Below, piece after piece: positions 1-56,967 of a stretch of DNA of 56,967 nt. Origin of the DNA: a virus; IMG/VR virus record IMGVR_UViG_3300042524_000351, positions 1 through 56,967 of that record; one strand, written 5' to 3'. Position 1 is the stretch's first letter. Each line of letters begins with the position of its first letter. Below the pieces are notes generated by a model, which had not been told where the DNA came from, made no database searches, and was given only the letters and a program-made list of their open reading frames with translations. Position numbers and translations under genes: made by a program.

Positions 1-37
1 GTGCATCCTATTTCCTCCGCCCCACCCAAACGGCAAA

Positions 38-119
38 GCTCGGATGGCGGAATTGGTAGACGCGCTAGACTAAGGATCTAGTAGGGAAACCTGTGGAGGT
101 TCGAGTCCTCTTTCGAGCA
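38..119 (+). tRNA. tRNA-Leu, anticodon AAG (host gene, integration target)
   Basis: An 82-nt class II tRNA folds cleanly. The 7-bp acceptor stem is GCTCGGA/TTCGAGC. The anticodon stem CTAGA/TCTAG carries the loop CTAAGGA, giving anticodon AAG at 72-74. There is a short variable arm and a TTCGAGT T-loop, and the discriminator A is at 119. No CCA is encoded. The 3' part from position 69 is duplicated at 56842, so this is the host gene used as attB and left intact by integration. A34 in a bacterial Leu tRNA is less usual than G34. The gene is now followed by phage sequence rather than by its own terminator. Confidence 0.93.
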
Positions 120-126
120 CTTTCCT
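69..126 (+). repeat. attL core, 58-bp direct repeat of attR
   Basis: Positions 69-126 are identical to 56842-56899, and the match breaks at 68/56841 and at 127/56900. The repeat begins at the last base of the 5' anticodon-stem strand and runs seven bases past the tRNA 3' end. That is the usual footprint of a tyrosine recombinase that crosses over in an anticodon loop. Confidence 0.93.
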
Positions 127-185
127 TTAATAATCAAAGGAATACGGCGGACAAAACCGCCTCGGTTGACATGCCCTACAACGGC

Positions 186-1514
186 ATGAACGAGGCTGGC
201 GACAAAATGGCGACAAATCGGGGGAACGTCCCCCCCAAGGGGCGGAGCAAAAAAGCAGGCCCTTTTCTCAAGGTCAAAGCTGGCTCCGCTGTGGTGCCAA
301 TCTATCGCACGGAATCCAAAGGACGGGTTCGTTTCACCCTGAGCTTCTACCGGGACGGCCGCCGCATGCGGAAAATGTTCAACGATCTGGAGTCTGCCAA
401 AAAGGAGGCGTTGTTCGTGGCGCAGCGAATTCAATCCGGGATGCAGCATGTGACGGACCTCAAGCCGCATGAGCGCGACAGCTTCAAAGCAGCGGAGACC
501 CTGCTGGAAAAACTCGGGATTCCACTCTATGCCGCCGTGGAGGATTACGTCCGCGCCCGCACCCTGGCCGGAACTGAATCGCTTTCGGTGATGGCCACGG
601 AATACGGGAAGATGTTCGGCAACATCGTTCGCCGCGCCACAGTCCCGGAGGTGGTGGCCGAACTGCTCAAAATCCGCGAACAGGACGGGGCGAGCACCAA
701 GTATCTCGGCCAACTCCGCACCACTCTGAATCGCCTTGCGGCCAAGTTCCCCGGACCGATTCTCGAAGTCACTGGGCCGGACGTGGACGCCTGGTTGCGG
801 TCGTTGGATATTGTGGCGGTCACGCGCAATTCGATGCTGCGCTGCATCAAGGTGCTCTTCACCTTCGCCAAGGCCCAGAACTACCTGCCAGACGAGAAGA
901 ACACCGCCGTCGAGCAGATCCAGCAGGTGCGTGTGAAATCCGAAGATACGACGATCTTCTCACCCGAGGAGATGACGACGCTGCTGCACAATGCTTCGCC
1001 CGATCTGGTGCCCATCCTCGCCATCGGTGCCTTTGCCGGGATCCGCATGGCCGAACTTGAACGCCTCGACTGGAAAGCCGTGGATCTGGAGCGGAAGTTC
1101 ATCGAAGTGCGTGCCGGCCAGGCAAAGACTGCATCACGCCGTGTGATCCCGATCAGCGACAACCTCGCCGCCTGGCTGACACCACTGGAACGGAAAGGGA
1201 AGATCGTTCGGACGAAGGAATTGCAAACCCATGTGCCAGCGTTGGCCCGCGCCCTCAAGATGGAGTGGCCGCGCAACGTGCTCCGGGATTCATTCATCAG
1301 TTACCGCATTGCCATCGTCCAGAGTGCCGATCAGGTGGCGCTTGAGGCGGGCAACTCTGCGTCGATCATCTTCAAACACTACCGGGAGCTGACCACGCCC
1401 GAGGTCGCGGAGAAGTGGTTCGGCATTCTGCCCAAGGATGGACAGTGGGAAAACACCTTCCGCTTTGACCGCAAGAAGAGACGGGTGATCCTCAATGGAG
1501 TGGAGTGCGAGTGA
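186..1514 (+). CDS. int: Tyrosine-recombinase integrase
   Basis: Catalyses integration and excision at the tRNA-Leu site immediately upstream. The catalytic C-terminal half has box I Arg (G-I-R, R287 from this start), a basic beta-hairpin (AKTASRR), an N..R variant of the usual H..R motif (NVLRDSF), GNS where GHS is common, and a nucleophile Tyr in HYRE near residue 399. The N-terminal region is rich in Lys/Arg, as expected for arm-site binding. In-frame ATGs lie at 171, 186 and 207. I prefer 186 because a GTTGAC box lies 21 nt upstream, as at many other starts here, but 207 is possible. Reading could also continue from the tRNA transcript. The start region overlaps candidate arm-type sites at 198-217. 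Confidence 0.9.
   Translation: MNEAGDKMATNRGNVPPKGRSKKAGPFLKVKAGSAVVPIYRTESKGRVRFTLSFYRDGRRMRKMFNDLESAKKEALFVAQRIQSGMQHVTDLKPHERDSFKAAETLLEKLGIPLYAAVEDYVRARTLAGTESLSVMATEYGKMFGNIVRRATVPEVVAELLKIREQDGASTKYLGQLRTTLNRLAAKFPGPILEVTGPDVDAWLRSLDIVAVTRNSMLRCIKVLFTFAKAQNYLPDEKNTAVEQIQQVRVKSEDTTIFSPEEMTTLLHNASPDLVPILAIGAFAGIRMAELERLDWKAVDLERKFIEVRAGQAKTASRRVIPISDNLAAWLTPLERKGKIVRTKELQTHVPALARALKMEWPRNVLRDSFISYRIAIVQSADQVALEAGNSASIIFKHYRELTTPEVAEKWFGILPKDGQWENTFRFDRKKRRVILNGVECE
198..217 (+). other. Candidate integrase arm-type sites, left end
   Basis: Two copies of GGCGACAAA lie at 198-206 and 209-217, 11 bp apart. A matching pair lies at 56707-56725 near the other end of the element, on the same strand and 10 bp apart. 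Paired direct repeats on both sides of the core are what integrase arm sites look like. They also overlap the integrase N-terminal codons, so coding constraint could explain the left copy. Confidence 0.45.
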
Positions 1515-1694
1515 TACTGTTCAATCCGCGCGCCAACGGTGCCTAACGGACGCGGAATGGTTTTGTGGGGGCTGGTCATATTGCCATCCCTTGTGCGGCC
1601 GGAACGTGCTCCTACGCGGCACCAAACGCATAATCCGGGGCAAGGAGCGCAGCCTCCTCACCCCGGATTTGTGACGAACGAAAAATGGTGCCAT
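1515..1694. repeat. Dispersed intergenic repeat, copy 1 (after int)
   Basis: This gene-free stretch after the integrase stop carries the first of three related intergenic elements. GTTCAATCCG is at 1519-1528, CCAACGG then CTAACGG follow (to 1549), a 22-bp block at 1577-1598 is identical to 24915-24936, and AAAAATGGTGC is near 1681. The other copies start at 24836 and 25967. All three begin 5-12 nt after a stop codon. The function is unknown; a short hairpin around GCCAACGGTGC can form. Confidence 0.6.
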
Positions 1695-1886
1695 TCAGGC
1701 CTTGAAACTCTGGTTCGACTGCCCGTCGTCCAGCAAGTCGCCAATGCGGTTCACCGCGTCCTTGAGGATCGAGGCAGCGGCGAACACGATCACGCCGACC
1801 TTCGGGTCCACGAATGGAATGACGTTGAGTGCGGAAACAAGTCCCGCGATTTTCCCGACAAAGCTGAGATATTTGAGTGCTTTCAT
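1695..1886 (-). CDS. Small membrane protein, holin-like
   Basis: A 63-residue protein with two hydrophobic stretches (about residues 8-25 and 29-42) separated by a Pro/Asp turn, then a polar, charged C-terminus. The size and topology fit a small class II holin or another phage membrane peptide, but no family motif is visible. An AGGAG ribosome site precedes the ATG, and a GTTGAC box (1904-1909) sits 23 nt upstream of the start, as for the phage late genes. It is separated from the late operon by the inserted HNH/GIY-YIG pair on the opposite strand, so it was probably the last gene of that operon. Confidence 0.6.
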   Translation of the reverse strand: MKALKYLSFVGKIAGLVSALNVIPFVDPKVGVIVFAAASILKDAVNRIGDLLDDGQSNQSFKA

Positions 1887-2020
1887 GGCTCCTGGGGAGC
1901 GGTGTCAACGGGCGTGGGTGGATTGTGATTGGATTCGTTCCGCTGTAAGGGTAAGAGCTTGTCGGTGAAATCGGCCTGCGAAAGTGTCACTGGACGAAAT
2001 CTGCCTTTCCTATTCCACAA

Positions 2021-2722
2021 ATGTGTCGAAAATCAAAAAGTTGCTCAGATCTTGGGACAAACGTTTCCTTATGGGATAAGCGTTCACCACTTCCTCCGCC
2101 ATCGTGGTTCAAAGACCAGTTGCTGATATTTGTGGAGGCCGCAGAGCTCGCTGCTTACGGAGATCTGGTTGGCGCAGTAATGATGATCGGTAGGATGAGA
2201 AGCGATGAGATGCGACATTGGTTCGTCGAACATGGTCAGTCGTCCGGTGGGCATCGCAAGAAGCATTTTCAGATCGCAGTCCCAGTTGTATCGCCAGAAA
2301 ATTTTGATGTGATCCGTGAGCCGAAGAGATTCGAACACCAGGTTTTTATGCGGGATAACTACACCTGCCGCTATTGTGATTTACAATTACTGTCGAAGGA
2401 GGTGCTCGTGGCGTTCGAGCGTGTAGTAGGTACTGATGTTTTTACGACTACTGGCTCCAACGCACAGCAACATGGCGCAGTTCATGCCTTCAAGATAGTT
2501 GCCGATCATGTAGTCCCCTACAAGCTGGGAGGAAGAACCAACCTAGATAACCTTGTATCAGCATGCCCCGCGTGCAACTATGGAAAGCATAATTACACAG
2601 TTGAGCAGATGGATATTCAAGATCCGCGTAACCATCAGCCAGTGATATCAACTTGGGACGGGCTCTTGCATCTTGTTCCGCAACTAAAGATTCAGAAGAT
2701 GCGCCATGACGCACACTTATAG
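2021..2722 (+). CDS. HNH endonuclease
   Basis: A 233-residue protein with a C-terminal zinc-ribbon HNH domain. CxxC is at about 116-119 (CRYC), the first catalytic His is in DHVVP (H163), the Asn is in NLDNLV (about 177), a second CxxC is at 182-185 (CPAC), and NYGKH follows. This layout is typical of HNH nucleases of restriction, homing or defence type. The N-terminal 100 residues are unrecognised. The gene is AT-richer than the phage genes around it and runs against the late operon, so it is likely acquired cargo. The downstream GIY-YIG gene starts 35 nt after its stop and is probably co-transcribed. The start is uncertain; the first ATG is used. Confidence 0.75.
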   Translation: MCRKSKSCSDLGTNVSLWDKRSPLPPPSWFKDQLLIFVEAAELAAYGDLVGAVMMIGRMRSDEMRHWFVEHGQSSGGHRKKHFQIAVPVVSPENFDVIREPKRFEHQVFMRDNYTCRYCDLQLLSKEVLVAFERVVGTDVFTTTGSNAQQHGAVHAFKIVADHVVPYKLGGRTNLDNLVSACPACNYGKHNYTVEQMDIQDPRNHQPVISTWDGLLHLVPQLKIQKMRHDAHL

Positions 2723-2757
2723 ACTTTGCTTTACGACAAAAACACCAGGCCACACCA

Positions 2758-3324
2758 ATGATTGACTGCTCTATTGAAACCAACCCTTGCCAATACAAAG
2801 GTGATTACAGCGTGTTTGATGCTATCGCTAAGAAGGAGCTTAGAGAGCTTCCTTTAGCCAACGAAATTCTCAATCACAGTAATTTTTGTTCGTCGATATA
2901 CTTGGATATGACCAACATAGATGTTTTAACGATTAGTGACTATCTCGGTTCACTAAAAAAATTGATGGGCGTGTATTTTCTTTGGGTGGACAGCGGTGAT
3001 TATTGCGAGGTGCACCGCATTCATAAGATGATCTGTGTTTATGTTGGCAAGGGTGGGGCCAAGCTGCGGGTCGAGCAACATATCAAAGATAAATGGCCAA
3101 AGGATGAGAGGTTTTTCGTTTCATTTTTTGAGTGTTCAAATCGTATTGCCAAATACACTGAACAACTATTTCTCGATACTTACCTGTTTTATCTGAACAG
3201 CAACGAAATGAGCGGGCAGGATTACTTATTTGGATTCTGGGATAGTCATAGATACGACAACGGCACAGAGGCGCAAAGACTCGGTGACATCCTTGTAGAG
3301 CGAATTTATCCAGAGACCCTGTGA
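2758..3324 (+). CDS. GIY-YIG-type nuclease-like protein
   Basis: A 188-residue protein whose middle carries the GIY-YIG signature in degenerate form: GVY at 71-73, VYVGKGG at 94-100, a conserved-position Arg (R104), and a candidate metal-binding Glu at E135 (YTEQ). The first 70 residues are unrecognised. It follows the HNH gene on the same strand and ends just before a rho-independent terminator, so the two form a compact two-nuclease transcription unit. Base composition (AT-rich) differs from the flanking phage genes. It could be a homing-type, anti-phage or DNA-repair nuclease; the sequence does not decide between these. Confidence 0.65.
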   Translation: MIDCSIETNPCQYKGDYSVFDAIAKKELRELPLANEILNHSNFCSSIYLDMTNIDVLTISDYLGSLKKLMGVYFLWVDSGDYCEVHRIHKMICVYVGKGGAKLRVEQHIKDKWPKDERFFVSFFECSNRIAKYTEQLFLDTYLFYLNSNEMSGQDYLFGFWDSHRYDNGTEAQRLGDILVERIYPETL

Positions 3325-3328
3325 ACAT

Positions 3329-3352
3329 GGCCGCCAAAAAAGCGGCGTTTTT
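3329..3352 (+). terminator. Rho-independent terminator of the HNH/GIY-YIG unit
   Basis: Stem GCCGC (3330-3334) pairs with GCGGC (3342-3346) across an A-rich loop and is followed by five T at 3348-3352. It lies 5 nt after the GIY-YIG stop codon and separates this unit from the convergent phage late operon. Confidence 0.75.
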
Positions 3353-3365
3353 CGCATCTCGACTT

Positions 3366-3554
3366 TCACCTTTTCCGCCACTTCCGCACCATCGCCACCA
3401 GCGACATGATGCCGACGGCCAAGCCCACGAGCAATGACGCCACACGCAGGTGCCATTCGATTTGCTCTTGGTATGATGTGATGACGCCCAACACCGGCGA
3501 GGCGATGCCGACGATAGCTTTGGAAACGTAGTCGAGGTCGATGGGTGAGCGCAT
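3366..3554 (-). CDS. Small membrane protein, candidate holin
   Basis: A 62-residue protein with two hydrophobic segments (about 13-26 and 38-55) and a strongly basic C-terminus (RKWRKR), the usual shape of a phage holin. It is the last gene of the contiguous late operon, downstream of the exported proteins. The start codon has no clear Shine-Dalgarno but has GTTGAC at 3569-3574, exactly 20 nt upstream; that box contains the TGA stop of the preceding gene. The holin role is inferred from size, charge and position. Confidence 0.55.
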   Translation of the reverse strand: MRSPIDLDYVSKAIVGIASPVLGVITSYQEQIEWHLRVASLLVGLAVGIMSLVAMVRKWRKR

Positions 3555-3569
3555 TGGCTGGGATGGCTG

Positions 3570-4142
3570 TCAACGGCCGGGTTTGCCGTCGAGATCGGGC
3601 GGATGATCGTGGCGTAGGTATTTCTCCGCCCAAGCCGTGTAGCGGGCAGTGAGAGTGTTGTAGGTATCGGTGTCACCTGCCGCCTTCGCTGCCGCGATGT
3701 CTTTGAGCAGTTGCCTCATCCATTGGCCGTGCGGCTCACTCCAGATGAACTGTAGTTTGATTGTGAACGGATCGAAGCTCATCGGCGCAATGACCGGGAG
3801 TGGTTTCGACGATGGAATTGCTTCCATGTTATCCGGAGCATCGAATGGCGTGATGGTGTGTGCGCGGATTGGCTCAGGTTTGATTGGAGACGGAACCTGA
3901 TGTGCCGGCAACTGTCTCACGGTTGGCACCGCAGTCGGCTCCATGTTTGGCACTTCCGGAAGCCGATTTGTTGTATCCATGTCGAGTGCATGTGTTGCGC
4001 CTTCCGCGAAATGCGGTGCCTTGGCTTTGCGCTCCCTGATCGCGGCTACGACTAACCCGTCCAAACCCGGTGTGACCGGGAATGGCTTGGCGTGCGCCAA
4101 GGAAGCAAGGGACGCAGTGAGGATGAATAGACGAGCCTTCAT
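3570..4142 (-). CDS. Exported hypothetical protein 1
   Basis: A 190-residue protein with a clear Sec signal peptide: a basic start (MKAR), a hydrophobic core, and a probable AHA cleavage site near residue 18. The mature part is Pro-rich in its first half and has a Trp/Tyr-containing helical C-terminus. I recognise no enzyme motif. It is the last of three consecutive exported proteins (with 4166-5215 and 5231-6103) between the tail-tip genes and the holin-like gene, so a role in lysis, envelope passage or host-surface change is possible. The start was chosen at the ATG that begins the signal peptide. Confidence 0.6.
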   Translation of the reverse strand: MKARLFILTASLASLAHAKPFPVTPGLDGLVVAAIRERKAKAPHFAEGATHALDMDTTNRLPEVPNMEPTAVPTVRQLPAHQVPSPIKPEPIRAHTITPFDAPDNMEAIPSSKPLPVIAPMSFDPFTIKLQFIWSEPHGQWMRQLLKDIAAAKAAGDTDTYNTLTARYTAWAEKYLRHDHPPDLDGKPGR

Positions 4143-4165
4143 GATAGTGGTTGCTGCTTCAGCGG

Positions 4166-5215
4166 TCAGTCGTTCGCAATCGTTGCTTTCCGCCACTGCT
4201 CGTATGCGACCTCGCCTTTGATGAGCATCACGCTGCCGAGTCCCTGGGCATACGACACCGACTCGCCCCATGAGGTGAGGAAGGTGCCGTTGCGTTCCGC
4301 CGCTTCTTGAACGATTTCGGCGACGGCTTCTTGGGCGGACCAGTCGAGTTCGTTCGGAAGCTCAATAGGAAGTTCGAGGGCGGCGACGGTTTCGCGAAGT
4401 CCTGTGAATTTTGGAGCCTTCAATGCAGCGAGGATCGGAGCGAATGCGGCATCGAATTGCTCTCCCTCGGTAGGCAGTCCTTGAGCTTGCCGCTTTTCGA
4501 CGAGAAGCTGGGCGAGTTTGAGCATGATCTTGTTCCGACCAGCGGTGAAGGTGTCTGCCGAAATGTGCGCGGGTTGAGTGGCGAGATCGATCCACTCGGA
4601 CACTTTCATGGAAGAACGCCAAAAACCTGGACGGCGCAGTACATAGACGTTGCGGAACTCGTAGTAGCCTTCTCCGCGAATCGCGCCCGTAGGTAGCAAG
4701 GTAGCGATGTCGTCCATTCGGGCGGCGATGCCGGGGCGGTGCATTCCGGCATACCGGATCACCTCGATGTCCTGAGGCACTAGCTTGGGCTTGGCCGCGA
4801 TGTGGTCGAGCAACTCGGCGCGCTTCAGCGGGGTGATGGACTGAATGATGTCGCTCGCTTCAAACTTCCACACGGGACGCAGATCGAATGGTTTCTGCAT
4901 GTAGCGGTCAGCGAGGATGTCGTCGGGATCTGGTAGCGTGCTTGCCTCCCATGCCTCACGCCAGTCGGGGCCGATCAGCTTTGCGACGAGATCGACGGCA
5001 TCCGACTGCGCCTTGGTGACGGCAGAGACAAGTTTGGGATCGACGGTGCCCGGAGGATTAGTCGCGGCAGCAGCAGCTTGGGCCTGAGTGAGTGCAGCTT
5101 GCGCTGCGACAATCTTGGCGTCCCGAGCTTTCGCTCGGTCAAGGAGGGTTGGTTGAGCGGCAACAGCGTGTAGTGCGCCGATGATGGTGATTGCGATGGC
5201 AGTCAGTGGTTTCAT
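4166..5215 (-). CDS. Exported hypothetical protein 2
   Basis: A 349-residue protein with a signal peptide (MKPL start, hydrophobic core, AVAA cleavage site near residue 20) followed by an Ala/Gln-rich helical stretch (about 25-60) and a longer unrecognised domain. Phages usually export few proteins by Sec, so this one and its two neighbours are unusual. It lies 15 nt downstream of the preceding exported-protein gene, on the same strand and probably in the same late transcript. No catalytic motif is evident. Confidence 0.6.
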   Translation of the reverse strand: MKPLTAIAITIIGALHAVAAQPTLLDRAKARDAKIVAAQAALTQAQAAAAATNPPGTVDPKLVSAVTKAQSDAVDLVAKLIGPDWREAWEASTLPDPDDILADRYMQKPFDLRPVWKFEASDIIQSITPLKRAELLDHIAAKPKLVPQDIEVIRYAGMHRPGIAARMDDIATLLPTGAIRGEGYYEFRNVYVLRRPGFWRSSMKVSEWIDLATQPAHISADTFTAGRNKIMLKLAQLLVEKRQAQGLPTEGEQFDAAFAPILAALKAPKFTGLRETVAALELPIELPNELDWSAQEAVAEIVQEAAERNGTFLTSWGESVSYAQGLGSVMLIKGEVAYEQWRKATIAND

Positions 5216-5230
5216 TGTGGTGGTTGTTGG

Positions 5231-6103
5231 TTATGGGGTGAGAGTGATCCGGCTCTTGCGCCACTCGACGGGGTGCATGGAGTTCCAGACATCCGAGTTA
5301 TTCGGGTGCTTCGGTTTTCCAGCGGGAGATTCGACCTGATAGATCCAGACGAGCTTGTCATGGTTCTGCTGCATCCACTCAATAGCTCCGAGGTTGTCCC
5401 GGCTTGGTTGGAACAGGACCGTGTATCCAGGCGTGCCTCCAGGTTGCAGTTGGGCGGTGAGTGACGAGTTCTCGTCCCACTTCACGCGCTTGAACTCGGT
5501 GTTGTCGCCGGGGTTGGCCGACTGGTTGGCGAAGTAAACCCAAGCGTCGGGATCGCCGGATCCAAGTCCCCATTCGGCATCAGCCGGTATACCAGTGGTG
5601 CAGAACCGATACACGAAGTATTCCTTCTTCACGCTGTATGCTATCCCGGTGTTTGAACTGAATACTGAGCAATCCCAAGGGTCGGCCACGTTCTCAAAGG
5701 ATGCCAGTCCGTCCTGACCGAATGTCCATCCCGAGCCGTTCCATTCTGCCAGAAAATCGGTGCCAAGCGCACGGTATTGCTTCCGCCCATTTACCTCCAC
5801 TCCGGTCGGAATGTAGTTGTGAGTGAACAGGTCGTTCTTCTTGAGTAGGAATCCCGGCTCGAAGTTCGTGAGGCTGGCCCGCACCTGAACTTCGACGTAG
5901 CCCTCGGGGATACGGATCTGAAAAACCGGGAAGCCGTCCTTGGTGGTGACGCTCGGTTGATTGATGTCGTCAGTCGGAGTGAGCACCTTTGATTCGCTGG
6001 TCAAATTGCCCAAGCGCGTGCCTGTCTCCGCAGGTGGAAACGCGAACACGGTCGCAACGGCGGCAATGGTCGCCAAGGACAGGAGTATGACAGATGGCTT
6101 CAT
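5231..6103 (-). CDS. Exported or membrane-anchored hypothetical protein 3
   Basis: A protein of about 290 residues starting with a signal-peptide-like segment (MKPS, hydrophobic to about residue 22, then FPPAE). The rest is rich in Gly, Asn, Trp and aromatic residues with beta character, as in surface or receptor-interacting proteins. The ATG overlaps the TGA stop of the upstream gene by one base (TGATG), so translation is probably coupled to it. It could be a tail-tip or host-envelope protein; the function is unknown. Confidence 0.6.
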   Translation of the reverse strand: MKPSVILLSLATIAAVATVFAFPPAETGTRLGNLTSESKVLTPTDDINQPSVTTKDGFPVFQIRIPEGYVEVQVRASLTNFEPGFLLKKNDLFTHNYIPTGVEVNGRKQYRALGTDFLAEWNGSGWTFGQDGLASFENVADPWDCSVFSSNTGIAYSVKKEYFVYRFCTTGIPADAEWGLGSGDPDAWVYFANQSANPGDNTEFKRVKWDENSSLTAQLQPGGTPGYTVLFQPSRDNLGAIEWMQQNHDKLVWIYQVESPAGKPKHPNNSDVWNSMHPVEWRKSRITLTP

Positions 6104-6747
6104 CAAATGACGTTCTTGGATTTGAGTGTGGAAATGAGGGTTGCCAGCACATCCATGGTGTCGTCGATGGATGCGGAGTTTGGATTGAACGACTTGAGTT
6201 CGTTGCGCAGCGTGACGGTGTATCCCTCGTCGGATTTGAGAACGATGTTGCCGGGAGGTGGGTATGGCGGGTTCGCGCTCTGTGGCGTTCCCTCGTCTCC
6301 CCGGTTCACATCGTTCTCGACGATCACGAGGAAGGTGCGCGTGCTGGTCGAATCACTCGCTCCGTCGCGCCATGTCACTTCACCCATCAGGGTGATTTCC
6401 GAAAGTTCTGATCCGGTGGATGATCCGACACCCAGAGCGGAATCAAGCTCCAGCGTGTTGAAGCTTGGCGAGCATTGGTAAACCGGACTTTCCGCACCCG
6501 GGTCCGGCATGGTCCATTCGTCGGTGTGGACGAGATAGCCGACATCGTATCGTGCGCGTGGCTTCACCCCGAATTTGATTTCGAGGCTGACGGGATCGCC
6601 AATCGTCACGCTGGTTGATCCATTCCGCAGGAACGCGACTTCTAACCGAGCAGCATCACCCCGCTTGAATCGCAACGAAGTGACCGGATTACGGAAACCC
6701 GGACCTTCGATGAGTTGGAGCGATTCAAGATCGACGTAGAGCTTCAC
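6103..6747 (-). CDS. Tail-tip region hypothetical protein
   Basis: A 214-residue beta-rich protein with no signal peptide, placed right after the large tail-fibre-like gene. Its position and composition suggest a tail-tip or baseplate-side component. The start is GTG with only a weak ribosome site, but a GTTGAC box (6762-6767) lies exactly 20 nt upstream. Its stop overlaps the start of the next gene, and its C-terminus is Asn/Ser-rich and helical. No family recognised. Confidence 0.55.
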   Translation of the reverse strand: MKLYVDLESLQLIEGPGFRNPVTSLRFKRGDAARLEVAFLRNGSTSVTIGDPVSLEIKFGVKPRARYDVGYLVHTDEWTMPDPGAESPVYQCSPSFNTLELDSALGVGSSTGSELSEITLMGEVTWRDGASDSTSTRTFLVIVENDVNRGDEGTPQSANPPYPPPGNIVLKSDEGYTVTLRNELKSFNPNSASIDDTMDVLATLISTLKSKNVI

Positions 6748-6771
6748 GCCAGTGCCCTGCTGTCAACCGAG

Positions 6772-8778
6772 TCATGTCTGCGCAGAGTAGGTGAGTCGTT
6801 GCCCCTCCACGAAGACGCTTGATCCGGCGGCGGGCGGCATGAGGTCAGTCCAATCGGTGACGTTTTGATTGCCCACGGCGGAAACCGGCAGAGGCACATA
6901 GATGGTTTCGAGAACCCGTCCGTCTGGATCGGGGGTGTCGAGCATGGGACCGGAGTGACCGTAGTCCTCGGAATCTCCCGAATTGGTTGCACGGCGCAGG
7001 GTCGGTGAAATCATTTCGGTGGGCCACGCACCAGGAAGCGATTGGTGTTCGTAGGGCACGTAGTCCGGATTTGTCCAATCCACCCCGCCAACTTGGAGGC
7101 TGTGCGCAATGACCTGTGGTGGTCTGAGTTCGCCCTCCACGTATTCTTCGGAATACTCATAGGTCGCGCTTCCCTGTGGGTAGGCCCCGCCACAGCCCGA
7201 GATTCCCGGTTCTCCTGCTTCTGGGGTAGTCCGGTGGCTGCTAAACGTGCGCTTCCGGTATCGGGTGGTTGATTCCCAATCGAACGAGGAAAATCCGAAT
7301 GCTGATCCGTTGCGTTCCTGAGTGGCCGCCAACAGGTGGATGCCGGGGACCGTCACCTTGTCACTGATCATCGTTGCGGGATCAGGCAGTATTTCATGCT
7401 CCGCCTCAGCGATCACTTTCCAGGGTTCCGGCTCGATGCCCGTCCATTGTTCCAGGCGGAAAATTCGCGCTTCCGTGAACTGTGCGTCCGAATCGAGTTC
7501 AAGCCGGAATTGAACCCGCAGCGATTCTGTGTCGGTTTCAAGAACGTGCTCCGTGTGCCAGTTCATGCTCCCTTCCCACGTCTCTTCGTCATACTGCCAC
7601 TCTCCAAGCTGGATGGTGATCCGGTATCGGCGACCTGTGCGGGAAATCAGGTTGAGTTGGCTGAGATACACGTATGAAGGGGAAGCAAACGTCTGAAAGC
7701 CGTAGAGATGACCAATCGGCCTCCATGGAGTGGCAGCAAAAACCGGATCAGGCGAAGAGTCGGGATTCCATTCAAACTCGCCGCCCCCGTATAGGGACCA
7801 ATGATTTGTGGTTTCGTCCTCAAGCTCTTCCTCAACAACCCCGTTCGGGTAGCTCACCTTGGTGTAGATGCCATAGTTGGCGAAGTTCAGCCCGGTATTC
7901 ACCGTGAATCCGCCGTAACCGTTGGGGACTTTTGTTGGCTCCCTGTAAATCGTGGGCCGGTTCATTCGCCGACGCAGGCAAAGCATCACAGTGTAATTGC
8001 CATTCCACAGATTGGCCAGCGATCCCACGGTGCCGCTCGACCACCCATCAAGAAACCATGTTCCCCGTGTCTTCGCCTGCCCGCCTGAAACCTTGTAATA
8101 CCTCGCCCCCGAGCTTTCGGCACGTGTGGCGCATGAGTTGAACCCAGCCTGAGCATCCACCACAGCCTCATTCGTTGCATTGCGGAAGGTAAACGACTTG
8201 CCCATCCATTCCGAGAGCCAGCCATCGATGACGCCCGATGTGACGGCGTTGGATAGTGTTTCAGTTCCCTCGCGGTGGAATCGCTCGCAACTGGTTGGCG
8301 AACGCTCCCAGTCATACGACATGGTGACTGTTGTAGCGGTAAGAGTTTTCGTGTTTTCCGGAAATCCGCCAATCCCGCTTCCTGATTGCTCTATGTCTTC
8401 CGCCCAAACTATGCTGACAGTGTTTGCCGTCTCATTGAAGGTCATCGTGCGGGTCCGAGTGACGGTCTTGCTGCCGGAATATGCGGTGCATGGGGAGTTT
8501 GGCGCAGGTTTCCAGAATCCATCCTCCGAGTAATCCCCGGTCCACGTCTGGAACATCTGATGGCCGCAGATGGCTTCGACCTCAGAACTGGCTGTGAGTT
8601 TTGTGCGGTGGTTCTGCGGGAAGAATCCGCCTCCTGAGAACACGCGAGTCAGCTTGGTGATCGTCCCGACCTCATCCCCAAAAAAGAACGGGGTCAGGGG
8701 GGCGCGGGTGCGGATGGATTTCCAGTCGCCTGCCTTTTGCACAGGCCATGGACGAAGGTCATCGTGATGGTAGGACAT
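6772..8778 (-). CDS. Large tail-associated protein (candidate fibre or tip protein)
   Basis: A 668-residue protein, the largest of the tail-tip block, rich in Gly, Ser, Thr, Trp and Tyr with beta-strand-like alternation and several Cys. It lies downstream of the tape measure and two intermediate tail genes, where siphophages keep tip and fibre genes. No peptidase, lectin or collagen-repeat motif is visible. The host-recognition role is inferred from position and composition only. Confidence 0.5.
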   Translation of the reverse strand: MSYHHDDLRPWPVQKAGDWKSIRTRAPLTPFFFGDEVGTITKLTRVFSGGGFFPQNHRTKLTASSEVEAICGHQMFQTWTGDYSEDGFWKPAPNSPCTAYSGSKTVTRTRTMTFNETANTVSIVWAEDIEQSGSGIGGFPENTKTLTATTVTMSYDWERSPTSCERFHREGTETLSNAVTSGVIDGWLSEWMGKSFTFRNATNEAVVDAQAGFNSCATRAESSGARYYKVSGGQAKTRGTWFLDGWSSGTVGSLANLWNGNYTVMLCLRRRMNRPTIYREPTKVPNGYGGFTVNTGLNFANYGIYTKVSYPNGVVEEELEDETTNHWSLYGGGEFEWNPDSSPDPVFAATPWRPIGHLYGFQTFASPSYVYLSQLNLISRTGRRYRITIQLGEWQYDEETWEGSMNWHTEHVLETDTESLRVQFRLELDSDAQFTEARIFRLEQWTGIEPEPWKVIAEAEHEILPDPATMISDKVTVPGIHLLAATQERNGSAFGFSSFDWESTTRYRKRTFSSHRTTPEAGEPGISGCGGAYPQGSATYEYSEEYVEGELRPPQVIAHSLQVGGVDWTNPDYVPYEHQSLPGAWPTEMISPTLRRATNSGDSEDYGHSGPMLDTPDPDGRVLETIYVPLPVSAVGNQNVTDWTDLMPPAAGSSVFVEGQRLTYSAQT

Positions 8779-8782
8779 GGCT

Positions 8783-9424
8783 TCAGTAGGTTTGGCGGTA
8801 GAAATAGAGCCCCTTGCCGTAGATCACTTCGCCGCCCCCGGTGCCGGGGCTGATTTCGGTTAGGTGCTCGCTCACCAGAATTGATCCGCCGCCGTTGTTG
8901 GTGATGTAGGTCGCTCCGTCTTGAAAGATCACGCTGCCAATCAAATACACCGCTTCACTCGGGCGCGGAGCACCCACGGGCCAATCCGCCGTCTGGTGGC
9001 TGTCGTAGTTGGGGCCGGTGACGATTTCCCAATTTTCGACCGAGAGCGTGCTGGTTGTCCGCAGCGTTGCTTTCGCAAAAAAGTAGGTCGTTTGGCTGAT
9101 GTCGAAATGGGAATCCCAGTTGTTGGCGAGATGATCGTTGAGCGTGCCCCACTCGATGTAGAATCGCTTGCTGCCTTCGGCTGGCGGCTGTGACGGGGCT
9201 GGGATGTAGCGTGGCCGAGACCCGACGATGGTGAGCGGCACGGGTTTGCCGCCGACCACCGGAGCACCCTTGGCGCGGTAGAAGAAGCCCCGCCTGTCGC
9301 GGTAAAGTTCCATGCCCTCGCAGCGTTGTGGTGTGCGGGCCTCGATGGCATCGATCATCATGTTCCAGTCCTTGGCGAGAACCGGCTCCTTCGGGTTTCG
9401 TTTCTTGGGAAGTCCTTCGATCAT
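8783..9424 (-). CDS. Tail-tip region hypothetical protein
   Basis: A 213-residue protein whose ATG overlaps the stop of the upstream gene (ATGA at 9421-9424), so the two are translationally coupled. The N-terminus (MIEGLPKKRNPKEP) is basic and Pro-rich. The C-terminal half alternates polar and aromatic residues with a Gly-rich stretch (SPGTGGGE), in the style of short fibre or hub-associated proteins. Nothing more specific is recognisable. Confidence 0.5.
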   Translation of the reverse strand: MIEGLPKKRNPKEPVLAKDWNMMIDAIEARTPQRCEGMELYRDRRGFFYRAKGAPVVGGKPVPLTIVGSRPRYIPAPSQPPAEGSKRFYIEWGTLNDHLANNWDSHFDISQTTYFFAKATLRTTSTLSVENWEIVTGPNYDSHQTADWPVGAPRPSEAVYLIGSVIFQDGATYITNNGGGSILVSEHLTEISPGTGGGEVIYGKGLYFYRQTY

Positions 9425-10170
9425 GGCGGTGACATCACTTCATCGGAATACACTTTCTCGTCCCACCCGCCCCGGTCGCTGGCCATCCACTCGATTTCTA
9501 TTCGGAATGCCTTCTTGGATTCCTGGGTTTGCGTGATTCCTGTGCATAGCCAGTTGCGGCCTTGGCCAAGCTCGGGCGGGTCACCATCGGGTGTGGAAAC
9601 ATTGCCGATGTCGTTGAGATCCGAGTTGTCGAGTTTGGTGTCCTGCACCCATGACTGACGCCACGTGATCTTCGGGGCGAGGTAAGAGGTTTGCCCACGG
9701 TCAAAGCGTTTGAGGATTTCCAATCCGATCTCAGAACTCACCAAGGACCGGTATGAATTGCCCTGAGCGTCCTCTTCCTTCCCTGAGCCGATGTTGCGCA
9801 ACGCCTCGCGCTCGGCATCGGGAAGGTGCTGGTAGCGATTGTGGGAAAGTAGAGGCTCTTCCGAAGTCGCAACGCCCAAGGAATAGACGGTCGTCCCCTT
9901 GTTCTTGTCGCGATTTGTCTCATCGGTCCCTGCGAAATTGCAGACCACCTCGGCGACATCGCCCTCCATGATGGTGACGGACACGCCGCTGAGCACCATG
10001 AAACTGAAATCCGGGTGTGGCGTGCCAATCGCAGGGATGTATCGGGCGAGTCCCTCGCGCTTGGCGACGTAGGTGAGCGTGCTGCTCCACTTGCCTTCGG
10101 CATCCACGCTGATTGTGGCCCCTGGCTGGAGCACCAATCCCGCTGGAATCCCGATGTGCTTGCTCTTCAC
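9421..10170 (-). CDS. Tail protein downstream of tape measure
   Basis: A 249-residue protein in the position of a distal-tail or hub component, immediately after the tape-measure gene. The start is GTG without a Shine-Dalgarno; GTTGAC at 10185-10190 lies exactly 20 nt upstream and contains the TGA stop of the tape measure. The N-terminal half looks like a beta sandwich, and a loop rich in acidic and polar residues lies in the middle. The family was not recognised, so the tail role rests on gene order. Confidence 0.5.
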   Translation of the reverse strand: MKSKHIGIPAGLVLQPGATISVDAEGKWSSTLTYVAKREGLARYIPAIGTPHPDFSFMVLSGVSVTIMEGDVAEVVCNFAGTDETNRDKNKGTTVYSLGVATSEEPLLSHNRYQHLPDAEREALRNIGSGKEEDAQGNSYRSLVSSEIGLEILKRFDRGQTSYLAPKITWRQSWVQDTKLDNSDLNDIGNVSTPDGDPPELGQGRNWLCTGITQTQESKKAFRIEIEWMASDRGGWDEKVYSDEVMSPP

Positions 10171-10185
10171 GCCACAGGGGGCGCG

Positions 10186-11934
10186 TCAACCGAATGCGGC
10201 TGCACCTGGGGCTGTCTTTGCACCCGCGATCTTCACAAGCAGTCGATTGGATTCAGATGTCAGTCGGTTGTTCTCCCGCTGTGCATCGAGCATTGATCCG
10301 CCCGAGTATCCGCCGCCGCCGATTTTTCCGAGCGAAGTGACAATCGGTTCAAAGCCCTTGGTTTGTCCGGTGCGGGCAGTGATTTCCGTGGTGGCCTTGG
10401 CCGTGTTGGCTGCCACCTGCTTGATGGTTTCCGGCTTGGGCATGGCATCACGGATCTTCTGAATGATTCCGGTCATGTTCCGCTGCAAGGCAGAGGTGTC
10501 GATAACCTCGCCCTTCGCTGCGGTGTCCTCGATGGCCTTCGCTGCTGCGGCTGCAAGACGATCCGCAAGTCCGGACGAACCCTCTGCCGTGAGTTTGTCG
10601 CCGAAATCCTCCATGCCATCGAGATCGAGACCGAAAAGCTTGCCGTCTTTCCTACTGTTATACAGGTCGCCGAAGTTGGTGTTCACGTCCTGAGCGCCGA
10701 ATCCAAGCAGTTTCTCCATGCCTGGAATCTTGAGGATCTGCTTTACCAGAAGTCCGCCGACCCACTCCATGCCTGCCGCAAGGAAATTGATGGCGGCCTC
10801 AAAGCCACGGAGGATTTGATTGTAGAACTTCACTGCCACTCCCAAGTAGAGCTTGCCGAGGTTGACCCACATGGTGCCGTCGGTGATCGCGTTCCAAAGG
10901 AATCCAACCGCAATACGAAATCCGTCGATCAGGCTGTTGACTCCTGTTAGGAAACCGAGCTTCAGCGTGGTGATGATCAGGCTGATCACCTGTCCGCTCT
11001 TGAATGCGGCAATGACAAACTGAATCGAGTCGCGCACTGCCTCGCCGACACGTTTAGCCAATGGAGCCAGCTTTTGCGACAGGGTGATCGCTTCGGTGAC
11101 CAGCGGACGAATCGCGTCATTGATGGGAGTGCCAAGTGTGAGCAGCACCTCGTTGAGGGTGTCCTTGAGTGTGGAGAATAGGCCCGAGGTTGTCTTGCTC
11201 TGGGCTTCCATCATGCCTGAAAACCTGCCGCCTTGGGAAGTGAGCGAAATGAATGCCTGTTCAATCGCCGGGAATCCGACCTTACCGGACTCCACGAGTT
11301 TCTTCACCTCTGAATCCGACACGCCGAACTGCTTGGCGAGTTCCTGGATGATCGGGATGCCTCGTCCCGTGAGCTGGTTGATGTCCTCGGCAAAGAGTCT
11401 CCCCTGGACACGAGCCTTGCCGTAGAGTTCCGCGATTTCATTGACCGGGGCCTGAATGCCGGCGGAAATGTCACCGATGCGACGCAGGGTTTCGGGCACG
11501 GTGTCGGCCGATTCGCCGAATGCGATCAACTTGCGTCCCGCGTCTGCCAACTCTGGAAATTCAAACGGTGTTTGCGCACCCAGCACACGCAGCTTGGCCA
11601 ATGTATCCTCGGCTTTGGCCGCATCACCGATGAGGGTGGTGAAGGCCACCTTGGTTTGCTCGAAGTCGGCGGCGGAATTGATCGCCTTCACTCCGATGCC
11701 GATAGCCGCAGCTCCACCCGCAAGTGCTCCGCCGATGCCCGCCTTGAGAGCGACACCGCTGAGTGCAAAGCCCTTCTGCAACGCGATTGCGCCACCTTTG
11801 CCAAGACCCGCCAGTCCGGCACCTGTGATCTTGCTCATTCGACGAGCTGATGCCGCCACCACATCACCAGCGCCCGCCATTGCCCGCCTCAATGCGGAAA
11901 TGTCGGCTCCAAGTGTGACGGTGATGGCGCTCAC
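10186..11934 (-). CDS. Tail tape measure protein
   Basis: A 582-residue protein that sets tail length and occupies the tail lumen. Features include an N-terminal alpha-helical region with Ala/Gly-rich hydrophobic segments (about 45-85), the tape-measure-type sequence around FEQTKVAF and IAELYGKARVQGRLFAEDINQL (quoted in part), and further hydrophobic helices at 330-400. It is short for a tape measure; at about 0.15 nm per residue the tail would be near 85-90 nm. The start is GTG, with GTTGAC at 11949-11954 exactly 20 nt upstream and no Shine-Dalgarno. It follows the tail-chaperone pair after one intervening gene. Confidence 0.85.
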   Translation of the reverse strand: MSAITVTLGADISALRRAMAGAGDVVAASARRMSKITGAGLAGLGKGGAIALQKGFALSGVALKAGIGGALAGGAAAIGIGVKAINSAADFEQTKVAFTTLIGDAAKAEDTLAKLRVLGAQTPFEFPELADAGRKLIAFGESADTVPETLRRIGDISAGIQAPVNEIAELYGKARVQGRLFAEDINQLTGRGIPIIQELAKQFGVSDSEVKKLVESGKVGFPAIEQAFISLTSQGGRFSGMMEAQSKTTSGLFSTLKDTLNEVLLTLGTPINDAIRPLVTEAITLSQKLAPLAKRVGEAVRDSIQFVIAAFKSGQVISLIITTLKLGFLTGVNSLIDGFRIAVGFLWNAITDGTMWVNLGKLYLGVAVKFYNQILRGFEAAINFLAAGMEWVGGLLVKQILKIPGMEKLLGFGAQDVNTNFGDLYNSRKDGKLFGLDLDGMEDFGDKLTAEGSSGLADRLAAAAAKAIEDTAAKGEVIDTSALQRNMTGIIQKIRDAMPKPETIKQVAANTAKATTEITARTGQTKGFEPIVTSLGKIGGGGYSGGSMLDAQRENNRLTSESNRLLVKIAGAKTAPGAAAFG

Positions 11935-11994
11935 GCGCTTGGGTTGGAGTCAACTACCCCATCGACTCAAAGTGTCCAGATAGGCGCCAAAGGA

Positions 11995-12399
11995 CTATTT
12001 GTAGACGGAGAGGAATGGGAGCAGGAACTTGAAATCCCCGTCTTGTTCAGGCATGGCGTAGGGCTCGTGCCAATCAATGCTGTTGTTATCCAAATAACTC
12101 CGCACGGCGTTGATTAACTGTTCCGCATCGCAGTTCGCGCCCGGAATCACAATTTCATATTCTGAATGCAGGTTGCCAGATCCTGACTCAATGCATACTT
12201 GGGAAGCGAAACCACCAATTCCAGCGTCAATCAAGGCCTGTTTCATTCCCATTACATGAGGCTCACTGAGGTCGATTCCATGCTCGTCTTCAGGATCAAT
12301 CGAAAGGGATATTTCTTGTGCGAAAGTAGTATCTGTCGGCAGTTGATCAGCTCTGAGCCTCATGGATTGAAAGATGACTTGTGGCCCAAGGACAGTCAA
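11995..12399 (-). CDS. Hypothetical tail-module protein
   Basis: A 134-residue acidic protein between the frameshifted chaperone and the tape measure. Its ATG overlaps the stop of the chaperone T-part (ATGA, 12396-12399), so translation is coupled. No motif recognised. The position would suit a chaperone partner or a small tail component. Confidence 0.5.
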   Translation of the reverse strand: MTVLGPQVIFQSMRLRADQLPTDTTFAQEISLSIDPEDEHGIDLSEPHVMGMKQALIDAGIGGFASQVCIESGSGNLHSEYEIVIPGANCDAEQLINAVRSYLDNNSIDWHEPYAMPEQDGDFKFLLPFLSVYK

Positions 12400-12641
12400 C
12401 GCGGCATTTCATCAGGAATCCACGTTTGTCTGAGAGCTTGGAGATGGGACTTCAGGCTGGTTTCATCCTGGGTGCCATTGGACCAGCGGGTGCGGATGCC
12501 ATTGCGGCGGAACAGGCAATGTTGGTATTGGGCAAGGCGTGAGAGGGACATGAATAGGATTCTTTCCTCTGGCCATCCGGTCTCGGCGGCGATGGCAAAC
12601 ACTTGGGCGGCTAGGAACCCCGGTTCGTCGCACGGGATGGC
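12396..12641 (-). CDS. Tail assembly chaperone T-part, expressed by -1 frameshift
   Basis: This is the open frame entered by -1 frameshifting from the upstream gene at the heptamer A_AAA_AAG (minus strand, 12647-12641). It stays open from the slip site to the TGA at 12396 and adds 81 residues, giving a fusion of about 211 residues. The entry sequence reads AIPCDEPGFLAAQ before the internal GTG at 12602, then VFAIAAETGWPEERI. The region before that GTG looks like genuine protein, which supports frameshift expression over independent initiation. This is the gpG/gpGT arrangement seen upstream of tape-measure genes in lambda-like tails. Confidence 0.75.
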   Translation of the reverse strand, partial: AIPCDEPGFLAAQVFAIAAETGWPEERILFMSLSRLAQYQHCLFRRNGIRTRWSNGTQDETSLKSHLQALRQTWIPDEMPR

Positions 12642-13030
12642 TTTTTTCCGCCCAACTCCGATGCGGGTTCGACCTGCGCCGCCTCCAGTTGCTTCGATTG
12701 TTCCTCCAGTCGCTTGAATGCGGTGTGGAAGTCAAACGGCGTGAAGTCGCCGCAGTAGATCAATGCCTCCTCGCGGAAGCGGTGATCATCGAATGAGGCT
12801 CGCACGACATCCGGCCACGGGGCGCAGTGAACAAAGACGAAGCCCATGAGCGCGGAGGTAAATTCCGGTGTGCCTTCCTCGGGCATCTCACCCTTCACCA
12901 GTGGGTTATTGGTTCGCAGTAGCACGTCATAGCTCGCCAGTGAAAGCGGGCGCATCAGGCTGTTGCCGATCATCGTCTCCACATCAGCGAATGCGGCGGA
13001 CTGGAGTTGTTGTCGTTTTGGATCGTTCAT
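12611..13030 (-). CDS. Tail assembly chaperone G-part
   Basis: A 139-residue protein just upstream of the tape-measure region, in the position of lambda gpG. It is mostly helical with an acidic middle and a Lys/Gln-rich end. Codons 128-130 read GGA AAA AAG, which places the slippery heptamer A_AAA_AAG in the correct frame nine codons before the stop. The ATG at 13030 lies 4 nt after the upstream stop and is preferred over an upstream extension to 13078. The short form would be in excess, with the G-T fusion made by a minority of ribosomes. Confidence 0.75.
   Translation of the reverse strand: MNDPKRQQLQSAAFADVETMIGNSLMRPLSLASYDVLLRTNNPLVKGEMPEEGTPEFTSALMGFVFVHCAPWPDVVRASFDDHRFREEALIYCGDFTPFDFHTAFKRLEEQSKQLEAAQVEPASELGGKKPSRATNRGS
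12641..12647 (-). other. Programmed -1 ribosomal frameshift heptamer
   Basis: Read on the minus strand, the bases are A AAA AAG with the frame GGA|AAA|AAG, the same heptamer that works in E. coli dnaX. After a -1 slip the next codons are GCC ATC CCG, and the frame remains open into the downstream chaperone domain. A stimulatory structure downstream is possible but was not tested. Confidence 0.75.
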
Positions 13031-13034
13031 GGCT

Positions 13035-13436
13035 TCAGAGGTGACGGAGGAAGAAATCTTCGGTGCGCGGCGAAGCATTGAGGGGAAGGAGGGCGATTTT
13101 GCCCCGGCGCTTCACACAGGCGAGCGGCACGTCCTGCTTCACCTTATCGACCAGACGCTCGCGGTTGAGCAGGGCACACTTGATGTAGGCGAACGGGTGC
13201 TCTGGATTGGAGACGTGCCATGCATCGTCGTTCCATGCAGCGATCATGTCCTTGGTCTGGAATTTGCCATCGGGACTCTGTGGCTCGAAGAACCAGACAA
13301 AGCGTTCGCCACGAATGCCATCGCCGACGACGCGGACGAATGGTTTTTCGGCAAGGTCGATGCCGATGGCGGTCAGTGCAGCGGCCAGACAGGTGTTGCT
13401 GGTCGCGGTGGAGGAAAGATGGGATACGGCGTTCAT
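13035..13436 (-). CDS. Hypothetical tail-module protein
   Basis: A 133-residue protein between the tail-tube-like gene and the chaperone gene. It has a mixed alpha/beta pattern (VVGDGIRGERFVWFFEP, then an AWHVSNPEHPFAYIKCALLNRE region) and no recognised motif. It is on the late strand, closely spaced with both neighbours, and is probably a virion-assembly or tail component specific to this phage group. Confidence 0.5.
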   Translation of the reverse strand: MNAVSHLSSTATSNTCLAAALTAIGIDLAEKPFVRVVGDGIRGERFVWFFEPQSPDGKFQTKDMIAAWNDDAWHVSNPEHPFAYIKCALLNRERLVDKVKQDVPLACVKRRGKIALLPLNASPRTEDFFLRHL

Positions 13437-13461
13437 GGATGGATCTCAGGTTGGAAGGGGA

Positions 13462-13833
13462 TCAGGAACCCGTGACGTGCGGGTAGTGCTTGGCGGTGAC
13501 GTCAATCTTCTCGAAGTCCTCGTTGTTGAGGCTGCGGCTGATTTGCGTGATGATCGTCATCCCGCCGCTCTGGTTGAGGTGCGCAGGCACGGTGTTGGAC
13601 AAGGTGAGCGCGACGCCGATTTTGCCGTTGAACGGCGAATCCTTGGCGACGAGGCCCGAGAGTTTGATCTCGGCCATTTCCTGGTAGAGCGACAGGCCGA
13701 TGATTTCTCCGCCCTTGTCGAGAACGGTCTTCTCCTGGTTCGAGAAGTCGAAAGACAAGTCGGTGATCAAGATGCCGGATTCATCCCCGGGGATTCCCCA
13801 GTTTCCGGTTTTGCCAAGGAGCGATGCGGCCAT
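13462..13833 (-). CDS. Tail tube-like protein
   Basis: A 123-residue beta-rich protein in the major-tail/tube position, upstream of the chaperone pair and downstream of the terminator-like gene. The sequence has many short strands and a Gly-rich N-terminus (LLGKTGNWGIPGDESG), compatible with the small barrel of tail-tube proteins. A GGGAG ribosome site is followed by ATG, and a GTTGAC box (13851-13856) lies 23 nt upstream. The tube assignment rests on order and size. Confidence 0.5.
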   Translation of the reverse strand: MAASLLGKTGNWGIPGDESGILITDLSFDFSNQEKTVLDKGGEIIGLSLYQEMAEIKLSGLVAKDSPFNGKIGVALTLSNTVPAHLNQSGGMTIITQISRSLNNEDFEKIDVTAKHYPHVTGS

Positions 13834-13863
13834 TTGCTCCCGGTTGGGATGTCAACCGCCAGA

Positions 13864-14310
13864 TCACACCGCTGAAACCACCGGCTCGTAACTGATGACC
13901 GTCTCGCGGCCACGAGTCTCGTCGGGCACGGTCGAGGAATCGCGAAGCAACAGGTCGTGCAGGCAGAAGGTTTCCGAATCGAGGGCGGCCTTGATCGTTT
14001 GAATTCCGGCGAGAACATTCACCAGAGCGACGGCCCAGTTGGCGTGATCGGTGATCGGTGTGTCATCGACCTGAGTGAACAGGTGAATGTCGAGCTTTAG
14101 CCTAGCCGTGTGGCGCATGGCTGGGATTGGCTTCGTTTCCGAAGTCGCCAGCACGATGCACGGGCGGGAGCGAAGTTCGTCCCTGTTAGCGACTTGAATG
14201 GTAACGGATACAGGAATCTCCGCTGGCCGATTGTCGTTGAGCCATGCGGCGAGTTTGGAAGTAAGTGCGTCTTCGATCAGGGTGGACATCTGATCGTTGA
14301 ATGAAGTCAA
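13864..14310 (-). CDS. Tail terminator-like protein
   Basis: Up to 148 residues. The N-terminal helix (STLIEDALTSKLAAWL) followed by alternating strands and a late helix resembles tail-terminator (gpU-like) or completion proteins, which occupy this slot between the gp10-like gene and the tube gene. Initiation could be at TTG (14310) or, more likely, at the ATG at 14289, which has GTTGAC (14306-14311) 22 nt upstream; that box contains the TGA of the previous gene. Confidence 0.5.
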   Translation of the reverse strand: MTSFNDQMSTLIEDALTSKLAAWLNDNRPAEIPVSVTIQVANRDELRSRPCIVLATSETKPIPAMRHTARLKLDIHLFTQVDDTPITDHANWAVALVNVLAGIQTIKAALDSETFCLHDLLLRDSSTVPDETRGRETVISYEPVVSAV

Positions 14311-15095
14311 CCCGCACGCCTTCTGAGTGACCGATCCACCCGCTCATTGATCTTCCTCACCGAAGTCACCAGAGCCTTGCGGAGTTTTCCTGAGGCCACA
14401 TTGAGAGCGATCCTGATGCCGGTGTAGCTCAGCACATCGTCCATGTAGTCAAGGCGGCTGATGAGGGTGACGGATGGCCTGGTGCCGGTCTTGATCGTGG
14501 CACTGCCGGGTGCCTTGCGATGACGAGATGCCCATTGAGCAGCGCCCCGCACCCGTCCGCCAATCGACTTGGCCGCATTGATCCACGTGCCCTTCGCAAA
14601 GCCGACCCGCTTCTGGATCCGCTGGATGTAGGTTTCCCGGGTCTTGGGGCTATTGACGATCTGCTTCGGCATTCTGCCGCCGAACTTGCCCCATCCGTGA
14701 AGATTCGGATCGAGACGGCCGACAGTGAGATCACTCCATGCCGATCCTGAAGATCGAAGCGCGGTTTGCGCTCTTGAAAATCGGCGGTTCTGAATGTTGG
14801 CCCAGAATCGATCTGCGGCATTTGGATCAGACTTGCGGATTTCCTCGAAAGCATCGGACGGCAAGGCGAACACGCTACCGATGTCCTTGGCCACGGCTCT
14901 CTCGCCGTGTTTCCGCGCCTTTTCTGAAAACCCGTGCGGACGGGTGCAACGTGCCAATTCCACTGCCAGCCCCCGTGCCTCCTGTTTCACCAGCGACTCA
15001 AGGGTGCGTCCAATTTTCTCCGGATGCCTTTTGAGCAACCGGATTACCTCACTGGTGCCCTGCATCTTGGCTGTAAATCGGATTTCATCACTCAT
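14307..15095 (-). CDS. Neck/minor tail protein, HK97 gp10-like
   Basis: A 262-residue basic protein. Its N-terminal part (KMQGTSEVIRLLKRHPEKIGRTLESLV) follows the pattern of the HK97 gp10/lambda gpZ-like neck family, which joins head and tail. The C-terminal half is very rich in Arg and Lys. It overlaps the upstream connector gene by 8 nt, implying coupled translation. It is longer than typical gp10 proteins (about 110-200 residues), the extra part being in the middle and C-terminus. Confidence 0.55.
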   Translation of the reverse strand: MSDEIRFTAKMQGTSEVIRLLKRHPEKIGRTLESLVKQEARGLAVELARCTRPHGFSEKARKHGERAVAKDIGSVFALPSDAFEEIRKSDPNAADRFWANIQNRRFSRAQTALRSSGSAWSDLTVGRLDPNLHGWGKFGGRMPKQIVNSPKTRETYIQRIQKRVGFAKGTWINAAKSIGGRVRGAAQWASRHRKAPGSATIKTGTRPSVTLISRLDYMDDVLSYTGIRIALNVASGKLRKALVTSVRKINERVDRSLRRRAG

Positions 15096-15399
15096 CGGTG
15101 CTGGTCAGGCTGAGGGTGAGAATGGGGGAGCGAGGATGGAGACCGACCTTGCAAATTCGGTAGTCCGTCCCATCCAACTGAATGCGTTCGCCGAACTTCG
15201 GCAACTCGGCTGGAAAAGATGATTTCAACACACGCAGGCTCAGTTCGGGCGATTCCACAAAACCACCGATCTCAATTTGCTGGTCGCTGCGCACACGGCT
15301 GACAAGCACGTGCAATGGCGTGTTTTTCCAAATCGCCTGAGTTCCATGCTCGGCCAGCAAATGGTTGAAGTCCCTGAGGATTTCGGAATCGAGGCTCAT
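15088..15399 (-). CDS. Head-tail connector (stopper/FII-like) protein
   Basis: A 103-residue beta-rich protein located directly after the capsid gene, where lambda-like phages have the head-completion protein (FII/stopper). The fold suggested by the strand pattern (RIQLDGTDYRICKVGLHP) fits a small barrel. The start ATG has a GAGG ribosome site and an ATTGAC variant of the start-proximal box (15414-15419) exactly 20 nt upstream. Confidence 0.5.
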   Translation of the reverse strand: MSLDSEILRDFNHLLAEHGTQAIWKNTPLHVLVSRVRSDQQIEIGGFVESPELSLRVLKSSFPAELPKFGERIQLDGTDYRICKVGLHPRSPILTLSLTSTDE

Positions 15400-15421
15400 G
15401 CCCTCGTCACGTTGTCAATGA

Positions 15422-15455
15422 AACGCCCCCTCCCGGTTTTCCAGGAGAGGGCGTT
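15422..15455 (-). terminator. Hairpin after the major capsid gene
   Basis: AACGCCC (15422-15428) pairs with GGGCGTT (15449-15455), with an imperfect inner stem of TCC/GGA. On the minus-strand transcript it lies 25 nt after the capsid stop and is followed by TTCATTG, not a long U run. It could be a weak terminator or a 3' stabilising structure that raises capsid mRNA relative to the downstream genes. Confidence 0.5.
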
Positions 15456-15479
15456 CGATGAACCACAACCAAGGATGGG

Positions 15480-16379
15480 TTAGGGGGTGGGCTTGACGAT
15501 GCGCTCGATGACAGGGGCACTGCCTTTGGCGAAACCATACATGAGCGTGAAGCTTACCTCCTGCTTGCCAAGACGGCCGTCGTAGCGGTCGCGAACTTGC
15601 ACGGAGAGTCCAGTGCGCGGGTCGGTGACCACACGGATCACGGTGTCGCCGGTGTTGGCAGGCACGTCCGGCACACGAGCGGCCATGATGAGGCCCTCGC
15701 GGATACCTGCAAAGCCGACTAGGTTCTCGGCGTTTTCGGGAAGTGCCGAGTATTCGATGACGGCGAAACCGTTCACGTCCGGCAGCATGCCGCTGACCAC
15801 CACGTTACTGGCGGCCGGGGTGATGTATGCCTTGTAAAGTGCCTCGTCCTTCTGGAGCGCGTTGTAGTAGTCCGAGTTCACGAACATGAAGCGGCCCATG
15901 TCGGGGATGAAGCGCTTGTTGAGCTTGGTGCCGATGTCCACCACCGAGTCACGTCCGAAGGTGGCTTGAGCTACCTCGGTTTCGTTGGTGAAGTTCGCGG
16001 CGATAATGAGTGCCATCAGATCATCGCACACCTTGCGACCGAGGGCGTAGGCCACCTTGTCGGCATAGCGTTGGTTGAGATCGATTTCACTGGTGGAACG
16101 CTCGACATCGGTGATCGAGTAACCCGCGTATGCGTGCTTGTCGATTTTCACAGTGACATCGACTTGCGCTTGGTCGTCGGGGACGTAACCGGTGGCAGGG
16201 TCGAAGTCATGCGCCACGGTTGGCGTGACGATGTGGGTGACGATGTCCTGGTTGAACTTCACGCTGGAGGACGAAAAGTCCGTGGCGATGCGGCTCAGGA
16301 TCGGGAACTTCGCGAGCAGGGTGTTGAGCGCTGTTTGGGCGATCAGCGGGGAATTAACGGTGGCGTTGCTGTTGGACAT
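15480..16379 (-). CDS. Major capsid protein
   Basis: A 299-residue protein directly downstream of the protease-scaffold gene. The N-terminal acidic, Asn-rich arm is followed by a region reading DVTVKIDKHAYAGYSITD, the kind of strand-rich P-domain stretch common in HK97-fold coats. The C-terminal half contains VNSDYYNALQKDE and repeated strands ending in basic residues. I place it as the coat protein by position, length and composition; the subfamily (P22-like versus lambda E-like) is not settled. A hairpin follows the stop codon, which fits a highly expressed gene. Confidence 0.75.
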   Translation of the reverse strand: MSNSNATVNSPLIAQTALNTLLAKFPILSRIATDFSSSSVKFNQDIVTHIVTPTVAHDFDPATGYVPDDQAQVDVTVKIDKHAYAGYSITDVERSTSEIDLNQRYADKVAYALGRKVCDDLMALIIAANFTNETEVAQATFGRDSVVDIGTKLNKRFIPDMGRFMFVNSDYYNALQKDEALYKAYITPAASNVVVSGMLPDVNGFAVIEYSALPENAENLVGFAGIREGLIMAARVPDVPANTGDTVIRVVTDPRTGLSVQVRDRYDGRLGKQEVSFTLMYGFAKGSAPVIERIVKPTP

Positions 16380-16385
16380 GGCGGC

Positions 16386-16850
16386 TTAGCGGTTGAAGTG
16401 GGAAGCGAGGTGTTGGTGATAGAAGGCGGCGGCTTCGTCGGGCTTGTTGGCGTTCACGAGGCGCGTGTATTCGGCGACGAGGTCTTGAAGCGAAGTGGCC
16501 TGGGTGACGGTGGCTTGGTTGTCCCCGGCAGGAGTGACACGGGCTGGCATCGTGGTGCCGGTGGAGGCGACGACTCGGGCGACTTCGGTTTGCAGTCGCT
16601 TGTCGAAATCGGACTGCGACGCATTGAGTTCCGTGATGCGGGCTTGCAGTGTGGAAACTTGCTCCGTGGCCGAATCGCGTTCGCCGGTCAGCGTTTCGAG
16701 TTGGGCGGAAAGCGTTTCCACTTCGCCGCGCAGCGAATCCGTGGTGACGGATGCTTCGTTGAGCAGTTCGGTCTGGGCTTGGTGGTCCCGCGTGAGTTTT
16801 TCAACCTGGGTGCGGGCTTCGGCGAGTTCGTCTTCGATGGCGGTGTTCAT
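16386..16850 (-). CDS. Possible nested scaffold protein (internal start)
   Basis: In frame with the protease gene, an ATG at 16850 (residue 274) would give a 154-residue protein consisting only of the coiled-coil scaffold. It begins MNTAIEDELAEARTQ, exactly at the domain boundary. A weak GGGCG ribosome site and an intragenic GTTGAC (16866-16871), 21 nt upstream, match the start signals of other genes here. In lambda the scaffold Nu3 is made the same way. Unproven, but the coincidence of boundary, ATG and box is good. Confidence 0.45.
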   Translation of the reverse strand: MNTAIEDELAEARTQVEKLTRDHQAQTELLNEASVTTDSLRGEVETLSAQLETLTGERDSATEQVSTLQARITELNASQSDFDKRLQTEVARVVASTGTTMPARVTPAGDNQATVTQATSLQDLVAEYTRLVNANKPDEAAAFYHQHLASHFNR

Positions 16851-17669
16851 CGCCCGTGATGCCGTGTCAACCGACGCGTGATAGACACGGAGCCGACGCA
16901 TGGCATCGGCACGATCCGGGACCATACCCGCGAGGTTGTGGCGCTGGGCCTGCTTGCCACTGAAGGTCTGTCCTTCCATGGCCTCGGCGGGGATCGCACG
17001 ACCCTTCGCCAAAACCGCTGCATGAAACTCCCCGGCGATTTCGGCGAGGTTGGAAGAGATCAGTTCGCGCTGGTCGTCGGTGAGCGGGGTGCCGGGTGCG
17101 CCCATCGCCTTGTATTTGCCGACGGAAAAGACTTCGACCTTGATGCCCGCCTTGTCGAGAGCCGCACTGTTGTCGAGCACCGCCTGCACGACGCCGATGG
17201 AACCAACCTGTGCGGATGGCGTTGCGTAGATAGCTCGGGCCTGGCTTGCCACCCAGTAGGCAGCGGAGCACATGAGGCCGGACGAGAAAGCATAGACAGG
17301 CTTTTTCTTGTCGAGAGCAGCGACGGCATTTGCGAGTTCCGGAGTGCCGGCCACTGTGCCACCAGGGGAGTCGATGTTGAGAAACACCGCCTTGATGTCA
17401 TCGCGTCCTGACGCCTCACGAATCGCATCGCCAATGTCCTCGGAGCTGGTCGCGCCGAAGAAAATTCGGGCGAACAAATCTGGCTTGCGAAGAATTGGGC
17501 CTTCGATAGCGACTACGCCGATGCCGTCCTCGACGGAAAGAAGCGAACTTTCTGAAGCCTGCTTTGGAAGCATTCCGCCTCGATCCACAAGCCCCCGCAG
17601 AGAAGCGGCCATGGATTGCAGGGCATCAGGTTGGATCAACCATTCACGGGTTTGCAGGAGCGGATTCAC
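16386..17669 (-). CDS. Capsid maturation protease (S49/SppA-like) fused to scaffold
   Basis: A 427-residue fusion. Residues 1-260 are a ClpP/SppA-like serine protease: oxyanion loop NIDSPGG (98-104), nucleophile Ser135 in MCSAAYW, and a Lys dyad candidate at K185 or K187 (GKYKAMG). Residues 274-360 form a coiled coil rich in Glu, Gln and Thr, the scaffold part that would be degraded during maturation. Start is GTG with GACGGGA upstream and a GTTGAC box at 17684-17689, exactly 20 nt upstream. It overlaps the portal gene by 26 nt. An internal ATG may also produce scaffold alone (see 16386-16850). This equals lambda C/Nu3. Confidence 0.85.
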   Translation of the reverse strand: MNPLLQTREWLIQPDALQSMAASLRGLVDRGGMLPKQASESSLLSVEDGIGVVAIEGPILRKPDLFARIFFGATSSEDIGDAIREASGRDDIKAVFLNIDSPGGTVAGTPELANAVAALDKKKPVYAFSSGLMCSAAYWVASQARAIYATPSAQVGSIGVVQAVLDNSAALDKAGIKVEVFSVGKYKAMGAPGTPLTDDQRELISSNLAEIAGEFHAAVLAKGRAIPAEAMEGQTFSGKQAQRHNLAGMVPDRADAMRRLRVYHASVDTASRAMNTAIEDELAEARTQVEKLTRDHQAQTELLNEASVTTDSLRGEVETLSAQLETLTGERDSATEQVSTLQARITELNASQSDFDKRLQTEVARVVASTGTTMPARVTPAGDNQATVTQATSLQDLVAEYTRLVNANKPDEAAAFYHQHLASHFNR

Positions 17670-19086
17670 TTCCCGTCAGTGGTGTCAACGAGCCACCCGA
17701 CGGCTTCCAAAGCATCTCGACTGGCACGCCGTGTTTTTCGGCGGTTTCGAGAATGAGCTTCGCGTCACTGGCGCGGCGTTCGATTTCCTCACCAAAGTCG
17801 GCACCGAGTTCCTGAAAGTGGTCTGATAGAGTCTTGAGTCCCATCTCCACGTCGGCGCGGTTCTGTTGGGCTTCGCGTCCGGCGTCCACGGTCACACGCT
17901 TTGGGGGAACGGAAGAAATCTTCCACCATCCTTCGATGGCTGGTAGGATTCCACGGCTGATTGCGTCGCCAATCACGTAGGCCCACACCGGGCGGATCAG
18001 TCGGCGTTCGAGAATCATCTGGCGGAATGAAAATCGACGGTCAGCCTTGGCGACGATCAATCTAACACCTGCGCCACCGATCTTGCTCGAATCCGCCGCG
18101 AACTCGAAAGGGATCATGCCGAGCGCGGAGTCACGCCGCAGGTGTTCTAGGAAACCTGTGAATGTTGGCGATGGGCGGTTGGACTGGAAGCTGTCGAGTG
18201 ATTCATCTGGTTTGAGAGCCACCAATTTGCCGCCGACGATCTTTTGGAGCGAAACCGGATCGCTAGGTTCGCCCGCGCCTGTTCCGGCTCCGACCACGAA
18301 GTCACCGTTGTCGTCCAGTTCGCCGCGTGCAGTTTTGAGGATGCGCGACACGTCGGCATTGTCCTTCACCGCATGCTTTTCCAACGCGAGAAGTTCCATT
18401 TCATCGAGGACGTGATTGATGGAATGCTGGATTGTCGGATGCGCTCGCACACCGCCCGCCCATTCAGGTTCGTGGACGTGGAGGATGGAATCAGCAGGCA
18501 TGTCGCGGGATTTGCCGTTGTCTTCGATCACACGATAGAAAATGGGAGCGCCAAACGGATCCAGTCCCACGCCATCCACGGTTTCTTGAGAGCCGTATAG
18601 GTCGCCGATGCGGTGGCTTTCGAGCAACTGGATGCGCGGCTCTCCGTCGCGGTCGCGGGTCTTGTGAATGAAATACTCGCCGTCGATGTCCATGCCCCGG
18701 CAGACGAGTGCCTGGCATTCCTCGAATGAGAATCGCCGGGTGATTTCGCAGCGGGCCGACCAGAGAGCGAAATACGCCTCGGCAGAGCGGTTCCACTCGG
18801 GTTCGTGTGATTGCGCCTGCACGCGGATGCCGTCGCCGGTCGAGTAAATCGCCATGTTGGCGACCAGCTCTCGAACGAACCCCGAGTTCTTGTGCATGTA
18901 GCGCGACTTGCGAACCAGTTCGGTGCGCACCGAAGAAGTGAGTTCATTGCGCGAGTCGGTCGGTGCGGCACCTGGAACCGATCCGCGACGCGGCGACCAG
19001 TTGGCTGCTTCAAACGGCGAACCCCATGCTTTCGGAATAAGCACCGGTGGCAGAAAGAGGCGGGCTATGGATTGGAGACGGTTCAC
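17644..19086 (-). CDS. Portal protein, lambda B-like
   Basis: A 480-residue dodecameric portal candidate. It starts at a GTG that overlaps the TGA of the gpW-like gene (GTGA, 19083-19086), which decides the start. The N-terminus has a Pro/Arg-rich stretch, then RNELTSSVRTELVRKSRYMHKNSG (in part), typical of lambda-family portals where subunits contact. VCRGMDIDGEYF and later IRPVWAYVIGDAISRG fit the wing and stem helices of this family. It sits between gpW and the protease, the lambda order. The C-terminal 26 nt overlap the protease start. Confidence 0.85.
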   Translation of the reverse strand: MNRLQSIARLFLPPVLIPKAWGSPFEAANWSPRRGSVPGAAPTDSRNELTSSVRTELVRKSRYMHKNSGFVRELVANMAIYSTGDGIRVQAQSHEPEWNRSAEAYFALWSARCEITRRFSFEECQALVCRGMDIDGEYFIHKTRDRDGEPRIQLLESHRIGDLYGSQETVDGVGLDPFGAPIFYRVIEDNGKSRDMPADSILHVHEPEWAGGVRAHPTIQHSINHVLDEMELLALEKHAVKDNADVSRILKTARGELDDNGDFVVGAGTGAGEPSDPVSLQKIVGGKLVALKPDESLDSFQSNRPSPTFTGFLEHLRRDSALGMIPFEFAADSSKIGGAGVRLIVAKADRRFSFRQMILERRLIRPVWAYVIGDAISRGILPAIEGWWKISSVPPKRVTVDAGREAQQNRADVEMGLKTLSDHFQELGADFGEEIERRASDAKLILETAEKHGVPVEMLWKPSGGSLTPLTGSESAPANP

Positions 19087-19343
19087 TTGGGCAGGTATCC
19101 GGAGACATGGGAAACAGCGATGGTGCGCGGACGGCCGTAGGTGACAGGATCGAGCACGCGAAGGGCATGGCCGCATTCATCGAGCACCTGATCGACGGGC
19201 ATGGTGAACTGCTTGGAGGCGGAGGTTTCCGCATCGTTCCAGTTCATGATCGTCTTGCCTTCCAGCAACAGTTCCTTCGCTCGATTCTGGATGGCCAGAA
19301 CTTCGGAAATCGTGAAACCGGTGATGAAGAGTCCTCGGGCCAT
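19083..19343 (-). CDS. Head-tail joining protein, gpW-like
   Basis: An 86-residue small helical protein (FTISEVLAIQNRAKELLLEG, then a short beta-hairpin region) placed between terminase and portal exactly as lambda gpW. gpW plugs the portal before tail attachment. Length is slightly above lambda's 68. The gene overlaps the portal start, so the two are translationally coupled. Confidence 0.6.
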   Translation of the reverse strand: MARGLFITGFTISEVLAIQNRAKELLLEGKTIMNWNDAETSASKQFTMPVDQVLDECGHALRVLDPVTYGRPRTIAVSHVSGYLPK

Positions 19344-19355
19344 GGCAGTGTAAAA

Positions 19356-19790
19356 TCAGGAACCCCACCAGGTGGCATTGCGGGGACGGGTGTCGATATG
19401 GACGAAGCCGGACGACGGGTAGTAGCCGAGACCTCCGGTAAACTTGCCCTCCTTGCGCCACTGGAGCAGGCGCTCATAGACAAGGCGGGCGGCAACGCCA
19501 TCGATGGCGATGTCCAATGCGGTGAACTCAAGATGCTGGCTCATCGATGCACCACCGACTGCCCGGTTGTAATCGGGTGAGCGGTAGGAACTTAGAATGC
19601 GGCAAGGCTTGCCGAATGACTCGCGGAGTTCGTCCACAATGCGGAGCGTGGACACGATGCTTTTCCAGAGCCGTTTCGGGGGCTGGCTGTTCTTCACACC
19701 TTTTCGCTGCGCGGCGAAGTAGGATTCGAACTCGCGTGCGCCGAAGTGCTTAAATTCCTGGGATTCGAACCAGTCGCTGAACGTGCTCAT
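19356..19790 (-). CDS. M15-type peptidase (endolysin or virion peptidase)
   Basis: A 144-residue peptidase M15_3-like protein. Zinc-site candidates are H86 (in SMSQHLEFTALDI), D93 and H131 (FVHID), with a supporting Arg at SSYRSPDYN (R70). This family cleaves peptide cross-links in peptidoglycan. The unusual place is between large terminase and gpW, in the head module instead of a lysis cassette. The ATG has GAGG upstream and a GTTGAC box (19808-19813) 23 nt away. It may act as endolysin or be packaged for cell entry. Confidence 0.8.
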   Translation of the reverse strand: MSTFSDWFESQEFKHFGAREFESYFAAQRKGVKNSQPPKRLWKSIVSTLRIVDELRESFGKPCRILSSYRSPDYNRAVGGASMSQHLEFTALDIAIDGVAARLVYERLLQWRKEGKFTGGLGYYPSSGFVHIDTRPRNATWWGS

Positions 19791-21610
19791 GTGTCCTCTT
19801 CCGAGGTGTCAACTGCTTGGGACGCGACAGCCTCCCGGCCTACGATCTTGAGCATGGTGGCGGCAGCGACTTGTTCCGCCTCGCAGTCGTAGTAGTGGTT
19901 CGGTCGGGAACCGATCCGCTCATACAGCCACTTGCCGTTTTTCTTGATCCGATGCTCGCTTTCCATCTGGGCGAGGTAGTCATCGTCGATGTCGTCGGGC
20001 ACTTCCCAGACCGGGCCGTCGTCGGGATTTTGATTCCGGCGCAAGCGGGCGAGCGTGTCCTTGATGTTGAGGTTGGACCAATAGAACACCGAGCAGGTTT
20101 GCCCCCGACCTAACACCACCTTGCGGCGAGGCGAATAGAATCGCTCCACCGACTTCCGGCCTTTGACCTTGTGGGTGAAGGTCGCCCGTTTGTCGCCCAT
20201 GAGTGCAGTCCATCCATGCGCCGCGCACTCGCGATAGACGTCATAGGTGGCATGGCCCGCGTCGATGAATACCAGGTTCGGATGAATGCCGAAGCGCTCT
20301 TGGACGGTTTGAACGTCGGTGAAGGTCAGGATCCGTTCGTTCCAAATCAGTCGGCTCGATCCGTCCTCGGCCCATGCGCGGACAACGAGGAACAAGTGAT
20401 CCATTTGGCAATCGACCGTGAGGATGCGGAGAGGACAGGCACATGGTTCGCCGGCCGGAACCAATCGCCCGTGTGCATCCACGCCTGCCTCGCCATCCCA
20501 AGTTTCACCTTTCAGATAGCCGCCCGGGACGATGTCGAGTTTGTAGTCCTCCAGATACTCACGCCATGCGAGAGCGAGACGCTTTTGATAAAACTGCTGG
20601 ATCAAGCTCACGTCGCCTTTGCGGGCGGCGGCCTTGGCGCGGAGATAGAGTTCGGCCAGACGGCCCCAGCTCATCGCGCACATGGCGTTCCAGTGGAACC
20701 CTGCGTTTTCCTTTGGTGCGTTCGGGTTGGTGGTGACGTAGCGACCCGTTAGATTCAGTTCGCGGCGGGTGCGGTCGCTGTCATCGAAGTAGTGGTTACA
20801 GGACGCGCAACGCATCGAGGTTGTGTCCCGGACCTTCTGGAAATCCCACTCGCCGGATTCGTCGCGGGCGTCCTTGCTCCATTCAACCTGCTCCCATTTG
20901 AATGGTTGGCGCTGGTGGCATTGCGGGCAGGTGAATGTCCACACCCGCATGTCGGTGGTTTCGTGTTTGCGGTGGGTGTCGTCATCATCCTCGCCGCCCT
21001 GACTCATGAACAGGCACTTGCCCAGCCAACCGAACGCGGTGACACGAGCTTCGGCTTCCGCCATATGGCCGACGGGCCAGCGCCATGTTTCGTCCCCGAT
21101 GAGCCAACGGATTGAACGTCGCTGAAGGTTTGTCTTGTTGTGAGCACCCAGCACCCAAAGCGTCATGCCGTTGGCGAAATGCACGGTGGCGAGTCGCTTC
21201 TTGTGGCGGTTGGCCGGGTAGAGGGCTTTCACCGGCCCGCATTCGTCGAAGAGTTTTTGGAGACGGCTTTCGCTTTGGTCCTTGGCGTCGTCGTCAGTTT
21301 GGTCGAGCCACAACGTCGGGCCTGGGTGGTTGGCGATGATGTGCGCGAGGCCAAGTTCACCGACGCTGGTTTTGCCGCTTTGGATCGCCGCGATGATGCT
21401 CACCAGGCGGATCTTCGGATCGACCAAGGCTTCCATCGGTTCGCGCATCCACGGCGAGTTGCCCGAGCGGAACCGTCCGGGGATGGGGGAATACGGGATC
21501 GAGGTGATGTGTTCCTCACACCACGCCCACGGCGGACGACGATCCGGTGGACGCCAGGCATTTCGCCAGATGCGTTCGAGTTTCCTGCGTGCTGGCTCGA
21601 CGGTTTTCAT
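19787..21610 (-). CDS. Terminase large subunit, GpA-like
   Basis: A 607-residue packaging motor: ATPase plus nuclease that cuts and pumps concatemeric DNA. The Walker A-type loop is AAIQSGKTS (74-82), followed by LWLDQTDDDAKDQSESRLQ (part of the adenine/Walker region). CPQC...CASC pairs in the middle form a zinc finger common in the GpA family. LTVDCQMDH and VFIDAGHATYDV are acidic nuclease-domain stretches. The length matches lambda gpA (641). It overlaps the small terminase by ATGA at both ends of the junction, and the M15 gene starts in its last codons. Confidence 0.88.
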   Translation of the reverse strand: MKTVEPARRKLERIWRNAWRPPDRRPPWAWCEEHITSIPYSPIPGRFRSGNSPWMREPMEALVDPKIRLVSIIAAIQSGKTSVGELGLAHIIANHPGPTLWLDQTDDDAKDQSESRLQKLFDECGPVKALYPANRHKKRLATVHFANGMTLWVLGAHNKTNLQRRSIRWLIGDETWRWPVGHMAEAEARVTAFGWLGKCLFMSQGGEDDDDTHRKHETTDMRVWTFTCPQCHQRQPFKWEQVEWSKDARDESGEWDFQKVRDTTSMRCASCNHYFDDSDRTRRELNLTGRYVTTNPNAPKENAGFHWNAMCAMSWGRLAELYLRAKAAARKGDVSLIQQFYQKRLALAWREYLEDYKLDIVPGGYLKGETWDGEAGVDAHGRLVPAGEPCACPLRILTVDCQMDHLFLVVRAWAEDGSSRLIWNERILTFTDVQTVQERFGIHPNLVFIDAGHATYDVYRECAAHGWTALMGDKRATFTHKVKGRKSVERFYSPRRKVVLGRGQTCSVFYWSNLNIKDTLARLRRNQNPDDGPVWEVPDDIDDDYLAQMESEHRIKKNGKWLYERIGSRPNHYYDCEAEQVAAATMLKIVGREAVASQAVDTSEEDT

Positions 21611-22206
21611 TCGCCCTCATGCAGAATCGTCAACACCTCGTCGATGGCGCGGCGGGCTTCCTCCTGAATGCCGGTGGCGTCCAGTCCCGATAGAATCGGC
21701 GGCAATTCCTGCTCAAATTTCTTTCGGAGCATCGACGTTGCCTGCGCCACGAACTCAGTCCATGCCTGCCGGACTTCCTCGACGGCCACATAGTCACCGC
21801 GCCGGATACCGAGCCGCAGTTCCCGTTCTTCGACCTCCGCTAACAACTTGCGGGCTTTGAGTGACGATTCGATGTCACCGGGCTGTTCAATCTCGCCACC
21901 CTTGAGATCATTGCGACGCATGAACTCCCGCCACGCTGTCACGTCGTGTAGTCCGTTGGCTGCTGGCTTTGGCGCGTCCTTGCGCTTCTTCCATGTGTTG
22001 AGCGATTGGCGGGTGATTCCCAGAATGGCGGCCAGTTCGACGTAGCTCGGTGCGGTTGTTGGCGCGGCCCCTGTGCCGGTGGCCAGAGTTTGCAGCATGG
22101 CACGCTCGGCACGAGTCAGCTTGCCACCCTTCTGCACACGACCAACCAGATTGGCGAAGTCGCGGGAAAGTAGCTTTTTTGCGATGTCGGGTGATACGGC
22201 TTCCAT
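21607..22206 (-). CDS. Terminase small subunit, Nu1-like
   Basis: A 199-residue protein upstream of and coupled to the large terminase. An N-terminal winged-helix/HTH segment (YVELAAILGITRQSLNTWKKRKDAP) is the DNA-recognition part, followed by helices for multimerisation. The start lacks a Shine-Dalgarno but carries a GTTGAC box (22224-22229) 23 nt upstream. A palindrome (22204-22222) overlaps the start codon, so a regulator bound there would block the late operon. The nearest upstream gene is the XRE regulator. Confidence 0.75.
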   Translation of the reverse strand: MEAVSPDIAKKLLSRDFANLVGRVQKGGKLTRAERAMLQTLATGTGAAPTTAPSYVELAAILGITRQSLNTWKKRKDAPKPAANGLHDVTAWREFMRRNDLKGGEIEQPGDIESSLKARKLLAEVEERELRLGIRRGDYVAVEEVRQAWTEFVAQATSMLRKKFEQELPPILSGLDATGIQEEARRAIDEVLTILHEGE

Positions 22207-22222
22207 CCGCAGATTGCGGACA
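22204..22222. promoter_or_regulatory. Candidate operator O1 (terminase start)
   Basis: Reads CATCCGCAG-A-TTGCGGACA, a 19-bp near-palindrome with TCCGCA/TGCGGA as perfect inner arms, overlapping the small-terminase ATG. It shares the consensus TATMCGCAGWCTGCGGATA with sites at 22436, 27668 and 42091. Confidence 0.5.
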
Positions 22223-22235
22223 CGTCAACCGGGCA

Positions 22236-22430
22236 TCACTTGCGCCCGCGCTTGGGTCGGATGATTTCTAGCATCATTTGAAGACCGAAACCCTGCGGCA
22301 TCGCCCGTTCCTGCTCCCAGTTCTCCAAGCTGCGTTTTGAAACCTTCAACGCCACGGCGGCGTCACGCTGGCTGTAACCGTTGCGGTCCCTCCATTTGCG
22401 GAGCAGTTGGGCGAAGGTTGTGTGATCCAT
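22236..22430 (-). CDS. XRE-family HTH regulator
   Basis: A 64-residue single-domain helix-turn-helix protein of the Cro/CI type (FAQLLRKWRDRNGYSQRDAAVALKVSKRSLENWEQ..., recognition helix VSKRSLENWEQ). It lies at the divergence point between the minus-strand late operon and the plus-strand ParB/glycosyltransferase operon. It is flanked by two of the four near-palindromic sites (22204-22222 and 22436-22454), which makes it a good candidate for their binder. It has no dimerisation or cleavage domain. It may be a Cro-like switch or late-operon regulator. Confidence 0.8.
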   Translation of the reverse strand: MDHTTFAQLLRKWRDRNGYSQRDAAVALKVSKRSLENWEQERAMPQGFGLQMMLEIIRPKRGRK

Positions 22431-22435
22431 GAAGC

Positions 22436-22454
22436 TATCCGCAGACTACGGATG
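22436..22454. promoter_or_regulatory. Candidate operator O2 in the divergent region
   Basis: TATCCGCAG-A-CTACGGATG, a 19-bp near-palindrome 5 bp upstream of the XRE ATG and 42 bp before the ParB-like gene. TTGACA read on the minus strand (22474-22469) could be the -35 box of the XRE promoter, with TAGTCT as a poor -10. The whole 22431-22495 gap is the divergent control region. Confidence 0.5.
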
Positions 22455-22495
22455 AACGCTGAGGCGGTGTCAAGGTTGACTCCCGGCACCGGACC

Positions 22496-23275
22496 ATGAG
22501 CATCCCTGTGCATTGCGCCCATACCACCCTTGTTGATCCGAACACGCTGAAACCGAACCCGGTCAACCCGAACCGACACAGCGCCCACCAGATCCAGCTT
22601 CTCGCGTCGATCATCCAGGAACAAGGCTGGCGCAATCCGGTCACTGTGTCGAAACGCTCAGGTCTGATCGTTCGTGGCCATGGCCGCTTGGAGGCTGCGC
22701 TCTTGATCGGTTGCGAGACGATCCCCGTGGACGAACAGGACTATGCGAGCGAAGCGGAGGAACTGGCCGACCTGCTTGCCGATAACCGCCTGTCTGAACT
22801 CGCCGAACTCGATGAAGACGATTTGCGGCGGGTGCTCAAATCCATCGCTGACGCCGACCCCGACTTCGACATCGAATTGACCGGCTTCATGGAGGACGAG
22901 ATCCGCAAGCTGATGGACGACGCAGGAAATCCCGAGGACGAACTCGAAACGATTCCCCGGATGGAATGCCAAGCATTCGAGACTCACGACTACCTCGTGT
23001 TCATGTTCCACGACCTGCGGGATTGGATGCAGGTGCTTCAACTCATGGGTGTGAGTGAGGTTGACTACTCGATCACCCGCAGAACCAAAAAAATCGGCAT
23101 TGGCCGTGTGCTCCATGGAAAACGACTCATTGAACTCTGCCGCCGCGCCAGCATGGCCGGAATTCCGCCCGTTGAAACTTCGTCTGGTGATTCTGTCCCG
23201 GAGCCGAAGCCGCTCGATCACGAGCCACAAGCTGTTCCCGACGGCGACGCTGCTCGTTCCCGTAAGCGAGGCTGA
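22496..23275 (+). CDS. ParB/sulfiredoxin-fold nuclease-like protein
   Basis: A 259-residue protein with an N-terminal ParB-N domain. PNRHSAHQIQLLASIIQEQGWRNPV, RGHGRLEAALLIG (the GHGR nucleotide-binding motif) and DNRLSELAE are in the usual order (about 20-105). Such domains act as CTPases or DNA nucleases and are common in phages beside DNA-modification genes. The C-terminal part (150-259) is unrecognised and its last 50 residues are low-complexity. They overlap the next gene's N-terminus by 161 nt in another frame. GTTGAC (22475-22480) lies 21 nt upstream of the ATG. It could help place DNA modification or act in partition. Confidence 0.75.
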   Translation: MSIPVHCAHTTLVDPNTLKPNPVNPNRHSAHQIQLLASIIQEQGWRNPVTVSKRSGLIVRGHGRLEAALLIGCETIPVDEQDYASEAEELADLLADNRLSELAELDEDDLRRVLKSIADADPDFDIELTGFMEDEIRKLMDDAGNPEDELETIPRMECQAFETHDYLVFMFHDLRDWMQVLQLMGVSEVDYSITRRTKKIGIGRVLHGKRLIELCRRASMAGIPPVETSSGDSVPEPKPLDHEPQAVPDGDAARSRKRG

Positions 23276-23906
23276 GCATTACCGCCACACCGGGCTTGAA
23301 ATCGAAACCATCCCCGATGAGATCGCCGGCATCAGCGCCGTGCGGAATTGGGTGCTGCGGCATTTCAAGGACGATGCCATCGTCATGCTCGACGATGATA
23401 TTTCCGCGTGCGTTTGCATGGTGTCCCTCCGGTGCCGGAAACTGTCCATCGCTGAAACGATTGCCATGCTTGAAAACTCGGCGTGGTGTGCGCGTGGGGC
23501 AGGGGCAAGGTTATTCGGATGGCACCAGCGCAGTGATCCGCGGCTTTTGCAACGCAACGATCCATTCGGCGTGAACCACTGGGTCGGTGGGGCGGTCGGC
23601 GTGGTGCGCGATGGAAAGGGCGGCGTGCCGAAGTGGGATGAACTTCTCAAATGCAAGTGCGACATCGACGCCACGTTGCAAGAACTGATGGACAACCGGC
23701 TTGTTTGGAATGAAGCGAGGTTCTGTTTTGTGCAGGAGCGCGACAAGAACCTCGGCGGCAACAGCCTGTTCCGCAGTGAGGAACGCATCGCCACCGAGAA
23801 GCGATACCTCAAGCGCAAGTGGAAGGCTCACATCCGTCTTGAAACCTACAAGAGCCAGGACCGCGTGGCGATGGACGCTCCACGTCGGCAATCGGTGAAG
23901 CTATGA
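23115..23906 (+). CDS. Putative DNA-base glycosyltransferase (TAGT-like GT-A fold)
   Basis: About 263 residues. The pattern KLRLVILSRSRSRS, LLVPVSEAEHYRHTG, ETIPDEIAGISAVRNWVL and IVMLDDDI is a GT-A glycosyltransferase head ending in an acidic DDD metal-binding motif. I recall this order (polar loop, E..Y, GI..xRN, DDD) from the TET-associated glycosyltransferases of phages, which sugar-modify hydroxylated bases in DNA. No TET/JBP dioxygenase or hydroxymethylase is visible nearby. The N-terminal strand is essential to the fold, so the overlap with the ParB-like gene is real: 161 nt from ATG 23115, or about 100 nt from TTG 23172. Confidence 0.6.
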   Translation: MENDSLNSAAAPAWPEFRPLKLRLVILSRSRSRSITSHKLFPTATLLVPVSEAEHYRHTGLEIETIPDEIAGISAVRNWVLRHFKDDAIVMLDDDISACVCMVSLRCRKLSIAETIAMLENSAWCARGAGARLFGWHQRSDPRLLQRNDPFGVNHWVGGAVGVVRDGKGGVPKWDELLKCKCDIDATLQELMDNRLVWNEARFCFVQERDKNLGGNSLFRSEERIATEKRYLKRKWKAHIRLETYKSQDRVAMDAPRRQSVKL

Positions 23907-23963
23907 TAAATGGCGTCCAATACTGCTTTCACCTCGTGTGCCAAACTGACATTCTAGCAGACG

Positions 23964-24521
23964 ATGAGTTATCACTTACACACTAAGCGCGGATACTCCT
24001 TCCCTGGAGTGTCGAGCGCGATGCAGAAGGCGATCCGGCGCGGTGACGCAAAGCTGGCTGGCTATTGGGCACTCGAACTTTGGGCGAGCGGATTCGGCCA
24101 GTATGTCTGGCGGCGTCTGCTCACCGTGAGCGCGGAGGATTGTTGGGGAATCCTCACGGCGGAGGTCAAGGCGCTGCACGACAGCTACACCGAGATCAAC
24201 CGCAACAGTCCGGCGAAGACACCCAAAGGCCGCATCTTCATTTCCAAGGCTGTGATCCTGCTTTGCCTCGCCAAGAAGAGCCGCGACCCCGATCACCTTC
24301 AAAACTTCGTCTATGACCAGCAGGCTGGATTGGACCCTGAAACCCTCACCGATGAACTCGAACAGGCAGGCGAATACATCCCGATCCCTGACTACGCATA
24401 CGACTGCCACACGCCGCAGGGCCGCAAGATGGGCAAGACGAAAGCCGAGTTCTTCAAGGCAGAGCATGAAGCGCTCAATCCCTTCATTCCCGGCCTGTTC
24501 GATAACCTGATTGATTCCTGA
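23964..24521 (+). CDS. Stand-alone MgsA/RarA C-terminal-like protein
   Basis: A 185-residue protein. The region SAMQKAIRRGDAKLAGYWALELWASGFGQYVWRRL (in part) matches the helical C-terminal domain of the MgsA/RarA clamp-loader family, but the AAA+ part is absent here. RarA acts at stalled forks, so the phage protein may contact the clamp, SSB or the separate AAA+ protein at 29098-29721. An ACTGAC variant of the start-proximal box lies 19 nt before the ATG. It is co-oriented with the glycosyltransferase, 57 nt downstream. Confidence 0.6.
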   Translation: MSYHLHTKRGYSFPGVSSAMQKAIRRGDAKLAGYWALELWASGFGQYVWRRLLTVSAEDCWGILTAEVKALHDSYTEINRNSPAKTPKGRIFISKAVILLCLAKKSRDPDHLQNFVYDQQAGLDPETLTDELEQAGEYIPIPDYAYDCHTPQGRKMGKTKAEFFKAEHEALNPFIPGLFDNLIDS

Positions 24522-24544
24522 TAAACCACCAACCCCGAGATCCT

Positions 24545-24826
24545 ATGGGCATACACCTGATGCAACCCCGCTTCCCGCTTGGGAAGATTTACGCCACACC
24601 CGGAGCGCTTGCGCTGGATGTGGACCTGACGAAATACCTCCACCGTCACCATTGCGGCGATTGGGGCGAAGCGCTCTGCGCCGAAGACAAGCAGGCGAAC
24701 GAGCATTCGCTCAAGGATGGCACCCGCCTGCTGAGTTGTTATCGCACCACTGGCGGCGACCGTCTCTACATCATCACCGAGCATGATCGGAGCATGACGA
24801 CCTTGTTGCTGCCCAGCGAATACTGA
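24545..24826 (+). CDS. Conserved small protein of the plasmid/phage type
   Basis: A 93-residue protein with the layout GKIYATPGALALDVDL, RHHCGDWGEAL, DGTRLLSCYRT and LYIITEHDRSMTTLLLPSEY. I recognise this as a widespread uncharacterised protein found on plasmids and phages, sometimes mislabelled as a type I restriction subunit. Function unknown. Its stop is followed 9 nt later by the second dispersed repeat (24836). Confidence 0.65.
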   Translation: MGIHLMQPRFPLGKIYATPGALALDVDLTKYLHRHHCGDWGEALCAEDKQANEHSLKDGTRLLSCYRTTGGDRLYIITEHDRSMTTLLLPSEY

Positions 24827-24835
24827 TGCGGCTCC

Positions 24836-25037
24836 GTTCAATCCGTATGCCAACGGTGCATTTCAGCGCCTAACGGCAGACTAACAAACGCGGATGGTGG
24901 ATGTGAGGGCCGACCATATTGCCATCCCTTGTGCGGGGGTCGTGTGTCCCTACGCCTGATTACGCGGCAATAAATCGCTCTGAAAAATGGTGCGGATGGC
25001 ACGCGACAAACGACGAAATTGACTGGCAGGAAGGAGG
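24836..25037. repeat. Dispersed intergenic repeat, copy 2, with leader of the ligase gene
   Basis: GTTCAATCCG (24836-24845), CTAACGG (24870-24876) and the 22-bp block at 24915-24936 match copy 1. The second half (about 24983-25050), including GCGACAAA, the GGCAGGAAGGAGG ribosome site and the first codons ATGTCGGAACGC, matches copy 3 before the amidoligase. The very strong ribosome site fixes the ligase start. This 202-nt gap otherwise holds no gene. Confidence 0.65.
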
Positions 25038-25955
25038 ATGTCGGAACGCACAACCCTCCGACCCACAGACACCATGAATGCCATTACCAAGCCAATGCTC
25101 GCCTCTAAGTGTGAGCGCCCCGACCTGCTCCCATTCCCCGTGCTCGCCACGCCCAAGCTCGACGGCATCCGCTGTCTCAAGCTCCGCGGCAAGGCGCTCA
25201 CGCGATCATTCAAACCAATCTCCAACCGATTCGCCCGCGAGTGGATCGAAGCCAACCTACCCGACGGCGTGGACGGCGAACTCATGCTGCGCGACGGCAC
25301 GTTCAGTGAAACCACCAGCGCGATTGGCCGTCGTGACGGCACACCTGACTTCGTCTTCCATATCTTCGATCACGTCATCGGCTCCATCGATTCTCCGTAT
25401 CACGAACGGATGGCTCATCTAGCCGAACTGCCTGATTCGGTACGCATCGTGAAGGTTCTGCCAATCCTCATACGCAACGTCGCCGAACTGACCACATACG
25501 AGGAAGAGTGCATCGCCGCCGGATACGAGGGTGTGATGGTCCGCACGCCGCATTCACCCTATAAGTGTGGACGTTCGACGGAGCGCGAAGCGTGGTTGCT
25601 CAAGATCAAACGCTTCGAGGATGCCGAAGCCGTGGTGCTTGAGCCTTACGAGGGCATGACCAATCAGAACGCCGCCGAACAGGACGCCTTCGGCAGAACG
25701 AAACGCAGCCTCGCCCAGGCTGGCATGATTGGCCGGGGAGAACTCGGCGGGTTCATTGTCCGCCACCTTTCGACCGGCGTGGAATTTCGGCTCGGATACA
25801 ACCATGTCGTCGGCGGCATCGACCGGGTGACTCTCTGGATGAAACGCGAAACCCTGATTGGCCGCGTGGTGAAGTTCAGCCACCAGCCAAGCGGTGCGAA
25901 AGAGGCACCACGGTTTCCGAAATTCATCGGCTTTCGGGAAGCATGGGACATGTGA
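25038..25955 (+). CDS. ATP-dependent DNA ligase
   Basis: A 305-residue T7-type ligase that seals nicks using ATP. Nucleotidyltransferase motif I is K40 in ATPKLDGIR. Motif III-like DGELM, motif IV EGVMVR and motif V LLKIKRFEDAEAV follow in order, then an OB-fold C-terminus (VVKFSHQPSG...FRE). The strong GGAAGGAGG site upstream selects the MSER start; an ATG at 25074 is an alternative closer to the conserved region. It probably joins Okazaki fragments in replication led by the polymerase at 36301-40710. Confidence 0.85.
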   Translation: MSERTTLRPTDTMNAITKPMLASKCERPDLLPFPVLATPKLDGIRCLKLRGKALTRSFKPISNRFAREWIEANLPDGVDGELMLRDGTFSETTSAIGRRDGTPDFVFHIFDHVIGSIDSPYHERMAHLAELPDSVRIVKVLPILIRNVAELTTYEEECIAAGYEGVMVRTPHSPYKCGRSTEREAWLLKIKRFEDAEAVVLEPYEGMTNQNAAEQDAFGRTKRSLAQAGMIGRGELGGFIVRHLSTGVEFRLGYNHVVGGIDRVTLWMKRETLIGRVVKFSHQPSGAKEAPRFPKFIGFREAWDM

Positions 25956-25966
25956 TTTACGGCCCT

Positions 25967-26079
25967 GTTCAATCCGCATGCCAATGGCATCTAACGGTTT
26001 AAAATGGCTGATAAAAATGGTGCGAATTGGCGTGCGGATGGTGCGCGACAAACGACGCGGGTGGCTGGCAGGAAGGAGG
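25967..26079. repeat. Dispersed intergenic repeat, copy 3, with leader of the amidoligase gene
   Basis: GTTCAATCCG (25967-25976) and CTAACGG (25991-25997) bracket the perfect inverted repeat ATGCCA-A-TGGCAT. The central 22-bp block of copies 1 and 2 is missing. From about 26014 it matches copy 2: AAAAATGGTGCG, GCGACAAACGACG, and the GGCAGGAAGGAGG ribosome site. Copy 3 starts 12 nt after the ligase stop. Confidence 0.65.
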
Positions 26080-27081
26080 ATGTCGGAACGCGCCACTCAT
26101 TGGCTCACCGGCCTCAGATTCCAACCAGATCCACAAATGAAGCCACAAGATCCCCAAGCCGAATCCATCACCTTCGGAGTTGAACTCGAAACCACCATCC
26201 CCGCCACCTCGGGAGTCGTAGTTGGTCCCTACCACGGTGGCAGCACGGTGCGCAACGGAGCGCATGTAGGAACCAATCTGCCCCTTGTGGCTCCGACCTA
26301 CAATGGCTCCCACTGGAAAGCCGAGCGCGACGGTTCCATCCGCGTCAACCCGGGCCGCATGGCCTGTGAGTTTGTTTCACCCATCCTCCAAGGCGGCGAC
26401 GGGGTGGAGCACCTGCTCCAATTCGTCGATTGGGCCAAAGTAATCGGGGCGAACGTGAACGGCTCATGCGGCGTCCATATCACAGTGGGCGTCAAATCCA
26501 TCATCGGCACGGACGACCCGCAAGCCATGAGCGAATACGGACGCAAGCTCGCCCACATCGCACGGTGGCACGCCATGAGCCTCTACGGCCAAACGGGAAC
26601 CGGACGCCACCTGAACCGATACAGCCACACTCTCGGCGACGATGTGGGAACACTGGTTCGCCAGATGGAACGCAACAGCAACCCTGCCAGGAAAGCCGAC
26701 GCCGCCAGCCGGTGCGGACGCGGGATGATCAATTTCAAAAAGCTCTTCACCCACGGAGTCATCGAATTTCGGGTCTTCGCGGGCACACTCAATCGCCACA
26801 AGCTCTTGCACCACCTTGCCACGGTGTTGGGCCTTTGCCGCCGCGCCGCCGAACTCGAATGCCTCGGTGCCTTCACGAAGAACAAGTCGCAGACGAAGCG
26901 CACGGCTACGGCGAAGGACGCACTCCGCTTTCTCTGGGATTACCTCGGATGGACCGGATCAAAGCGCCCCGTCGCCCTGGGTCTGGTCGGCCCCCTGCAT
27001 TCGGAGTTCAAGCACTACCGGAAGATCGCCGACCGGATGTGCCGCCGCTTCGATTCCCGCTTTCCCTACGCCAACCTCTAA
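26080..27081 (+). CDS. Putative amidoligase
   Basis: A 333-residue protein from the ATG after a strong GGAAGGAGG site; an internal ATG at 26137 gives 314 residues starting nearer the conserved core. FGVELET, W..ERDGSI, CEFVSPIL and NGSCGVHITV occur in the order seen in the amidoligase_2 family (glutamine-synthetase-like ATP-dependent ligases forming amide or peptide bonds). GVIEFRVFAGTL matches the family's late strand. It is followed after 13 nt by a class II amidotransferase, a pairing known for this family. The substrate is unknown; it could be a protein tail, peptide or modified base. Confidence 0.65.
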   Translation: MSERATHWLTGLRFQPDPQMKPQDPQAESITFGVELETTIPATSGVVVGPYHGGSTVRNGAHVGTNLPLVAPTYNGSHWKAERDGSIRVNPGRMACEFVSPILQGGDGVEHLLQFVDWAKVIGANVNGSCGVHITVGVKSIIGTDDPQAMSEYGRKLAHIARWHAMSLYGQTGTGRHLNRYSHTLGDDVGTLVRQMERNSNPARKADAASRCGRGMINFKKLFTHGVIEFRVFAGTLNRHKLLHHLATVLGLCRRAAELECLGAFTKNKSQTKRTATAKDALRFLWDYLGWTGSKRPVALGLVGPLHSEFKHYRKIADRMCRRFDSRFPYANL

Positions 27082-27094
27082 CCAAACGAAAACC

Positions 27095-27736
27095 ATGTGT
27101 GTAATCCTAGTATGCCCCGCCGATGTGCGGCCTGATAGAAAAACCATTGATGCCTGCCACGAAGCGAACCCTCACGGTGCCGGTGTGGCGTGGCGGGAGG
27201 ATGGAGTGGTGCGTTGGTTCAAGGGACTCGAACCCGATGAACTAGCAAACCTGATCGCCGGACTCGACGGTGAAATCGTGATCCACTTCCGGTGGGCGAG
27301 CGTGGGGGAGGTCACGCCGAAACTGTGCCACCCGTTCCCAGTTTCCGCGAAAGCCACAACCCGCCTGTCCGGCAATGCCCGCGCCGTGCTGTTCCACAAC
27401 GGGACATGGAGCCAGTGGCGCGAGACCCTGCGGCGGATGCCCCGGCACCGGATACCCGACGGCCTGTTGTCTGATACCCGCGTTGCCGCGTCCGTGGTCG
27501 ATCTCTGCGGCATGGACACGCTCGACCGGCTTCCGGGCAGGTGGGTGTTCTTCGACCGCGATTTCACCGAACTCTACGGCGACTGGCGCGAGTGGCGCGG
27601 CATGCATGCGAGCAACCTCGGATTCACCTACGGCCTGAACACGCGACCCACTCTTTTTGCGCCAAAGCATACGCAGTCTGCGGATAGCCAGCCCTATCTC
27701 GATTTCTCGGACACCTGCGGCAACTCGGACACCTGA
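27095..27736 (+). CDS. Class II (Ntn-type) glutamine amidotransferase
   Basis: A 213-residue protein starting MCVIL, with Cys2 as the N-terminal nucleophile of Ntn amidotransferases after Met removal. HGAGVAWRE, HFRWASVG and LFHNGTWSQW follow as the usual GAT-II strand motifs (NPHGAG; HxRWA; HNG). It would release ammonia from glutamine. Its place 13 nt after the amidoligase suggests the two work on one substrate. The start is set by MC. A near-palindrome (27668-27686) lies in its 3' end. Confidence 0.75.
   Translation: MCVILVCPADVRPDRKTIDACHEANPHGAGVAWREDGVVRWFKGLEPDELANLIAGLDGEIVIHFRWASVGEVTPKLCHPFPVSAKATTRLSGNARAVLFHNGTWSQWRETLRRMPRHRIPDGLLSDTRVAASVVDLCGMDTLDRLPGRWVFFDRDFTELYGDWREWRGMHASNLGFTYGLNTRPTLFAPKHTQSADSQPYLDFSDTCGNSDT
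27668..27686. promoter_or_regulatory. Candidate operator O3
   Basis: CATACGCAG-T-CTGCGGATA, a near-palindrome inside the amidotransferase 3' end. It shares ATACGCAG and CTGCGGATAG with the site at 42091-42109. It may control the short genes beginning at 27768. Confidence 0.4.
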
Positions 27737-27767
27737 GCCAGCCGCATGTGCCCACTCCAACGAAACC

Positions 27768-28208
27768 ATGAACCAAAAAACAGATACCATGAAGACCATG
27801 ACCAAACCAGTCGTGCAGATCGGATACCCCGTGAACCGCACGTTCCACCCCGCCTTTGAAATCGACGCCCATGCCTTGTTGTGGGCGAGCGCCAAGGGAC
27901 GGGACTTCATCCCCGCCATCGCGACCATAGGCCGCAAGAGCTATCAGAATAGACCTTTGCGCAAGGAACCGCTGCCGGACGCCCGCAAGTATCCGGTGCT
28001 GCGCGAACGCATCGGCTATTGGGAAACCGCACTAGAACTCGATGATCCACAAATCCTGCTAGAAGCCGCTGTGACTTCTGCGCTCAACAGCTTCCATGAC
28101 CTGATGGGAGAGAACCCGCTGGCGGCAGACCCACAAAAGTTCGTCGCCACCATCACTCAGGCCGCCTGCGAATGGGCGCAAGAATGCTTCAACACCGAAC
28201 AGCCATGA
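27768..28208 (+). CDS. Hypothetical protein
   Basis: About 146 residues (or 139 from ATG 27789). It has a conserved-looking PVVQIGYPVNRTFHPAFEID start and a central region rich in Ala and Leu. No motif recognised. Its TGA overlaps the ATG of the next gene, starting a run of four overlapping junctions that ends with the AAA+ gene. Confidence 0.55.
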   Translation: MNQKTDTMKTMTKPVVQIGYPVNRTFHPAFEIDAHALLWASAKGRDFIPAIATIGRKSYQNRPLRKEPLPDARKYPVLRERIGYWETALELDDPQILLEAAVTSALNSFHDLMGENPLAADPQKFVATITQAACEWAQECFNTEQP

Positions 28209-28444
28209 AAGCCACGATCCAATTCTCACCGATGCTGGTCGGTTCGCCACGCGAGGATCACCAGCACCTCTACACCGAGCAGGAACTGGCTGATTACCTG
28301 CGGATCTGTCGCCGTCAGCTCTACTCGTGGCGTATGAGCGGACTCATTCCCTACATCAAAATTGGCAAAGCAGTGAGATTCCGCCTCGCCGATGTCGAAG
28401 CCGTTCTCGCAACCCTCACCATTCAACACGAACCAATACCATGA
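28205..28444 (+). CDS. Excisionase-type HTH protein (HTH_17)
   Basis: A 79-residue winged-helix DNA-binding protein: YTEQELADYLRICRRQLYSWRMSGLIPYIKIGKAVRFRLADVEAVL (quoted in parts). It is a clear paralogue of the gene at 56378-56578, the fragment at 55279-55425, and the N-terminus of 43844-44488. Overlapping start (ATGA at 28205-28208) and stop (28441-28444) place it in a coupled operon. It may be a recombination directionality factor or a local repressor. Confidence 0.75.
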   Translation: MKATIQFSPMLVGSPREDHQHLYTEQELADYLRICRRQLYSWRMSGLIPYIKIGKAVRFRLADVEAVLATLTIQHEPIP

Positions 28445-28941
28445 AACGCACATACAAACTGATAGCAAGCCGTGGAAACGAGATCGTCTTTGATGACCGT
28501 CTCCAAGCGGACAGCCCCCGCGATGCACGCCGGGAAATGAAGAAGCTGCTGGGCCTCGAAAGCCTGAGCGGAATCGTGTATTCCATCACCGAGATTCCCG
28601 TGGAGATGATCCGCGAGATCGTGGACGCCAGGATTGCTGAACTTGCCGGCGGAGCGCCGATTCAAACTCCGGTGCCCGCTGATGTGGAGTCTCTGGTGAT
28701 GGACCGCTTGAAACCGATACTCCGCCGACTGGCAGCATTGGAGCAGATGCCGAATGAACCCGAGCGTCCTACCCGCTTCGATCCGCTAGCCATCCTGCCG
28801 GACACGCCACCGGAGCCGGACTGGAATCTGGTTCGCCGCCACTTCCGCCGCTACGGGGATCCGCGCAAGACGGCGGAGAAATACGGCCTGAACCTGCGCG
28901 ACCTGAACACACGCGCCAGAAGGGAGGGATGGTCAGCATGA
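28441..28941 (+). CDS. Hypothetical phage protein
   Basis: A 166-residue protein with an N-terminal beta region (YKLIASRGNEIVFDD), a helical middle and a C-terminal segment (WNLVRRHFRRYGDPRKTAEKYGLNLRDLNTRARREGW) with helix-turn-helix character that may bind DNA. No family recognised. It overlaps both neighbours by ATGA. Confidence 0.55.
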   Translation: MKRTYKLIASRGNEIVFDDRLQADSPRDARREMKKLLGLESLSGIVYSITEIPVEMIREIVDARIAELAGGAPIQTPVPADVESLVMDRLKPILRRLAALEQMPNEPERPTRFDPLAILPDTPPEPDWNLVRRHFRRYGDPRKTAEKYGLNLRDLNTRARREGWSA

Positions 28942-29108
28942 TCGAGGTCAAACGCTACCGGAAACCCGACGGCTACCCGTCACGATATTGGGCCGTGTAT
29001 GTCGATGGCGAGTTGCTGGCCGTGGTGCTTTACCGTAAGGGCGCAATGGCCATCGCCGATATTATCCTCAACACCCGTGTGGGAAAGGCGGCGAGTGATG
29101 CCGCGTAA
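28938..29108 (+). CDS. Small hypothetical protein (56 residues)
   Basis: A short gene starting at ATGA of the upstream stop and ending TAA at 29106-29108. The sequence begins MIEVKRYRKPDGYPSRYWAV and continues with a beta-strand and a helix (MAIADIILNTRVG). It overlaps the AAA+ gene by 11 nt. Its position inside a fully coupled operon is the best evidence that it is real. Confidence 0.65.
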   Translation: MIEVKRYRKPDGYPSRYWAVYVDGELLAVVLYRKGAMAIADIILNTRVGKAASDAA

Positions 29109-29721
29109 GCCACCGGTTGCGCCCACCTGCTTCGTCCCGTCCTGTCCTGCGGATTTCGTGGGGCAGGCGGGTAAGGTGGCGGAGGTGTTGATGCGTAAGG
29201 CCGAGCGTCTGCGGACGAATCCCGACCAACCGCTCAAGTTGCTTGTGTCCGGCGCTCCCGGTATCGGCAAGACGAGCTTGGTGAACATGATCGCCCGCAC
29301 TCTCGCCAACCACCCCGTCGCCATCGAGGACGTGAACGGCAAGGAAGTGGGACTCGAACTCGCCCGCGAATGGACGCGCTCACTCGCCTACGGATCGCTG
29401 TTCGGATCGTGGTCGGTCAAAGTGGTGAACGAACTCGACCGCTGCTCCAAGGACGCGCAGGACATGCTTCTCACGTATCTCGACCGGATGAAGCCAGGCC
29501 ACGCATTCCTCGGCACCACGAACCTCGACCTCGGCAGCCTGACCGAGCGATTCCAAACCCGATTCCAATCGGTCCGACTCCAGCCCCCTGATAACGAGGT
29601 TCTCGCGGCATTCCTCGCGAGGCGGTGGGCTGTCCCTATCGCCACCACCCGGATGATTGCGGCCGGGGCAGCAGGGAACGTCAGGGCGGCGATGGCGGAC
29701 TTGGAGATGTGGCTTGGATGA
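29098..29721 (+). CDS. AAA+ ATPase, clamp-loader-like
   Basis: A 207-residue AAA+ module: Walker A GAPGIGKTS, Walker B-like VVNELDRCSKDAQDMLLTYLD, sensor 1 FLGTTNLD, and a short lid (AAGAAGNVRAAMADLEMWLG). The helix after Walker B (SKDAQDMLL...) resembles the RFC/DnaX small-subunit family, in which a loader reads the trapped template. The MgsA-C-like gene at 23964 lacks an AAA+ part, so a split RarA-like pair is possible. The start ATG overlaps the previous gene. Confidence 0.75.
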   Translation: MPRKPPVAPTCFVPSCPADFVGQAGKVAEVLMRKAERLRTNPDQPLKLLVSGAPGIGKTSLVNMIARTLANHPVAIEDVNGKEVGLELAREWTRSLAYGSLFGSWSVKVVNELDRCSKDAQDMLLTYLDRMKPGHAFLGTTNLDLGSLTERFQTRFQSVRLQPPDNEVLAAFLARRWAVPIATTRMIAAGAAGNVRAAMADLEMWLG

Positions 29722-29768
29722 CTGATTCAGAGTGTGCTAACAGGCCCTGCTTTCACTTGGTCTGACGT

Positions 29769-30092
29769 TCAGAAATCAACCTTGGCGTCATGGCTTTTGC
29801 TCCAAATCGGACAGCCAATCTGCCCCCTAAGAACTTTTGCGGCAAATTCAAGTGCAGCTACGAATGTCTCAGCCTCGTGGTCGCCACCGAGCGCTATTTC
29901 AATCTCTCGCGGTTGATCAAAAACTTTCCCATCAATCTTAACACACCAAGATGTCGCAGCTTCGTCGTGCAGTTTAATAAAGGTTCTACCGCCGTGCCCG
30001 TAATCGCCCCCTTGTGGGCAGTTCGACCCTGCCTCAACGGAGAGTATATTAGCGGCGGTGAATGTTTCTGAATATGCTTTTACTGTTGTCAT
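29769..30092 (-). CDS. Hypothetical protein
   Basis: A 107-residue acidic protein (MTTVKAYSETFTAANILSVEAGSN, then a Gly/His-rich stretch) on the opposite strand to the preceding operon. The composition is that of a soluble single-domain protein. No motif recognised. It lies at the border where base composition falls and the low-GC cargo begins. Confidence 0.5.
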   Translation of the reverse strand: MTTVKAYSETFTAANILSVEAGSNCPQGGDYGHGGRTFIKLHDEAATSWCVKIDGKVFDQPREIEIALGGDHEAETFVAALEFAAKVLRGQIGCPIWSKSHDAKVDF

Positions 30093-30132
30093 AGAATGAA
30101 TATGTGGTTCTTAATGGTTTAATGGGAATTGC

Positions 30133-30753
30133 TTATTTCTCCACGGCTAGTATACGATGGTATGCTGCATCCGACAAGAGTCCTGCGCCATGAAATGCTT
30201 TTGCCAAAGACACCTGCCGGTCGCCTATTTTGTCGTTCTTCTTGCGGTTTAGCGTCAGGGGCATCAGCTCTAAATTTGCGATCACATTATCAAGTTCCGG
30301 TGCTACGGCCCGTGGGATGATGTGATCCACCGAAAGCACCTCACCGGCATACGGACCTTTCCTTACGGTCGCCGTCTTCCCATGTCTCATATCGTCTAGG
30401 TCTGCTGGCGTGGTGGAACCAAGGCGTTCCAGAATCGTGACATTACGGACCATTGCCGCCGAAGTCAGACGGCCCTTTTCGGTGCCACCCCAACCGATAC
30501 TTTCAATGGCACTATCTGCCACCTTGGCAGGATCCTGCCCGTTCACTTTGGCTTGCCACAGAATCTCGGTGACCTTCTGGATTCTCGAATTGGCTCCTCT
30601 GTCCCCAAGCGTGGCGAGCTTGGCCGGGTCAATGAGGGGGTGGATGAGTAAGGCAGCGTCATTGGTCTTTGTCGAAGCAACCGGACGGCCGCAGCAAGGG
30701 AGGAAGAGGCAGAGGGAAAGAAGCAAGAGAGGGCGAAGCATCTGGATTGTCAT
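30133..30753 (-). CDS. Lipoprotein with HNH-type nuclease domain
   Basis: A 206-residue protein. The first 21 residues are a lipoprotein signal (MTIQMLRPLLLLSLCLFLPC then Cys). The C-terminal domain has LSVDHIIPRAVAPELDNV and ANLELMPLTLNRKKNDKIG, a beta-beta-alpha-metal HNH motif of the DHI-P..N-N-K type. An exported nuclease anchored at the membrane is uncommon; it could cut incoming DNA or act in the periplasm. The start was chosen at the signal peptide (an ATG at 30741 is also possible). It is divergent from the DprA-like operon with a 244-bp gap. Confidence 0.65.
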   Translation of the reverse strand: MTIQMLRPLLLLSLCLFLPCCGRPVASTKTNDAALLIHPLIDPAKLATLGDRGANSRIQKVTEILWQAKVNGQDPAKVADSAIESIGWGGTEKGRLTSAAMVRNVTILERLGSTTPADLDDMRHGKTATVRKGPYAGEVLSVDHIIPRAVAPELDNVIANLELMPLTLNRKKNDKIGDRQVSLAKAFHGAGLLSDAAYHRILAVEK

Positions 30754-30997
30754 AATCGTATCTACAATGGTATTGCAGTTCAATTGTTGTTCTGGCAAAA
30801 AATGATCACCTTTGATGCCTCCACCTTTTTCAGTCGCGCACCAAGTCGCGGAAGAGGAGGCTGGCAAAGCGTTTGAAGCTCAATAACAGCTTCTGAGCCT
30901 GGCTGAAGTTGCCGGATACGTCAGTCCGTTGCCCATAAGTCGGAGTTCTTCGACTCAAACCGCTTGATTTTCTGCCTTTGGTCAGAGATTATCGCTC
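30754..30997. other. Divergent intergenic region
   Basis: This 244-bp gap lies between the HNH lipoprotein (minus) and the DprA-like gene (plus). It must hold both promoters. I see no strong -35/-10 pair, repeat or RNA gene. The minus-strand frame stays open into it but without a good start. Confidence 0.4.
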
Positions 30998-31942
30998 GTG
31001 TCTTACGAGGCGATTACTCTCACACTCCTTAGTCTCAGGGGCGTCGGTCCAAGGTCCGTCGCCGACTTTCTTTCGTCTGGATACGAAGCAACAGAAGCTG
31101 ATTCCTTGCATAAGGCTCTTCTTCGAGGAGCCATTTCTCGTTTGTCGTCAATCCCAGGTGTCGATGATGTCCGGTTGGCATGGGAGAGAGCTGAGCGGCT
31201 AATTGACGACTGTGCGAAGCAGGACGTAACTATCCTAGGTGGAGTCAATCCGCTCCCAGTAACACTTTGTAGTATTCCTAATCCGCCTTTGCTCTTGTTC
31301 GTGCTTGGTAATTACAAGCTTGTCTATTCAAAAGGGATTGCTGTCATCGGAACAAGAGAACCAACTGATTTCGGCAGGAAGGCAGCACATCGAATGGCGC
31401 ATGTTCTCGCTGAGAATAGTTGGACAGTAGTCAGTGGCCTTGCCGAAGGATGTGACACAGAAGGGCACGAAGGTTGTTTGGCAGCCAATGGGGGAACTAT
31501 TGCAGTTTTGGCCCACGGTTTTGGGAGGATTTATCCCTCAAAAAACAAGATGCTTTCAGAAAGGATACTGGAGTCCGGTGGTTGTTTAGCAACAGAGTAT
31601 CCCCCTGGTGTTCCGCCGACGAAGAGTTCATTCATTGAACGTGATCGGCTTCAGAGCGGATTGTCTCGCGGAATAGTCGTTGTTGAGACTGATGTTCGGG
31701 GTGGAACTTTACACACAGTCGCCCATGCGAAGTCTCAGGGTCGAGGTATAGCCGCACTAGCTCACCCCTCCCACCTTATTGGCGAGCCAAAAGCTCAAGG
31801 TAATCAAAAGCTAATAAGAGAAGGTGTCGCTAGACCACTTTCCAATAGATCCGACTTGATTGATTTCGCTGACTCGCTTGATGACAAGATTCCACTTGAT
31901 TCTGGAGACGATTCACATGTTCAAACAACTTTTGATCTCTAA
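30998..31942 (+). CDS. DprA-like (SMF/SLOG superfamily) protein
   Basis: A 314-residue protein. The N-terminal 40 residues resemble a helix-hairpin-helix cap (LLSLRGVGPRSVADFL). The Rossmann core has DprA marks in order: AVIGTREPTDFGR, VVSGLAEGCDTEGHEGCLAANGGT, LAHGFGRIYPSKNKML, ATEYPPG, ERDRLQSGLSRGIVVVET and GGTLHTVAHA (each quoted in part). The usual RNR is ERDR and GID is GCD. No C-terminal winged helix. The next gene starts 3 nt after the stop, so the two are co-expressed. DprA-type folds often bind nucleotide-derived ligands in conflict systems; a role in phage defence is inferred. Confidence 0.75.
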   Translation: MSYEAITLTLLSLRGVGPRSVADFLSSGYEATEADSLHKALLRGAISRLSSIPGVDDVRLAWERAERLIDDCAKQDVTILGGVNPLPVTLCSIPNPPLLLFVLGNYKLVYSKGIAVIGTREPTDFGRKAAHRMAHVLAENSWTVVSGLAEGCDTEGHEGCLAANGGTIAVLAHGFGRIYPSKNKMLSERILESGGCLATEYPPGVPPTKSSFIERDRLQSGLSRGIVVVETDVRGGTLHTVAHAKSQGRGIAALAHPSHLIGEPKAQGNQKLIREGVARPLSNRSDLIDFADSLDDKIPLDSGDDSHVQTTFDL

Positions 31943-31944
31943 TC

Positions 31945-33123
31945 ATGAATGCGGCTGTTCTTTTTGACTTGGATGATACGCTTGTGGATACCCACCACCT
32001 CCGGACATATCGTGACACGCAACAGTGGACCGAATTAACTGATTCTATTCTGGGGCAGGTTCAGCCATTCACCGGGGTAACTGAATTGCTGGGTAATTTA
32101 CGCATGAACGCCTGTGGAATTGCGGTGGTTACAACTTCCCCCAAATGGTATGCTGAGAAGCTTCTAAAGCGCTTGAGCTTGCCGTTTGATGTCATTGTTG
32201 CGGCGGGCGATACCCGCTATGGAAAGCCTAGCAGAGATCCATCCAAGCTTGCTCTACAAAAGCTCGGCCATTCAGATCAAAATACGTCATTTGTGATCGG
32301 AGATCGGTGTGTTGATATTGCTTCAGGTGATTCAGTATGTAAGTGGACAATCGGCGCTGGTTGGGGCACAAAAAACCGTCGCGACCTGATGATGGCTTAT
32401 CCCAAAGTAATTGCGGAAGATCCATCTGAGGTGTTCAGCGTTGTTAATGGCGTGCTCTCCGGAAATGAACCTCAAGAATATGCATGGGCAGATAAGACGA
32501 CTGCAGAACGGTGGATCGATTCTCCTGTATGGGATAGAAGAAAGCATCTAACGGACTACCGCATTCCTTACAAGTTCGCCAGGGTTTATCGAAAGTGGGG
32601 ATCTTGGACGGATGAAAGCGTCAGATTGTTCAAGAGTAAGAACCCCAAGCAGTGGTGGTTCAAAGATAAAGCGGCTTCTCTTTTCGCTTTAGAACTTCAA
32701 GATGTGATTCCGGATGGAGGCTACGTTATGTTTGTCCCACCGGCAGCGCTCAAGGGGACGGATGGTTATGATAATCGATGGGAATTGGTTGAGCAATTTC
32801 TTGGTGACGAAGCAAAGAAGAAAGGGTGGAAATTCTGTCAAGCTGTGATCCCAACGGAATCCTCCGTTCCCGCACACGAGCAGGAAGCTGATTCAGCAGA
32901 TAGAGATCCTGAGGTTATCAAATCAAGATTGAGATGGGTCGGTGGCATACCTGCTGATGCAACTGATGTTGTGATCGTTGATGACGTTCTGACAACAGGT
33001 GCACATCTGCGTGCTTACCACGACGTGGTCACAGCCAATCTTCCTAAGACCAGAATCAGCCTCGTTGCGTGGGCTGTCTTTTCTTCGATTCCTTGGCACA
33101 GATGCCCGTCGGCTAATTGCTGA
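31945..33123 (+). CDS. HAD phosphatase fused to phosphoribosyltransferase-like domain
   Basis: A 392-residue fusion. Residues 1-165 are a HAD phosphatase: motif I DLDDTLVDT, motif II TTSPKWY, motif III K in KPSRDP, motif IV IGDRCVDIASG. Residues 190-392 carry a PRTase fold ending in VVIVDDVLTTGAHLRA, the PRPP loop. The linker has WIDSPVWDRRKHLTDYR. The partner is the DprA-like protein upstream. Together they look like nucleotide chemistry: base or nucleoside exchange, dephosphorylation and a nucleotide-binding sensor. The C-terminal 15 residues look unlike protein, while the +1 frame stays open with a protein-like 40-residue tail (see findings). Confidence 0.7.
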   Translation: MNAAVLFDLDDTLVDTHHLRTYRDTQQWTELTDSILGQVQPFTGVTELLGNLRMNACGIAVVTTSPKWYAEKLLKRLSLPFDVIVAAGDTRYGKPSRDPSKLALQKLGHSDQNTSFVIGDRCVDIASGDSVCKWTIGAGWGTKNRRDLMMAYPKVIAEDPSEVFSVVNGVLSGNEPQEYAWADKTTAERWIDSPVWDRRKHLTDYRIPYKFARVYRKWGSWTDESVRLFKSKNPKQWWFKDKAASLFALELQDVIPDGGYVMFVPPAALKGTDGYDNRWELVEQFLGDEAKKKGWKFCQAVIPTESSVPAHEQEADSADRDPEVIKSRLRWVGGIPADATDVVIVDDVLTTGAHLRAYHDVVTANLPKTRISLVAWAVFSSIPWHRCPSANC

Positions 33124-33216
33124 GTGTGACCGGGCAGGAAATCTATTTACGAGACCGTTCCAGTCCTTGGGTCTCCCCACCCCCATCCAAATCTTGTGAA
33201 TGGAGCCATTTCAGCT

Positions 33217-34149
33217 TTACACTTTTTTCACGTCGGAAGTCGCCTCGTTTGGGAAGAAAATCCGAGGTGACCAGCCAAGACTTTTCCTTACGGCCACAGG
33301 GGATGCGCGGGTTTCCGGCACGTCCGCTGGGTGGGCATCTTTGTGGATCACGGTAGGTGTAAAATCAGTAAAGCTGGACCCCGAAATCTGTAAAGCGGCG
33401 GCGGCTTTCGTCGCGGCATCCAGCATGTCCATGACGGAGTGGTTTTTGCCAGTGCCGACGTTCAGAACGGCCGATCCGGGACCGGGCCAGTGGAGAGCAA
33501 GTTCGACCGCCCTGGCCACATCGGAAACGTGCGTGAGGTCGCGGCGGTGGCTCCCATCACCATTGATTACGACTGGCTGGCTCGCCTCGATCTTGCGACG
33601 GAACGCTTCCAGTGCGAGGTCTGGGCGCTGACCTGAACCCCAGACGGAGAAGAACCGCAGGGCGAGAAAGCGCAGACCGTGGAGGCGGGAGTAGAGTCGG
33701 CCCCATTGCTCGCCGTGGAGTTTGGTCAGTGCGTATGGGCTGCATGGATCAGGCGTGGTCGATTCCTCGGCCGGCAGTGGCGTGTCCGGTCCATAGACGC
33801 TGGACGACGAAGCGAAGACGAAATGGCGGATGCCGTGGATTCGGCAATGCTCCAGGAGCCGCAGGGTGCCGACCACGTTCGTTGAGTCATAATCGAAAGG
33901 CCGGTCCATAGAGGGGCGCACACCGGCCAGAGCTGCGAGATGAACAATGGCGTCGATTCCTTGGTCTGGCAGGCGGGCGGTCCTAATGTCGCCGCAGAGG
34001 TAGATGCTGCCGTCCGGAAATCTGTCCTCGGGCGGGATCAAGTCGTAGCCGATGACTTTGTGGCCTGCATCGCATAGGTGCCGCACGACATGGTTGCCGA
34101 TGAAGCCGGACGACCCGGTGACGAGGACGGTGAGCGGTTTGAAATCCAT
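33217..34149 (-). CDS. NAD-dependent sugar-nucleotide epimerase/dehydratase
   Basis: A 310-residue extended SDR protein. The NAD loop GSSGFIG lies near the start, DIR follows, SSSSVYG carries the catalytic Ser, and YALTK supplies Tyr and Lys. TTPDPCSPYAL and LRFFSVWGSGQRPD match GalE/uronate-epimerase type enzymes. It would reshape an NDP-sugar. In this phage the likely user is the putative DNA glycosyltransferase (23115), though capsule or LPS change is also possible. GTTGAC (34164-34169) lies exactly 20 nt upstream and contains the TGA of the upstream gene. Confidence 0.8.
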   Translation of the reverse strand: MDFKPLTVLVTGSSGFIGNHVVRHLCDAGHKVIGYDLIPPEDRFPDGSIYLCGDIRTARLPDQGIDAIVHLAALAGVRPSMDRPFDYDSTNVVGTLRLLEHCRIHGIRHFVFASSSSVYGPDTPLPAEESTTPDPCSPYALTKLHGEQWGRLYSRLHGLRFLALRFFSVWGSGQRPDLALEAFRRKIEASQPVVINGDGSHRRDLTHVSDVARAVELALHWPGPGSAVLNVGTGKNHSVMDMLDAATKAAAALQISGSSFTDFTPTVIHKDAHPADVPETRASPVAVRKSLGWSPRIFFPNEATSDVKKV

Positions 34150-34164
34150 GCCCCGCGCCGGGAG

Positions 34165-34518
34165 TCAACTCGCACGCACCAGGGAAACGAGGCGTTCGAT
34201 GTGAGCCGTCGTCAGTTCGTTTGGTCCGAGGCGGACGACATGCCATCCGGCCAAGGTGGCTTCGAGGTATTTTTCCAGGTCGGCGGCGAAGCCCGCCCCG
34301 CGGTTGTGACGCCCGTTCACGTAGATACCGCCTTCGATTTCGATCAGGGTTTTCGATTCCTGGTGAGCGAAGTCCGCTCGCCATTTCCGCACGGGGTGAA
34401 ATCGGAATTCCTTTTCCAACTCAGGTCCACCCAGCGCCCGCCACAGAAGTTCAAAGCGTTTCTCAAGCCTGCTTGGCGGCTTGGCACCCCGGAACACTTT
34501 GCGGGCGCGGGTCGCCAT
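34165..34518 (-). CDS. VSR/DUF559-like PD-(D/E)XK endonuclease
   Basis: A 117-residue single-domain nuclease with [34 protein letters not shown] (D and ExE catalytic core, in part), and [29 protein letters not shown]. This is the phage version of the very-short-patch-repair fold and may act as a junction- or mismatch-processing nuclease in replication. It is closely packed with both neighbours. Confidence 0.7.
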
Positions 34519-34760
34519 CAGAGGGGCAATTTCGGCTGATTAGGATCGTCGATGGAGCACTCGATTTCATCGGTCGTCACCTTGGACACGCGGCACGTCA
34601 CCTTGAGTTTGGTGGGTGAGTGCGAACGGTCGAAGGTCACGCGGAATCCGAGGCTGAACTTGCCGTCGTCGGCGCTGTCCTCGGCTTCATCGAAGTGGGC
34701 ATCGAGGAGTTCCTTCACCGCGTCGATGGCGGCTTTGCATTCGGTGGGCTTGGTGTTCAT
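34518..34760 (-). CDS. Small hypothetical protein
   Basis: An 80-residue acidic protein with an N-terminal helix ([19 protein letters not shown]) followed by a strand-rich part ([13 protein letters not shown]). It overlaps both neighbours by an ATGA-type junction. No motif recognised. The alpha plus beta makeup fits a small DNA-metabolism or recombination accessory. Confidence 0.5.
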
Positions 34761-34942
34761 GGCTTGGTGTTGCGGAGGGTTTCTTCAATGCGGCGGAGTG
34801 ATGCCATTACCGAGGCGTTGTGATCGGCGAGGGTGCGTTTGCGTTCCTCGCTGGCCTTGAGCCATTTTGAGATCGTGCCTGCCGCGCCGAAGGTGATGGC
34901 GAAAAAGCCAACGAAGGTGAGGATGTCAGTGAGTAGGTTCAT
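34757..34942 (-). CDS. Small membrane protein, copy A of a tandem pair
   Basis: A 61-residue protein: one N-terminal transmembrane helix (ILTFVGFFAITFGAAGTI) then a charged helix ending [14 protein letters not shown]. The next gene upstream (34939-35103) ends SLTKIEEQLRNQKP. The two are small paralogues with overlapping stop/start (ATGA). They could be a holin/antiholin or spanin-like pair, or inner-membrane anchors for the replication machinery. Confidence 0.55.
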   Translation of the reverse strand: MNLLTDILTFVGFFAITFGAAGTISKWLKASEERKRTLADHNASVMASLRRIEETLRNTKP

Positions 34943-35103
34943 GGCTTTTGGTTGCGGAGTTGTTCTTCAATTTTGGTGAGCGACTTGGTCACTGCTTCGC
35001 GGAACTCTTTGAAGAACCACACGGCTTCGATGGCTTTGATGACCGCGATTCCGATTGCGATGATGCAAGACACGAATCCGATTGAGAGTAGGAATGCTTC
35101 CAT
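34939..35103 (-). CDS. Small membrane protein, copy B of a tandem pair
   Basis: A 54-residue protein with an N-terminal transmembrane helix (MEAFLLSIGFVSCIIAIGIA) and an amphipathic C-terminal helix ending KIEEQLRNQKP, paralogous to the following gene. Its TGA overlaps the ATG of copy A. It is too short for many gene callers but the frame, ATG and coupling are clear. Confidence 0.6.
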   Translation of the reverse strand: MEAFLLSIGFVSCIIAIGIAVIKAIEAVWFFKEFREAVTKSLTKIEEQLRNQKP

Positions 35104-35115
35104 GATTTTGTATTG

Positions 35116-35796
35116 TTAGAGTTGGTTGTAGATGGTGACGATCGGTTCGAGGTCTCGTTTGAGAGCCTCCCGCTGTTCGTCGGTGGCGGTGTCCAGAAAA
35201 CGATTTGCCTTCATGCGCTTCCACCAGACGGAGAGGCGGTTCACGAATGGGATGTGGTTGTCGATGCCCTTGTCGGAGTCGTCGGGTTCGAGATCCTTGT
35301 CGGTTGCGATGCGGCCAAGGTTGAGCGACTTGCGCAACCGGCGCGTGGACATCCGGCGTCCGGCATCCTCTTCGGCGACGCAGGCTTCAATCCAATCCTG
35401 CATGTCACCGTCGGGCAGCTTGGCCATCAGGCGGTGGTGTTCCCACGAGAGACGTTCGGTGCGCAGCGAAAACGGGACGTTACGTGAAACGTAGGCGTAG
35501 TTCTGGAGGGTGGAGAGGTCGAGGCCGGTGGCTTTGAGCGCGAGCTGATAAGAGGGATGATCCACTTTGCGTTCTGGATCGCCTTCGGTGCCGAACAGGC
35601 TTTGGCCATAGACGAGCCAGTCGCCGACGATGAAGGCAATCGAACTGGCGGCTTCACCGATGCTTGTCGCGAGTTCCTGCCATTCCTCGACGCTGAGTTT
35701 GTCGGAGATTTGCAGGCCAACGCGACTGACGGCGACCTTCGGGTTTGGGAGTCTAAGTGAGTTCATGGGATCTGGTGGATCGAATGCGGGCGGCAC
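35116..35796 (-). CDS. Conserved phage protein, unknown
   Basis: A 226-residue protein. FIVGDWLVYGQSLFG, YQLALKATGLDLSTLQNYAYVSRNV, RLSWEHHRLMAKLPDGDMQDW form a pattern that I recall from uncharacterised phage and plasmid proteins with a plant-homeodomain-free, HTH-like helical fold. It may bind DNA. The GTG at 35796 has a GTTGAC box exactly 23 nt upstream and is used here; an ATG at 35766 gives a 216-residue form. It overlaps the sigma-like gene. Confidence 0.55.
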   Translation of the reverse strand: MPPAFDPPDPMNSLRLPNPKVAVSRVGLQISDKLSVEEWQELATSIGEAASSIAFIVGDWLVYGQSLFGTEGDPERKVDHPSYQLALKATGLDLSTLQNYAYVSRNVPFSLRTERLSWEHHRLMAKLPDGDMQDWIEACVAEEDAGRRMSTRRLRKSLNLGRIATDKDLEPDDSDKGIDNHIPFVNRLSVWWKRMKANRFLDTATDEQREALKRDLEPIVTIYNQL

Positions 35797-36304
35797 GATA
35801 CCGCTTGCGGGCTGTCAACGAGCGCATGGCGCGGGAGGGTTTGAGGTCGAGCAGTTCGGTTAGTTCGACACAGCGTTTGCTGACCGCCGCTCTGGTGATG
35901 CCGTGGCGTTCGGCGATTTCAGTCATCGAGGAACCGGTGTAGGAAAGGCCGCTGACCAGGGCGATGCACTCGGCGGTGAGGCGGGCGTTGTCGTGGCAGA
36001 GGATTTCACCCAGCACACGCCGTAGTGATGACCACACTGATTCTGTGTCGCAGGTTTCGTCATCGGATTCCGGTTCTGGTTCGGGCATCACGGCGGGATC
36101 GTCGCCCTCCTTCATCAATGGACTGTCGGCGGCATCACCCTTGGCTGATCCGTTGCCGTGGTTGGCGAGGCATGGCGCGGCAAGACCTTGGGCTTCGAGT
36201 TTGCGGCGTTCATCCGCAGGCAGGGATTCAATCCACGCCCGGTATTCGCGCTGATACTCGGCATCGCGGGCGGATTGCTTTTTGGAGTAGTCGTCGGAGT
36301 TCAT
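35753..36304 (-). CDS. Sigma-70 region-4-like regulator
   Basis: A 183-residue protein with an acidic low-complexity middle (GDDPAVMPEPEPESDDETCD) and a C-terminal HTH (SSMTEIAERHGITRAAVSKRCVELTELLDL). This is the region-4 style of sigma-like phage regulators that bind promoter DNA. The C-terminus is very basic. It overlaps the polymerase stop by ATGA (36301-36304), and an N-terminal extension is not needed. It may switch on late or replication transcription. Confidence 0.6.
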   Translation of the reverse strand: MNSDDYSKKQSARDAEYQREYRAWIESLPADERRKLEAQGLAAPCLANHGNGSAKGDAADSPLMKEGDDPAVMPEPEPESDDETCDTESVWSSLRRVLGEILCHDNARLTAECIALVSGLSYTGSSMTEIAERHGITRAAVSKRCVELTELLDLKPSRAMRSLTARKRYRAARIRSTRSHELT

Positions 36305-39300
36305 TTTTCGGCCCAGGTGGTGCAGATGTTTGCTTCGACTTCGACCGGCACCTCTGGGAAGAGGGCGGCCATGGCTTCGACCATCGCGGTCGTGATGATT
36401 TCCCGGCACTCGTTGGCGGATTCCTCGCGGCACTCGACGACGACTTCGTCATGCACGGTGGAGACGAGGCGGGCTGACTTCGGAAGGCGCTCGTGGATCA
36501 GAATGAGGGCGTGTTTCATGCCGTCGGCGGTGCCGCCCTGGACTGGAGTGTTCACGAGCGCGGTGAAGCGTTCCCACTCGCTGGCTTTTTCCGGGACGAG
36601 ACGGCGACGGCCGGTGCGGGTGCGAACTTCGGTGACGCCCGCCTCTGCTTGGTTGTGGCTGGTGCCGTGCCATTGGCGGAGACGTGAGTAGGTGCGGAAG
36701 AATGCCTGGCGGATGTCGGTCGCCTGATCCTCGTCGAGGGTGACGCCGTAGGAGCTGGCGGCGTATTTCACCAGACCTGGGGCCGACTGACCGTAGAGCA
36801 GGCCGAAGTTCACTGCCTTCGCCAACTGCCGGTCGGACTTCGTCACCTGATCCTCGGGTTTGCCAAGCACGGTGGCGGCGGTGAGTTTGTGGAGGTCCGC
36901 GCCCGACTTGTAGGCGTCGATCATCTTGGTTTCGCCCGCGATGGCTGCCGCCGCACGCAATTCGATCTGCGAGTAGTCGGCAACGATGAGGCGTTTGCCG
37001 TTCGGTGCGGTGAACGCTTCACGCATTTCACCCCGTCCGATGTTCTGGAGGTTCGGTTCCTTGGATGAGAAGCGACCGGTGGCGGTGCCGAGTGGTTCAA
37101 AGCGTCCGTGGATGCGTCCGTCTTTCTGGATGTGACCGACCAGCGATTCGGCTTGCTGGGCGCGTTTGCTCGCTTCGCGGTAGGCCAGCACCAGGGGAAC
37201 CAGGAGGCCGTCGTCAGCCGCTTTGAGAACTTCCTCGGCGGTGGATTCCAGTTTGAGACCCTTGGCGCGGAGGGCCGCGAGAATTTGGCTCGGGCTGGCC
37301 GGATTGATTCCTGGATTTTCCAGGGCAACTCGAAGATCGTCGGCAGCCTTTTGAGCAAGTCGGTCGGCTTCGGCGGCGATGGATTCCAGTTTGGATTTAT
37401 CGGTGTGGATGCCTGTCGCCTCCATGCTGACTACGCAGGGCAGGAGATTGCTTTCGAGCGCCCAAACGGTATCGAGTCCTGAAAATTCCAACTCGCTTTC
37501 CATGGTGCCGAGCAAGTCGTGGAGGTGAGCCACGTCGCGGGCCGCATAGGCGAGTTGGTCATCGGTGAGCAGCATCGACGCCCAATCGGAACGGCTGTGG
37601 TCGGCGGCTGGTTGGATACCGAGGTATCGCTCCAGGCATTTGTCGAGGTCGTTGCCGGGTTTGGTGCCGGCACTCAGGATGCGGGCTGCGGTGAGCGTGC
37701 AATGGACGCGCTTGGCGAACAGCCCGCACTTCACACGCAGCCAGAGCAGATCGAACTTTGCATTGTGGGCGATGATGCCGGTTTCCTCCAAGATTGGCCT
37801 GAGCGGTCCGAGATCGTATCCGACGGCGCGGAGGTCGATGGTCCAGATCGGGCCACCGTGGCGGCAGACGGTGAGCAGGCGGATCTCACCCTTCCACGGG
37901 TCGAGGCCATCGCCTTTGCGCTCGCCGTAGGTTTCGATGTCCAGAGCGATGCGGGATGCACAGGTCAGGTCGAGGGCGACGCGGTCGAGGTCGGTGCGGA
38001 TGGAGCAGAAAACCTGTTTGAGGGACGTAGGGACATTGGGGGAGTTTTTCCTATCCCCCTTATAGAGACCTTTTAATTCATCATGATTTTTATTTTTTTC
38101 ATCGTCATTTTTTTCTCCCATATAAGGCGTATGGAAATGTCCCTCAATGTCCCTACGTCCCTCAGTGGATGTGGCAGGTTTGGGCGTTGAGAGGCAAATG
38201 GGCAGTTCTCCATCACCTTCGCGGAAGAAACGGTAGATGCCGAAATTCTTGGATGTCTGCTTGAGACGGAAGGTGATGCCCCCGAGTTCACGCTTATCAA
38301 ACTTCGCGACGATCTTGCCGAAGCTGGTCAGTCCTCGCCGCGCGGCGAAATCAAGCCAGTCAAACAGCTCGTGGACCTCCTCGCTCTGCTGGATGAAAGC
38401 CTGAAATTCCTTCTTCAGCACCTCGCGGTCGCCGAAGTGGTCGAAAGCCAACACGAAGAAATCCCGCATCGCCTTGGTCGCTTGGTCACCGGACGATTGG
38501 CTGTCTTCATGTGGGCGGCACGGGTCCGGCAACCCGGCACAGTGGAGGATACCACCGACTGTCTGCCCCCATTCCGGGAACGAGGTGAATGGTGACGGAC
38601 CGGGCGGACATCCTTGCCGCACCCATTCATTGACCAGAGCGGCGACGGCCGAGAGCAATTCCGAACGGTGGCGACGAACCCAGCCTTTGATGTCGATGTG
38701 ACGATAGCGGTGGCCGTTGATGTCGTCTGGCGAGAAGCGCAGGCGGATGCGTCGGCAGCGGCGTTCGATGTCGGGTTCCCACGTCGCATTGTTGGCGGAG
38801 AATGAAAACTCGGTTTCGTTGGGGAGCGTCATGGTTTCACTCACACCGAGGCGGCGGTCCTCCCACACGCCCGAGTTGTCAGTGGCGGCTTCGAGCGAGG
38901 CATAGCGGACGTGCCCCTTCATGTTTGCCAGATGGAAGAAGCGACTGCCGGCCATGAGCGCGGAGGTGATGCGTTTGCGCATCTCGTCGTCGCATTCCTT
39001 GGAGAGCGGGGCGCAGACGATCGAACGCCCGGTGTAAGCAATGTGGGTGAGGTCGGCGCAGGTGTCCTTGCCGCAGCCTTCGCGGTTGCCGTCGTAGATC
39101 CAAAGCGGGGTGCGCATCCATCCCATCAGGCCCCGACAGAACGGGGTGATGAAGCGTGCCAGCGCGTGGATGCGCGATTGTTCGTCGTGCCACCAGAACC
39201 CGCCATGCTCGGGCAGGCCGAAGAGATCCTGGAGCAACCAGCGCAGTGCCTCGCTGTGGCCCATCGTCTTGAGCTGTGGGGCGTGCGGATTGAGCCAGGT

Positions 39301-40710
39301 GCCGAAGCGTTCGTCGTATCCTGGTTTCGGATAGACCAGCTTGCCATCGTCGGATAAGTGCGGCACCGGAACGTCGAGCACGCGGTGGATTCGCGGCAGG
39401 CACGAGCTGAAAAACCCGCTGACAAGTGTGATGCGGGCGTCCTGCTCGCTCATGCTTTTCGGGACGAAAACATGGTCGCCAGCATCGTCTTCCCTGGTGA
39501 CACCGGTTTCGACGGTGCGCTCGATGGCGGTGACCAGTTCCGCGGCCTTGATGGTCGAGAGCATGTGGCCGGGGATCGACCCCGCCTTGTCGGCGGCCGG
39601 AACGGTGGTGATTTCCACCACGTTGTTTGAGAAGCGGAACAGATCGAGAGCTGGGGCGAGGTATTGGCCGAGTTCCTTGCCGAACTCACCTTGGGCGCGA
39701 CCGAGTGCCGGGAGAATGATGCGTGGCCTGCCCGAGGCGTTGGTGTTGCCTGGGGACCAGACCCGGAGATTTGAACAACGGGCGGCGATGATCCCTGGTT
39801 TCTGAGCCTCCGCCCATTCGACCAGATCCCGGATGCCGTGTGATTCGCAATGCGAGTGCAGGCACTTGAACCCCGGCATGGTTTCCGGTTGGTTGAAAAT
39901 GATCGTGTCAGATCCGGGAGCGTCGGACACGCCTCCGGTGTGATCGGATTCCCACGGGCAGCGCACCGACCACTTGTTGTGATCCGGATCGAGGCAGGTG
40001 CCCAAACGGCCAAGGTCTTCCATCACCCCGGCGAGATCGAGTGTGCGGAGGTCTTCATTCCATCGCGCCCACCATGGTTTTTCCTTCGACGGGCGACCGC
40101 GTTTCTTGGCTTCCGGTGCCGAGAATCCAAACCAGCGGCAGAGGTTGTTCCAACTCACTTCCGGGATGTCGCCGGTGACTTCCCAGGAATATGTGTGGCC
40201 GCTTTTGTGGACCGATGGCGAGAGAACGAGATTGAGTCCGTCCAGATAGAGTTCGGCGGTGACGGCATCATTGATCTGGCAGGTGGGTGCCTTCTTCGAC
40301 TTCATCACTTCCTCGGGGATGTCGCGGCAGATGAATGCCAAGTGCGCTCCGCCGCCAGTGCGTTCACGGGGGACGGCGACAAGATCCGGTTGGGTGGCGA
40401 GCCATGCCATCACCGAGGCACCTGCATCCGGCTTACTGTCGAGATCAACATGGACGAATGGCGCACGCACCACGCAACCGATATTGTGGCTGGATCCGTT
40501 GGCGAAATACTTGGTTAGGAAATCTGGGCTGATCTCGGATGCCATGTGGTTGCGCCAGCCTTTGAGGATCGGTTTCTTGCCGCGCTCATGGTGGTCGCCA
40601 CGGTCGGGAGGCAGTAGGGGATGGATCGCCCAGCCGAGAGTGGTGGCGTAGAACTGCGCGGCGGCAAGTCGGTCGAGGGAGTTGATGTCGGGTGGAATTG
40701 AGGGCTTCAT
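36301..40710 (-). CDS. Primase-helicase-exonuclease-DNA polymerase I fusion
   Basis: A 1469-residue replication protein with four activities in one chain. (1) AEP/PrimPol, 1-190: VHVDLDS (D89, D91), GGGAHLAF (H123), LSPSVHKSGHTYSW. (2) A zinc/CHC2-like patch around C251, H257, C283, H285-C288. (3) AAA+ (SF3-like) helicase: Walker A GNREGCGKDT (541-550), FHLANMKG, sensor FSFSANN, RRCRRIRLRF. (4) 3'-5' exonuclease: DIE at 924-926, IAHNAKFD, YAARDVAH; then family A polymerase with VADYSQIELR (D1245), KAVNFGLLYG and VSTVHDEVVV (H1420, D1421). A Lys/Asn-rich AT-rich linker (866-890) joins the helicase and exonuclease halves. The whole would start and extend DNA without a host primase. Confidence 0.85.
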   Translation of the reverse strand: MKPSIPPDINSLDRLAAAQFYATTLGWAIHPLLPPDRGDHHERGKKPILKGWRNHMASEISPDFLTKYFANGSSHNIGCVVRAPFVHVDLDSKPDAGASVMAWLATQPDLVAVPRERTGGGAHLAFICRDIPEEVMKSKKAPTCQINDAVTAELYLDGLNLVLSPSVHKSGHTYSWEVTGDIPEVSWNNLCRWFGFSAPEAKKRGRPSKEKPWWARWNEDLRTLDLAGVMEDLGRLGTCLDPDHNKWSVRCPWESDHTGGVSDAPGSDTIIFNQPETMPGFKCLHSHCESHGIRDLVEWAEAQKPGIIAARCSNLRVWSPGNTNASGRPRIILPALGRAQGEFGKELGQYLAPALDLFRFSNNVVEITTVPAADKAGSIPGHMLSTIKAAELVTAIERTVETGVTREDDAGDHVFVPKSMSEQDARITLVSGFFSSCLPRIHRVLDVPVPHLSDDGKLVYPKPGYDERFGTWLNPHAPQLKTMGHSEALRWLLQDLFGLPEHGGFWWHDEQSRIHALARFITPFCRGLMGWMRTPLWIYDGNREGCGKDTCADLTHIAYTGRSIVCAPLSKECDDEMRKRITSALMAGSRFFHLANMKGHVRYASLEAATDNSGVWEDRRLGVSETMTLPNETEFSFSANNATWEPDIERRCRRIRLRFSPDDINGHRYRHIDIKGWVRRHRSELLSAVAALVNEWVRQGCPPGPSPFTSFPEWGQTVGGILHCAGLPDPCRPHEDSQSSGDQATKAMRDFFVLAFDHFGDREVLKKEFQAFIQQSEEVHELFDWLDFAARRGLTSFGKIVAKFDKRELGGITFRLKQTSKNFGIYRFFREGDGELPICLSTPKPATSTEGRRDIEGHFHTPYMGEKNDDEKNKNHDELKGLYKGDRKNSPNVPTSLKQVFCSIRTDLDRVALDLTCASRIALDIETYGERKGDGLDPWKGEIRLLTVCRHGGPIWTIDLRAVGYDLGPLRPILEETGIIAHNAKFDLLWLRVKCGLFAKRVHCTLTAARILSAGTKPGNDLDKCLERYLGIQPAADHSRSDWASMLLTDDQLAYAARDVAHLHDLLGTMESELEFSGLDTVWALESNLLPCVVSMEATGIHTDKSKLESIAAEADRLAQKAADDLRVALENPGINPASPSQILAALRAKGLKLESTAEEVLKAADDGLLVPLVLAYREASKRAQQAESLVGHIQKDGRIHGRFEPLGTATGRFSSKEPNLQNIGRGEMREAFTAPNGKRLIVADYSQIELRAAAAIAGETKMIDAYKSGADLHKLTAATVLGKPEDQVTKSDRQLAKAVNFGLLYGQSAPGLVKYAASSYGVTLDEDQATDIRQAFFRTYSRLRQWHGTSHNQAEAGVTEVRTRTGRRRLVPEKASEWERFTALVNTPVQGGTADGMKHALILIHERLPKSARLVSTVHDEVVVECREESANECREIITTAMVEAMAALFPEVPVEVEANICTTWAEK
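38092..38115 (-). other. Two slippery heptamers in the fusion linker
   Basis: On the minus strand, GAA AAA AAT at 38115-38107 and again at 38100-38092 place A_AAA_AAT in frame twice. A -1 slip at the first meets TGA and at the second meets TAA at once, so either would release a primase-helicase of about 868-873 residues. This imitates E. coli dnaX, where frameshifting makes a shorter product. It may also be chance in an AT-rich linker. Confidence 0.35.
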
Positions 40711-41960
40711 GGGTGTGAGTGGGGAAAGTGGAAATCGAGTGCTCGCTGGGAGACAAAGACGCCACGCGGCCAGTCCTTGAGGTGGAGTCCGGCGAGCGTG
40801 CGGACACGGGAAAGGGCGACGTATGCCTGGCCCGGTTCACGGGCGGCACGGATGTCGATGAAGGCGGAGTCGAGCGTGAGACCTTGCGCTTTGTGGATGG
40901 TTAGGGCGTTGGCCAGCCGTAGCGGCATTTGCTCGAACCAGGCGGAACCCGGATCGTTGGAGTCGTAGCGCCAGCGGTAGGGCGACACTTCCAGCTCGCG
41001 GCCTTCGGTGAAGACGACGGCGGAGGTGATGCCGATGGATACCACTTCACCGGTCTGACCATTGACGAAGCCGTCGTCGGGGCGATTGACGGTGAACATG
41101 ACCTTGGCACCCGGCTTGAGTCGCAGGACTTTTGGCGTGAGCAGGTTCTTTTCGAGGAAGTCGATTTGGTGCTGTGGTCCCCAAGTTTCCGCCTCGCGGA
41201 CGGATTCAGGGCCGGGAAGTTCGCCGAGACAGTAGTCGTTCCAGCGATCCACCATCGAGTTGTGTGTGAAGAGTCTAGTGATGTCCCTGGCAGGGAACGT
41301 GGTGATGCGTGGACGCAGCAGACGTTCGGTGTCGCCGTCGATCTCACCGCGTCGAAACTTGGCAAGAGCCGCCACGAAATCCGGTTCGTCCTGCCGCATG
41401 ATCCGTCGCAGTTCGACGGTCTGGAATTTCGCTGCCGACCATGCCGATGAATCAAAGGCCCAGTCATAGGATTGCGTCGGGTTGATTCTAACGGGTGGCA
41501 GTTGCAGAAAGTCACCGGTGCCGATCACCTGAATGCCACCGAAGGGGCGTTTGTCCTCACGGATTTTACGGCAATGAAAATCGAGATAGTCGAACGCACT
41601 GCCTGAGAGCATCGAGATTTCATCAATCACGAGCCGCTTGCAGCGACGCACCCTGTTGAAGGCAGCACGCACGCTCGGTTTCGGATCGCGGGCTAGTTGT
41701 TCAAAGAATCGCTCGAAACTCTGCCCTTTGGCGGGACCGAGAAGCATTCCGGCCCAACGGTGAACGGTCATGCCGCCGACGTTGAGGGCTGCCACTCCGG
41801 TTGATGCCACGACGTGCGTGTCCGGGTGACGTTTCAGGTAGTCCCGGACGTTGTGGCTTTTCCCGGACCCTGCTGGGCCAGTGAGAAACGTGTTCTCACC
41901 AGCCGTGGCAAGGTCGAGGAATCGGTCGGATGGACTCCGTGCAACCAGGCTTCCGCTCAT
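40707..41960 (-). CDS. Pif1/RecD2-like SF1 helicase
   Basis: A 417-residue helicase. FLTGPAGSGKS (motif I), VVASTGVAALNVGG, MTVHRWAGM, RLVIDEISMLSG (motif II), QVIGTGDFLQLPPV (motif III), VMFTVNRPDDGFVNGQTG, LTIHKAQGLTL (motif V) and YVALSRVRTLAGL (motif VI) appear in order. This is the Pif1 layout; it unwinds forks, R-loops or recombination intermediates. The start is the ATG at 41960, which overlaps the stop of the small membrane protein (ATGA). Its stop overlaps the polymerase start. Confidence 0.88.
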   Translation of the reverse strand: MSGSLVARSPSDRFLDLATAGENTFLTGPAGSGKSHNVRDYLKRHPDTHVVASTGVAALNVGGMTVHRWAGMLLGPAKGQSFERFFEQLARDPKPSVRAAFNRVRRCKRLVIDEISMLSGSAFDYLDFHCRKIREDKRPFGGIQVIGTGDFLQLPPVRINPTQSYDWAFDSSAWSAAKFQTVELRRIMRQDEPDFVAALAKFRRGEIDGDTERLLRPRITTFPARDITRLFTHNSMVDRWNDYCLGELPGPESVREAETWGPQHQIDFLEKNLLTPKVLRLKPGAKVMFTVNRPDDGFVNGQTGEVVSIGITSAVVFTEGRELEVSPYRWRYDSNDPGSAWFEQMPLRLANALTIHKAQGLTLDSAFIDIRAAREPGQAYVALSRVRTLAGLHLKDWPRGVFVSQRALDFHFPHSHP

Positions 41961-42124
41961 GGCAGCCACGCGCCTCCGCCGCGAATCACCCAGCCTGCAA
42001 GTAGGCCGAGGAGGAATGACAGGACGATCATCGGCCAGCGGCGACGACGGCGGTTTTGACGCACGACAAATCCCTGGATAGGGAAGCGTCGATACGCAGA
42101 CTGCGGATAGATGGGAGTGGTCAT
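41957..42124 (-). CDS. Small single-pass membrane protein (55 residues)
   Basis: A short gene, beginning MTTPIYPQSAYRRFPIQGF, with a run of five Arg just before a hydrophobic helix (MIVLSFLLGLLAGWVI) and a Gly-rich C-terminus ending AWLP. The positive-inside rule suggests the N-terminus is cytoplasmic. The near-palindrome O4 (42091-42109) lies in its first codons. TGA overlaps the helicase ATG. Unknown role; perhaps a membrane anchor for replication. Confidence 0.6.
   Translation of the reverse strand: MTTPIYPQSAYRRFPIQGFVVRQNRRRRRWPMIVLSFLLGLLAGWVIRGGGAWLP
42091..42109. promoter_or_regulatory. Candidate operator O4
   Basis: GATACGCAG-A-CTGCGGATA, a 19-bp near-palindrome sharing its arms with 27668-27686, 22436-22454 and 22204-22222. 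It is inside the first codons of the small membrane protein, where a repressor could block the replication operon that begins near 44.5 kb or an internal promoter. Confidence 0.4.
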
Positions 42125-42150
42125 GGTTGTGGATCTTAATTTTGATTTTG

Positions 42151-43017
42151 TTAGGCCGGGACCAACGCGGTCGGCGGTGTTTCATCGCCTGCATCCGGTG
42201 AGTCCTTCACCGGGCAGTAATTTTTCTGCCAGACCCACAAGTCGCGGGCGGCGAGGAAGGCGCGGAAGAATCCGGGTTTGTCGGCATCGTCCCAAACCTG
42301 CGTGACGACCGGCACCGGTTCGGTGGAACCGATGACAACCGAGGCGATGGCGGCGTCCAGCAATCCCTTGTCGCGGGAAGCGAGCGCCTGATGGTAGGCT
42401 TCAAGTTGCAGCGGCCAAGTATCGTGGAGGATCGGCTTGAACGATCCATTCTTGTCACGCCGGGTTTTTTGCGTTTTGAAGTCGATGACGGTCGGACGCC
42501 CGGTGGATTTGAGCGTCGCCACCAGATCCACCCGTCCGGCGTATCCCCATTCGAGGTGACCGGTGGCGATTTCAACCGAGTGTACCTGTGTGACCTCCGC
42601 ATCGAACCACTGGCGAGCCGGTTCAAAGAGGCGGGCAACCTCCTTGTCCTCGGGCAACCAGCGACCTTGCGCATAACCTTCGATGGCGGCGTGAACCGCG
42701 CTGCCAAGATCAGCAGCACGACCAACTTCGCTGTGCATGTCAGTGATGACACGCTTGGCGAAGTCGTCGAGGGATTCGCCTTCGGTGCGCGGCAGGGTGA
42801 GTGCCGCGAGGATGGCCTGTTCCTGTTTCCATGCGTCCAACCCCGGCTTGGCGAGGATGGACAGCACGTTGGTCACGGATGGGAACAGGCCGAGTTTTCT
42901 AGCGTCACGCAGACTGGTTGGGCGTGAGCCCTTCCCGTCGGCACGCGGCACCTCATGAAGGGGCGTGCCGTCCGGGAAATACCAGTGCGATGCGGACTCT
43001 CGTGGAACGATGAGCAT
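42151..43017 (-). CDS. PD-(D/E)XK nuclease (RecB/Cas4-type)
   Basis: A 288-residue protein with a RecB-type nuclease core: RAADLGSAVHAAIEGY (His of motif I), GYAGRVDLVATL (D), TVIDFKTQK (DxK), and WPLQLEAYHQAL (QhxxY motif). The N-terminus (HWYFPDGTPLHEVP) is unrecognised. It could process DNA ends for recombination or packaging. The ATG at 43017 was chosen because upstream codons overlap the SSB gene in a non-protein-like stretch. Confidence 0.75.
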   Translation of the reverse strand: MLIVPRESASHWYFPDGTPLHEVPRADGKGSRPTSLRDARKLGLFPSVTNVLSILAKPGLDAWKQEQAILAALTLPRTEGESLDDFAKRVITDMHSEVGRAADLGSAVHAAIEGYAQGRWLPEDKEVARLFEPARQWFDAEVTQVHSVEIATGHLEWGYAGRVDLVATLKSTGRPTVIDFKTQKTRRDKNGSFKPILHDTWPLQLEAYHQALASRDKGLLDAAIASVVIGSTEPVPVVTQVWDDADKPGFFRAFLAARDLWVWQKNYCPVKDSPDAGDETPPTALVPA

Positions 43018-43036
43018 TGACGTTGCGGATCGGATG

Positions 43037-43750
43037 TTAGAACGGGATGTTGTCCTCTTCATCGTCCTGAGACGAGAGAGCCTGCTTGGCCTGCTGGATG
43101 GCAGCGATGAGTTCGCGGTCGGCCTTGAGCGGCTTTTCCATTTCAAGTGCGGTTGGCAGCCACTTGGTGAGCAGTGCCTCCACTGATTCGCGGTCGAGTT
43201 CGCCAAGGTCGATTCCGGTGTGGCGGCCAACGTGGACTTTCACGCGACGCCAATCGGACGAAGCCTCGCCGCTGTTGGATGCTGGACGGAACTTCTCGTC
43301 GTTGCTCTGGCGGTCCTTCTGGCGAACATACTTACCAGACGGCTTGAGCGGTTCGCCGGATTTGTCGGCGCGGATCAGGCCGATGTTTGCATAGACCGTG
43401 CCGTTGTAGTCGTTGTGAACTACGGACACACGGGCTGGACGACCAATGAGTGATTCGGTGTCGAACTCGTTCTGTTCGGCGGCTGTCAGATCGCGACCGA
43501 ACCACTGTTTTAAGAAAGCTCGGAGAGCGGCCTTCTCATGCAGACTCGGTGTGAAGCTGCGGGAGAATAGCAAGTATGGGCTGCCGTTCTGACGGATTTC
43601 AGTGGTCTCATAAACGAAGCGAAATGTCTCGCGCTCGCCATAGGCTGATTGGGTTTTCTTGAGTGGAGTCACGTCAACGCAGACAGCTTGGCCGTCATAC
43701 TCGGGGTGTGCCTCGAATGGTGAATTAGATCCAGATGCGGATAGTTTCAT
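43037..43750 (-). CDS. Phage single-stranded DNA-binding-like protein
   Basis: A 237-residue protein ending SSQDDEEDNIPF, the acidic tip that single-strand DNA-binding proteins use to recruit partners. The N-terminal part (GQAVCVDVTPLKKTQSAYGERETFRFVYET) is strand-rich, as an OB-fold would be, and YANIGLIRADKS appears later. I assign an SSB/DUF669-like role in replication with the fusion polymerase. The start ATG at 43750 begins the conserved part. It sits 19 nt upstream of the nuclease gene start. Confidence 0.65.
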   Translation of the reverse strand: MKLSASGSNSPFEAHPEYDGQAVCVDVTPLKKTQSAYGERETFRFVYETTEIRQNGSPYLLFSRSFTPSLHEKAALRAFLKQWFGRDLTAAEQNEFDTESLIGRPARVSVVHNDYNGTVYANIGLIRADKSGEPLKPSGKYVRQKDRQSNDEKFRPASNSGEASSDWRRVKVHVGRHTGIDLGELDRESVEALLTKWLPTALEMEKPLKADRELIAAIQQAKQALSSQDDEEDNIPF

Positions 43751-43843
43751 GGTATTTGATGTGGTTTGGTTTGTTGATGGAGGCCGCGTAAATGTTAGAC
43801 CATGTCCCGTGCGGCCTGCCTCAGACCGGAACACGGAAGATTG

Positions 43844-44488
43844 TTAGACCGATTTCGCAGGTTGTGGCTGATCGCAAAGAAGGGAGCAGCGCAGATCGAA
43901 GTCACTGGTGCGCTCACCAGGATCGTTCGGGAATGGGGTAGCCATTACCTCGGCAGCGCGAATGTCCGTCGTAACCATGCAGTTGCGCTGATCTGCTCCG
44001 GCTTTACGGATAGCGACCCACATGAGGTGGCGCTCGTGATATTCGCCCGTATGCCCGGTGAAGACGGAACTCCCATCCGGGTTGCAAATCATGCTGATGA
44101 CATGCGTACCAGCGGGGATGCGGTGGAGGAGCGACCATGTTAGCTTTCCATGGAATGGCAGGTGGATCTCGTGATTGGTAAACGAACGGCGCTCCAGTTC
44201 ATCGCGACTCACTTCTGAGTTGTCTTCGTCCCCGGTTTCGGCGATGTCGGTAAGCTGGCGGCCTCTCTCATCGGATGGGCTGTAATGATCCTTTTCCGAA
44301 AGCCATGCTCGCACCTTGGATGGATCGAAGCGCACCATTCCTCCGACTTGGAGGGCAGGAAGTCCCTGTTGACGTAGGGAGTAAACTTGGCGTTCGGAAC
44401 AACGCAGGAACTTTGCAACGTCTGGAGTTGACCAGAGGATTTCCTGCGATTCAGACGGATCATTTCGGTATTGGTTGGTAGGCTTCAT
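43844..44488 (-). CDS. HTH_17 DNA-binding domain fused to an unknown domain
   Basis: A 214-residue protein. Residues 18-66 (LWSTPDVAKFLRCSERQVYSLRQQGLPALQVGGMVRFDPSKVRAWL, in part) form an excisionase-type winged HTH, a paralogue of 28205-28444. The remaining 150 residues are an unrecognised globular part (HLPFHGKLTWSLLHRIPAGTHVI...VFTGHTGEYHERHLMWVAIRK). A DNA-binding domain on an effector or sensor domain fits a regulator of the replication operon, whose first gene this probably is. Confidence 0.65.
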   Translation of the reverse strand: MKPTNQYRNDPSESQEILWSTPDVAKFLRCSERQVYSLRQQGLPALQVGGMVRFDPSKVRAWLSEKDHYSPSDERGRQLTDIAETGDEDNSEVSRDELERRSFTNHEIHLPFHGKLTWSLLHRIPAGTHVISMICNPDGSSVFTGHTGEYHERHLMWVAIRKAGADQRNCMVTTDIRAAEVMATPFPNDPGERTSDFDLRCSLLCDQPQPAKSV

Positions 44489-44557
44489 GAACTTTCAGGG
44501 GTTCATAAAGCTGGCCGGACAAATGATGTCCGATTCCGGACAAACCGTGTCGGGTGT

Positions 44558-44586
44558 AAAAAAAAGAGCGACCTGACTGGTCGCTC
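44558..44586 (-). terminator. Rho-independent terminator of the unknown two-gene operon
   Basis: On the minus strand, GAGCGACC-AGTCA-GGTCGCTC (44586-44566) is a perfect 8-bp stem followed by eight T (44565-44558). It ends the transcript of the operon 46991-44618 about 32 nt after its stop and isolates it from the HTH gene at 44488. Confidence 0.85.
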
Positions 44587-44617
44587 GGGGATTGAAGGCG
44601 CATTTGGACCGCCGTGA

Positions 44618-45850
44618 TCACGTCTGCCATGGGAGAGGCTCAGGAGGGTTGTATGCGAAGTTGGTTCCTCGCGTAATATAGCTGTCCAAGTGGCGAGCCA
44701 AGGCGTCGAGGTCACCACCCAGATTTGCGTCGATCCATCGGTCTATCGACCTTTTCAAGGTCTCTGCCTCCTTCGATTCATCATTGCCTTCTCTCTTGAC
44801 CTTCCCGCCATGAATGCCAGCCAGACCGAATTGGTTGCAAAATTCCTGCCACGCTTCTTCCGCATCTCGAAACTCACGGCTTTCTTCACCATATTGGTCC
44901 TTCGCTGCCATCATCTCGGCGTGTATTTCCTTTCCCTCGTGCTTTTGATCCTCGGTGAGATCGTTTGTGGTCCGGCCGCGTGTGCCCTTTGATCGGACGA
45001 GGGCACTGTTGGAACCGTCCGGTTGACCATTCCGCTTACGGTCGTTAGAGCGACCATTGAGTTCGTCCGTCATGAGAGAGGCGGTGTATTCTTTATCTGG
45101 ATTGCGCAGTAGCAGCCACAACCGCTCCATCGCAACGCTATGGGGAACAGCTCTTTGCTCTGCTGTATTGAAGCCGACTTCCCAGGAGTTGCCCCCCTTC
45201 ACCTTCCGGAAGTAGTATCCCGGCTTGCGGTCCAGCATGGCAGCGGGAAGCCTTACCAATTCAAGATTCAAACCCTCTTCAGTGGTAATCTGATAGAGAT
45301 ACTCCAAAAACAACCCTTGTCTTTCCAGTCGCAACAACTCGGTTGCGGCGATAGCCATCGTAAATGGAAGCAAAAGAAGGTGTTGATTGCCTGCTCCGTC
45401 AAGATCAAGTGTCCTGATCGCCGCTAACAACTTTTCAGTCGAGACCGGTCCATGGTAGTAGAGAAGACGAAGGAGCCTTCCGCTTATGGATGTCGTGCCG
45501 ACCGTCCAGACGGGCCCGTCCATGCTGACTTCACGCTCGGTTCCGCAAAGACGTGCAATCCACTTAATCATCCCCTGATGGCTGAACCGGAAACGCTCCA
45601 CTTCCGCTGCCTCAATCTTGATCCAATCGCGAGCCGGGTCCGACAAGTCCACCAAATGCAGGCCGCCCTTGGTTTTTCGGACCGCGACGCGGCCAAATGA
45701 TGGGTGGTCTATTTCCTCAGCCACTCCGGTCTTCACCAGAACCTTGTTGGAACGGAGAAGATCGAAGCCGGCCGAGGAAATGGCATTCAATTCGGCAACG
45801 GCGAAGCATGGGCTGGACGTTTGACTGGCGCGATCAACCAAGGACCGCAT
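44618..45850 (-). CDS. Unknown protein, second gene of a two-gene operon
   Basis: A 410-residue protein. The N-terminal part has a beta region (RVAVRKTKGGLHLVDLSDPARDW) and helices. The middle (SISGRLLRLLYYHGPVSTEKLLAAIRTL) looks like a winged-helix module. A basic, low-complexity linker (ELNGRSNDRKRNGQPDGSNS) leads to a helical C-terminus. GGAGTTTG precedes the ATG at 45850, which overlaps the upstream gene by 17 nt; the gene ends at a strong terminator. I do not recognise the family. Phage-regulator and defence readings are both open. Confidence 0.6.
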   Translation of the reverse strand: MRSLVDRASQTSSPCFAVAELNAISSAGFDLLRSNKVLVKTGVAEEIDHPSFGRVAVRKTKGGLHLVDLSDPARDWIKIEAAEVERFRFSHQGMIKWIARLCGTEREVSMDGPVWTVGTTSISGRLLRLLYYHGPVSTEKLLAAIRTLDLDGAGNQHLLLLPFTMAIAATELLRLERQGLFLEYLYQITTEEGLNLELVRLPAAMLDRKPGYYFRKVKGGNSWEVGFNTAEQRAVPHSVAMERLWLLLRNPDKEYTASLMTDELNGRSNDRKRNGQPDGSNSALVRSKGTRGRTTNDLTEDQKHEGKEIHAEMMAAKDQYGEESREFRDAEEAWQEFCNQFGLAGIHGGKVKREGNDESKEAETLKRSIDRWIDANLGGDLDALARHLDSYITRGTNFAYNPPEPLPWQT

Positions 45851-46991
45851 CAAACTCCGGAAGGAGGAGGACATTGGCGTCATAAAGTTTTGAGATGATC
45901 TGAGAGGTATCCGCCCCACGCTTGAACTCGATTTTGTTCGGCGCGGTGAGGATGACTTTACGACGACGGGTGACGCCATCGATTGGCATTTTCAGGGTAA
46001 CTCTCCGTATGGATGCCTGACGGACTGTATCCAATCGCTGATCACGCCGCAGGATCTCAAGGATGTCTGCACCGGTTATGCGGTAGCGGGCCATCATCTC
46101 ATCGTGTGCCGGGGAGTAGTCCACCTCTGTGATGAGAGTGCGGTCCTCCAGTGCATCAGGTATATCCGCATCGTCGGCAAAAAGTTCCGACAACTGGAGA
46201 ATGGATGCCGCACCAGGCCATTCATAGGCACTCGGATCTGCAAGAAAGGACTCTGCAAATGCGCGCCGTATAGGATCAGTCAGGCGACCGTAACCGGAGC
46301 GAATGCCAAGCATGCCGGTGGCCGGTTCAAATAGGGCGGCATCGAACTGGAGATCCCTCGCCTCTTCCCTGGAAAGGCTAGGCGAGGTTTCCGTGCCGCT
46401 GAGGCGACGCTGGGCGCGAGGCGATTTCTCAAAATAGAAACCAATGGTGAACAGCTCGGTATTCTCGAAGCGACGCAGCAAGACCCGACGGCTGCCGAAT
46501 TTACTGCCGCAACTGGCGGCGATGAGGGTGCGAAACGTATTGGTGGCGGTATTCAAATCGCTGACCAGTGTGACGGGCCGGCAAGGTTTGAACATTTGCA
46601 GCGAATCGCATTTGCGCACCTCATCCAGGCTCAACGCCGTTTCAAAGAGGTCGCGCCGGTTGGAAAGAACGTGGAGAGCGAGGCACTCGGATGTCAGATT
46701 CAGGTTGTATGGAGTAGATAGACCTGCCGCCCTGAGAGCTGCGAGGATTTGGTCGTGACCTTCAGGAGAGGTCATTTCCCAAGCTTCCACCATGCCAGAC
46801 GTCAAGACGCGGTATTCCTCAGGAGGGCAGGTGCCCAGATGAGTTGCGAATGCGGCAGCGGACACGACTGGACGTGGTAAGGTCAACCCTGCGGCGGGTA
46901 TGGATTGGAGGTATTCTTCGAGGATTTCCTCGTGCCCCGCAAAGGTTTGGAGGAAAGCCTCGTGATCGAAGTGGTTCGAGTTACGGGACAT
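45834..46991 (-). CDS. Unknown protein, first gene of a two-gene operon
   Basis: A 385-residue protein, mixed alpha/beta. Recurring features: a charged N-terminus, a strand-rich centre (TNTFRTLIAASCGSKFGSRRVLLRRFENTELFTIGFYF) and a C-terminal part with GADILEILRRDQRLDTVRQASIRRVTLKM. No catalytic motif stood out. It is transcribed divergently from the type I RM operon and coupled with its partner, with a single terminator. It may be a separate defence or regulatory unit. Confidence 0.6.
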   Translation of the reverse strand: MSRNSNHFDHEAFLQTFAGHEEILEEYLQSIPAAGLTLPRPVVSAAAFATHLGTCPPEEYRVLTSGMVEAWEMTSPEGHDQILAALRAAGLSTPYNLNLTSECLALHVLSNRRDLFETALSLDEVRKCDSLQMFKPCRPVTLVSDLNTATNTFRTLIAASCGSKFGSRRVLLRRFENTELFTIGFYFEKSPRAQRRLSGTETSPSLSREEARDLQFDAALFEPATGMLGIRSGYGRLTDPIRRAFAESFLADPSAYEWPGAASILQLSELFADDADIPDALEDRTLITEVDYSPAHDEMMARYRITGADILEILRRDQRLDTVRQASIRRVTLKMPIDGVTRRRKVILTAPNKIEFKRGADTSQIISKLYDANVLLLPEFDAVLG

Positions 46992-47167
46992 GGTTATTGG
47001 CTGGTTGTTGGTTCTTAGCAATACACCGCGCCGGAACTCTTCCCGGCAGTATACGTTGCACCGCGCGGAAGATTCTGCACGATTCTGCTTGCATGGTCAA
47101 ATTGTTTCTGCAATTTTCCTCCCGCAGTGCTCGTTATACTGTGATCAGCATTACCAAATCTCCCACC
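46992..47167. promoter_or_regulatory. Divergent region between the unknown operon and RM operon
   Basis: A 176-bp gene-free gap with AT-rich sequence near 47095-47150. A TATACT hexamer at 47135-47140 could be a -10 box for the RM operon; the upstream TTTTCC is a poor -35. Nothing else is seen. Confidence 0.3.
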
Positions 47168-47770
47168 GTGAACTCCACCCACAGGCATCCCACAATCAAG
47201 GAACTCGCTCAGATTCGAGCCGGTTACCAGAGCCGTAAAGAGGTGAAATCTACCCCCAATGGTTCCCATGCCCTGCTACAGATTCGCGATTTCGATGAAG
47301 GGCGCACACAGATCGACTTGGAAAACATAGCCCGCATCGAGCCTGGAGCGATCAACGAGGACCAAGTTCTCCGCGATGGGGACGTGATTCTTCTGTCGAA
47401 AGGTGCCAAGAATTTCAGCTTCGCGCCTTCCGGACTCCCTAAGCCCGCGCTCGCCGCGTCCTACTTCTTCATTCTGCGCCCGTCGCGGCGTATCTGTCCT
47501 GACTACCTCACCTGGTACTTGAATCTGGACACCACCAAAAACGTGCTGCGCAAATACGCCACCCAAGGGGCCCACATGCCCGTTGTCCGCCGGGATGTCC
47601 TCGAAAATCTCGAAATCCCGGTGCCCAACCTCGCCACCCAGCGCAAAATCGTGGAACTCGCGGCTCTAATTAACCGCCAAGGCCAGCTCATGGCCGAACT
47701 CACCGACAAGAAGAAAATCTTTGCCAACGCCGCCTGCCTTCGCGCAGCCAAAGAATCCACCAACCAGTAA
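47168..47770 (+). CDS. Half-length type I specificity-like protein (single TRD)
   Basis: A 200-residue protein starting at GTG (VNSTHRHPTIKELAQIRAGYQSRKEV). It contains one target-recognition domain pattern: a strand region with LLQIRDFDEGR, VLRDGDVILLSKGAKN, YLTWYLNLDTTKNVLRKYATQGAHMPVVRRDVLENLEIPVPNL (in part) and a final helix. Full HsdS proteins have two such units; this has one. It lies 5 nt before hsdM. It may be a second specificity subunit, a dimerising half-S or an inactive relic. Confidence 0.65.
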   Translation: MNSTHRHPTIKELAQIRAGYQSRKEVKSTPNGSHALLQIRDFDEGRTQIDLENIARIEPGAINEDQVLRDGDVILLSKGAKNFSFAPSGLPKPALAASYFFILRPSRRICPDYLTWYLNLDTTKNVLRKYATQGAHMPVVRRDVLENLEIPVPNLATQRKIVELAALINRQGQLMAELTDKKKIFANAACLRAAKESTNQ

Positions 47771-47775
47771 GAACA

Positions 47776-49284
47776 ATGACCGACCAACAAATTAAAGACG
47801 AGATCTTCAACGTCGTCTGGAGCGCTTGCGACACCTTTCGGGGTGTCATCGACCCCAGCGACTACAAAAACTACATCCTCACCCTCCTGTTCGTGAAATA
47901 CCTCAGCGACGCCCGCAAGGGGAAGCTGGAGGAGTTCGAGAAGAAGTATAACGGCGACAAGACACGCATTGAGCGGGCTATGTCCCGCGAACGCTTTGTC
48001 ATCCCCGAGGAATGCACCTTTGATCACCTTTACGCCCACCGCGAGGACACCGACATCGGCCAGGTCGTCAACACGGTCTTGGAAGCGATTGAAGACGCCA
48101 ACAAGGCGAAGCTGCACAACGTGTTCCGCAACATCGACTTCAACAGTGAGGCGAACCTTGGTAAGACCCGCCAGCGCAACCAACGACTCAAGCAGCTCCT
48201 GGAGGACTTCAATAGCAAGAAACTCGACCTACGTCCGTCAAGGGTCGGCCATATGGACATCGTGGGCGACGTTTATGAGTACCTGATTGGCCGATTCGCT
48301 GCGCAGGCGGGCAAAAAGGCCGGGGAGTTCTACACCCCTGCCGAGGTCTCAGAGACCCTTGCTCGCTTGGTCAAGCCGCAGGATGGTGACCGCATTTGTG
48401 ACCCGACCTGCGGATCTGGCTCACTACTCATCAAGGCATCCCAGCGTGTAGGATCGAAGAACTTCTCGCTCTACGGCCAAGAGATGAACGGGAGCACGTG
48501 GGCGCTCTGTAAAATGAACATGTTCCTCCACGAAGTCGATGCTGCCCGCATCGAGTGGGAAGACACAATCAGACACCCGCAACTCGTCGAAAATGATGCT
48601 CTGATGAAGTTCGACATCGTGGTCGCCAACCCGCCGTTCAGCCTAGACAAGTGGGGACAGGAGATCGCCGCGTCGGATCAGTTCGACCGCTTCCACCGAG
48701 GCATTCCGCCAAAGAGCAAGGGGGACTGGGCCTTCATCAGCCACATGATTGCTACCGCAGTTGAAAGCAAGGGTCGCGTCGGCGTAGTCGTACCCCATGG
48801 TGTCTTGTTCCGTGGGGGGCAAGAAGGCGTTATCCGCAAGTCCTTGATTGAGGAGAACGTGCTGGCTGGTGTGATTGGTCTGCCCGCAAATCTGTTCTAC
48901 GGGGCCGGCATCCCAGCCGCCCTAGTCATCTTTGACAAGAGCCGTAAACCAAAAAGGAAAGATCCTGTGTTCTTCATTGATGCCTCCGCTGAATATGAGC
49001 AGGGCACGAACCAAAATCGCCTACGCCGTCAGGATATGGATAAGATCGTCGAGACCTTCCACTCGAATAAGGAGATCGAAAAATACTCCAAGCTGGCAAG
49101 CTTCGCAGAGATAGAGGAAAACGACTTCAATCTCAATATCCCGCGATATGTCGACACGTTCGAACCTGAGCCGGAAATCGAGATGGTTGATGTGCAGAAG
49201 GACATCACCCGCCTGAATGCAGAGTTGGCCGAAGTAGAGGCTCAGATGAACACTTACCTGGAGGAACTCGGTTTCAAGTCATGA
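47776..49284 (+). CDS. hsdM: Type I restriction-modification methyltransferase subunit
   Basis: A 502-residue N6-adenine methyltransferase. It has the HsdM N-terminal helices (YILTLLFVKYLSDARKGKLEEF), GEFYTPAEVSETLARL, the SAM loop DPTCGSGSLLI, and the catalytic NPPF in VVANPPFSLDKW. It modifies host DNA at the site set by HsdS. ATGA overlaps with hsdS (49281-49284). Confidence 0.92.
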   Translation: MTDQQIKDEIFNVVWSACDTFRGVIDPSDYKNYILTLLFVKYLSDARKGKLEEFEKKYNGDKTRIERAMSRERFVIPEECTFDHLYAHREDTDIGQVVNTVLEAIEDANKAKLHNVFRNIDFNSEANLGKTRQRNQRLKQLLEDFNSKKLDLRPSRVGHMDIVGDVYEYLIGRFAAQAGKKAGEFYTPAEVSETLARLVKPQDGDRICDPTCGSGSLLIKASQRVGSKNFSLYGQEMNGSTWALCKMNMFLHEVDAARIEWEDTIRHPQLVENDALMKFDIVVANPPFSLDKWGQEIAASDQFDRFHRGIPPKSKGDWAFISHMIATAVESKGRVGVVVPHGVLFRGGQEGVIRKSLIEENVLAGVIGLPANLFYGAGIPAALVIFDKSRKPKRKDPVFFIDASAEYEQGTNQNRLRRQDMDKIVETFHSNKEIEKYSKLASFAEIEENDFNLNIPRYVDTFEPEPEIEMVDVQKDITRLNAELAEVEAQMNTYLEELGFKS

Positions 49285-50555
49285 TTACCACGAATGCAAA
49301 TCGTAATGGCTTTAAGCATAGCAAGGTTGGGTGGATTCCAAAAGATTGGAAAACGCAAGCCATATCAAGCGTTGCAGACATCCGCTTTAGTGGGGTTGAC
49401 AAAAACACGATAGAAGGCGAAACGCCAGTCAGACTTTGCAACTACACTGACGTCTATTATAGGGATACGGTAGGTCCTGACGTGGACTTCATGAGCGCTT
49501 CCGCAACAGCCACTGAGATTTCCCGCTTTGAGCTACGAGAAAACGATGTGTTGGTGACAAAGGACTCAGAGTCAGCCGATGACATAGCAGTTCCTTGTTT
49601 TGTTAAAGCTGATGCCCCTGGAGTTTTATGTGGCTATCACCTGGCCCTTATTCGTCCCGACGCCAATGTGCTATGTGGTCGCTATCTCAGCTATGCCCTT
49701 AAGACCGATCATGCTCGCAATGATTTTAGAAGATTTGCTAACGGTGTGACAAGATTTGGTTTGACGTCGGATACCTTCGAGAAGGTTCTGATTCCGGTCC
49801 CTCCTTTGGAGGAGCAGCATGAAATTGCTAAGATAATTTCTAAATGCGATGATTTAATAGATGTGCATGGTGATCTGATCACAGCTAAGAAACGACAAAA
49901 ACGAGCTCTTCAGCAGCAATTACTAACAGGAAAAAAGCGCTTACCTCGCTTCAAGGCAGTATGGCGAGAAGTATGTCTCAACGATCTCTGCACTCGATTG
50001 ACTACTGTGGCCGAGGACCCTAATGGATACCCAGTACTCAGCATAACCGCTGGGACCGGCTTTGTCTCTCAAGAGGACAAGTTTAGTCGCGTCATCGCCG
50101 GTAAGCAGGTAGAGAATTATGTCCTCTTGAGGCGTGGTGAGTTCGCTTACAACAAGGGAAACTCATACCGCTTCCCGCAAGGATGTGTGTATCAGCTTAG
50201 TGAATACGATGAGGGTCTAGTCCCTAATGTGTTTTATTCCTTCAAGCTTAATGAGCGAAAGGCTGACCAAGAATTTATCAAACAGTATTTTCTATCAGGT
50301 ATGCACAACAAAAACCTTTACCGTTGGATCAACTCTGGTGTTCGGAACAACGGATTGTTAAATTTGAATGCATCTGACTTCTTTAAACTGCCAATCGACC
50401 TGCCCCCACTTGATGAACAACATGCGATTGGAGATGTTCTGCGAACGGCCGATGAAGAGATCAAGTCTCTGAATGATAAGCTGGTTGCTCTTAAAGATCG
50501 AAAAAGCGGGCTCATGCAGAAACTGCTAACCGGTCAAGTCCGCATAAAAATATAA
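49281..50555 (+). CDS. hsdS: Type I restriction-modification specificity subunit
   Basis: A 424-residue two-TRD protein. The two target-recognition domains are separated by a conserved helix: VPPLEEQHEIAKIISKCDDLID (about 170-190) and the second PPLDEQHAIGDVLRTADEEI (about 370-390), followed by LTGKKRL and LTGQVRI. This duplicated P-L-E/D-EQH helix signature is diagnostic. The gene is AT-richer than hsdM and hsdR, as usual for fast-changing specificity genes. It overlaps hsdM. Confidence 0.92.
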   Translation: MITTNANRNGFKHSKVGWIPKDWKTQAISSVADIRFSGVDKNTIEGETPVRLCNYTDVYYRDTVGPDVDFMSASATATEISRFELRENDVLVTKDSESADDIAVPCFVKADAPGVLCGYHLALIRPDANVLCGRYLSYALKTDHARNDFRRFANGVTRFGLTSDTFEKVLIPVPPLEEQHEIAKIISKCDDLIDVHGDLITAKKRQKRALQQQLLTGKKRLPRFKAVWREVCLNDLCTRLTTVAEDPNGYPVLSITAGTGFVSQEDKFSRVIAGKQVENYVLLRRGEFAYNKGNSYRFPQGCVYQLSEYDEGLVPNVFYSFKLNERKADQEFIKQYFLSGMHNKNLYRWINSGVRNNGLLNLNASDFFKLPIDLPPLDEQHAIGDVLRTADEEIKSLNDKLVALKDRKSGLMQKLLTGQVRIKI

Positions 50556-50568
50556 ACCAAACGAGGAA

Positions 50569-53500
50569 ATGGAAGACGAAGAGCATTACCAAACTCCAAG
50601 CTATCTCGAAGCCGTGCAGAGCCAACTTCCGGCATTGCAACTGTTGATCGGGATGGGCTGGGCATACCTGCCGCCTGAAGAGTGCGTTCGTTTGCGAACT
50701 GGCCGTCTTGGCACCTCTATCATGGACTCGGTCTTGATCGACTTCATTCGTCGGCATGGTCGTTATACTTTCAAGGGCAAGGAGCACGTCTTCACTGAAA
50801 ATGCGATTGCCAACGCCGTTCAGTCACTCAAGTCCTTCCGTGCCACTGGGGCGATTCACCAAAACGAGGAGGTCTATGACCTGCTCTGCCTGGGGACCAG
50901 TGTTCCGCAGACCGTGGAGGGGGACACCAAGAGCTTCTCCATCGGCTACATCGATTGGAAGAATCCTGAAAACAATACCTACCATTGCACGGCCGAGTTC
51001 AAGGTTGAGCGCGTAGGCCTCCAGAAGCACTTTATCCCGGACATCGTTCTTTTCATCAATGGAATTCCCGTGGTGGTAATCGAGTGCAAGCGCAGCGCCT
51101 ACACAGATCTTAAGAAGCAGCCGGTGGATCTCGCTGTGGAACAGTTGATCGGGTACCAGGAGAAGGATGGGATTCCGCAGGTGTTTCTGTATTCCCAGCT
51201 TCTCCTCGCCCTTGCCCGCGACAAGGCCGAATACGGCACCACTGCCACTCCACGCAAGTTTTGGACCGTATGGCGCGAGGATGGATTGGATGACGCGATC
51301 CGGCAACTGATCAACCGTCCGATTGCGGATAACTCTCCACTGCTGACCGGCCCCTTCGAGCAATCAGCGCAAGGCTTCATCAAACTGCATGCTGCGGGCC
51401 GAGAGATCTATGAGCAAGACCGAGCCCTTTATGCGCTCTGTCGCCCGGAGCGACTTCTGCGACTAATTTACCAGAACATCGTCTTCGACAATGGGATAAA
51501 GAAAATCGCTCGCTACCAGCAGTTCTTCGCTGTTGAGGACATACTCAAGCGGATTCGTGGGGGCAGGCCGGATGAGCCTCGCGCTGGTGGCGTCGTCTGG
51601 CATACACAGGGCAGCGGCAAGTCACTCACGATGGTGATGCTCGCCAAAGCGTTGATCCTAGCTCCCGACATTCTCACACCCAAAGTCATCCTAGTCACTG
51701 ACCGCATCGACCTCGACGACCAAATCTGTGGTACCTTCCGCGCCTGTGGTTTCGAGCCTGAGCAGGCCAGCACTGGGCAGGACCTGGTGAAGCACCTGAC
51801 GGATGACAAGGCACACGTCGTAACCACGCTAATCCACAAATTTGAAGCTGCCACCAAGGCCCGAAACCTCAAGGGAGCCAGCCGCGATACCTTTGTGTTG
51901 GTCGACGAAGGCCACCGGAGCAACTACTCTGAGCATCACGCCCGCATGAAACTCGCTCTCAAAGGGGCCTGCTTTATCGCCTTTACCGGCACACCACTGG
52001 CTACCAAGAAGGTGGTGAAGGTAAGCCAGGATGGGAAGAAGACGACGAAGACCATCAATCCGAAGAAGAGCACTTTTGATCAATTCGGTGCGCTGTTTAC
52101 TCCGCCTTATACGATTGCTCGTGCTGTTGAAGACAAAGCTGTCACCCCGTTGCTTTATGAAGCGCGCCACGTTCCACAGACAGTGGATCAAGGGCCAATC
52201 GATAGCTGGTTTGAAAAGCTGACTCTTGGCTTGAACGAGAAACAGAGGGCAGATCTTAAGCGGAAGTATTCTTCCGATAGGCAACTCAACAAGGCCGAGC
52301 AGAAGGTCCGCATGATCGCATGGGACGTATCTCTCCATTATGCCAGGACTTATCAAGGGACCGGGATGAAGGGACAGCTCGTCGCGCCCGACAAAGCCAC
52401 GGCCCTACTTTACAAAAGCTGTTTCGATGAGTTCGGTCAAGTTAGCACGGAAGTCCTGTTTTCGGGTCCAAACCAAGCCGAGGGCGAGAATAACAAAAAG
52501 GAGCCCTCGCTTGAAGAGAGGAAGTTCTGGCAATCGATGATGGATCGCTATGGCTCTGAGGACAAATACAACAAGCAGCTCATCAACGCGTTCAAAAAGG
52601 GCGAGGAACCTGAGATCATCATTGTGGTCGACAAGCTGCTGACCGGCTTCGACGCCCCCTGCAACACGGTCCTCTACTTGGCGCGTAAGCTGAAGGCGCA
52701 CACCTTGCTCCAGGCGATTGCTCGTGTGAATCGACTTTTTGAAGGCAAGCAGTATGGTCTGATTCTCGATTACAGTGGAGTGATCGAAGATCTGGACGAT
52801 GCCATCGACTTTTATACCAAGCTCGCCGACTACGACAAAGACGACCTCGCGGAAACCGTGCATTTTGTAATAGAGGAGGCTGCAAAATTGCCGCAGCTCC
52901 ACTCGGATGCATGGGAGCTATTCCCGGGTCTCAAAGGCACCACCGATCCGGAACCGTTTGCTCAGAGCCTTCGGGACGAGGCAAAGCGTAACCGCTTCTA
53001 TGAGCGCTTCGGTGCCTTCGCCCGCACCCTGGCACTGGCGCTGTCCTCAACCAGCTTCCTTGAAACGACAGCCGAAATGACGATTCAGCGCTACAAGGCT
53101 GACCTGAAGTTCTTCCAAAACCTCCGGGCTGAAGTAGCCCATCGATTCCAAGAGCGCATCGACTTCTCCGAATACGAACCAAAGATTCAGAAGCTGATCA
53201 ACACCCATGTCAGCGCCGACGAAGTGGTGCAGCTATGTGATCCGATCAACCTGTTTGATGCAACGGAGAGGCGGCAGGTTCTCGAAGATCAGGGTAAGAG
53301 CGCCGAGGCCAAAGCGGACATGATTGCTTCCGCAACGCAGCGCACGATCGACAAGGAAATGGAGAAGGATCCGGCTTTCTACACCAAGTTCTCCAAGATG
53401 ATCCAGGAAGTGCTGGCCGCGATCTACAGTGGACGTATGAGCGCTATCGAGGCCCTGCCTACTCTAGAGGATTACGCAAACAAGGTGGCCACCCGCACTG

Positions 53501-53814
53501 ATGATAGCCTTCCCGAGGAACTTGCAACCCGTGACATGGCACGCCGCTACTACGGCGTTGTTCGAGATGAGATCATGAAATACCACCCAAATCTCAAAGC
53601 CGCCGTTCGCATTGCGGTTGAAATACAGGATCGCTTGGCAGATCACAAGATCCGCGATTTCAGAGACAATCACGATGCCCTGAATCGGATGCGAAACGAA
53701 ATCGACGACGTGTTTTTTGATGTGTGCGAAGAGATGGGCATGGAGATCCCGCTCGAAGTTCAGGACAAGCTAATCGATCAATGTATTGAGCTCACAATCG
53801 CCAATGAAGACTAA
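50569..53814 (+). CDS. hsdR: Type I restriction endonuclease subunit
   Basis: A 1081-residue translocase-nuclease. The N-terminal PD-(D/E)XK region includes PDIVLFINGIPVVVIECKR with Q..Y following; motor motif I is HTQGSGKSLTM, motif Ia VTDRIDLDDQI, motif II VLVDEGHRS, motif III FTGTPL. The helical C-terminus contacts HsdM. It is 13 nt downstream of hsdS, so R, M and S form one operon. Length matches intact HsdR; no frameshift seen. Confidence 0.92.
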   Translation: MEDEEHYQTPSYLEAVQSQLPALQLLIGMGWAYLPPEECVRLRTGRLGTSIMDSVLIDFIRRHGRYTFKGKEHVFTENAIANAVQSLKSFRATGAIHQNEEVYDLLCLGTSVPQTVEGDTKSFSIGYIDWKNPENNTYHCTAEFKVERVGLQKHFIPDIVLFINGIPVVVIECKRSAYTDLKKQPVDLAVEQLIGYQEKDGIPQVFLYSQLLLALARDKAEYGTTATPRKFWTVWREDGLDDAIRQLINRPIADNSPLLTGPFEQSAQGFIKLHAAGREIYEQDRALYALCRPERLLRLIYQNIVFDNGIKKIARYQQFFAVEDILKRIRGGRPDEPRAGGVVWHTQGSGKSLTMVMLAKALILAPDILTPKVILVTDRIDLDDQICGTFRACGFEPEQASTGQDLVKHLTDDKAHVVTTLIHKFEAATKARNLKGASRDTFVLVDEGHRSNYSEHHARMKLALKGACFIAFTGTPLATKKVVKVSQDGKKTTKTINPKKSTFDQFGALFTPPYTIARAVEDKAVTPLLYEARHVPQTVDQGPIDSWFEKLTLGLNEKQRADLKRKYSSDRQLNKAEQKVRMIAWDVSLHYARTYQGTGMKGQLVAPDKATALLYKSCFDEFGQVSTEVLFSGPNQAEGENNKKEPSLEERKFWQSMMDRYGSEDKYNKQLINAFKKGEEPEIIIVVDKLLTGFDAPCNTVLYLARKLKAHTLLQAIARVNRLFEGKQYGLILDYSGVIEDLDDAIDFYTKLADYDKDDLAETVHFVIEEAAKLPQLHSDAWELFPGLKGTTDPEPFAQSLRDEAKRNRFYERFGAFARTLALALSSTSFLETTAEMTIQRYKADLKFFQNLRAEVAHRFQERIDFSEYEPKIQKLINTHVSADEVVQLCDPINLFDATERRQVLEDQGKSAEAKADMIASATQRTIDKEMEKDPAFYTKFSKMIQEVLAAIYSGRMSAIEALPTLEDYANKVATRTDDSLPEELATRDMARRYYGVVRDEIMKYHPNLKAAVRIAVEIQDRLADHKIRDFRDNHDALNRMRNEIDDVFFDVCEEMGMEIPLEVQDKLIDQCIELTIANED

Positions 53815-54544
53815 GTCATCTGACCATGTTCTCGTATACGGCGAGCGACGCATCCCTTACTTGCTCCGACTTTCGGATCGGAAGCGCTTACGCATCATCG
53901 TGAAGCCCGATCTTAGCGTAACGGCCGATGCTCCGAGTGGATTCTCCGAGGAGGAGGTTAGAGATGCTATCCAATCAAAGGCCCCGTGGATTGTCAGGCA
54001 GTTGGCGGAGCTTGAGGATTACCACCCGTTGCCAAGACCGCACAAATTCGTCAGCGGGGAGACATTCGTCTATCTCGGCAGGCAATACCGGTTGAAGGTC
54101 GAGACAGGGGAGAAGGCTCCTGCAAAATTACGTGGCCGATTTCTTCACGTTACGGTTTCCAACAAGACTAATTCGGATTTAGTTAGAAAAGTTGTGAATG
54201 CATGGTATCGAACCCGTGCCGAAGATGTTTTTCGGCGTTACCTCGATGCCTGTATGGAAGTTGCAGTCCGCCACGGCATCAATGAGCCAACTCTGACGAT
54301 ACGGGAAATGCGCACCCGGTGGGGTAGCTGCACTGCCAAAGGCCTTGTCACCTTGAATTTACGCCTGATCCACGCTCCCGTGCACTGCATTGAATACGTA
54401 GTGATGCACGAACTTTGCCACCTCGTCCACCACGATCACTCGCCAAAGTTCTTCCGCCTCCTGACCCGCTGCATGCCAGACTGGAAGAAAAGGCGGGATA
54501 TACTGAGTCGAGTCGTCCCTAATCCGCCGGGAGCTCGGAACTGA
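53804..54544 (+). CDS. YgjP/SprT-like metallopeptidase
   Basis: A 246-residue protein of the M48/DUF45 kind. MRTRWGSCTAKGLVTLNLRLIHAP leads to VVMHELCHLVHHDHSPKFF, the HExxH zinc motif and third ligand His. Such genes are often found directly downstream of type I hsdR. The ATG at 53804 overlaps the last codons of hsdR by 11 nt. The function in restriction is unknown; proteolysis of restriction subunits is a guess. Confidence 0.8.
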   Translation: MKTKSSDHVLVYGERRIPYLLRLSDRKRLRIIVKPDLSVTADAPSGFSEEEVRDAIQSKAPWIVRQLAELEDYHPLPRPHKFVSGETFVYLGRQYRLKVETGEKAPAKLRGRFLHVTVSNKTNSDLVRKVVNAWYRTRAEDVFRRYLDACMEVAVRHGINEPTLTIREMRTRWGSCTAKGLVTLNLRLIHAPVHCIEYVVMHELCHLVHHDHSPKFFRLLTRCMPDWKKRRDILSRVVPNPPGARN

Positions 54545-54568
54545 ACCGAGTCAAACTGTCTGCATGTC

Positions 54569-55192
54569 ATGTATTACTCCGCTAGAGTCCGCCAGAATAT
54601 CCTTCCACTGTCAGTGGGCGATACGCTTCCTCAAGCGTTCGAAGAATGGTCGTTTATTGACCACACCATTGATCACGAAACTCCGGATGAAAAATGTCAG
54701 CTCTGCGACAAAGATGGTTTGCGCTATCACTTCGAGATTCAGAATGTACTGACGGGGGCGAGTTTGATGGTCGGTTCTCATTGCATCCTTCAGTTTGGAC
54801 TGTCTGTTTTCGACGAGGGCCGTCGACTGAATCCGAAGGAAGCAAAAAGGAAACTCGACCGGCTCACAAACAAGATGAGGTTGGATTCTACGATCAGCTC
54901 GCTCGAACGCCTCGCTGAGAAGGAGAACGATTCTAGGCTCTCTGGAGCGCTGGCCTATCTGAAGGTCAACAAGAAGCTGACCCCAAAATATGCGGCAATG
55001 GTATTATGGCGCTTGCAGGAGCGGCACATCGACCATTGCCCGTCGTTCTTCAAGATTTCGCTTAAGAGAGACGACCACAAAGAAGCACTGCGAACCATGA
55101 AGTCCAAGATGCTGAACTACCTGTGGCCAGCCCTCACCTCCTCACAGCGAAAGCTGGCTCAATCACTAGGAAGGGTTCCTCCTGTTTCATGA
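54569..55192 (+). CDS. Hypothetical protein with a small Cys motif
   Basis: A 207-residue protein. EKCQLCDKDGLRYHFEIQNVLTGASLMVGSHCI (in part) shows a CxxC and later Cys that may bind zinc, followed by a long helical part (AKRKLDRLTNKMRLDSTISSLERLAEKEN). I recall similar uncharacterised proteins in restriction and defence neighbourhoods. It comes 24 nt after the metallopeptidase and is probably co-transcribed with the RM operon. A small hairpin (55201-55216) without T tract follows. Confidence 0.6.
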   Translation: MYYSARVRQNILPLSVGDTLPQAFEEWSFIDHTIDHETPDEKCQLCDKDGLRYHFEIQNVLTGASLMVGSHCILQFGLSVFDEGRRLNPKEAKRKLDRLTNKMRLDSTISSLERLAEKENDSRLSGALAYLKVNKKLTPKYAAMVLWRLQERHIDHCPSFFKISLKRDDHKEALRTMKSKMLNYLWPALTSSQRKLAQSLGRVPPVS

Positions 55193-55278
55193 TCATCAGT
55201 CATGCTTTGGAGCATGCGCATATAGGCCACAGCAATTCTTAAGCTCAAGAACGAAACCTTGCACTAGCATTACGCACA

Positions 55279-55425
55279 TTACCCCACGGGCATACTCTCA
55301 ATCGTTGCCGCCACATCCGCCACCCGAAACCGAACGGCCTTGCCCATCTTGATGTAGGAGATCAGGCCGCCCACGCACCAGTTGTAGAGTTGGCGGCGGC
55401 AGATTTTGATGTGGCGGGCAAGCCC
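55279..55425 (-). pseudogene. 5'-truncated copy of the excisionase-like HTH gene
   Basis: Read from 55425 to the TAA at 55279 the frame gives LARHIKICRRQLYNW, CVGGLISYIKMGKAVRFRV and ADVAATIESMPVG. It is a close copy of the C-terminal two-thirds of the gene at 56378-56578, with no start and different DNA upstream. The homology stops near 55421, just before the Mrr gene. The copy and the intact gene flank that nuclease in direct orientation, suggesting the nuclease arrived by recombination or duplication. The rest of 55193-55442 holds nothing else recognisable. Confidence 0.75.
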
Positions 55426-55460
55426 TGGTTTGTTCAGGCTCTATGCGGAACCGCTCGATC

Positions 55461-56375
55461 ATGCAAAAAAAGAAGAAATCCTCAGCACCCGGCCCGCAAT
55501 TTGTGCGCTTTTTTTGGCCACTTATCCGCTCCCTTCAAAAGTTAGGAGGGTCTGGCAATGCAAGCGAAGTCATTCAAATGATCGTGCAGGATGAAATGAT
55601 TCCTGAGGACGTCCAGCAGGAGAAGCTCAAGAGCGGCGGCTTGAGGGTGAACAATCAGATCTATTTTTGCAGACAGTATTTGGTCTGGGCTGGTTACGTG
55701 ACGTCATCGTCGCGTGGGGTCTGGACGCTTACCGAGTCCGGACAATCCCTCAAGGGTATGAGCCAGGAAGATGCGCTCAAGGTATTCAAGGAGCAGTCTG
55801 TTCTCAACAGAACAAAGGCCAATAAGAAGAAAGCAATCGATGGGGCACAAGAATCAGATGATATAGATGGCGAGGACGAGAGCGGCATTCCTGGGGGCAC
55901 CGAAGCGTATGACTACAAGAAGCAAGCGTTAGCCCGAGTTTACGGCCTGAGCCCGAAAGGCTTCGAGCACTTCTGCAAGCGCCTACTTCGGGAATCCGGC
56001 TTCGAACGGGTCGAGGTTACTGGTGGCCCGAAAGACAAGGGAATTGATGGTGAGGGGCTACTGAAACTAAATTCCTTCATGAGTTTCAGGGTTGTTTTTC
56101 AGTGCAAACGCTATGCGGAAGCCGTAACATCCAGCCATATTTCGACATTTCGTGGCAGTATTCCATCCAGCGCCGACAAAGGCATTCTTATCACCACAGG
56201 ATATTTCACCTCTGACGCCATTAAGATGGCGCAGGAAAAGGGACTCAAACCAATTGAACTGATCAACGGAGACCAGCTCGTCCGGCTCATGGAAGAACTC
56301 CAGCTAGGACTCCGTCCTACATATTTGGTGGATGATGAGTTTTTCGATGATTTTGCGGTGAATGGGATGGCCTGA
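55461..56375 (+). CDS. Mrr-type (type IV) restriction endonuclease
   Basis: A 304-residue protein. An N-terminal winged-helix Mrr_N-like part (FVRFFWPLIRSLQKLGGSGNASEVIQMIV... and VWTLTESGQSLKG), then a charged linker (DDIDGEDESGIPG), then the Mrr catalytic domain: YGLSPKGFEHFCKRLLRESGF, GPKDKGIDGEG (D), VVFQCKRY (QxK). Mrr enzymes cut modified DNA. Starts at 55443 or 55461 are both possible; 55461 begins MQKKKKSS. It sits between a broken and an intact HTH gene. Confidence 0.85.
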   Translation: MQKKKKSSAPGPQFVRFFWPLIRSLQKLGGSGNASEVIQMIVQDEMIPEDVQQEKLKSGGLRVNNQIYFCRQYLVWAGYVTSSSRGVWTLTESGQSLKGMSQEDALKVFKEQSVLNRTKANKKKAIDGAQESDDIDGEDESGIPGGTEAYDYKKQALARVYGLSPKGFEHFCKRLLRESGFERVEVTGGPKDKGIDGEGLLKLNSFMSFRVVFQCKRYAEAVTSSHISTFRGSIPSSADKGILITTGYFTSDAIKMAQEKGLKPIELINGDQLVRLMEELQLGLRPTYLVDDEFFDDFAVNGMA

Positions 56376-56377
56376 GA

Positions 56378-56578
56378 TCACCCCACCCTCATCCGCTCAA
56401 TCGCCGCGGCCACATCCGCCACACGGAAGCGGACGGCCTTGCCCATTTTGAAATAGGGGATCAGGCCGCCCACGCGCCAGTTGTAGAGTTGGCGGCGGCA
56501 GATTTTCAAATGGCGGGCGAGTTCCTGTTCGGTGATCAGGTCGAGTTCGGTGCGCAGCGAAGTAGATTGCGTGTCCAT
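56378..56578 (-). CDS. Excisionase-type HTH protein (candidate directionality factor)
   Basis: A 66-residue winged helix from the ATG at 56578 (71 residues from 56593). LITEQELARHLKICRRQLYNW, VGGLIPYFKMGKAVRFRVADVAAAIE is the same family as 28205-28444. Its place, only 264 bp from attR, makes it the likely excisionase partner of the integrase. An ATTGAC box (56594-56599) lies 21 nt upstream of ATG 56578 and supports that start. It overlaps nothing; the Mrr gene ends 2 nt away in the opposite direction. Confidence 0.75.
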   Translation of the reverse strand: MDTQSTSLRTELDLITEQELARHLKICRRQLYNWRVGGLIPYFKMGKAVRFRVADVAAAIERMRVG

Positions 56579-56706
56579 GCCCTGTGTTTCCATGTCAATG
56601 TGGGCGGGGCGACTAGACCGGAAAATCTAGTGGGGAAACATCGGTTTCGTGGCTGGAAAATGCCATTCCGACGTGTGCCTAAAAATGCCATAACCTATTG
56701 ATTCTA

Positions 56707-56725
56707 GGCGACAAATGGCGACAAA
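56707..56725 (+). other. Candidate integrase arm-type sites, right end
   Basis: GGCGACAAA occurs at 56707-56715 and again at 56717-56725, 10 bp apart. The left end has the same pair at 198-217. This pair is 117 bp inside the core. The rest of the 56594-56841 gap holds only AT-rich sequence and the excisionase box. Confidence 0.45.
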
Positions 56726-56841
56726 ATACCTTCCCGTTCGTGCTCAAACTTGCTCCAATCTAAGCTGCCCCATTTAGAAAAACTGGGCAAAACAAAGCAC
56801 TGAAAGGAATGCAAATGATTGAAAATCAAGCTGTTAGGTCC

Positions 56842-56899
56842 ACTAAGGATCTAGTAGGGAAACCTGTGGAGGTTCGAGTCCTCTTTCGAGCACTTTCCT
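56842..56899 (+). repeat. attR core with tRNA-Leu 3' remnant
   Basis: Identical over 58 bp to 69-126. Bases 56842-56892 are the 3' portion of the tRNA (anticodon loop to discriminator). Excision between the two copies would restore tRNA-Leu followed by the terminator at 56911-56944. Confidence 0.93.
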
Positions 56900-56910
56900 A
56901 TATGGAATAA

Positions 56911-56944
56911 AAAATCCCGAAGCTGCAAAGCCTCGGGATTTTTT
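56911..56944 (+). terminator. Rho-independent terminator, probably the host tRNA-Leu terminator
   Basis: AATCCCGA (56913-56920) pairs with TCGGGATT (56933-56940), followed by a T run to 56944. It lies 12 nt outside attR and so belongs to the host chromosome. In the uninterrupted host it would end the tRNA-Leu transcript. Confidence 0.85.
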
Positions 56945-56967
56945 GTGTCGTGAAATGACTTGTCCCT

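What the first reader, a model, noticed from the sequence alone, without database searches (positions are those of the whole stretch)
36301..40710. Single-chain primase-helicase-exonuclease-polymerase of 1469 residues
PrimPol, zinc patch, AAA+ helicase, 3'-5' exonuclease and family A polymerase motifs are all present in one frame. PrimPol-helicase fusions are known from phages, but I do not know a common fusion that also includes a proofreading Pol I. It would be a one-protein replisome, possibly starting without RNA primer.
Basis: partly seen in the sequence, partly recalled or inferred. Interest (0 to 1): 0.75.

Follow-up and report, generated by a model that had tools for sequence, protein, structure and literature searches.

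The report
One-chain phage replicase containing its origin
A prophage of Verrucomicrobia-type bacteria encodes its primase, helicase, proofreader and DNA polymerase as one long protein, and the DNA coding for the middle of that protein very probably also serves as the phage's replication start site, so one 4.4-kb gene may carry most of a replication machine.

Summary
In detail: window 36301-40710 (-) is one open 1469-aa frame with Prim-Pol, Zn patch, AAA+ helicase, winged helix, 3'-5' exonuclease and family A polymerase. It is not an artefact: about 20 full-length fused loci (48-96% identity) occur in viral contigs and Verrucomicrobiota genomes. Two close relatives encode the PolA as a separate protein.

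The new point lies in the linker (38019-38164). Six iteron-like repeats (two inverted sets of three) flank an AT-rich ~90-bp core. 20 of 22 fused linkers hold a long inverted repeat (score 15 or more) against 6 elsewhere in 378 kb. The arms covary without G-U excess, so they look like DNA sites. The frame through them never has a stop. In unfused relatives the same structure sits at or just after the primase-helicase stop codon, where SaPI/PICI origins lie. Best reading: a PICI-type origin became the translated linker when PolA was joined on.

Single-chain replicases are known (GP55 with PolB; Pyrovirus DUF927-PolA; Prex), and lambda's origin lies inside O. This is a new variant: PrimPol+PolA with an in-frame origin. 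Primer chemistry, helicase activity (altered Walker motifs) and origin function are untested.

The parts
36301..40710 (-). Fused replicase gene, 1469 aa: PrimPol - Zn patch - AAA+ helicase - winged helix - origin-bearing linker - 3'-5' exonuclease - family A polymerase
40165..40659 (-). Prim-Pol (AEP) domain, residues 18-182; candidate catalytic D89/D91, H123, E153 invariant
   Evidence: Pfam PF09250 5e-14; AF2 model pLDDT 88.5 matches pRN1 ORF904 and NrS-1 N300
39811..40086 (-). Zn-patch region, residues 209-300, C251/H257/C283/H285/H287/C288
   Evidence: alignments
38506..39423 (-). AAA+ / D5-like helicase, residues 430-735; Walker A 541-550 (GNREGCGKDT), Walker B position A595-N596
   Evidence: AF2 model, fold matches, invariant motifs
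38215..38493 (-). Winged-helix domain, residues 740-832, candidate iteron-binding domain
   Evidence: secondary structure of AF2 model (helices then two strands); same position as the SaPI Rep/Cch2 C-terminal DNA-binding domain (PMC7581432); binding itself not tested
38019..38164 (.). Putative replication origin inside the coding linker: two inverted sets of three iteron-like repeats flanking an AT-rich core
38137..38162 (-). Iteron set 1 (three repeats, AGGGACGT, AGGGACAT, AGGGACAT) at 38155-38162, 38147-38154, 38137-38144
38021..38046 (+). Iteron set 2 (mirror orientation) at 38021-38028, 38029-38036, and a weaker innermost unit at 38039-38046
38047..38136 (.). AT-rich core between the iteron sets (loop about 31% G+C against ~60% for the surrounding gene), candidate unwinding element
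37486..37995 (-). 3'-5' proofreading exonuclease, residues 906-1075; D924/E926, D987, Y1055/D1059 invariant
   Evidence: Pfam PF01612 4e-18; invariant columns
36307..37386 (-). Family A DNA polymerase, residues 1109-1468; motif A D1245, motif B R1294/K1298/F1302, motif C H1420-D1421-E1422
   Evidence: Pfam PF00476 1e-78; profile matches Plasmodium Prex polymerase far better than Klenow
40707..42194 (-). PIF1-like helicase gene directly upstream (ATGA overlap)
42151..43017 (-). PD-(D/E)XK nuclease gene
43037..43750 (-). SSB-like protein with acidic C-terminal tail DDEEDNIPF (no Pfam hit; assigned by tail and context)

Best explanation
The gene encodes a single-chain initiator-primase-helicase-proofreading polymerase of a Verrucomicrobiota temperate phage. 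The segment coding for the linker between the initiator half and the polymerase half is the replication origin. Proposed mechanism (inferred): the winged-helix domain binds the two inverted iteron sets; two AAA+ rings assemble head-to-head and melt the AT-rich core; the PrimPol lays primers on the exposed strands; the tethered exo-PolA extends them with proofreading, helped by the phage's SSB-like protein and perhaps its PIF1-like helicase. The fusion probably arose when an unfused primase-helicase gene, with a SaPI/PICI-type origin at its 3' end, was joined in frame to a downstream PolA so that the origin became translated. Shown here: domain content, conservation of the fusion, conserved covarying iterons, open frame through them, and the same structure at the gene end of unfused relatives. 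Not shown: protein binding, melting, priming chemistry, origin activity.
For: Domains and catalytic residues conserved. Fused ORF in L004, L005, L006, L007, L009, L117 and in Verrucomicrobiota genome loci L090, L091, L093, L095, L096, L097, L100, L101, L102, L110, L168, L169. Linker inverted repeat scores 10-31 against shuffled maxima of 8-12; score 15 or more in 20 of 22 linkers against 6 elsewhere in 378 kb. Three repeats per arm, mostly at the same mirrored spacing 8,10|10,8. Covariation: 90.8% of cells paired (shuffles 77.4%), 16 pairs with two-sided changes, score 0.366 against at most 0.176 when slid. Non-Watson-Crick positions: 7 G-U, 11 A-C, 25 other, so no wobble preference, which points to DNA sites. 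Stops through the repeat region of 22 loci: 0, 48 and 97 in the three frames. In unfused relatives the repeat spans or follows the primase-helicase stop: L119, L120, L122, L123, L144, L145, L146, L147, L089. L097 is a mosaic: to the window protein about 57-80% over residues 1-360, 23-52% over helicase and winged helix, about 83% over exo-pol, with quite different iterons. [quoted passage not shown] SaPI Rep and Cch2 bind with the C-terminal domain (PMC7581432). Best fold hits of the helicase module include SaPI-type primase-helicases.
Against: No functional data. Fold matches are modest (TM about 0.35, E 9e-6). The linker signal is weak in L100 and L102, and no inverted repeat was found in L169. 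Among unfused relatives, L121 and L124 show none, and L118 has repeats upstream of the gene. Within the 11 closest members, arm divergence does not track winged-helix divergence better than polymerase divergence (Mantel). Walker A/B are non-canonical, so helicase activity is an inference. GC skew gives no clear turning point at the site. Related sequences are not independent counts.
Confidence: 0.72

Rival explanations
1. The inverted repeat is a regulatory mRNA hairpin (pause or attenuator) that tunes how much polymerase half is made or lets the first half fold before the second is translated.
For: Very strong predicted stem in all close relatives; located exactly at a domain boundary; covarying arms.
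Against: No excess of G-U over A-C mismatches (7 against 11). Each arm is itself built of three direct repeats, which an RNA stem does not need. The same structure lies at or after the stop codon of unfused genes. No U-run follows.
Confidence: 0.08
2. The iterons are bound by the protein, but as operator or copy-control sites (autoregulation) rather than as the replication origin.
For: Initiators often bind extra control iterons (own knowledge); binding sites inside or beside the initiator gene fit both roles.
Against: AT-rich core between symmetric sets matches PICI origins (PMC6092414); unique site in the window; it lies about 2.5 kb downstream of the gene start.
Confidence: 0.1
3. The chain is a polyprotein: it is cut in the linker (as reported for Plasmodium Prex), so primase-helicase and PolA act as separate enzymes and the fusion itself has no mechanistic role.
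For: Nearest solved polymerase relatives include Prex; Prex is described as proteolytically processed (PMC7689252); linker protein sequence is poorly conserved; the two halves recombine as modules and PolA stands alone in L010 and L011.
Against: No conserved cleavage motif seen in the linker; GP55-type replicases work as intact chains with coupled domains (PMC12205980).
Confidence: 0.15
4. The fusion is a prophage repair or lysogeny-maintenance enzyme and not the phage replicase.
For: Found in integrated prophages.
Against: Sits in a replication cluster with SSB-like, nuclease and PIF1-like genes and carries origin-like iterons.
Confidence: 0.04

Closest known systems
GP55 replicase of lactococcal phage 1706 (PMC12205980)
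   Same: One chain with helicase, archaeo-eukaryotic primase, polymerase and 3'-5' exonuclease; proposed self-contained replisome
   Different: Polymerase is family B, domain order is helicase-primase-PolB, alpha-helical aHD domain, 1317 aa; the passages read mention no embedded origin
Pyrovirus OS3173 PolA polyprotein (PMC7689252) and Plasmodium Prex
   Same: Exo-PolA C-terminus; our PolA profile matches Prex at about 1e-102; primase/helicase functions fused N-terminally; Pyrovirus also has fused and unfused versions
   Different: Pyrovirus N-terminus is DUF927; Prex primase-helicase is T7-gp4/Twinkle-like (own knowledge); no Prim-Pol domain reported in the passages read
Pas55 of Actinoplanes phage phiAsp2 (NC_005885, L083)
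   Same: Single 1415-aa chain with a homologous helicase (A4 profile 7e-38) and C-terminal PolA
   Different: N-terminus is DUF3854 (TOPRIM-like, own knowledge) instead of Prim-Pol; canonical Walker B DE; no inverted repeat found in its linker
SaPI / PICI replicon (Pri-Rep and ori; PMC6092414, PMC7581432)
   Same: Primase-helicase with C-terminal DNA-binding domain; origin = two iteron sets flanking an AT-rich region just 3' of the initiator module
   Different: Here the origin is inside an open frame, followed in frame by exo-PolA; the element is a capsid-encoding phage
Phage lambda O gene / ori-lambda (PMC7466680)
   Same: Iterons plus AT-rich tract lie inside the initiator's own coding sequence
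   Different: Lambda O has no enzymatic domains; iterons are on one side of the AT-rich tract (own knowledge)
NrS-1 and pRN1 ORF904 PrimPol-helicases
   Same: N-terminal PrimPol fold and C-terminal helicase
   Different: No family A polymerase or proofreading exonuclease

Membership tests
AEP superfamily, Prim-Pol (PF09250) | Pfam match above curated cut-off and catalytic acidic/His residues | tested here: met
   53.4 bits against cut-off 22.8; D89/D91, H123, E153 invariant
AEP superfamily, Prim-Pol (PF09250) | De novo primer synthesis | not testable with these tools
   needs biochemistry
Proofreading family A DNA polymerase | Exo motifs and polymerase motifs A, B, C intact | tested here: met
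SF3/AAA+ (D5-like) initiator helicase | AAA+ fold with Walker A GxxGxGK[S/T] and acidic Walker B | tested here: inconclusive
   fold matches yes; Walker A is GKD and the Walker B Asp is Ala in all members, while unfused relatives L119-L123 with GK[S/G] keep Asp-Asn
SaPI/PICI-type origin | Two iteron sets flanking an AT-rich region | tested here: met
SaPI/PICI-type origin | Located immediately 3' of the initiator coding region | tested here: met
   right after the winged helix, but inside the open frame; at or after the stop in unfused relatives
SaPI/PICI-type origin | Bound by the initiator C-terminal domain and supports replication | not testable with these tools
   needs binding and replication assays
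SaPI/PICI element | Satellite without a full set of its own head genes (own knowledge of the definition) | tested here: not met
   window encodes terminase large subunit, portal, head protease and tape measure
GP55-type four-in-one replicase | Helicase - PriS-like/aHD - family B polymerase | tested here: not met
   polymerase is family A, order differs
Pyrovirus 3173 PolA polyprotein | DUF927 helicase domain N-terminal to exo-PolA | tested here: not met
   no DUF927 match in Pfam scan

The most novel reading that the evidence does not exclude
A self-contained one-gene replicon: a single reading frame encodes the initiator, primase, helicase, proofreader and replicative polymerase and at the same time holds their origin in its linker, so that the ~4.4-kb gene (perhaps with SSB) is sufficient to replicate a DNA circle; the helicase-winged-helix-origin cassette can be exchanged inside the gene to change replication specificity.
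Probability: 0.4. Interest if true: 0.86.

Novelty: new variant of a known kind. Interest (0 to 1): 0.74.

Why it matters
It would be a very compact DNA replication module: enzyme set and origin in one gene. It gives a direct evolutionary route for making a single-chain replicase (an origin read through into a downstream polymerase). It offers a natural series of fused, unfused and mosaic relatives for testing how initiators and iterons co-evolve. [quoted passage not shown] A primer-independent, self-unwinding, proofreading polymerase would also be useful as a tool enzyme.

Tried and rejected
Assembly or frameshift artefact: rejected, the single frame recurs in about 20 loci; only L106 (a break in the helicase half) and L094 (a stop in the polymerase) are broken, neither at the junction. 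mRNA terminator: rejected, no T-run at the stem and no terminator call at the site. Intron or intein in the linker: rejected, too short and open in frame throughout. RNA hairpin: disfavoured by the mismatch test. Mantel test for co-evolution of iterons with the winged helix: no discrimination in 11 close members. GC skew for origin placement: uninformative. PDB sequence search with PrimPol and helicase profiles: nothing useful, so fold search was used. Isolate phages and plasmids: no record covers 80% or more of the protein (the phage search stopped at the 5000 best records). Cyanobacterial plasmids carry a related PolA directly behind a DnaB-type helicase gene, unfused. A paper on replication genes of dsDNA viruses (PMC4889955) is not held.

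Full report
1. The observation. Window 36301-40710 on the minus strand is one ATG-started frame of 1469 aa. Pfam finds Prim-Pol (18-182), DNA_pol_A_exo1 (906-1075) and DNA_pol_A (1109-1468). The helicase is not in Pfam, but PHROG matches and an AlphaFold model of residues 430-840 (pLDDT 77, pTM 0.79) place it with primase-helicases: PriRep1 with dsDNA, SaPI5 primase-helicase, NrS-1 C-terminal region, AsfvPrimPol and MPXV E5 (E 9e-6 at best, TM about 0.35). The PrimPol model (pLDDT 88.5) matches pRN1 ORF904 and NrS-1 N300. The polymerase profile matches Plasmodium Prex at about 1e-102 and Klenow at about 1e-62, so it belongs near the Prex/viral PolA branch.

2. It is a real, conserved fusion. 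The same single frame occurs in IMG/VR contigs L004, L005, L009, L006, L007 (96-65% identity) and L117, and in loci from Verrucomicrobiota genomes: L090, L091, L093, L095, L096, L097, L100, L101, L102, L110 and L168, L169. One partial locus (L107) is labelled Planctomycetota. Some genomes carry two copies. In a sample of 388 genomes of that phylum, fused versions appear in four (G001, G043, G061, and partly G124). No phage isolate or plasmid record covers 80% of it. Other PolA relatives in viral contigs are separate proteins of at most 1012 aa. Two close ones, L010 and L011 (64-65% identical), are stand-alone PolAs beside an AAA_25 ATPase gene, and in the polymerase tree they sit inside the fused group in two places. 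So the halves are exchangeable modules, and fusion is usual but not obligatory.

3. The linker holds an origin-like structure. A 146-bp inverted repeat (38019-38164) lies between the winged helix and the exonuclease. It is the only inverted repeat of score 14 or more in the window. Each arm is made of three direct repeats of about 8 bp, in most relatives at identical mirrored spacing 8,10 | 10,8, around a core of about 31% G+C in a gene of about 60%. All but the weakest fused linkers show it: 20 of 22 at score 15 or more, against six elsewhere in 378 kb, five of which are one palindrome cluster in L093/L110. The repeat sequence differs between genomes (GGGACATT, GGGATGTT, GGGACTTT, GTGAGGTG, TTTGCCTAC, GGAAACAAC) but is shared by the repeats of one genome.

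4. It is conserved as DNA and is open for translation. On a gap-free alignment of 15 sequences, 16 of 29 pairs show two-sided changes, 90.8% of cells pair against 77.4% in shuffles and 37-52% when slid; covariation score 0.366 against at most 0.176. Departures from Watson-Crick pairing are 7 G-U, 11 A-C and 25 other: an RNA stem should favour G-U, paired protein-binding sites need not. Through the repeat region of 22 loci, stop codons number 0 in the coding frame and 48 and 97 in the other two. The segment therefore appears to be coding and non-coding at once.

5. Unfused relatives explain it. Primase-helicases with a homologous helicase but no polymerase carry the same structure at their 3' end: spanning or touching the last codons in L119, L120, L122, L123, and after the stop in L144 (70 bp), L146 (64 bp), L147, L145 (about 450 bp) and in the more distant L089. 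L121 and L124 show none; L118 has repeats upstream. This is where SaPI/PICI origins lie: immediately 3' to the initiator gene, always two iteron sets flanking an AT-rich region (PMC6092414), bound by the C-terminal domain of the Rep helicase (PMC7581432). The simplest history is that such an origin became translated when the frame was joined to a downstream PolA. Inside-the-gene origins have a precedent in lambda O (PMC7466680).

6. A natural swap. L097 resembles the window protein over PrimPol and Zn patch (mostly 70-80%), differs over helicase, winged helix and linker (12-52%), and resembles it again over exo-pol (about 83%). Its iterons are entirely different. Helicase, winged helix and iterons thus appear to have moved as one block, as expected if the winged helix reads the iterons. 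A distance-correlation test among 11 close members did not single out the winged helix, so this remains supportive, not proof.

7. A caution about the motor. All family members have GK-D in Walker A and lack the Walker B Asp (Ala-Asn), whereas the more distant unfused relatives L119-L123 have GK-S/G with Asp-Asn. L118 and L164, also unfused, have GK-D with loss of that Asp. The two changes occur together, which suggests compensation (Asp moved from one Mg-ligand position to another), but loss of activity cannot be excluded.

8. Genome context. Upstream in the same direction lie genes for an SSB-like protein with an acidic tail, a PD-(D/E)XK nuclease and a PIF1-like helicase. The window appears to be a complete provirus: an integrase gene stands beside tRNA-Leu, and the tRNA 3' end is repeated at 56842. 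Terminase, portal, head protease and tape measure are present.

9. Verdict. The finding is real and more interesting than stated. As a multi-activity replicase it is a new variant of a known kind, since GP55 (PolB) and Pyrovirus (DUF927-PolA) exist. Activities, primer type, processing and origin function remain to be shown.

Noticed in passing
window 38-120 and 56842 onward: The 3' part of tRNA-Leu is repeated (40 bp or more) at the right end: attL/attR of an apparently complete provirus with an integrase gene at 93-1514.
   Followed up: partly
window 47776-53814 and 55443-56375: Type I restriction-modification genes hsdM, hsdS, hsdR and an Mrr-type nuclease lie inside the att sites, apparently as cargo of the prophage.
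   Followed up: no
window 33217-34149 (-): NAD-dependent epimerase gene close to the replication module; similar ORFs follow the replicase in several viral relatives.
   Followed up: no
L011:2830-5298: A DEAD/ResIII-type helicase ORF appears to be interrupted at its Walker A by an intein-like insert (CHAPGSPIL...HHNSGKT) absent from the L010 homologue.
   Followed up: no
L093:764-1246 and L110:764-894: Cluster of palindromes TTGATTCCAAWTTGGAATCAA just upstream of the replicase gene, perhaps operators.
   Followed up: no
L118:4652-4979: Two iteron-like inverted repeats (GTGGTAGGGTTRG) upstream of, not after, an unfused helicase gene.
   Followed up: no
L171 and L172: Cyanobacterial plasmids carry a related exo-PolA directly behind a DnaB-type helicase gene, a Prex-like pair without fusion.
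   Followed up: partly
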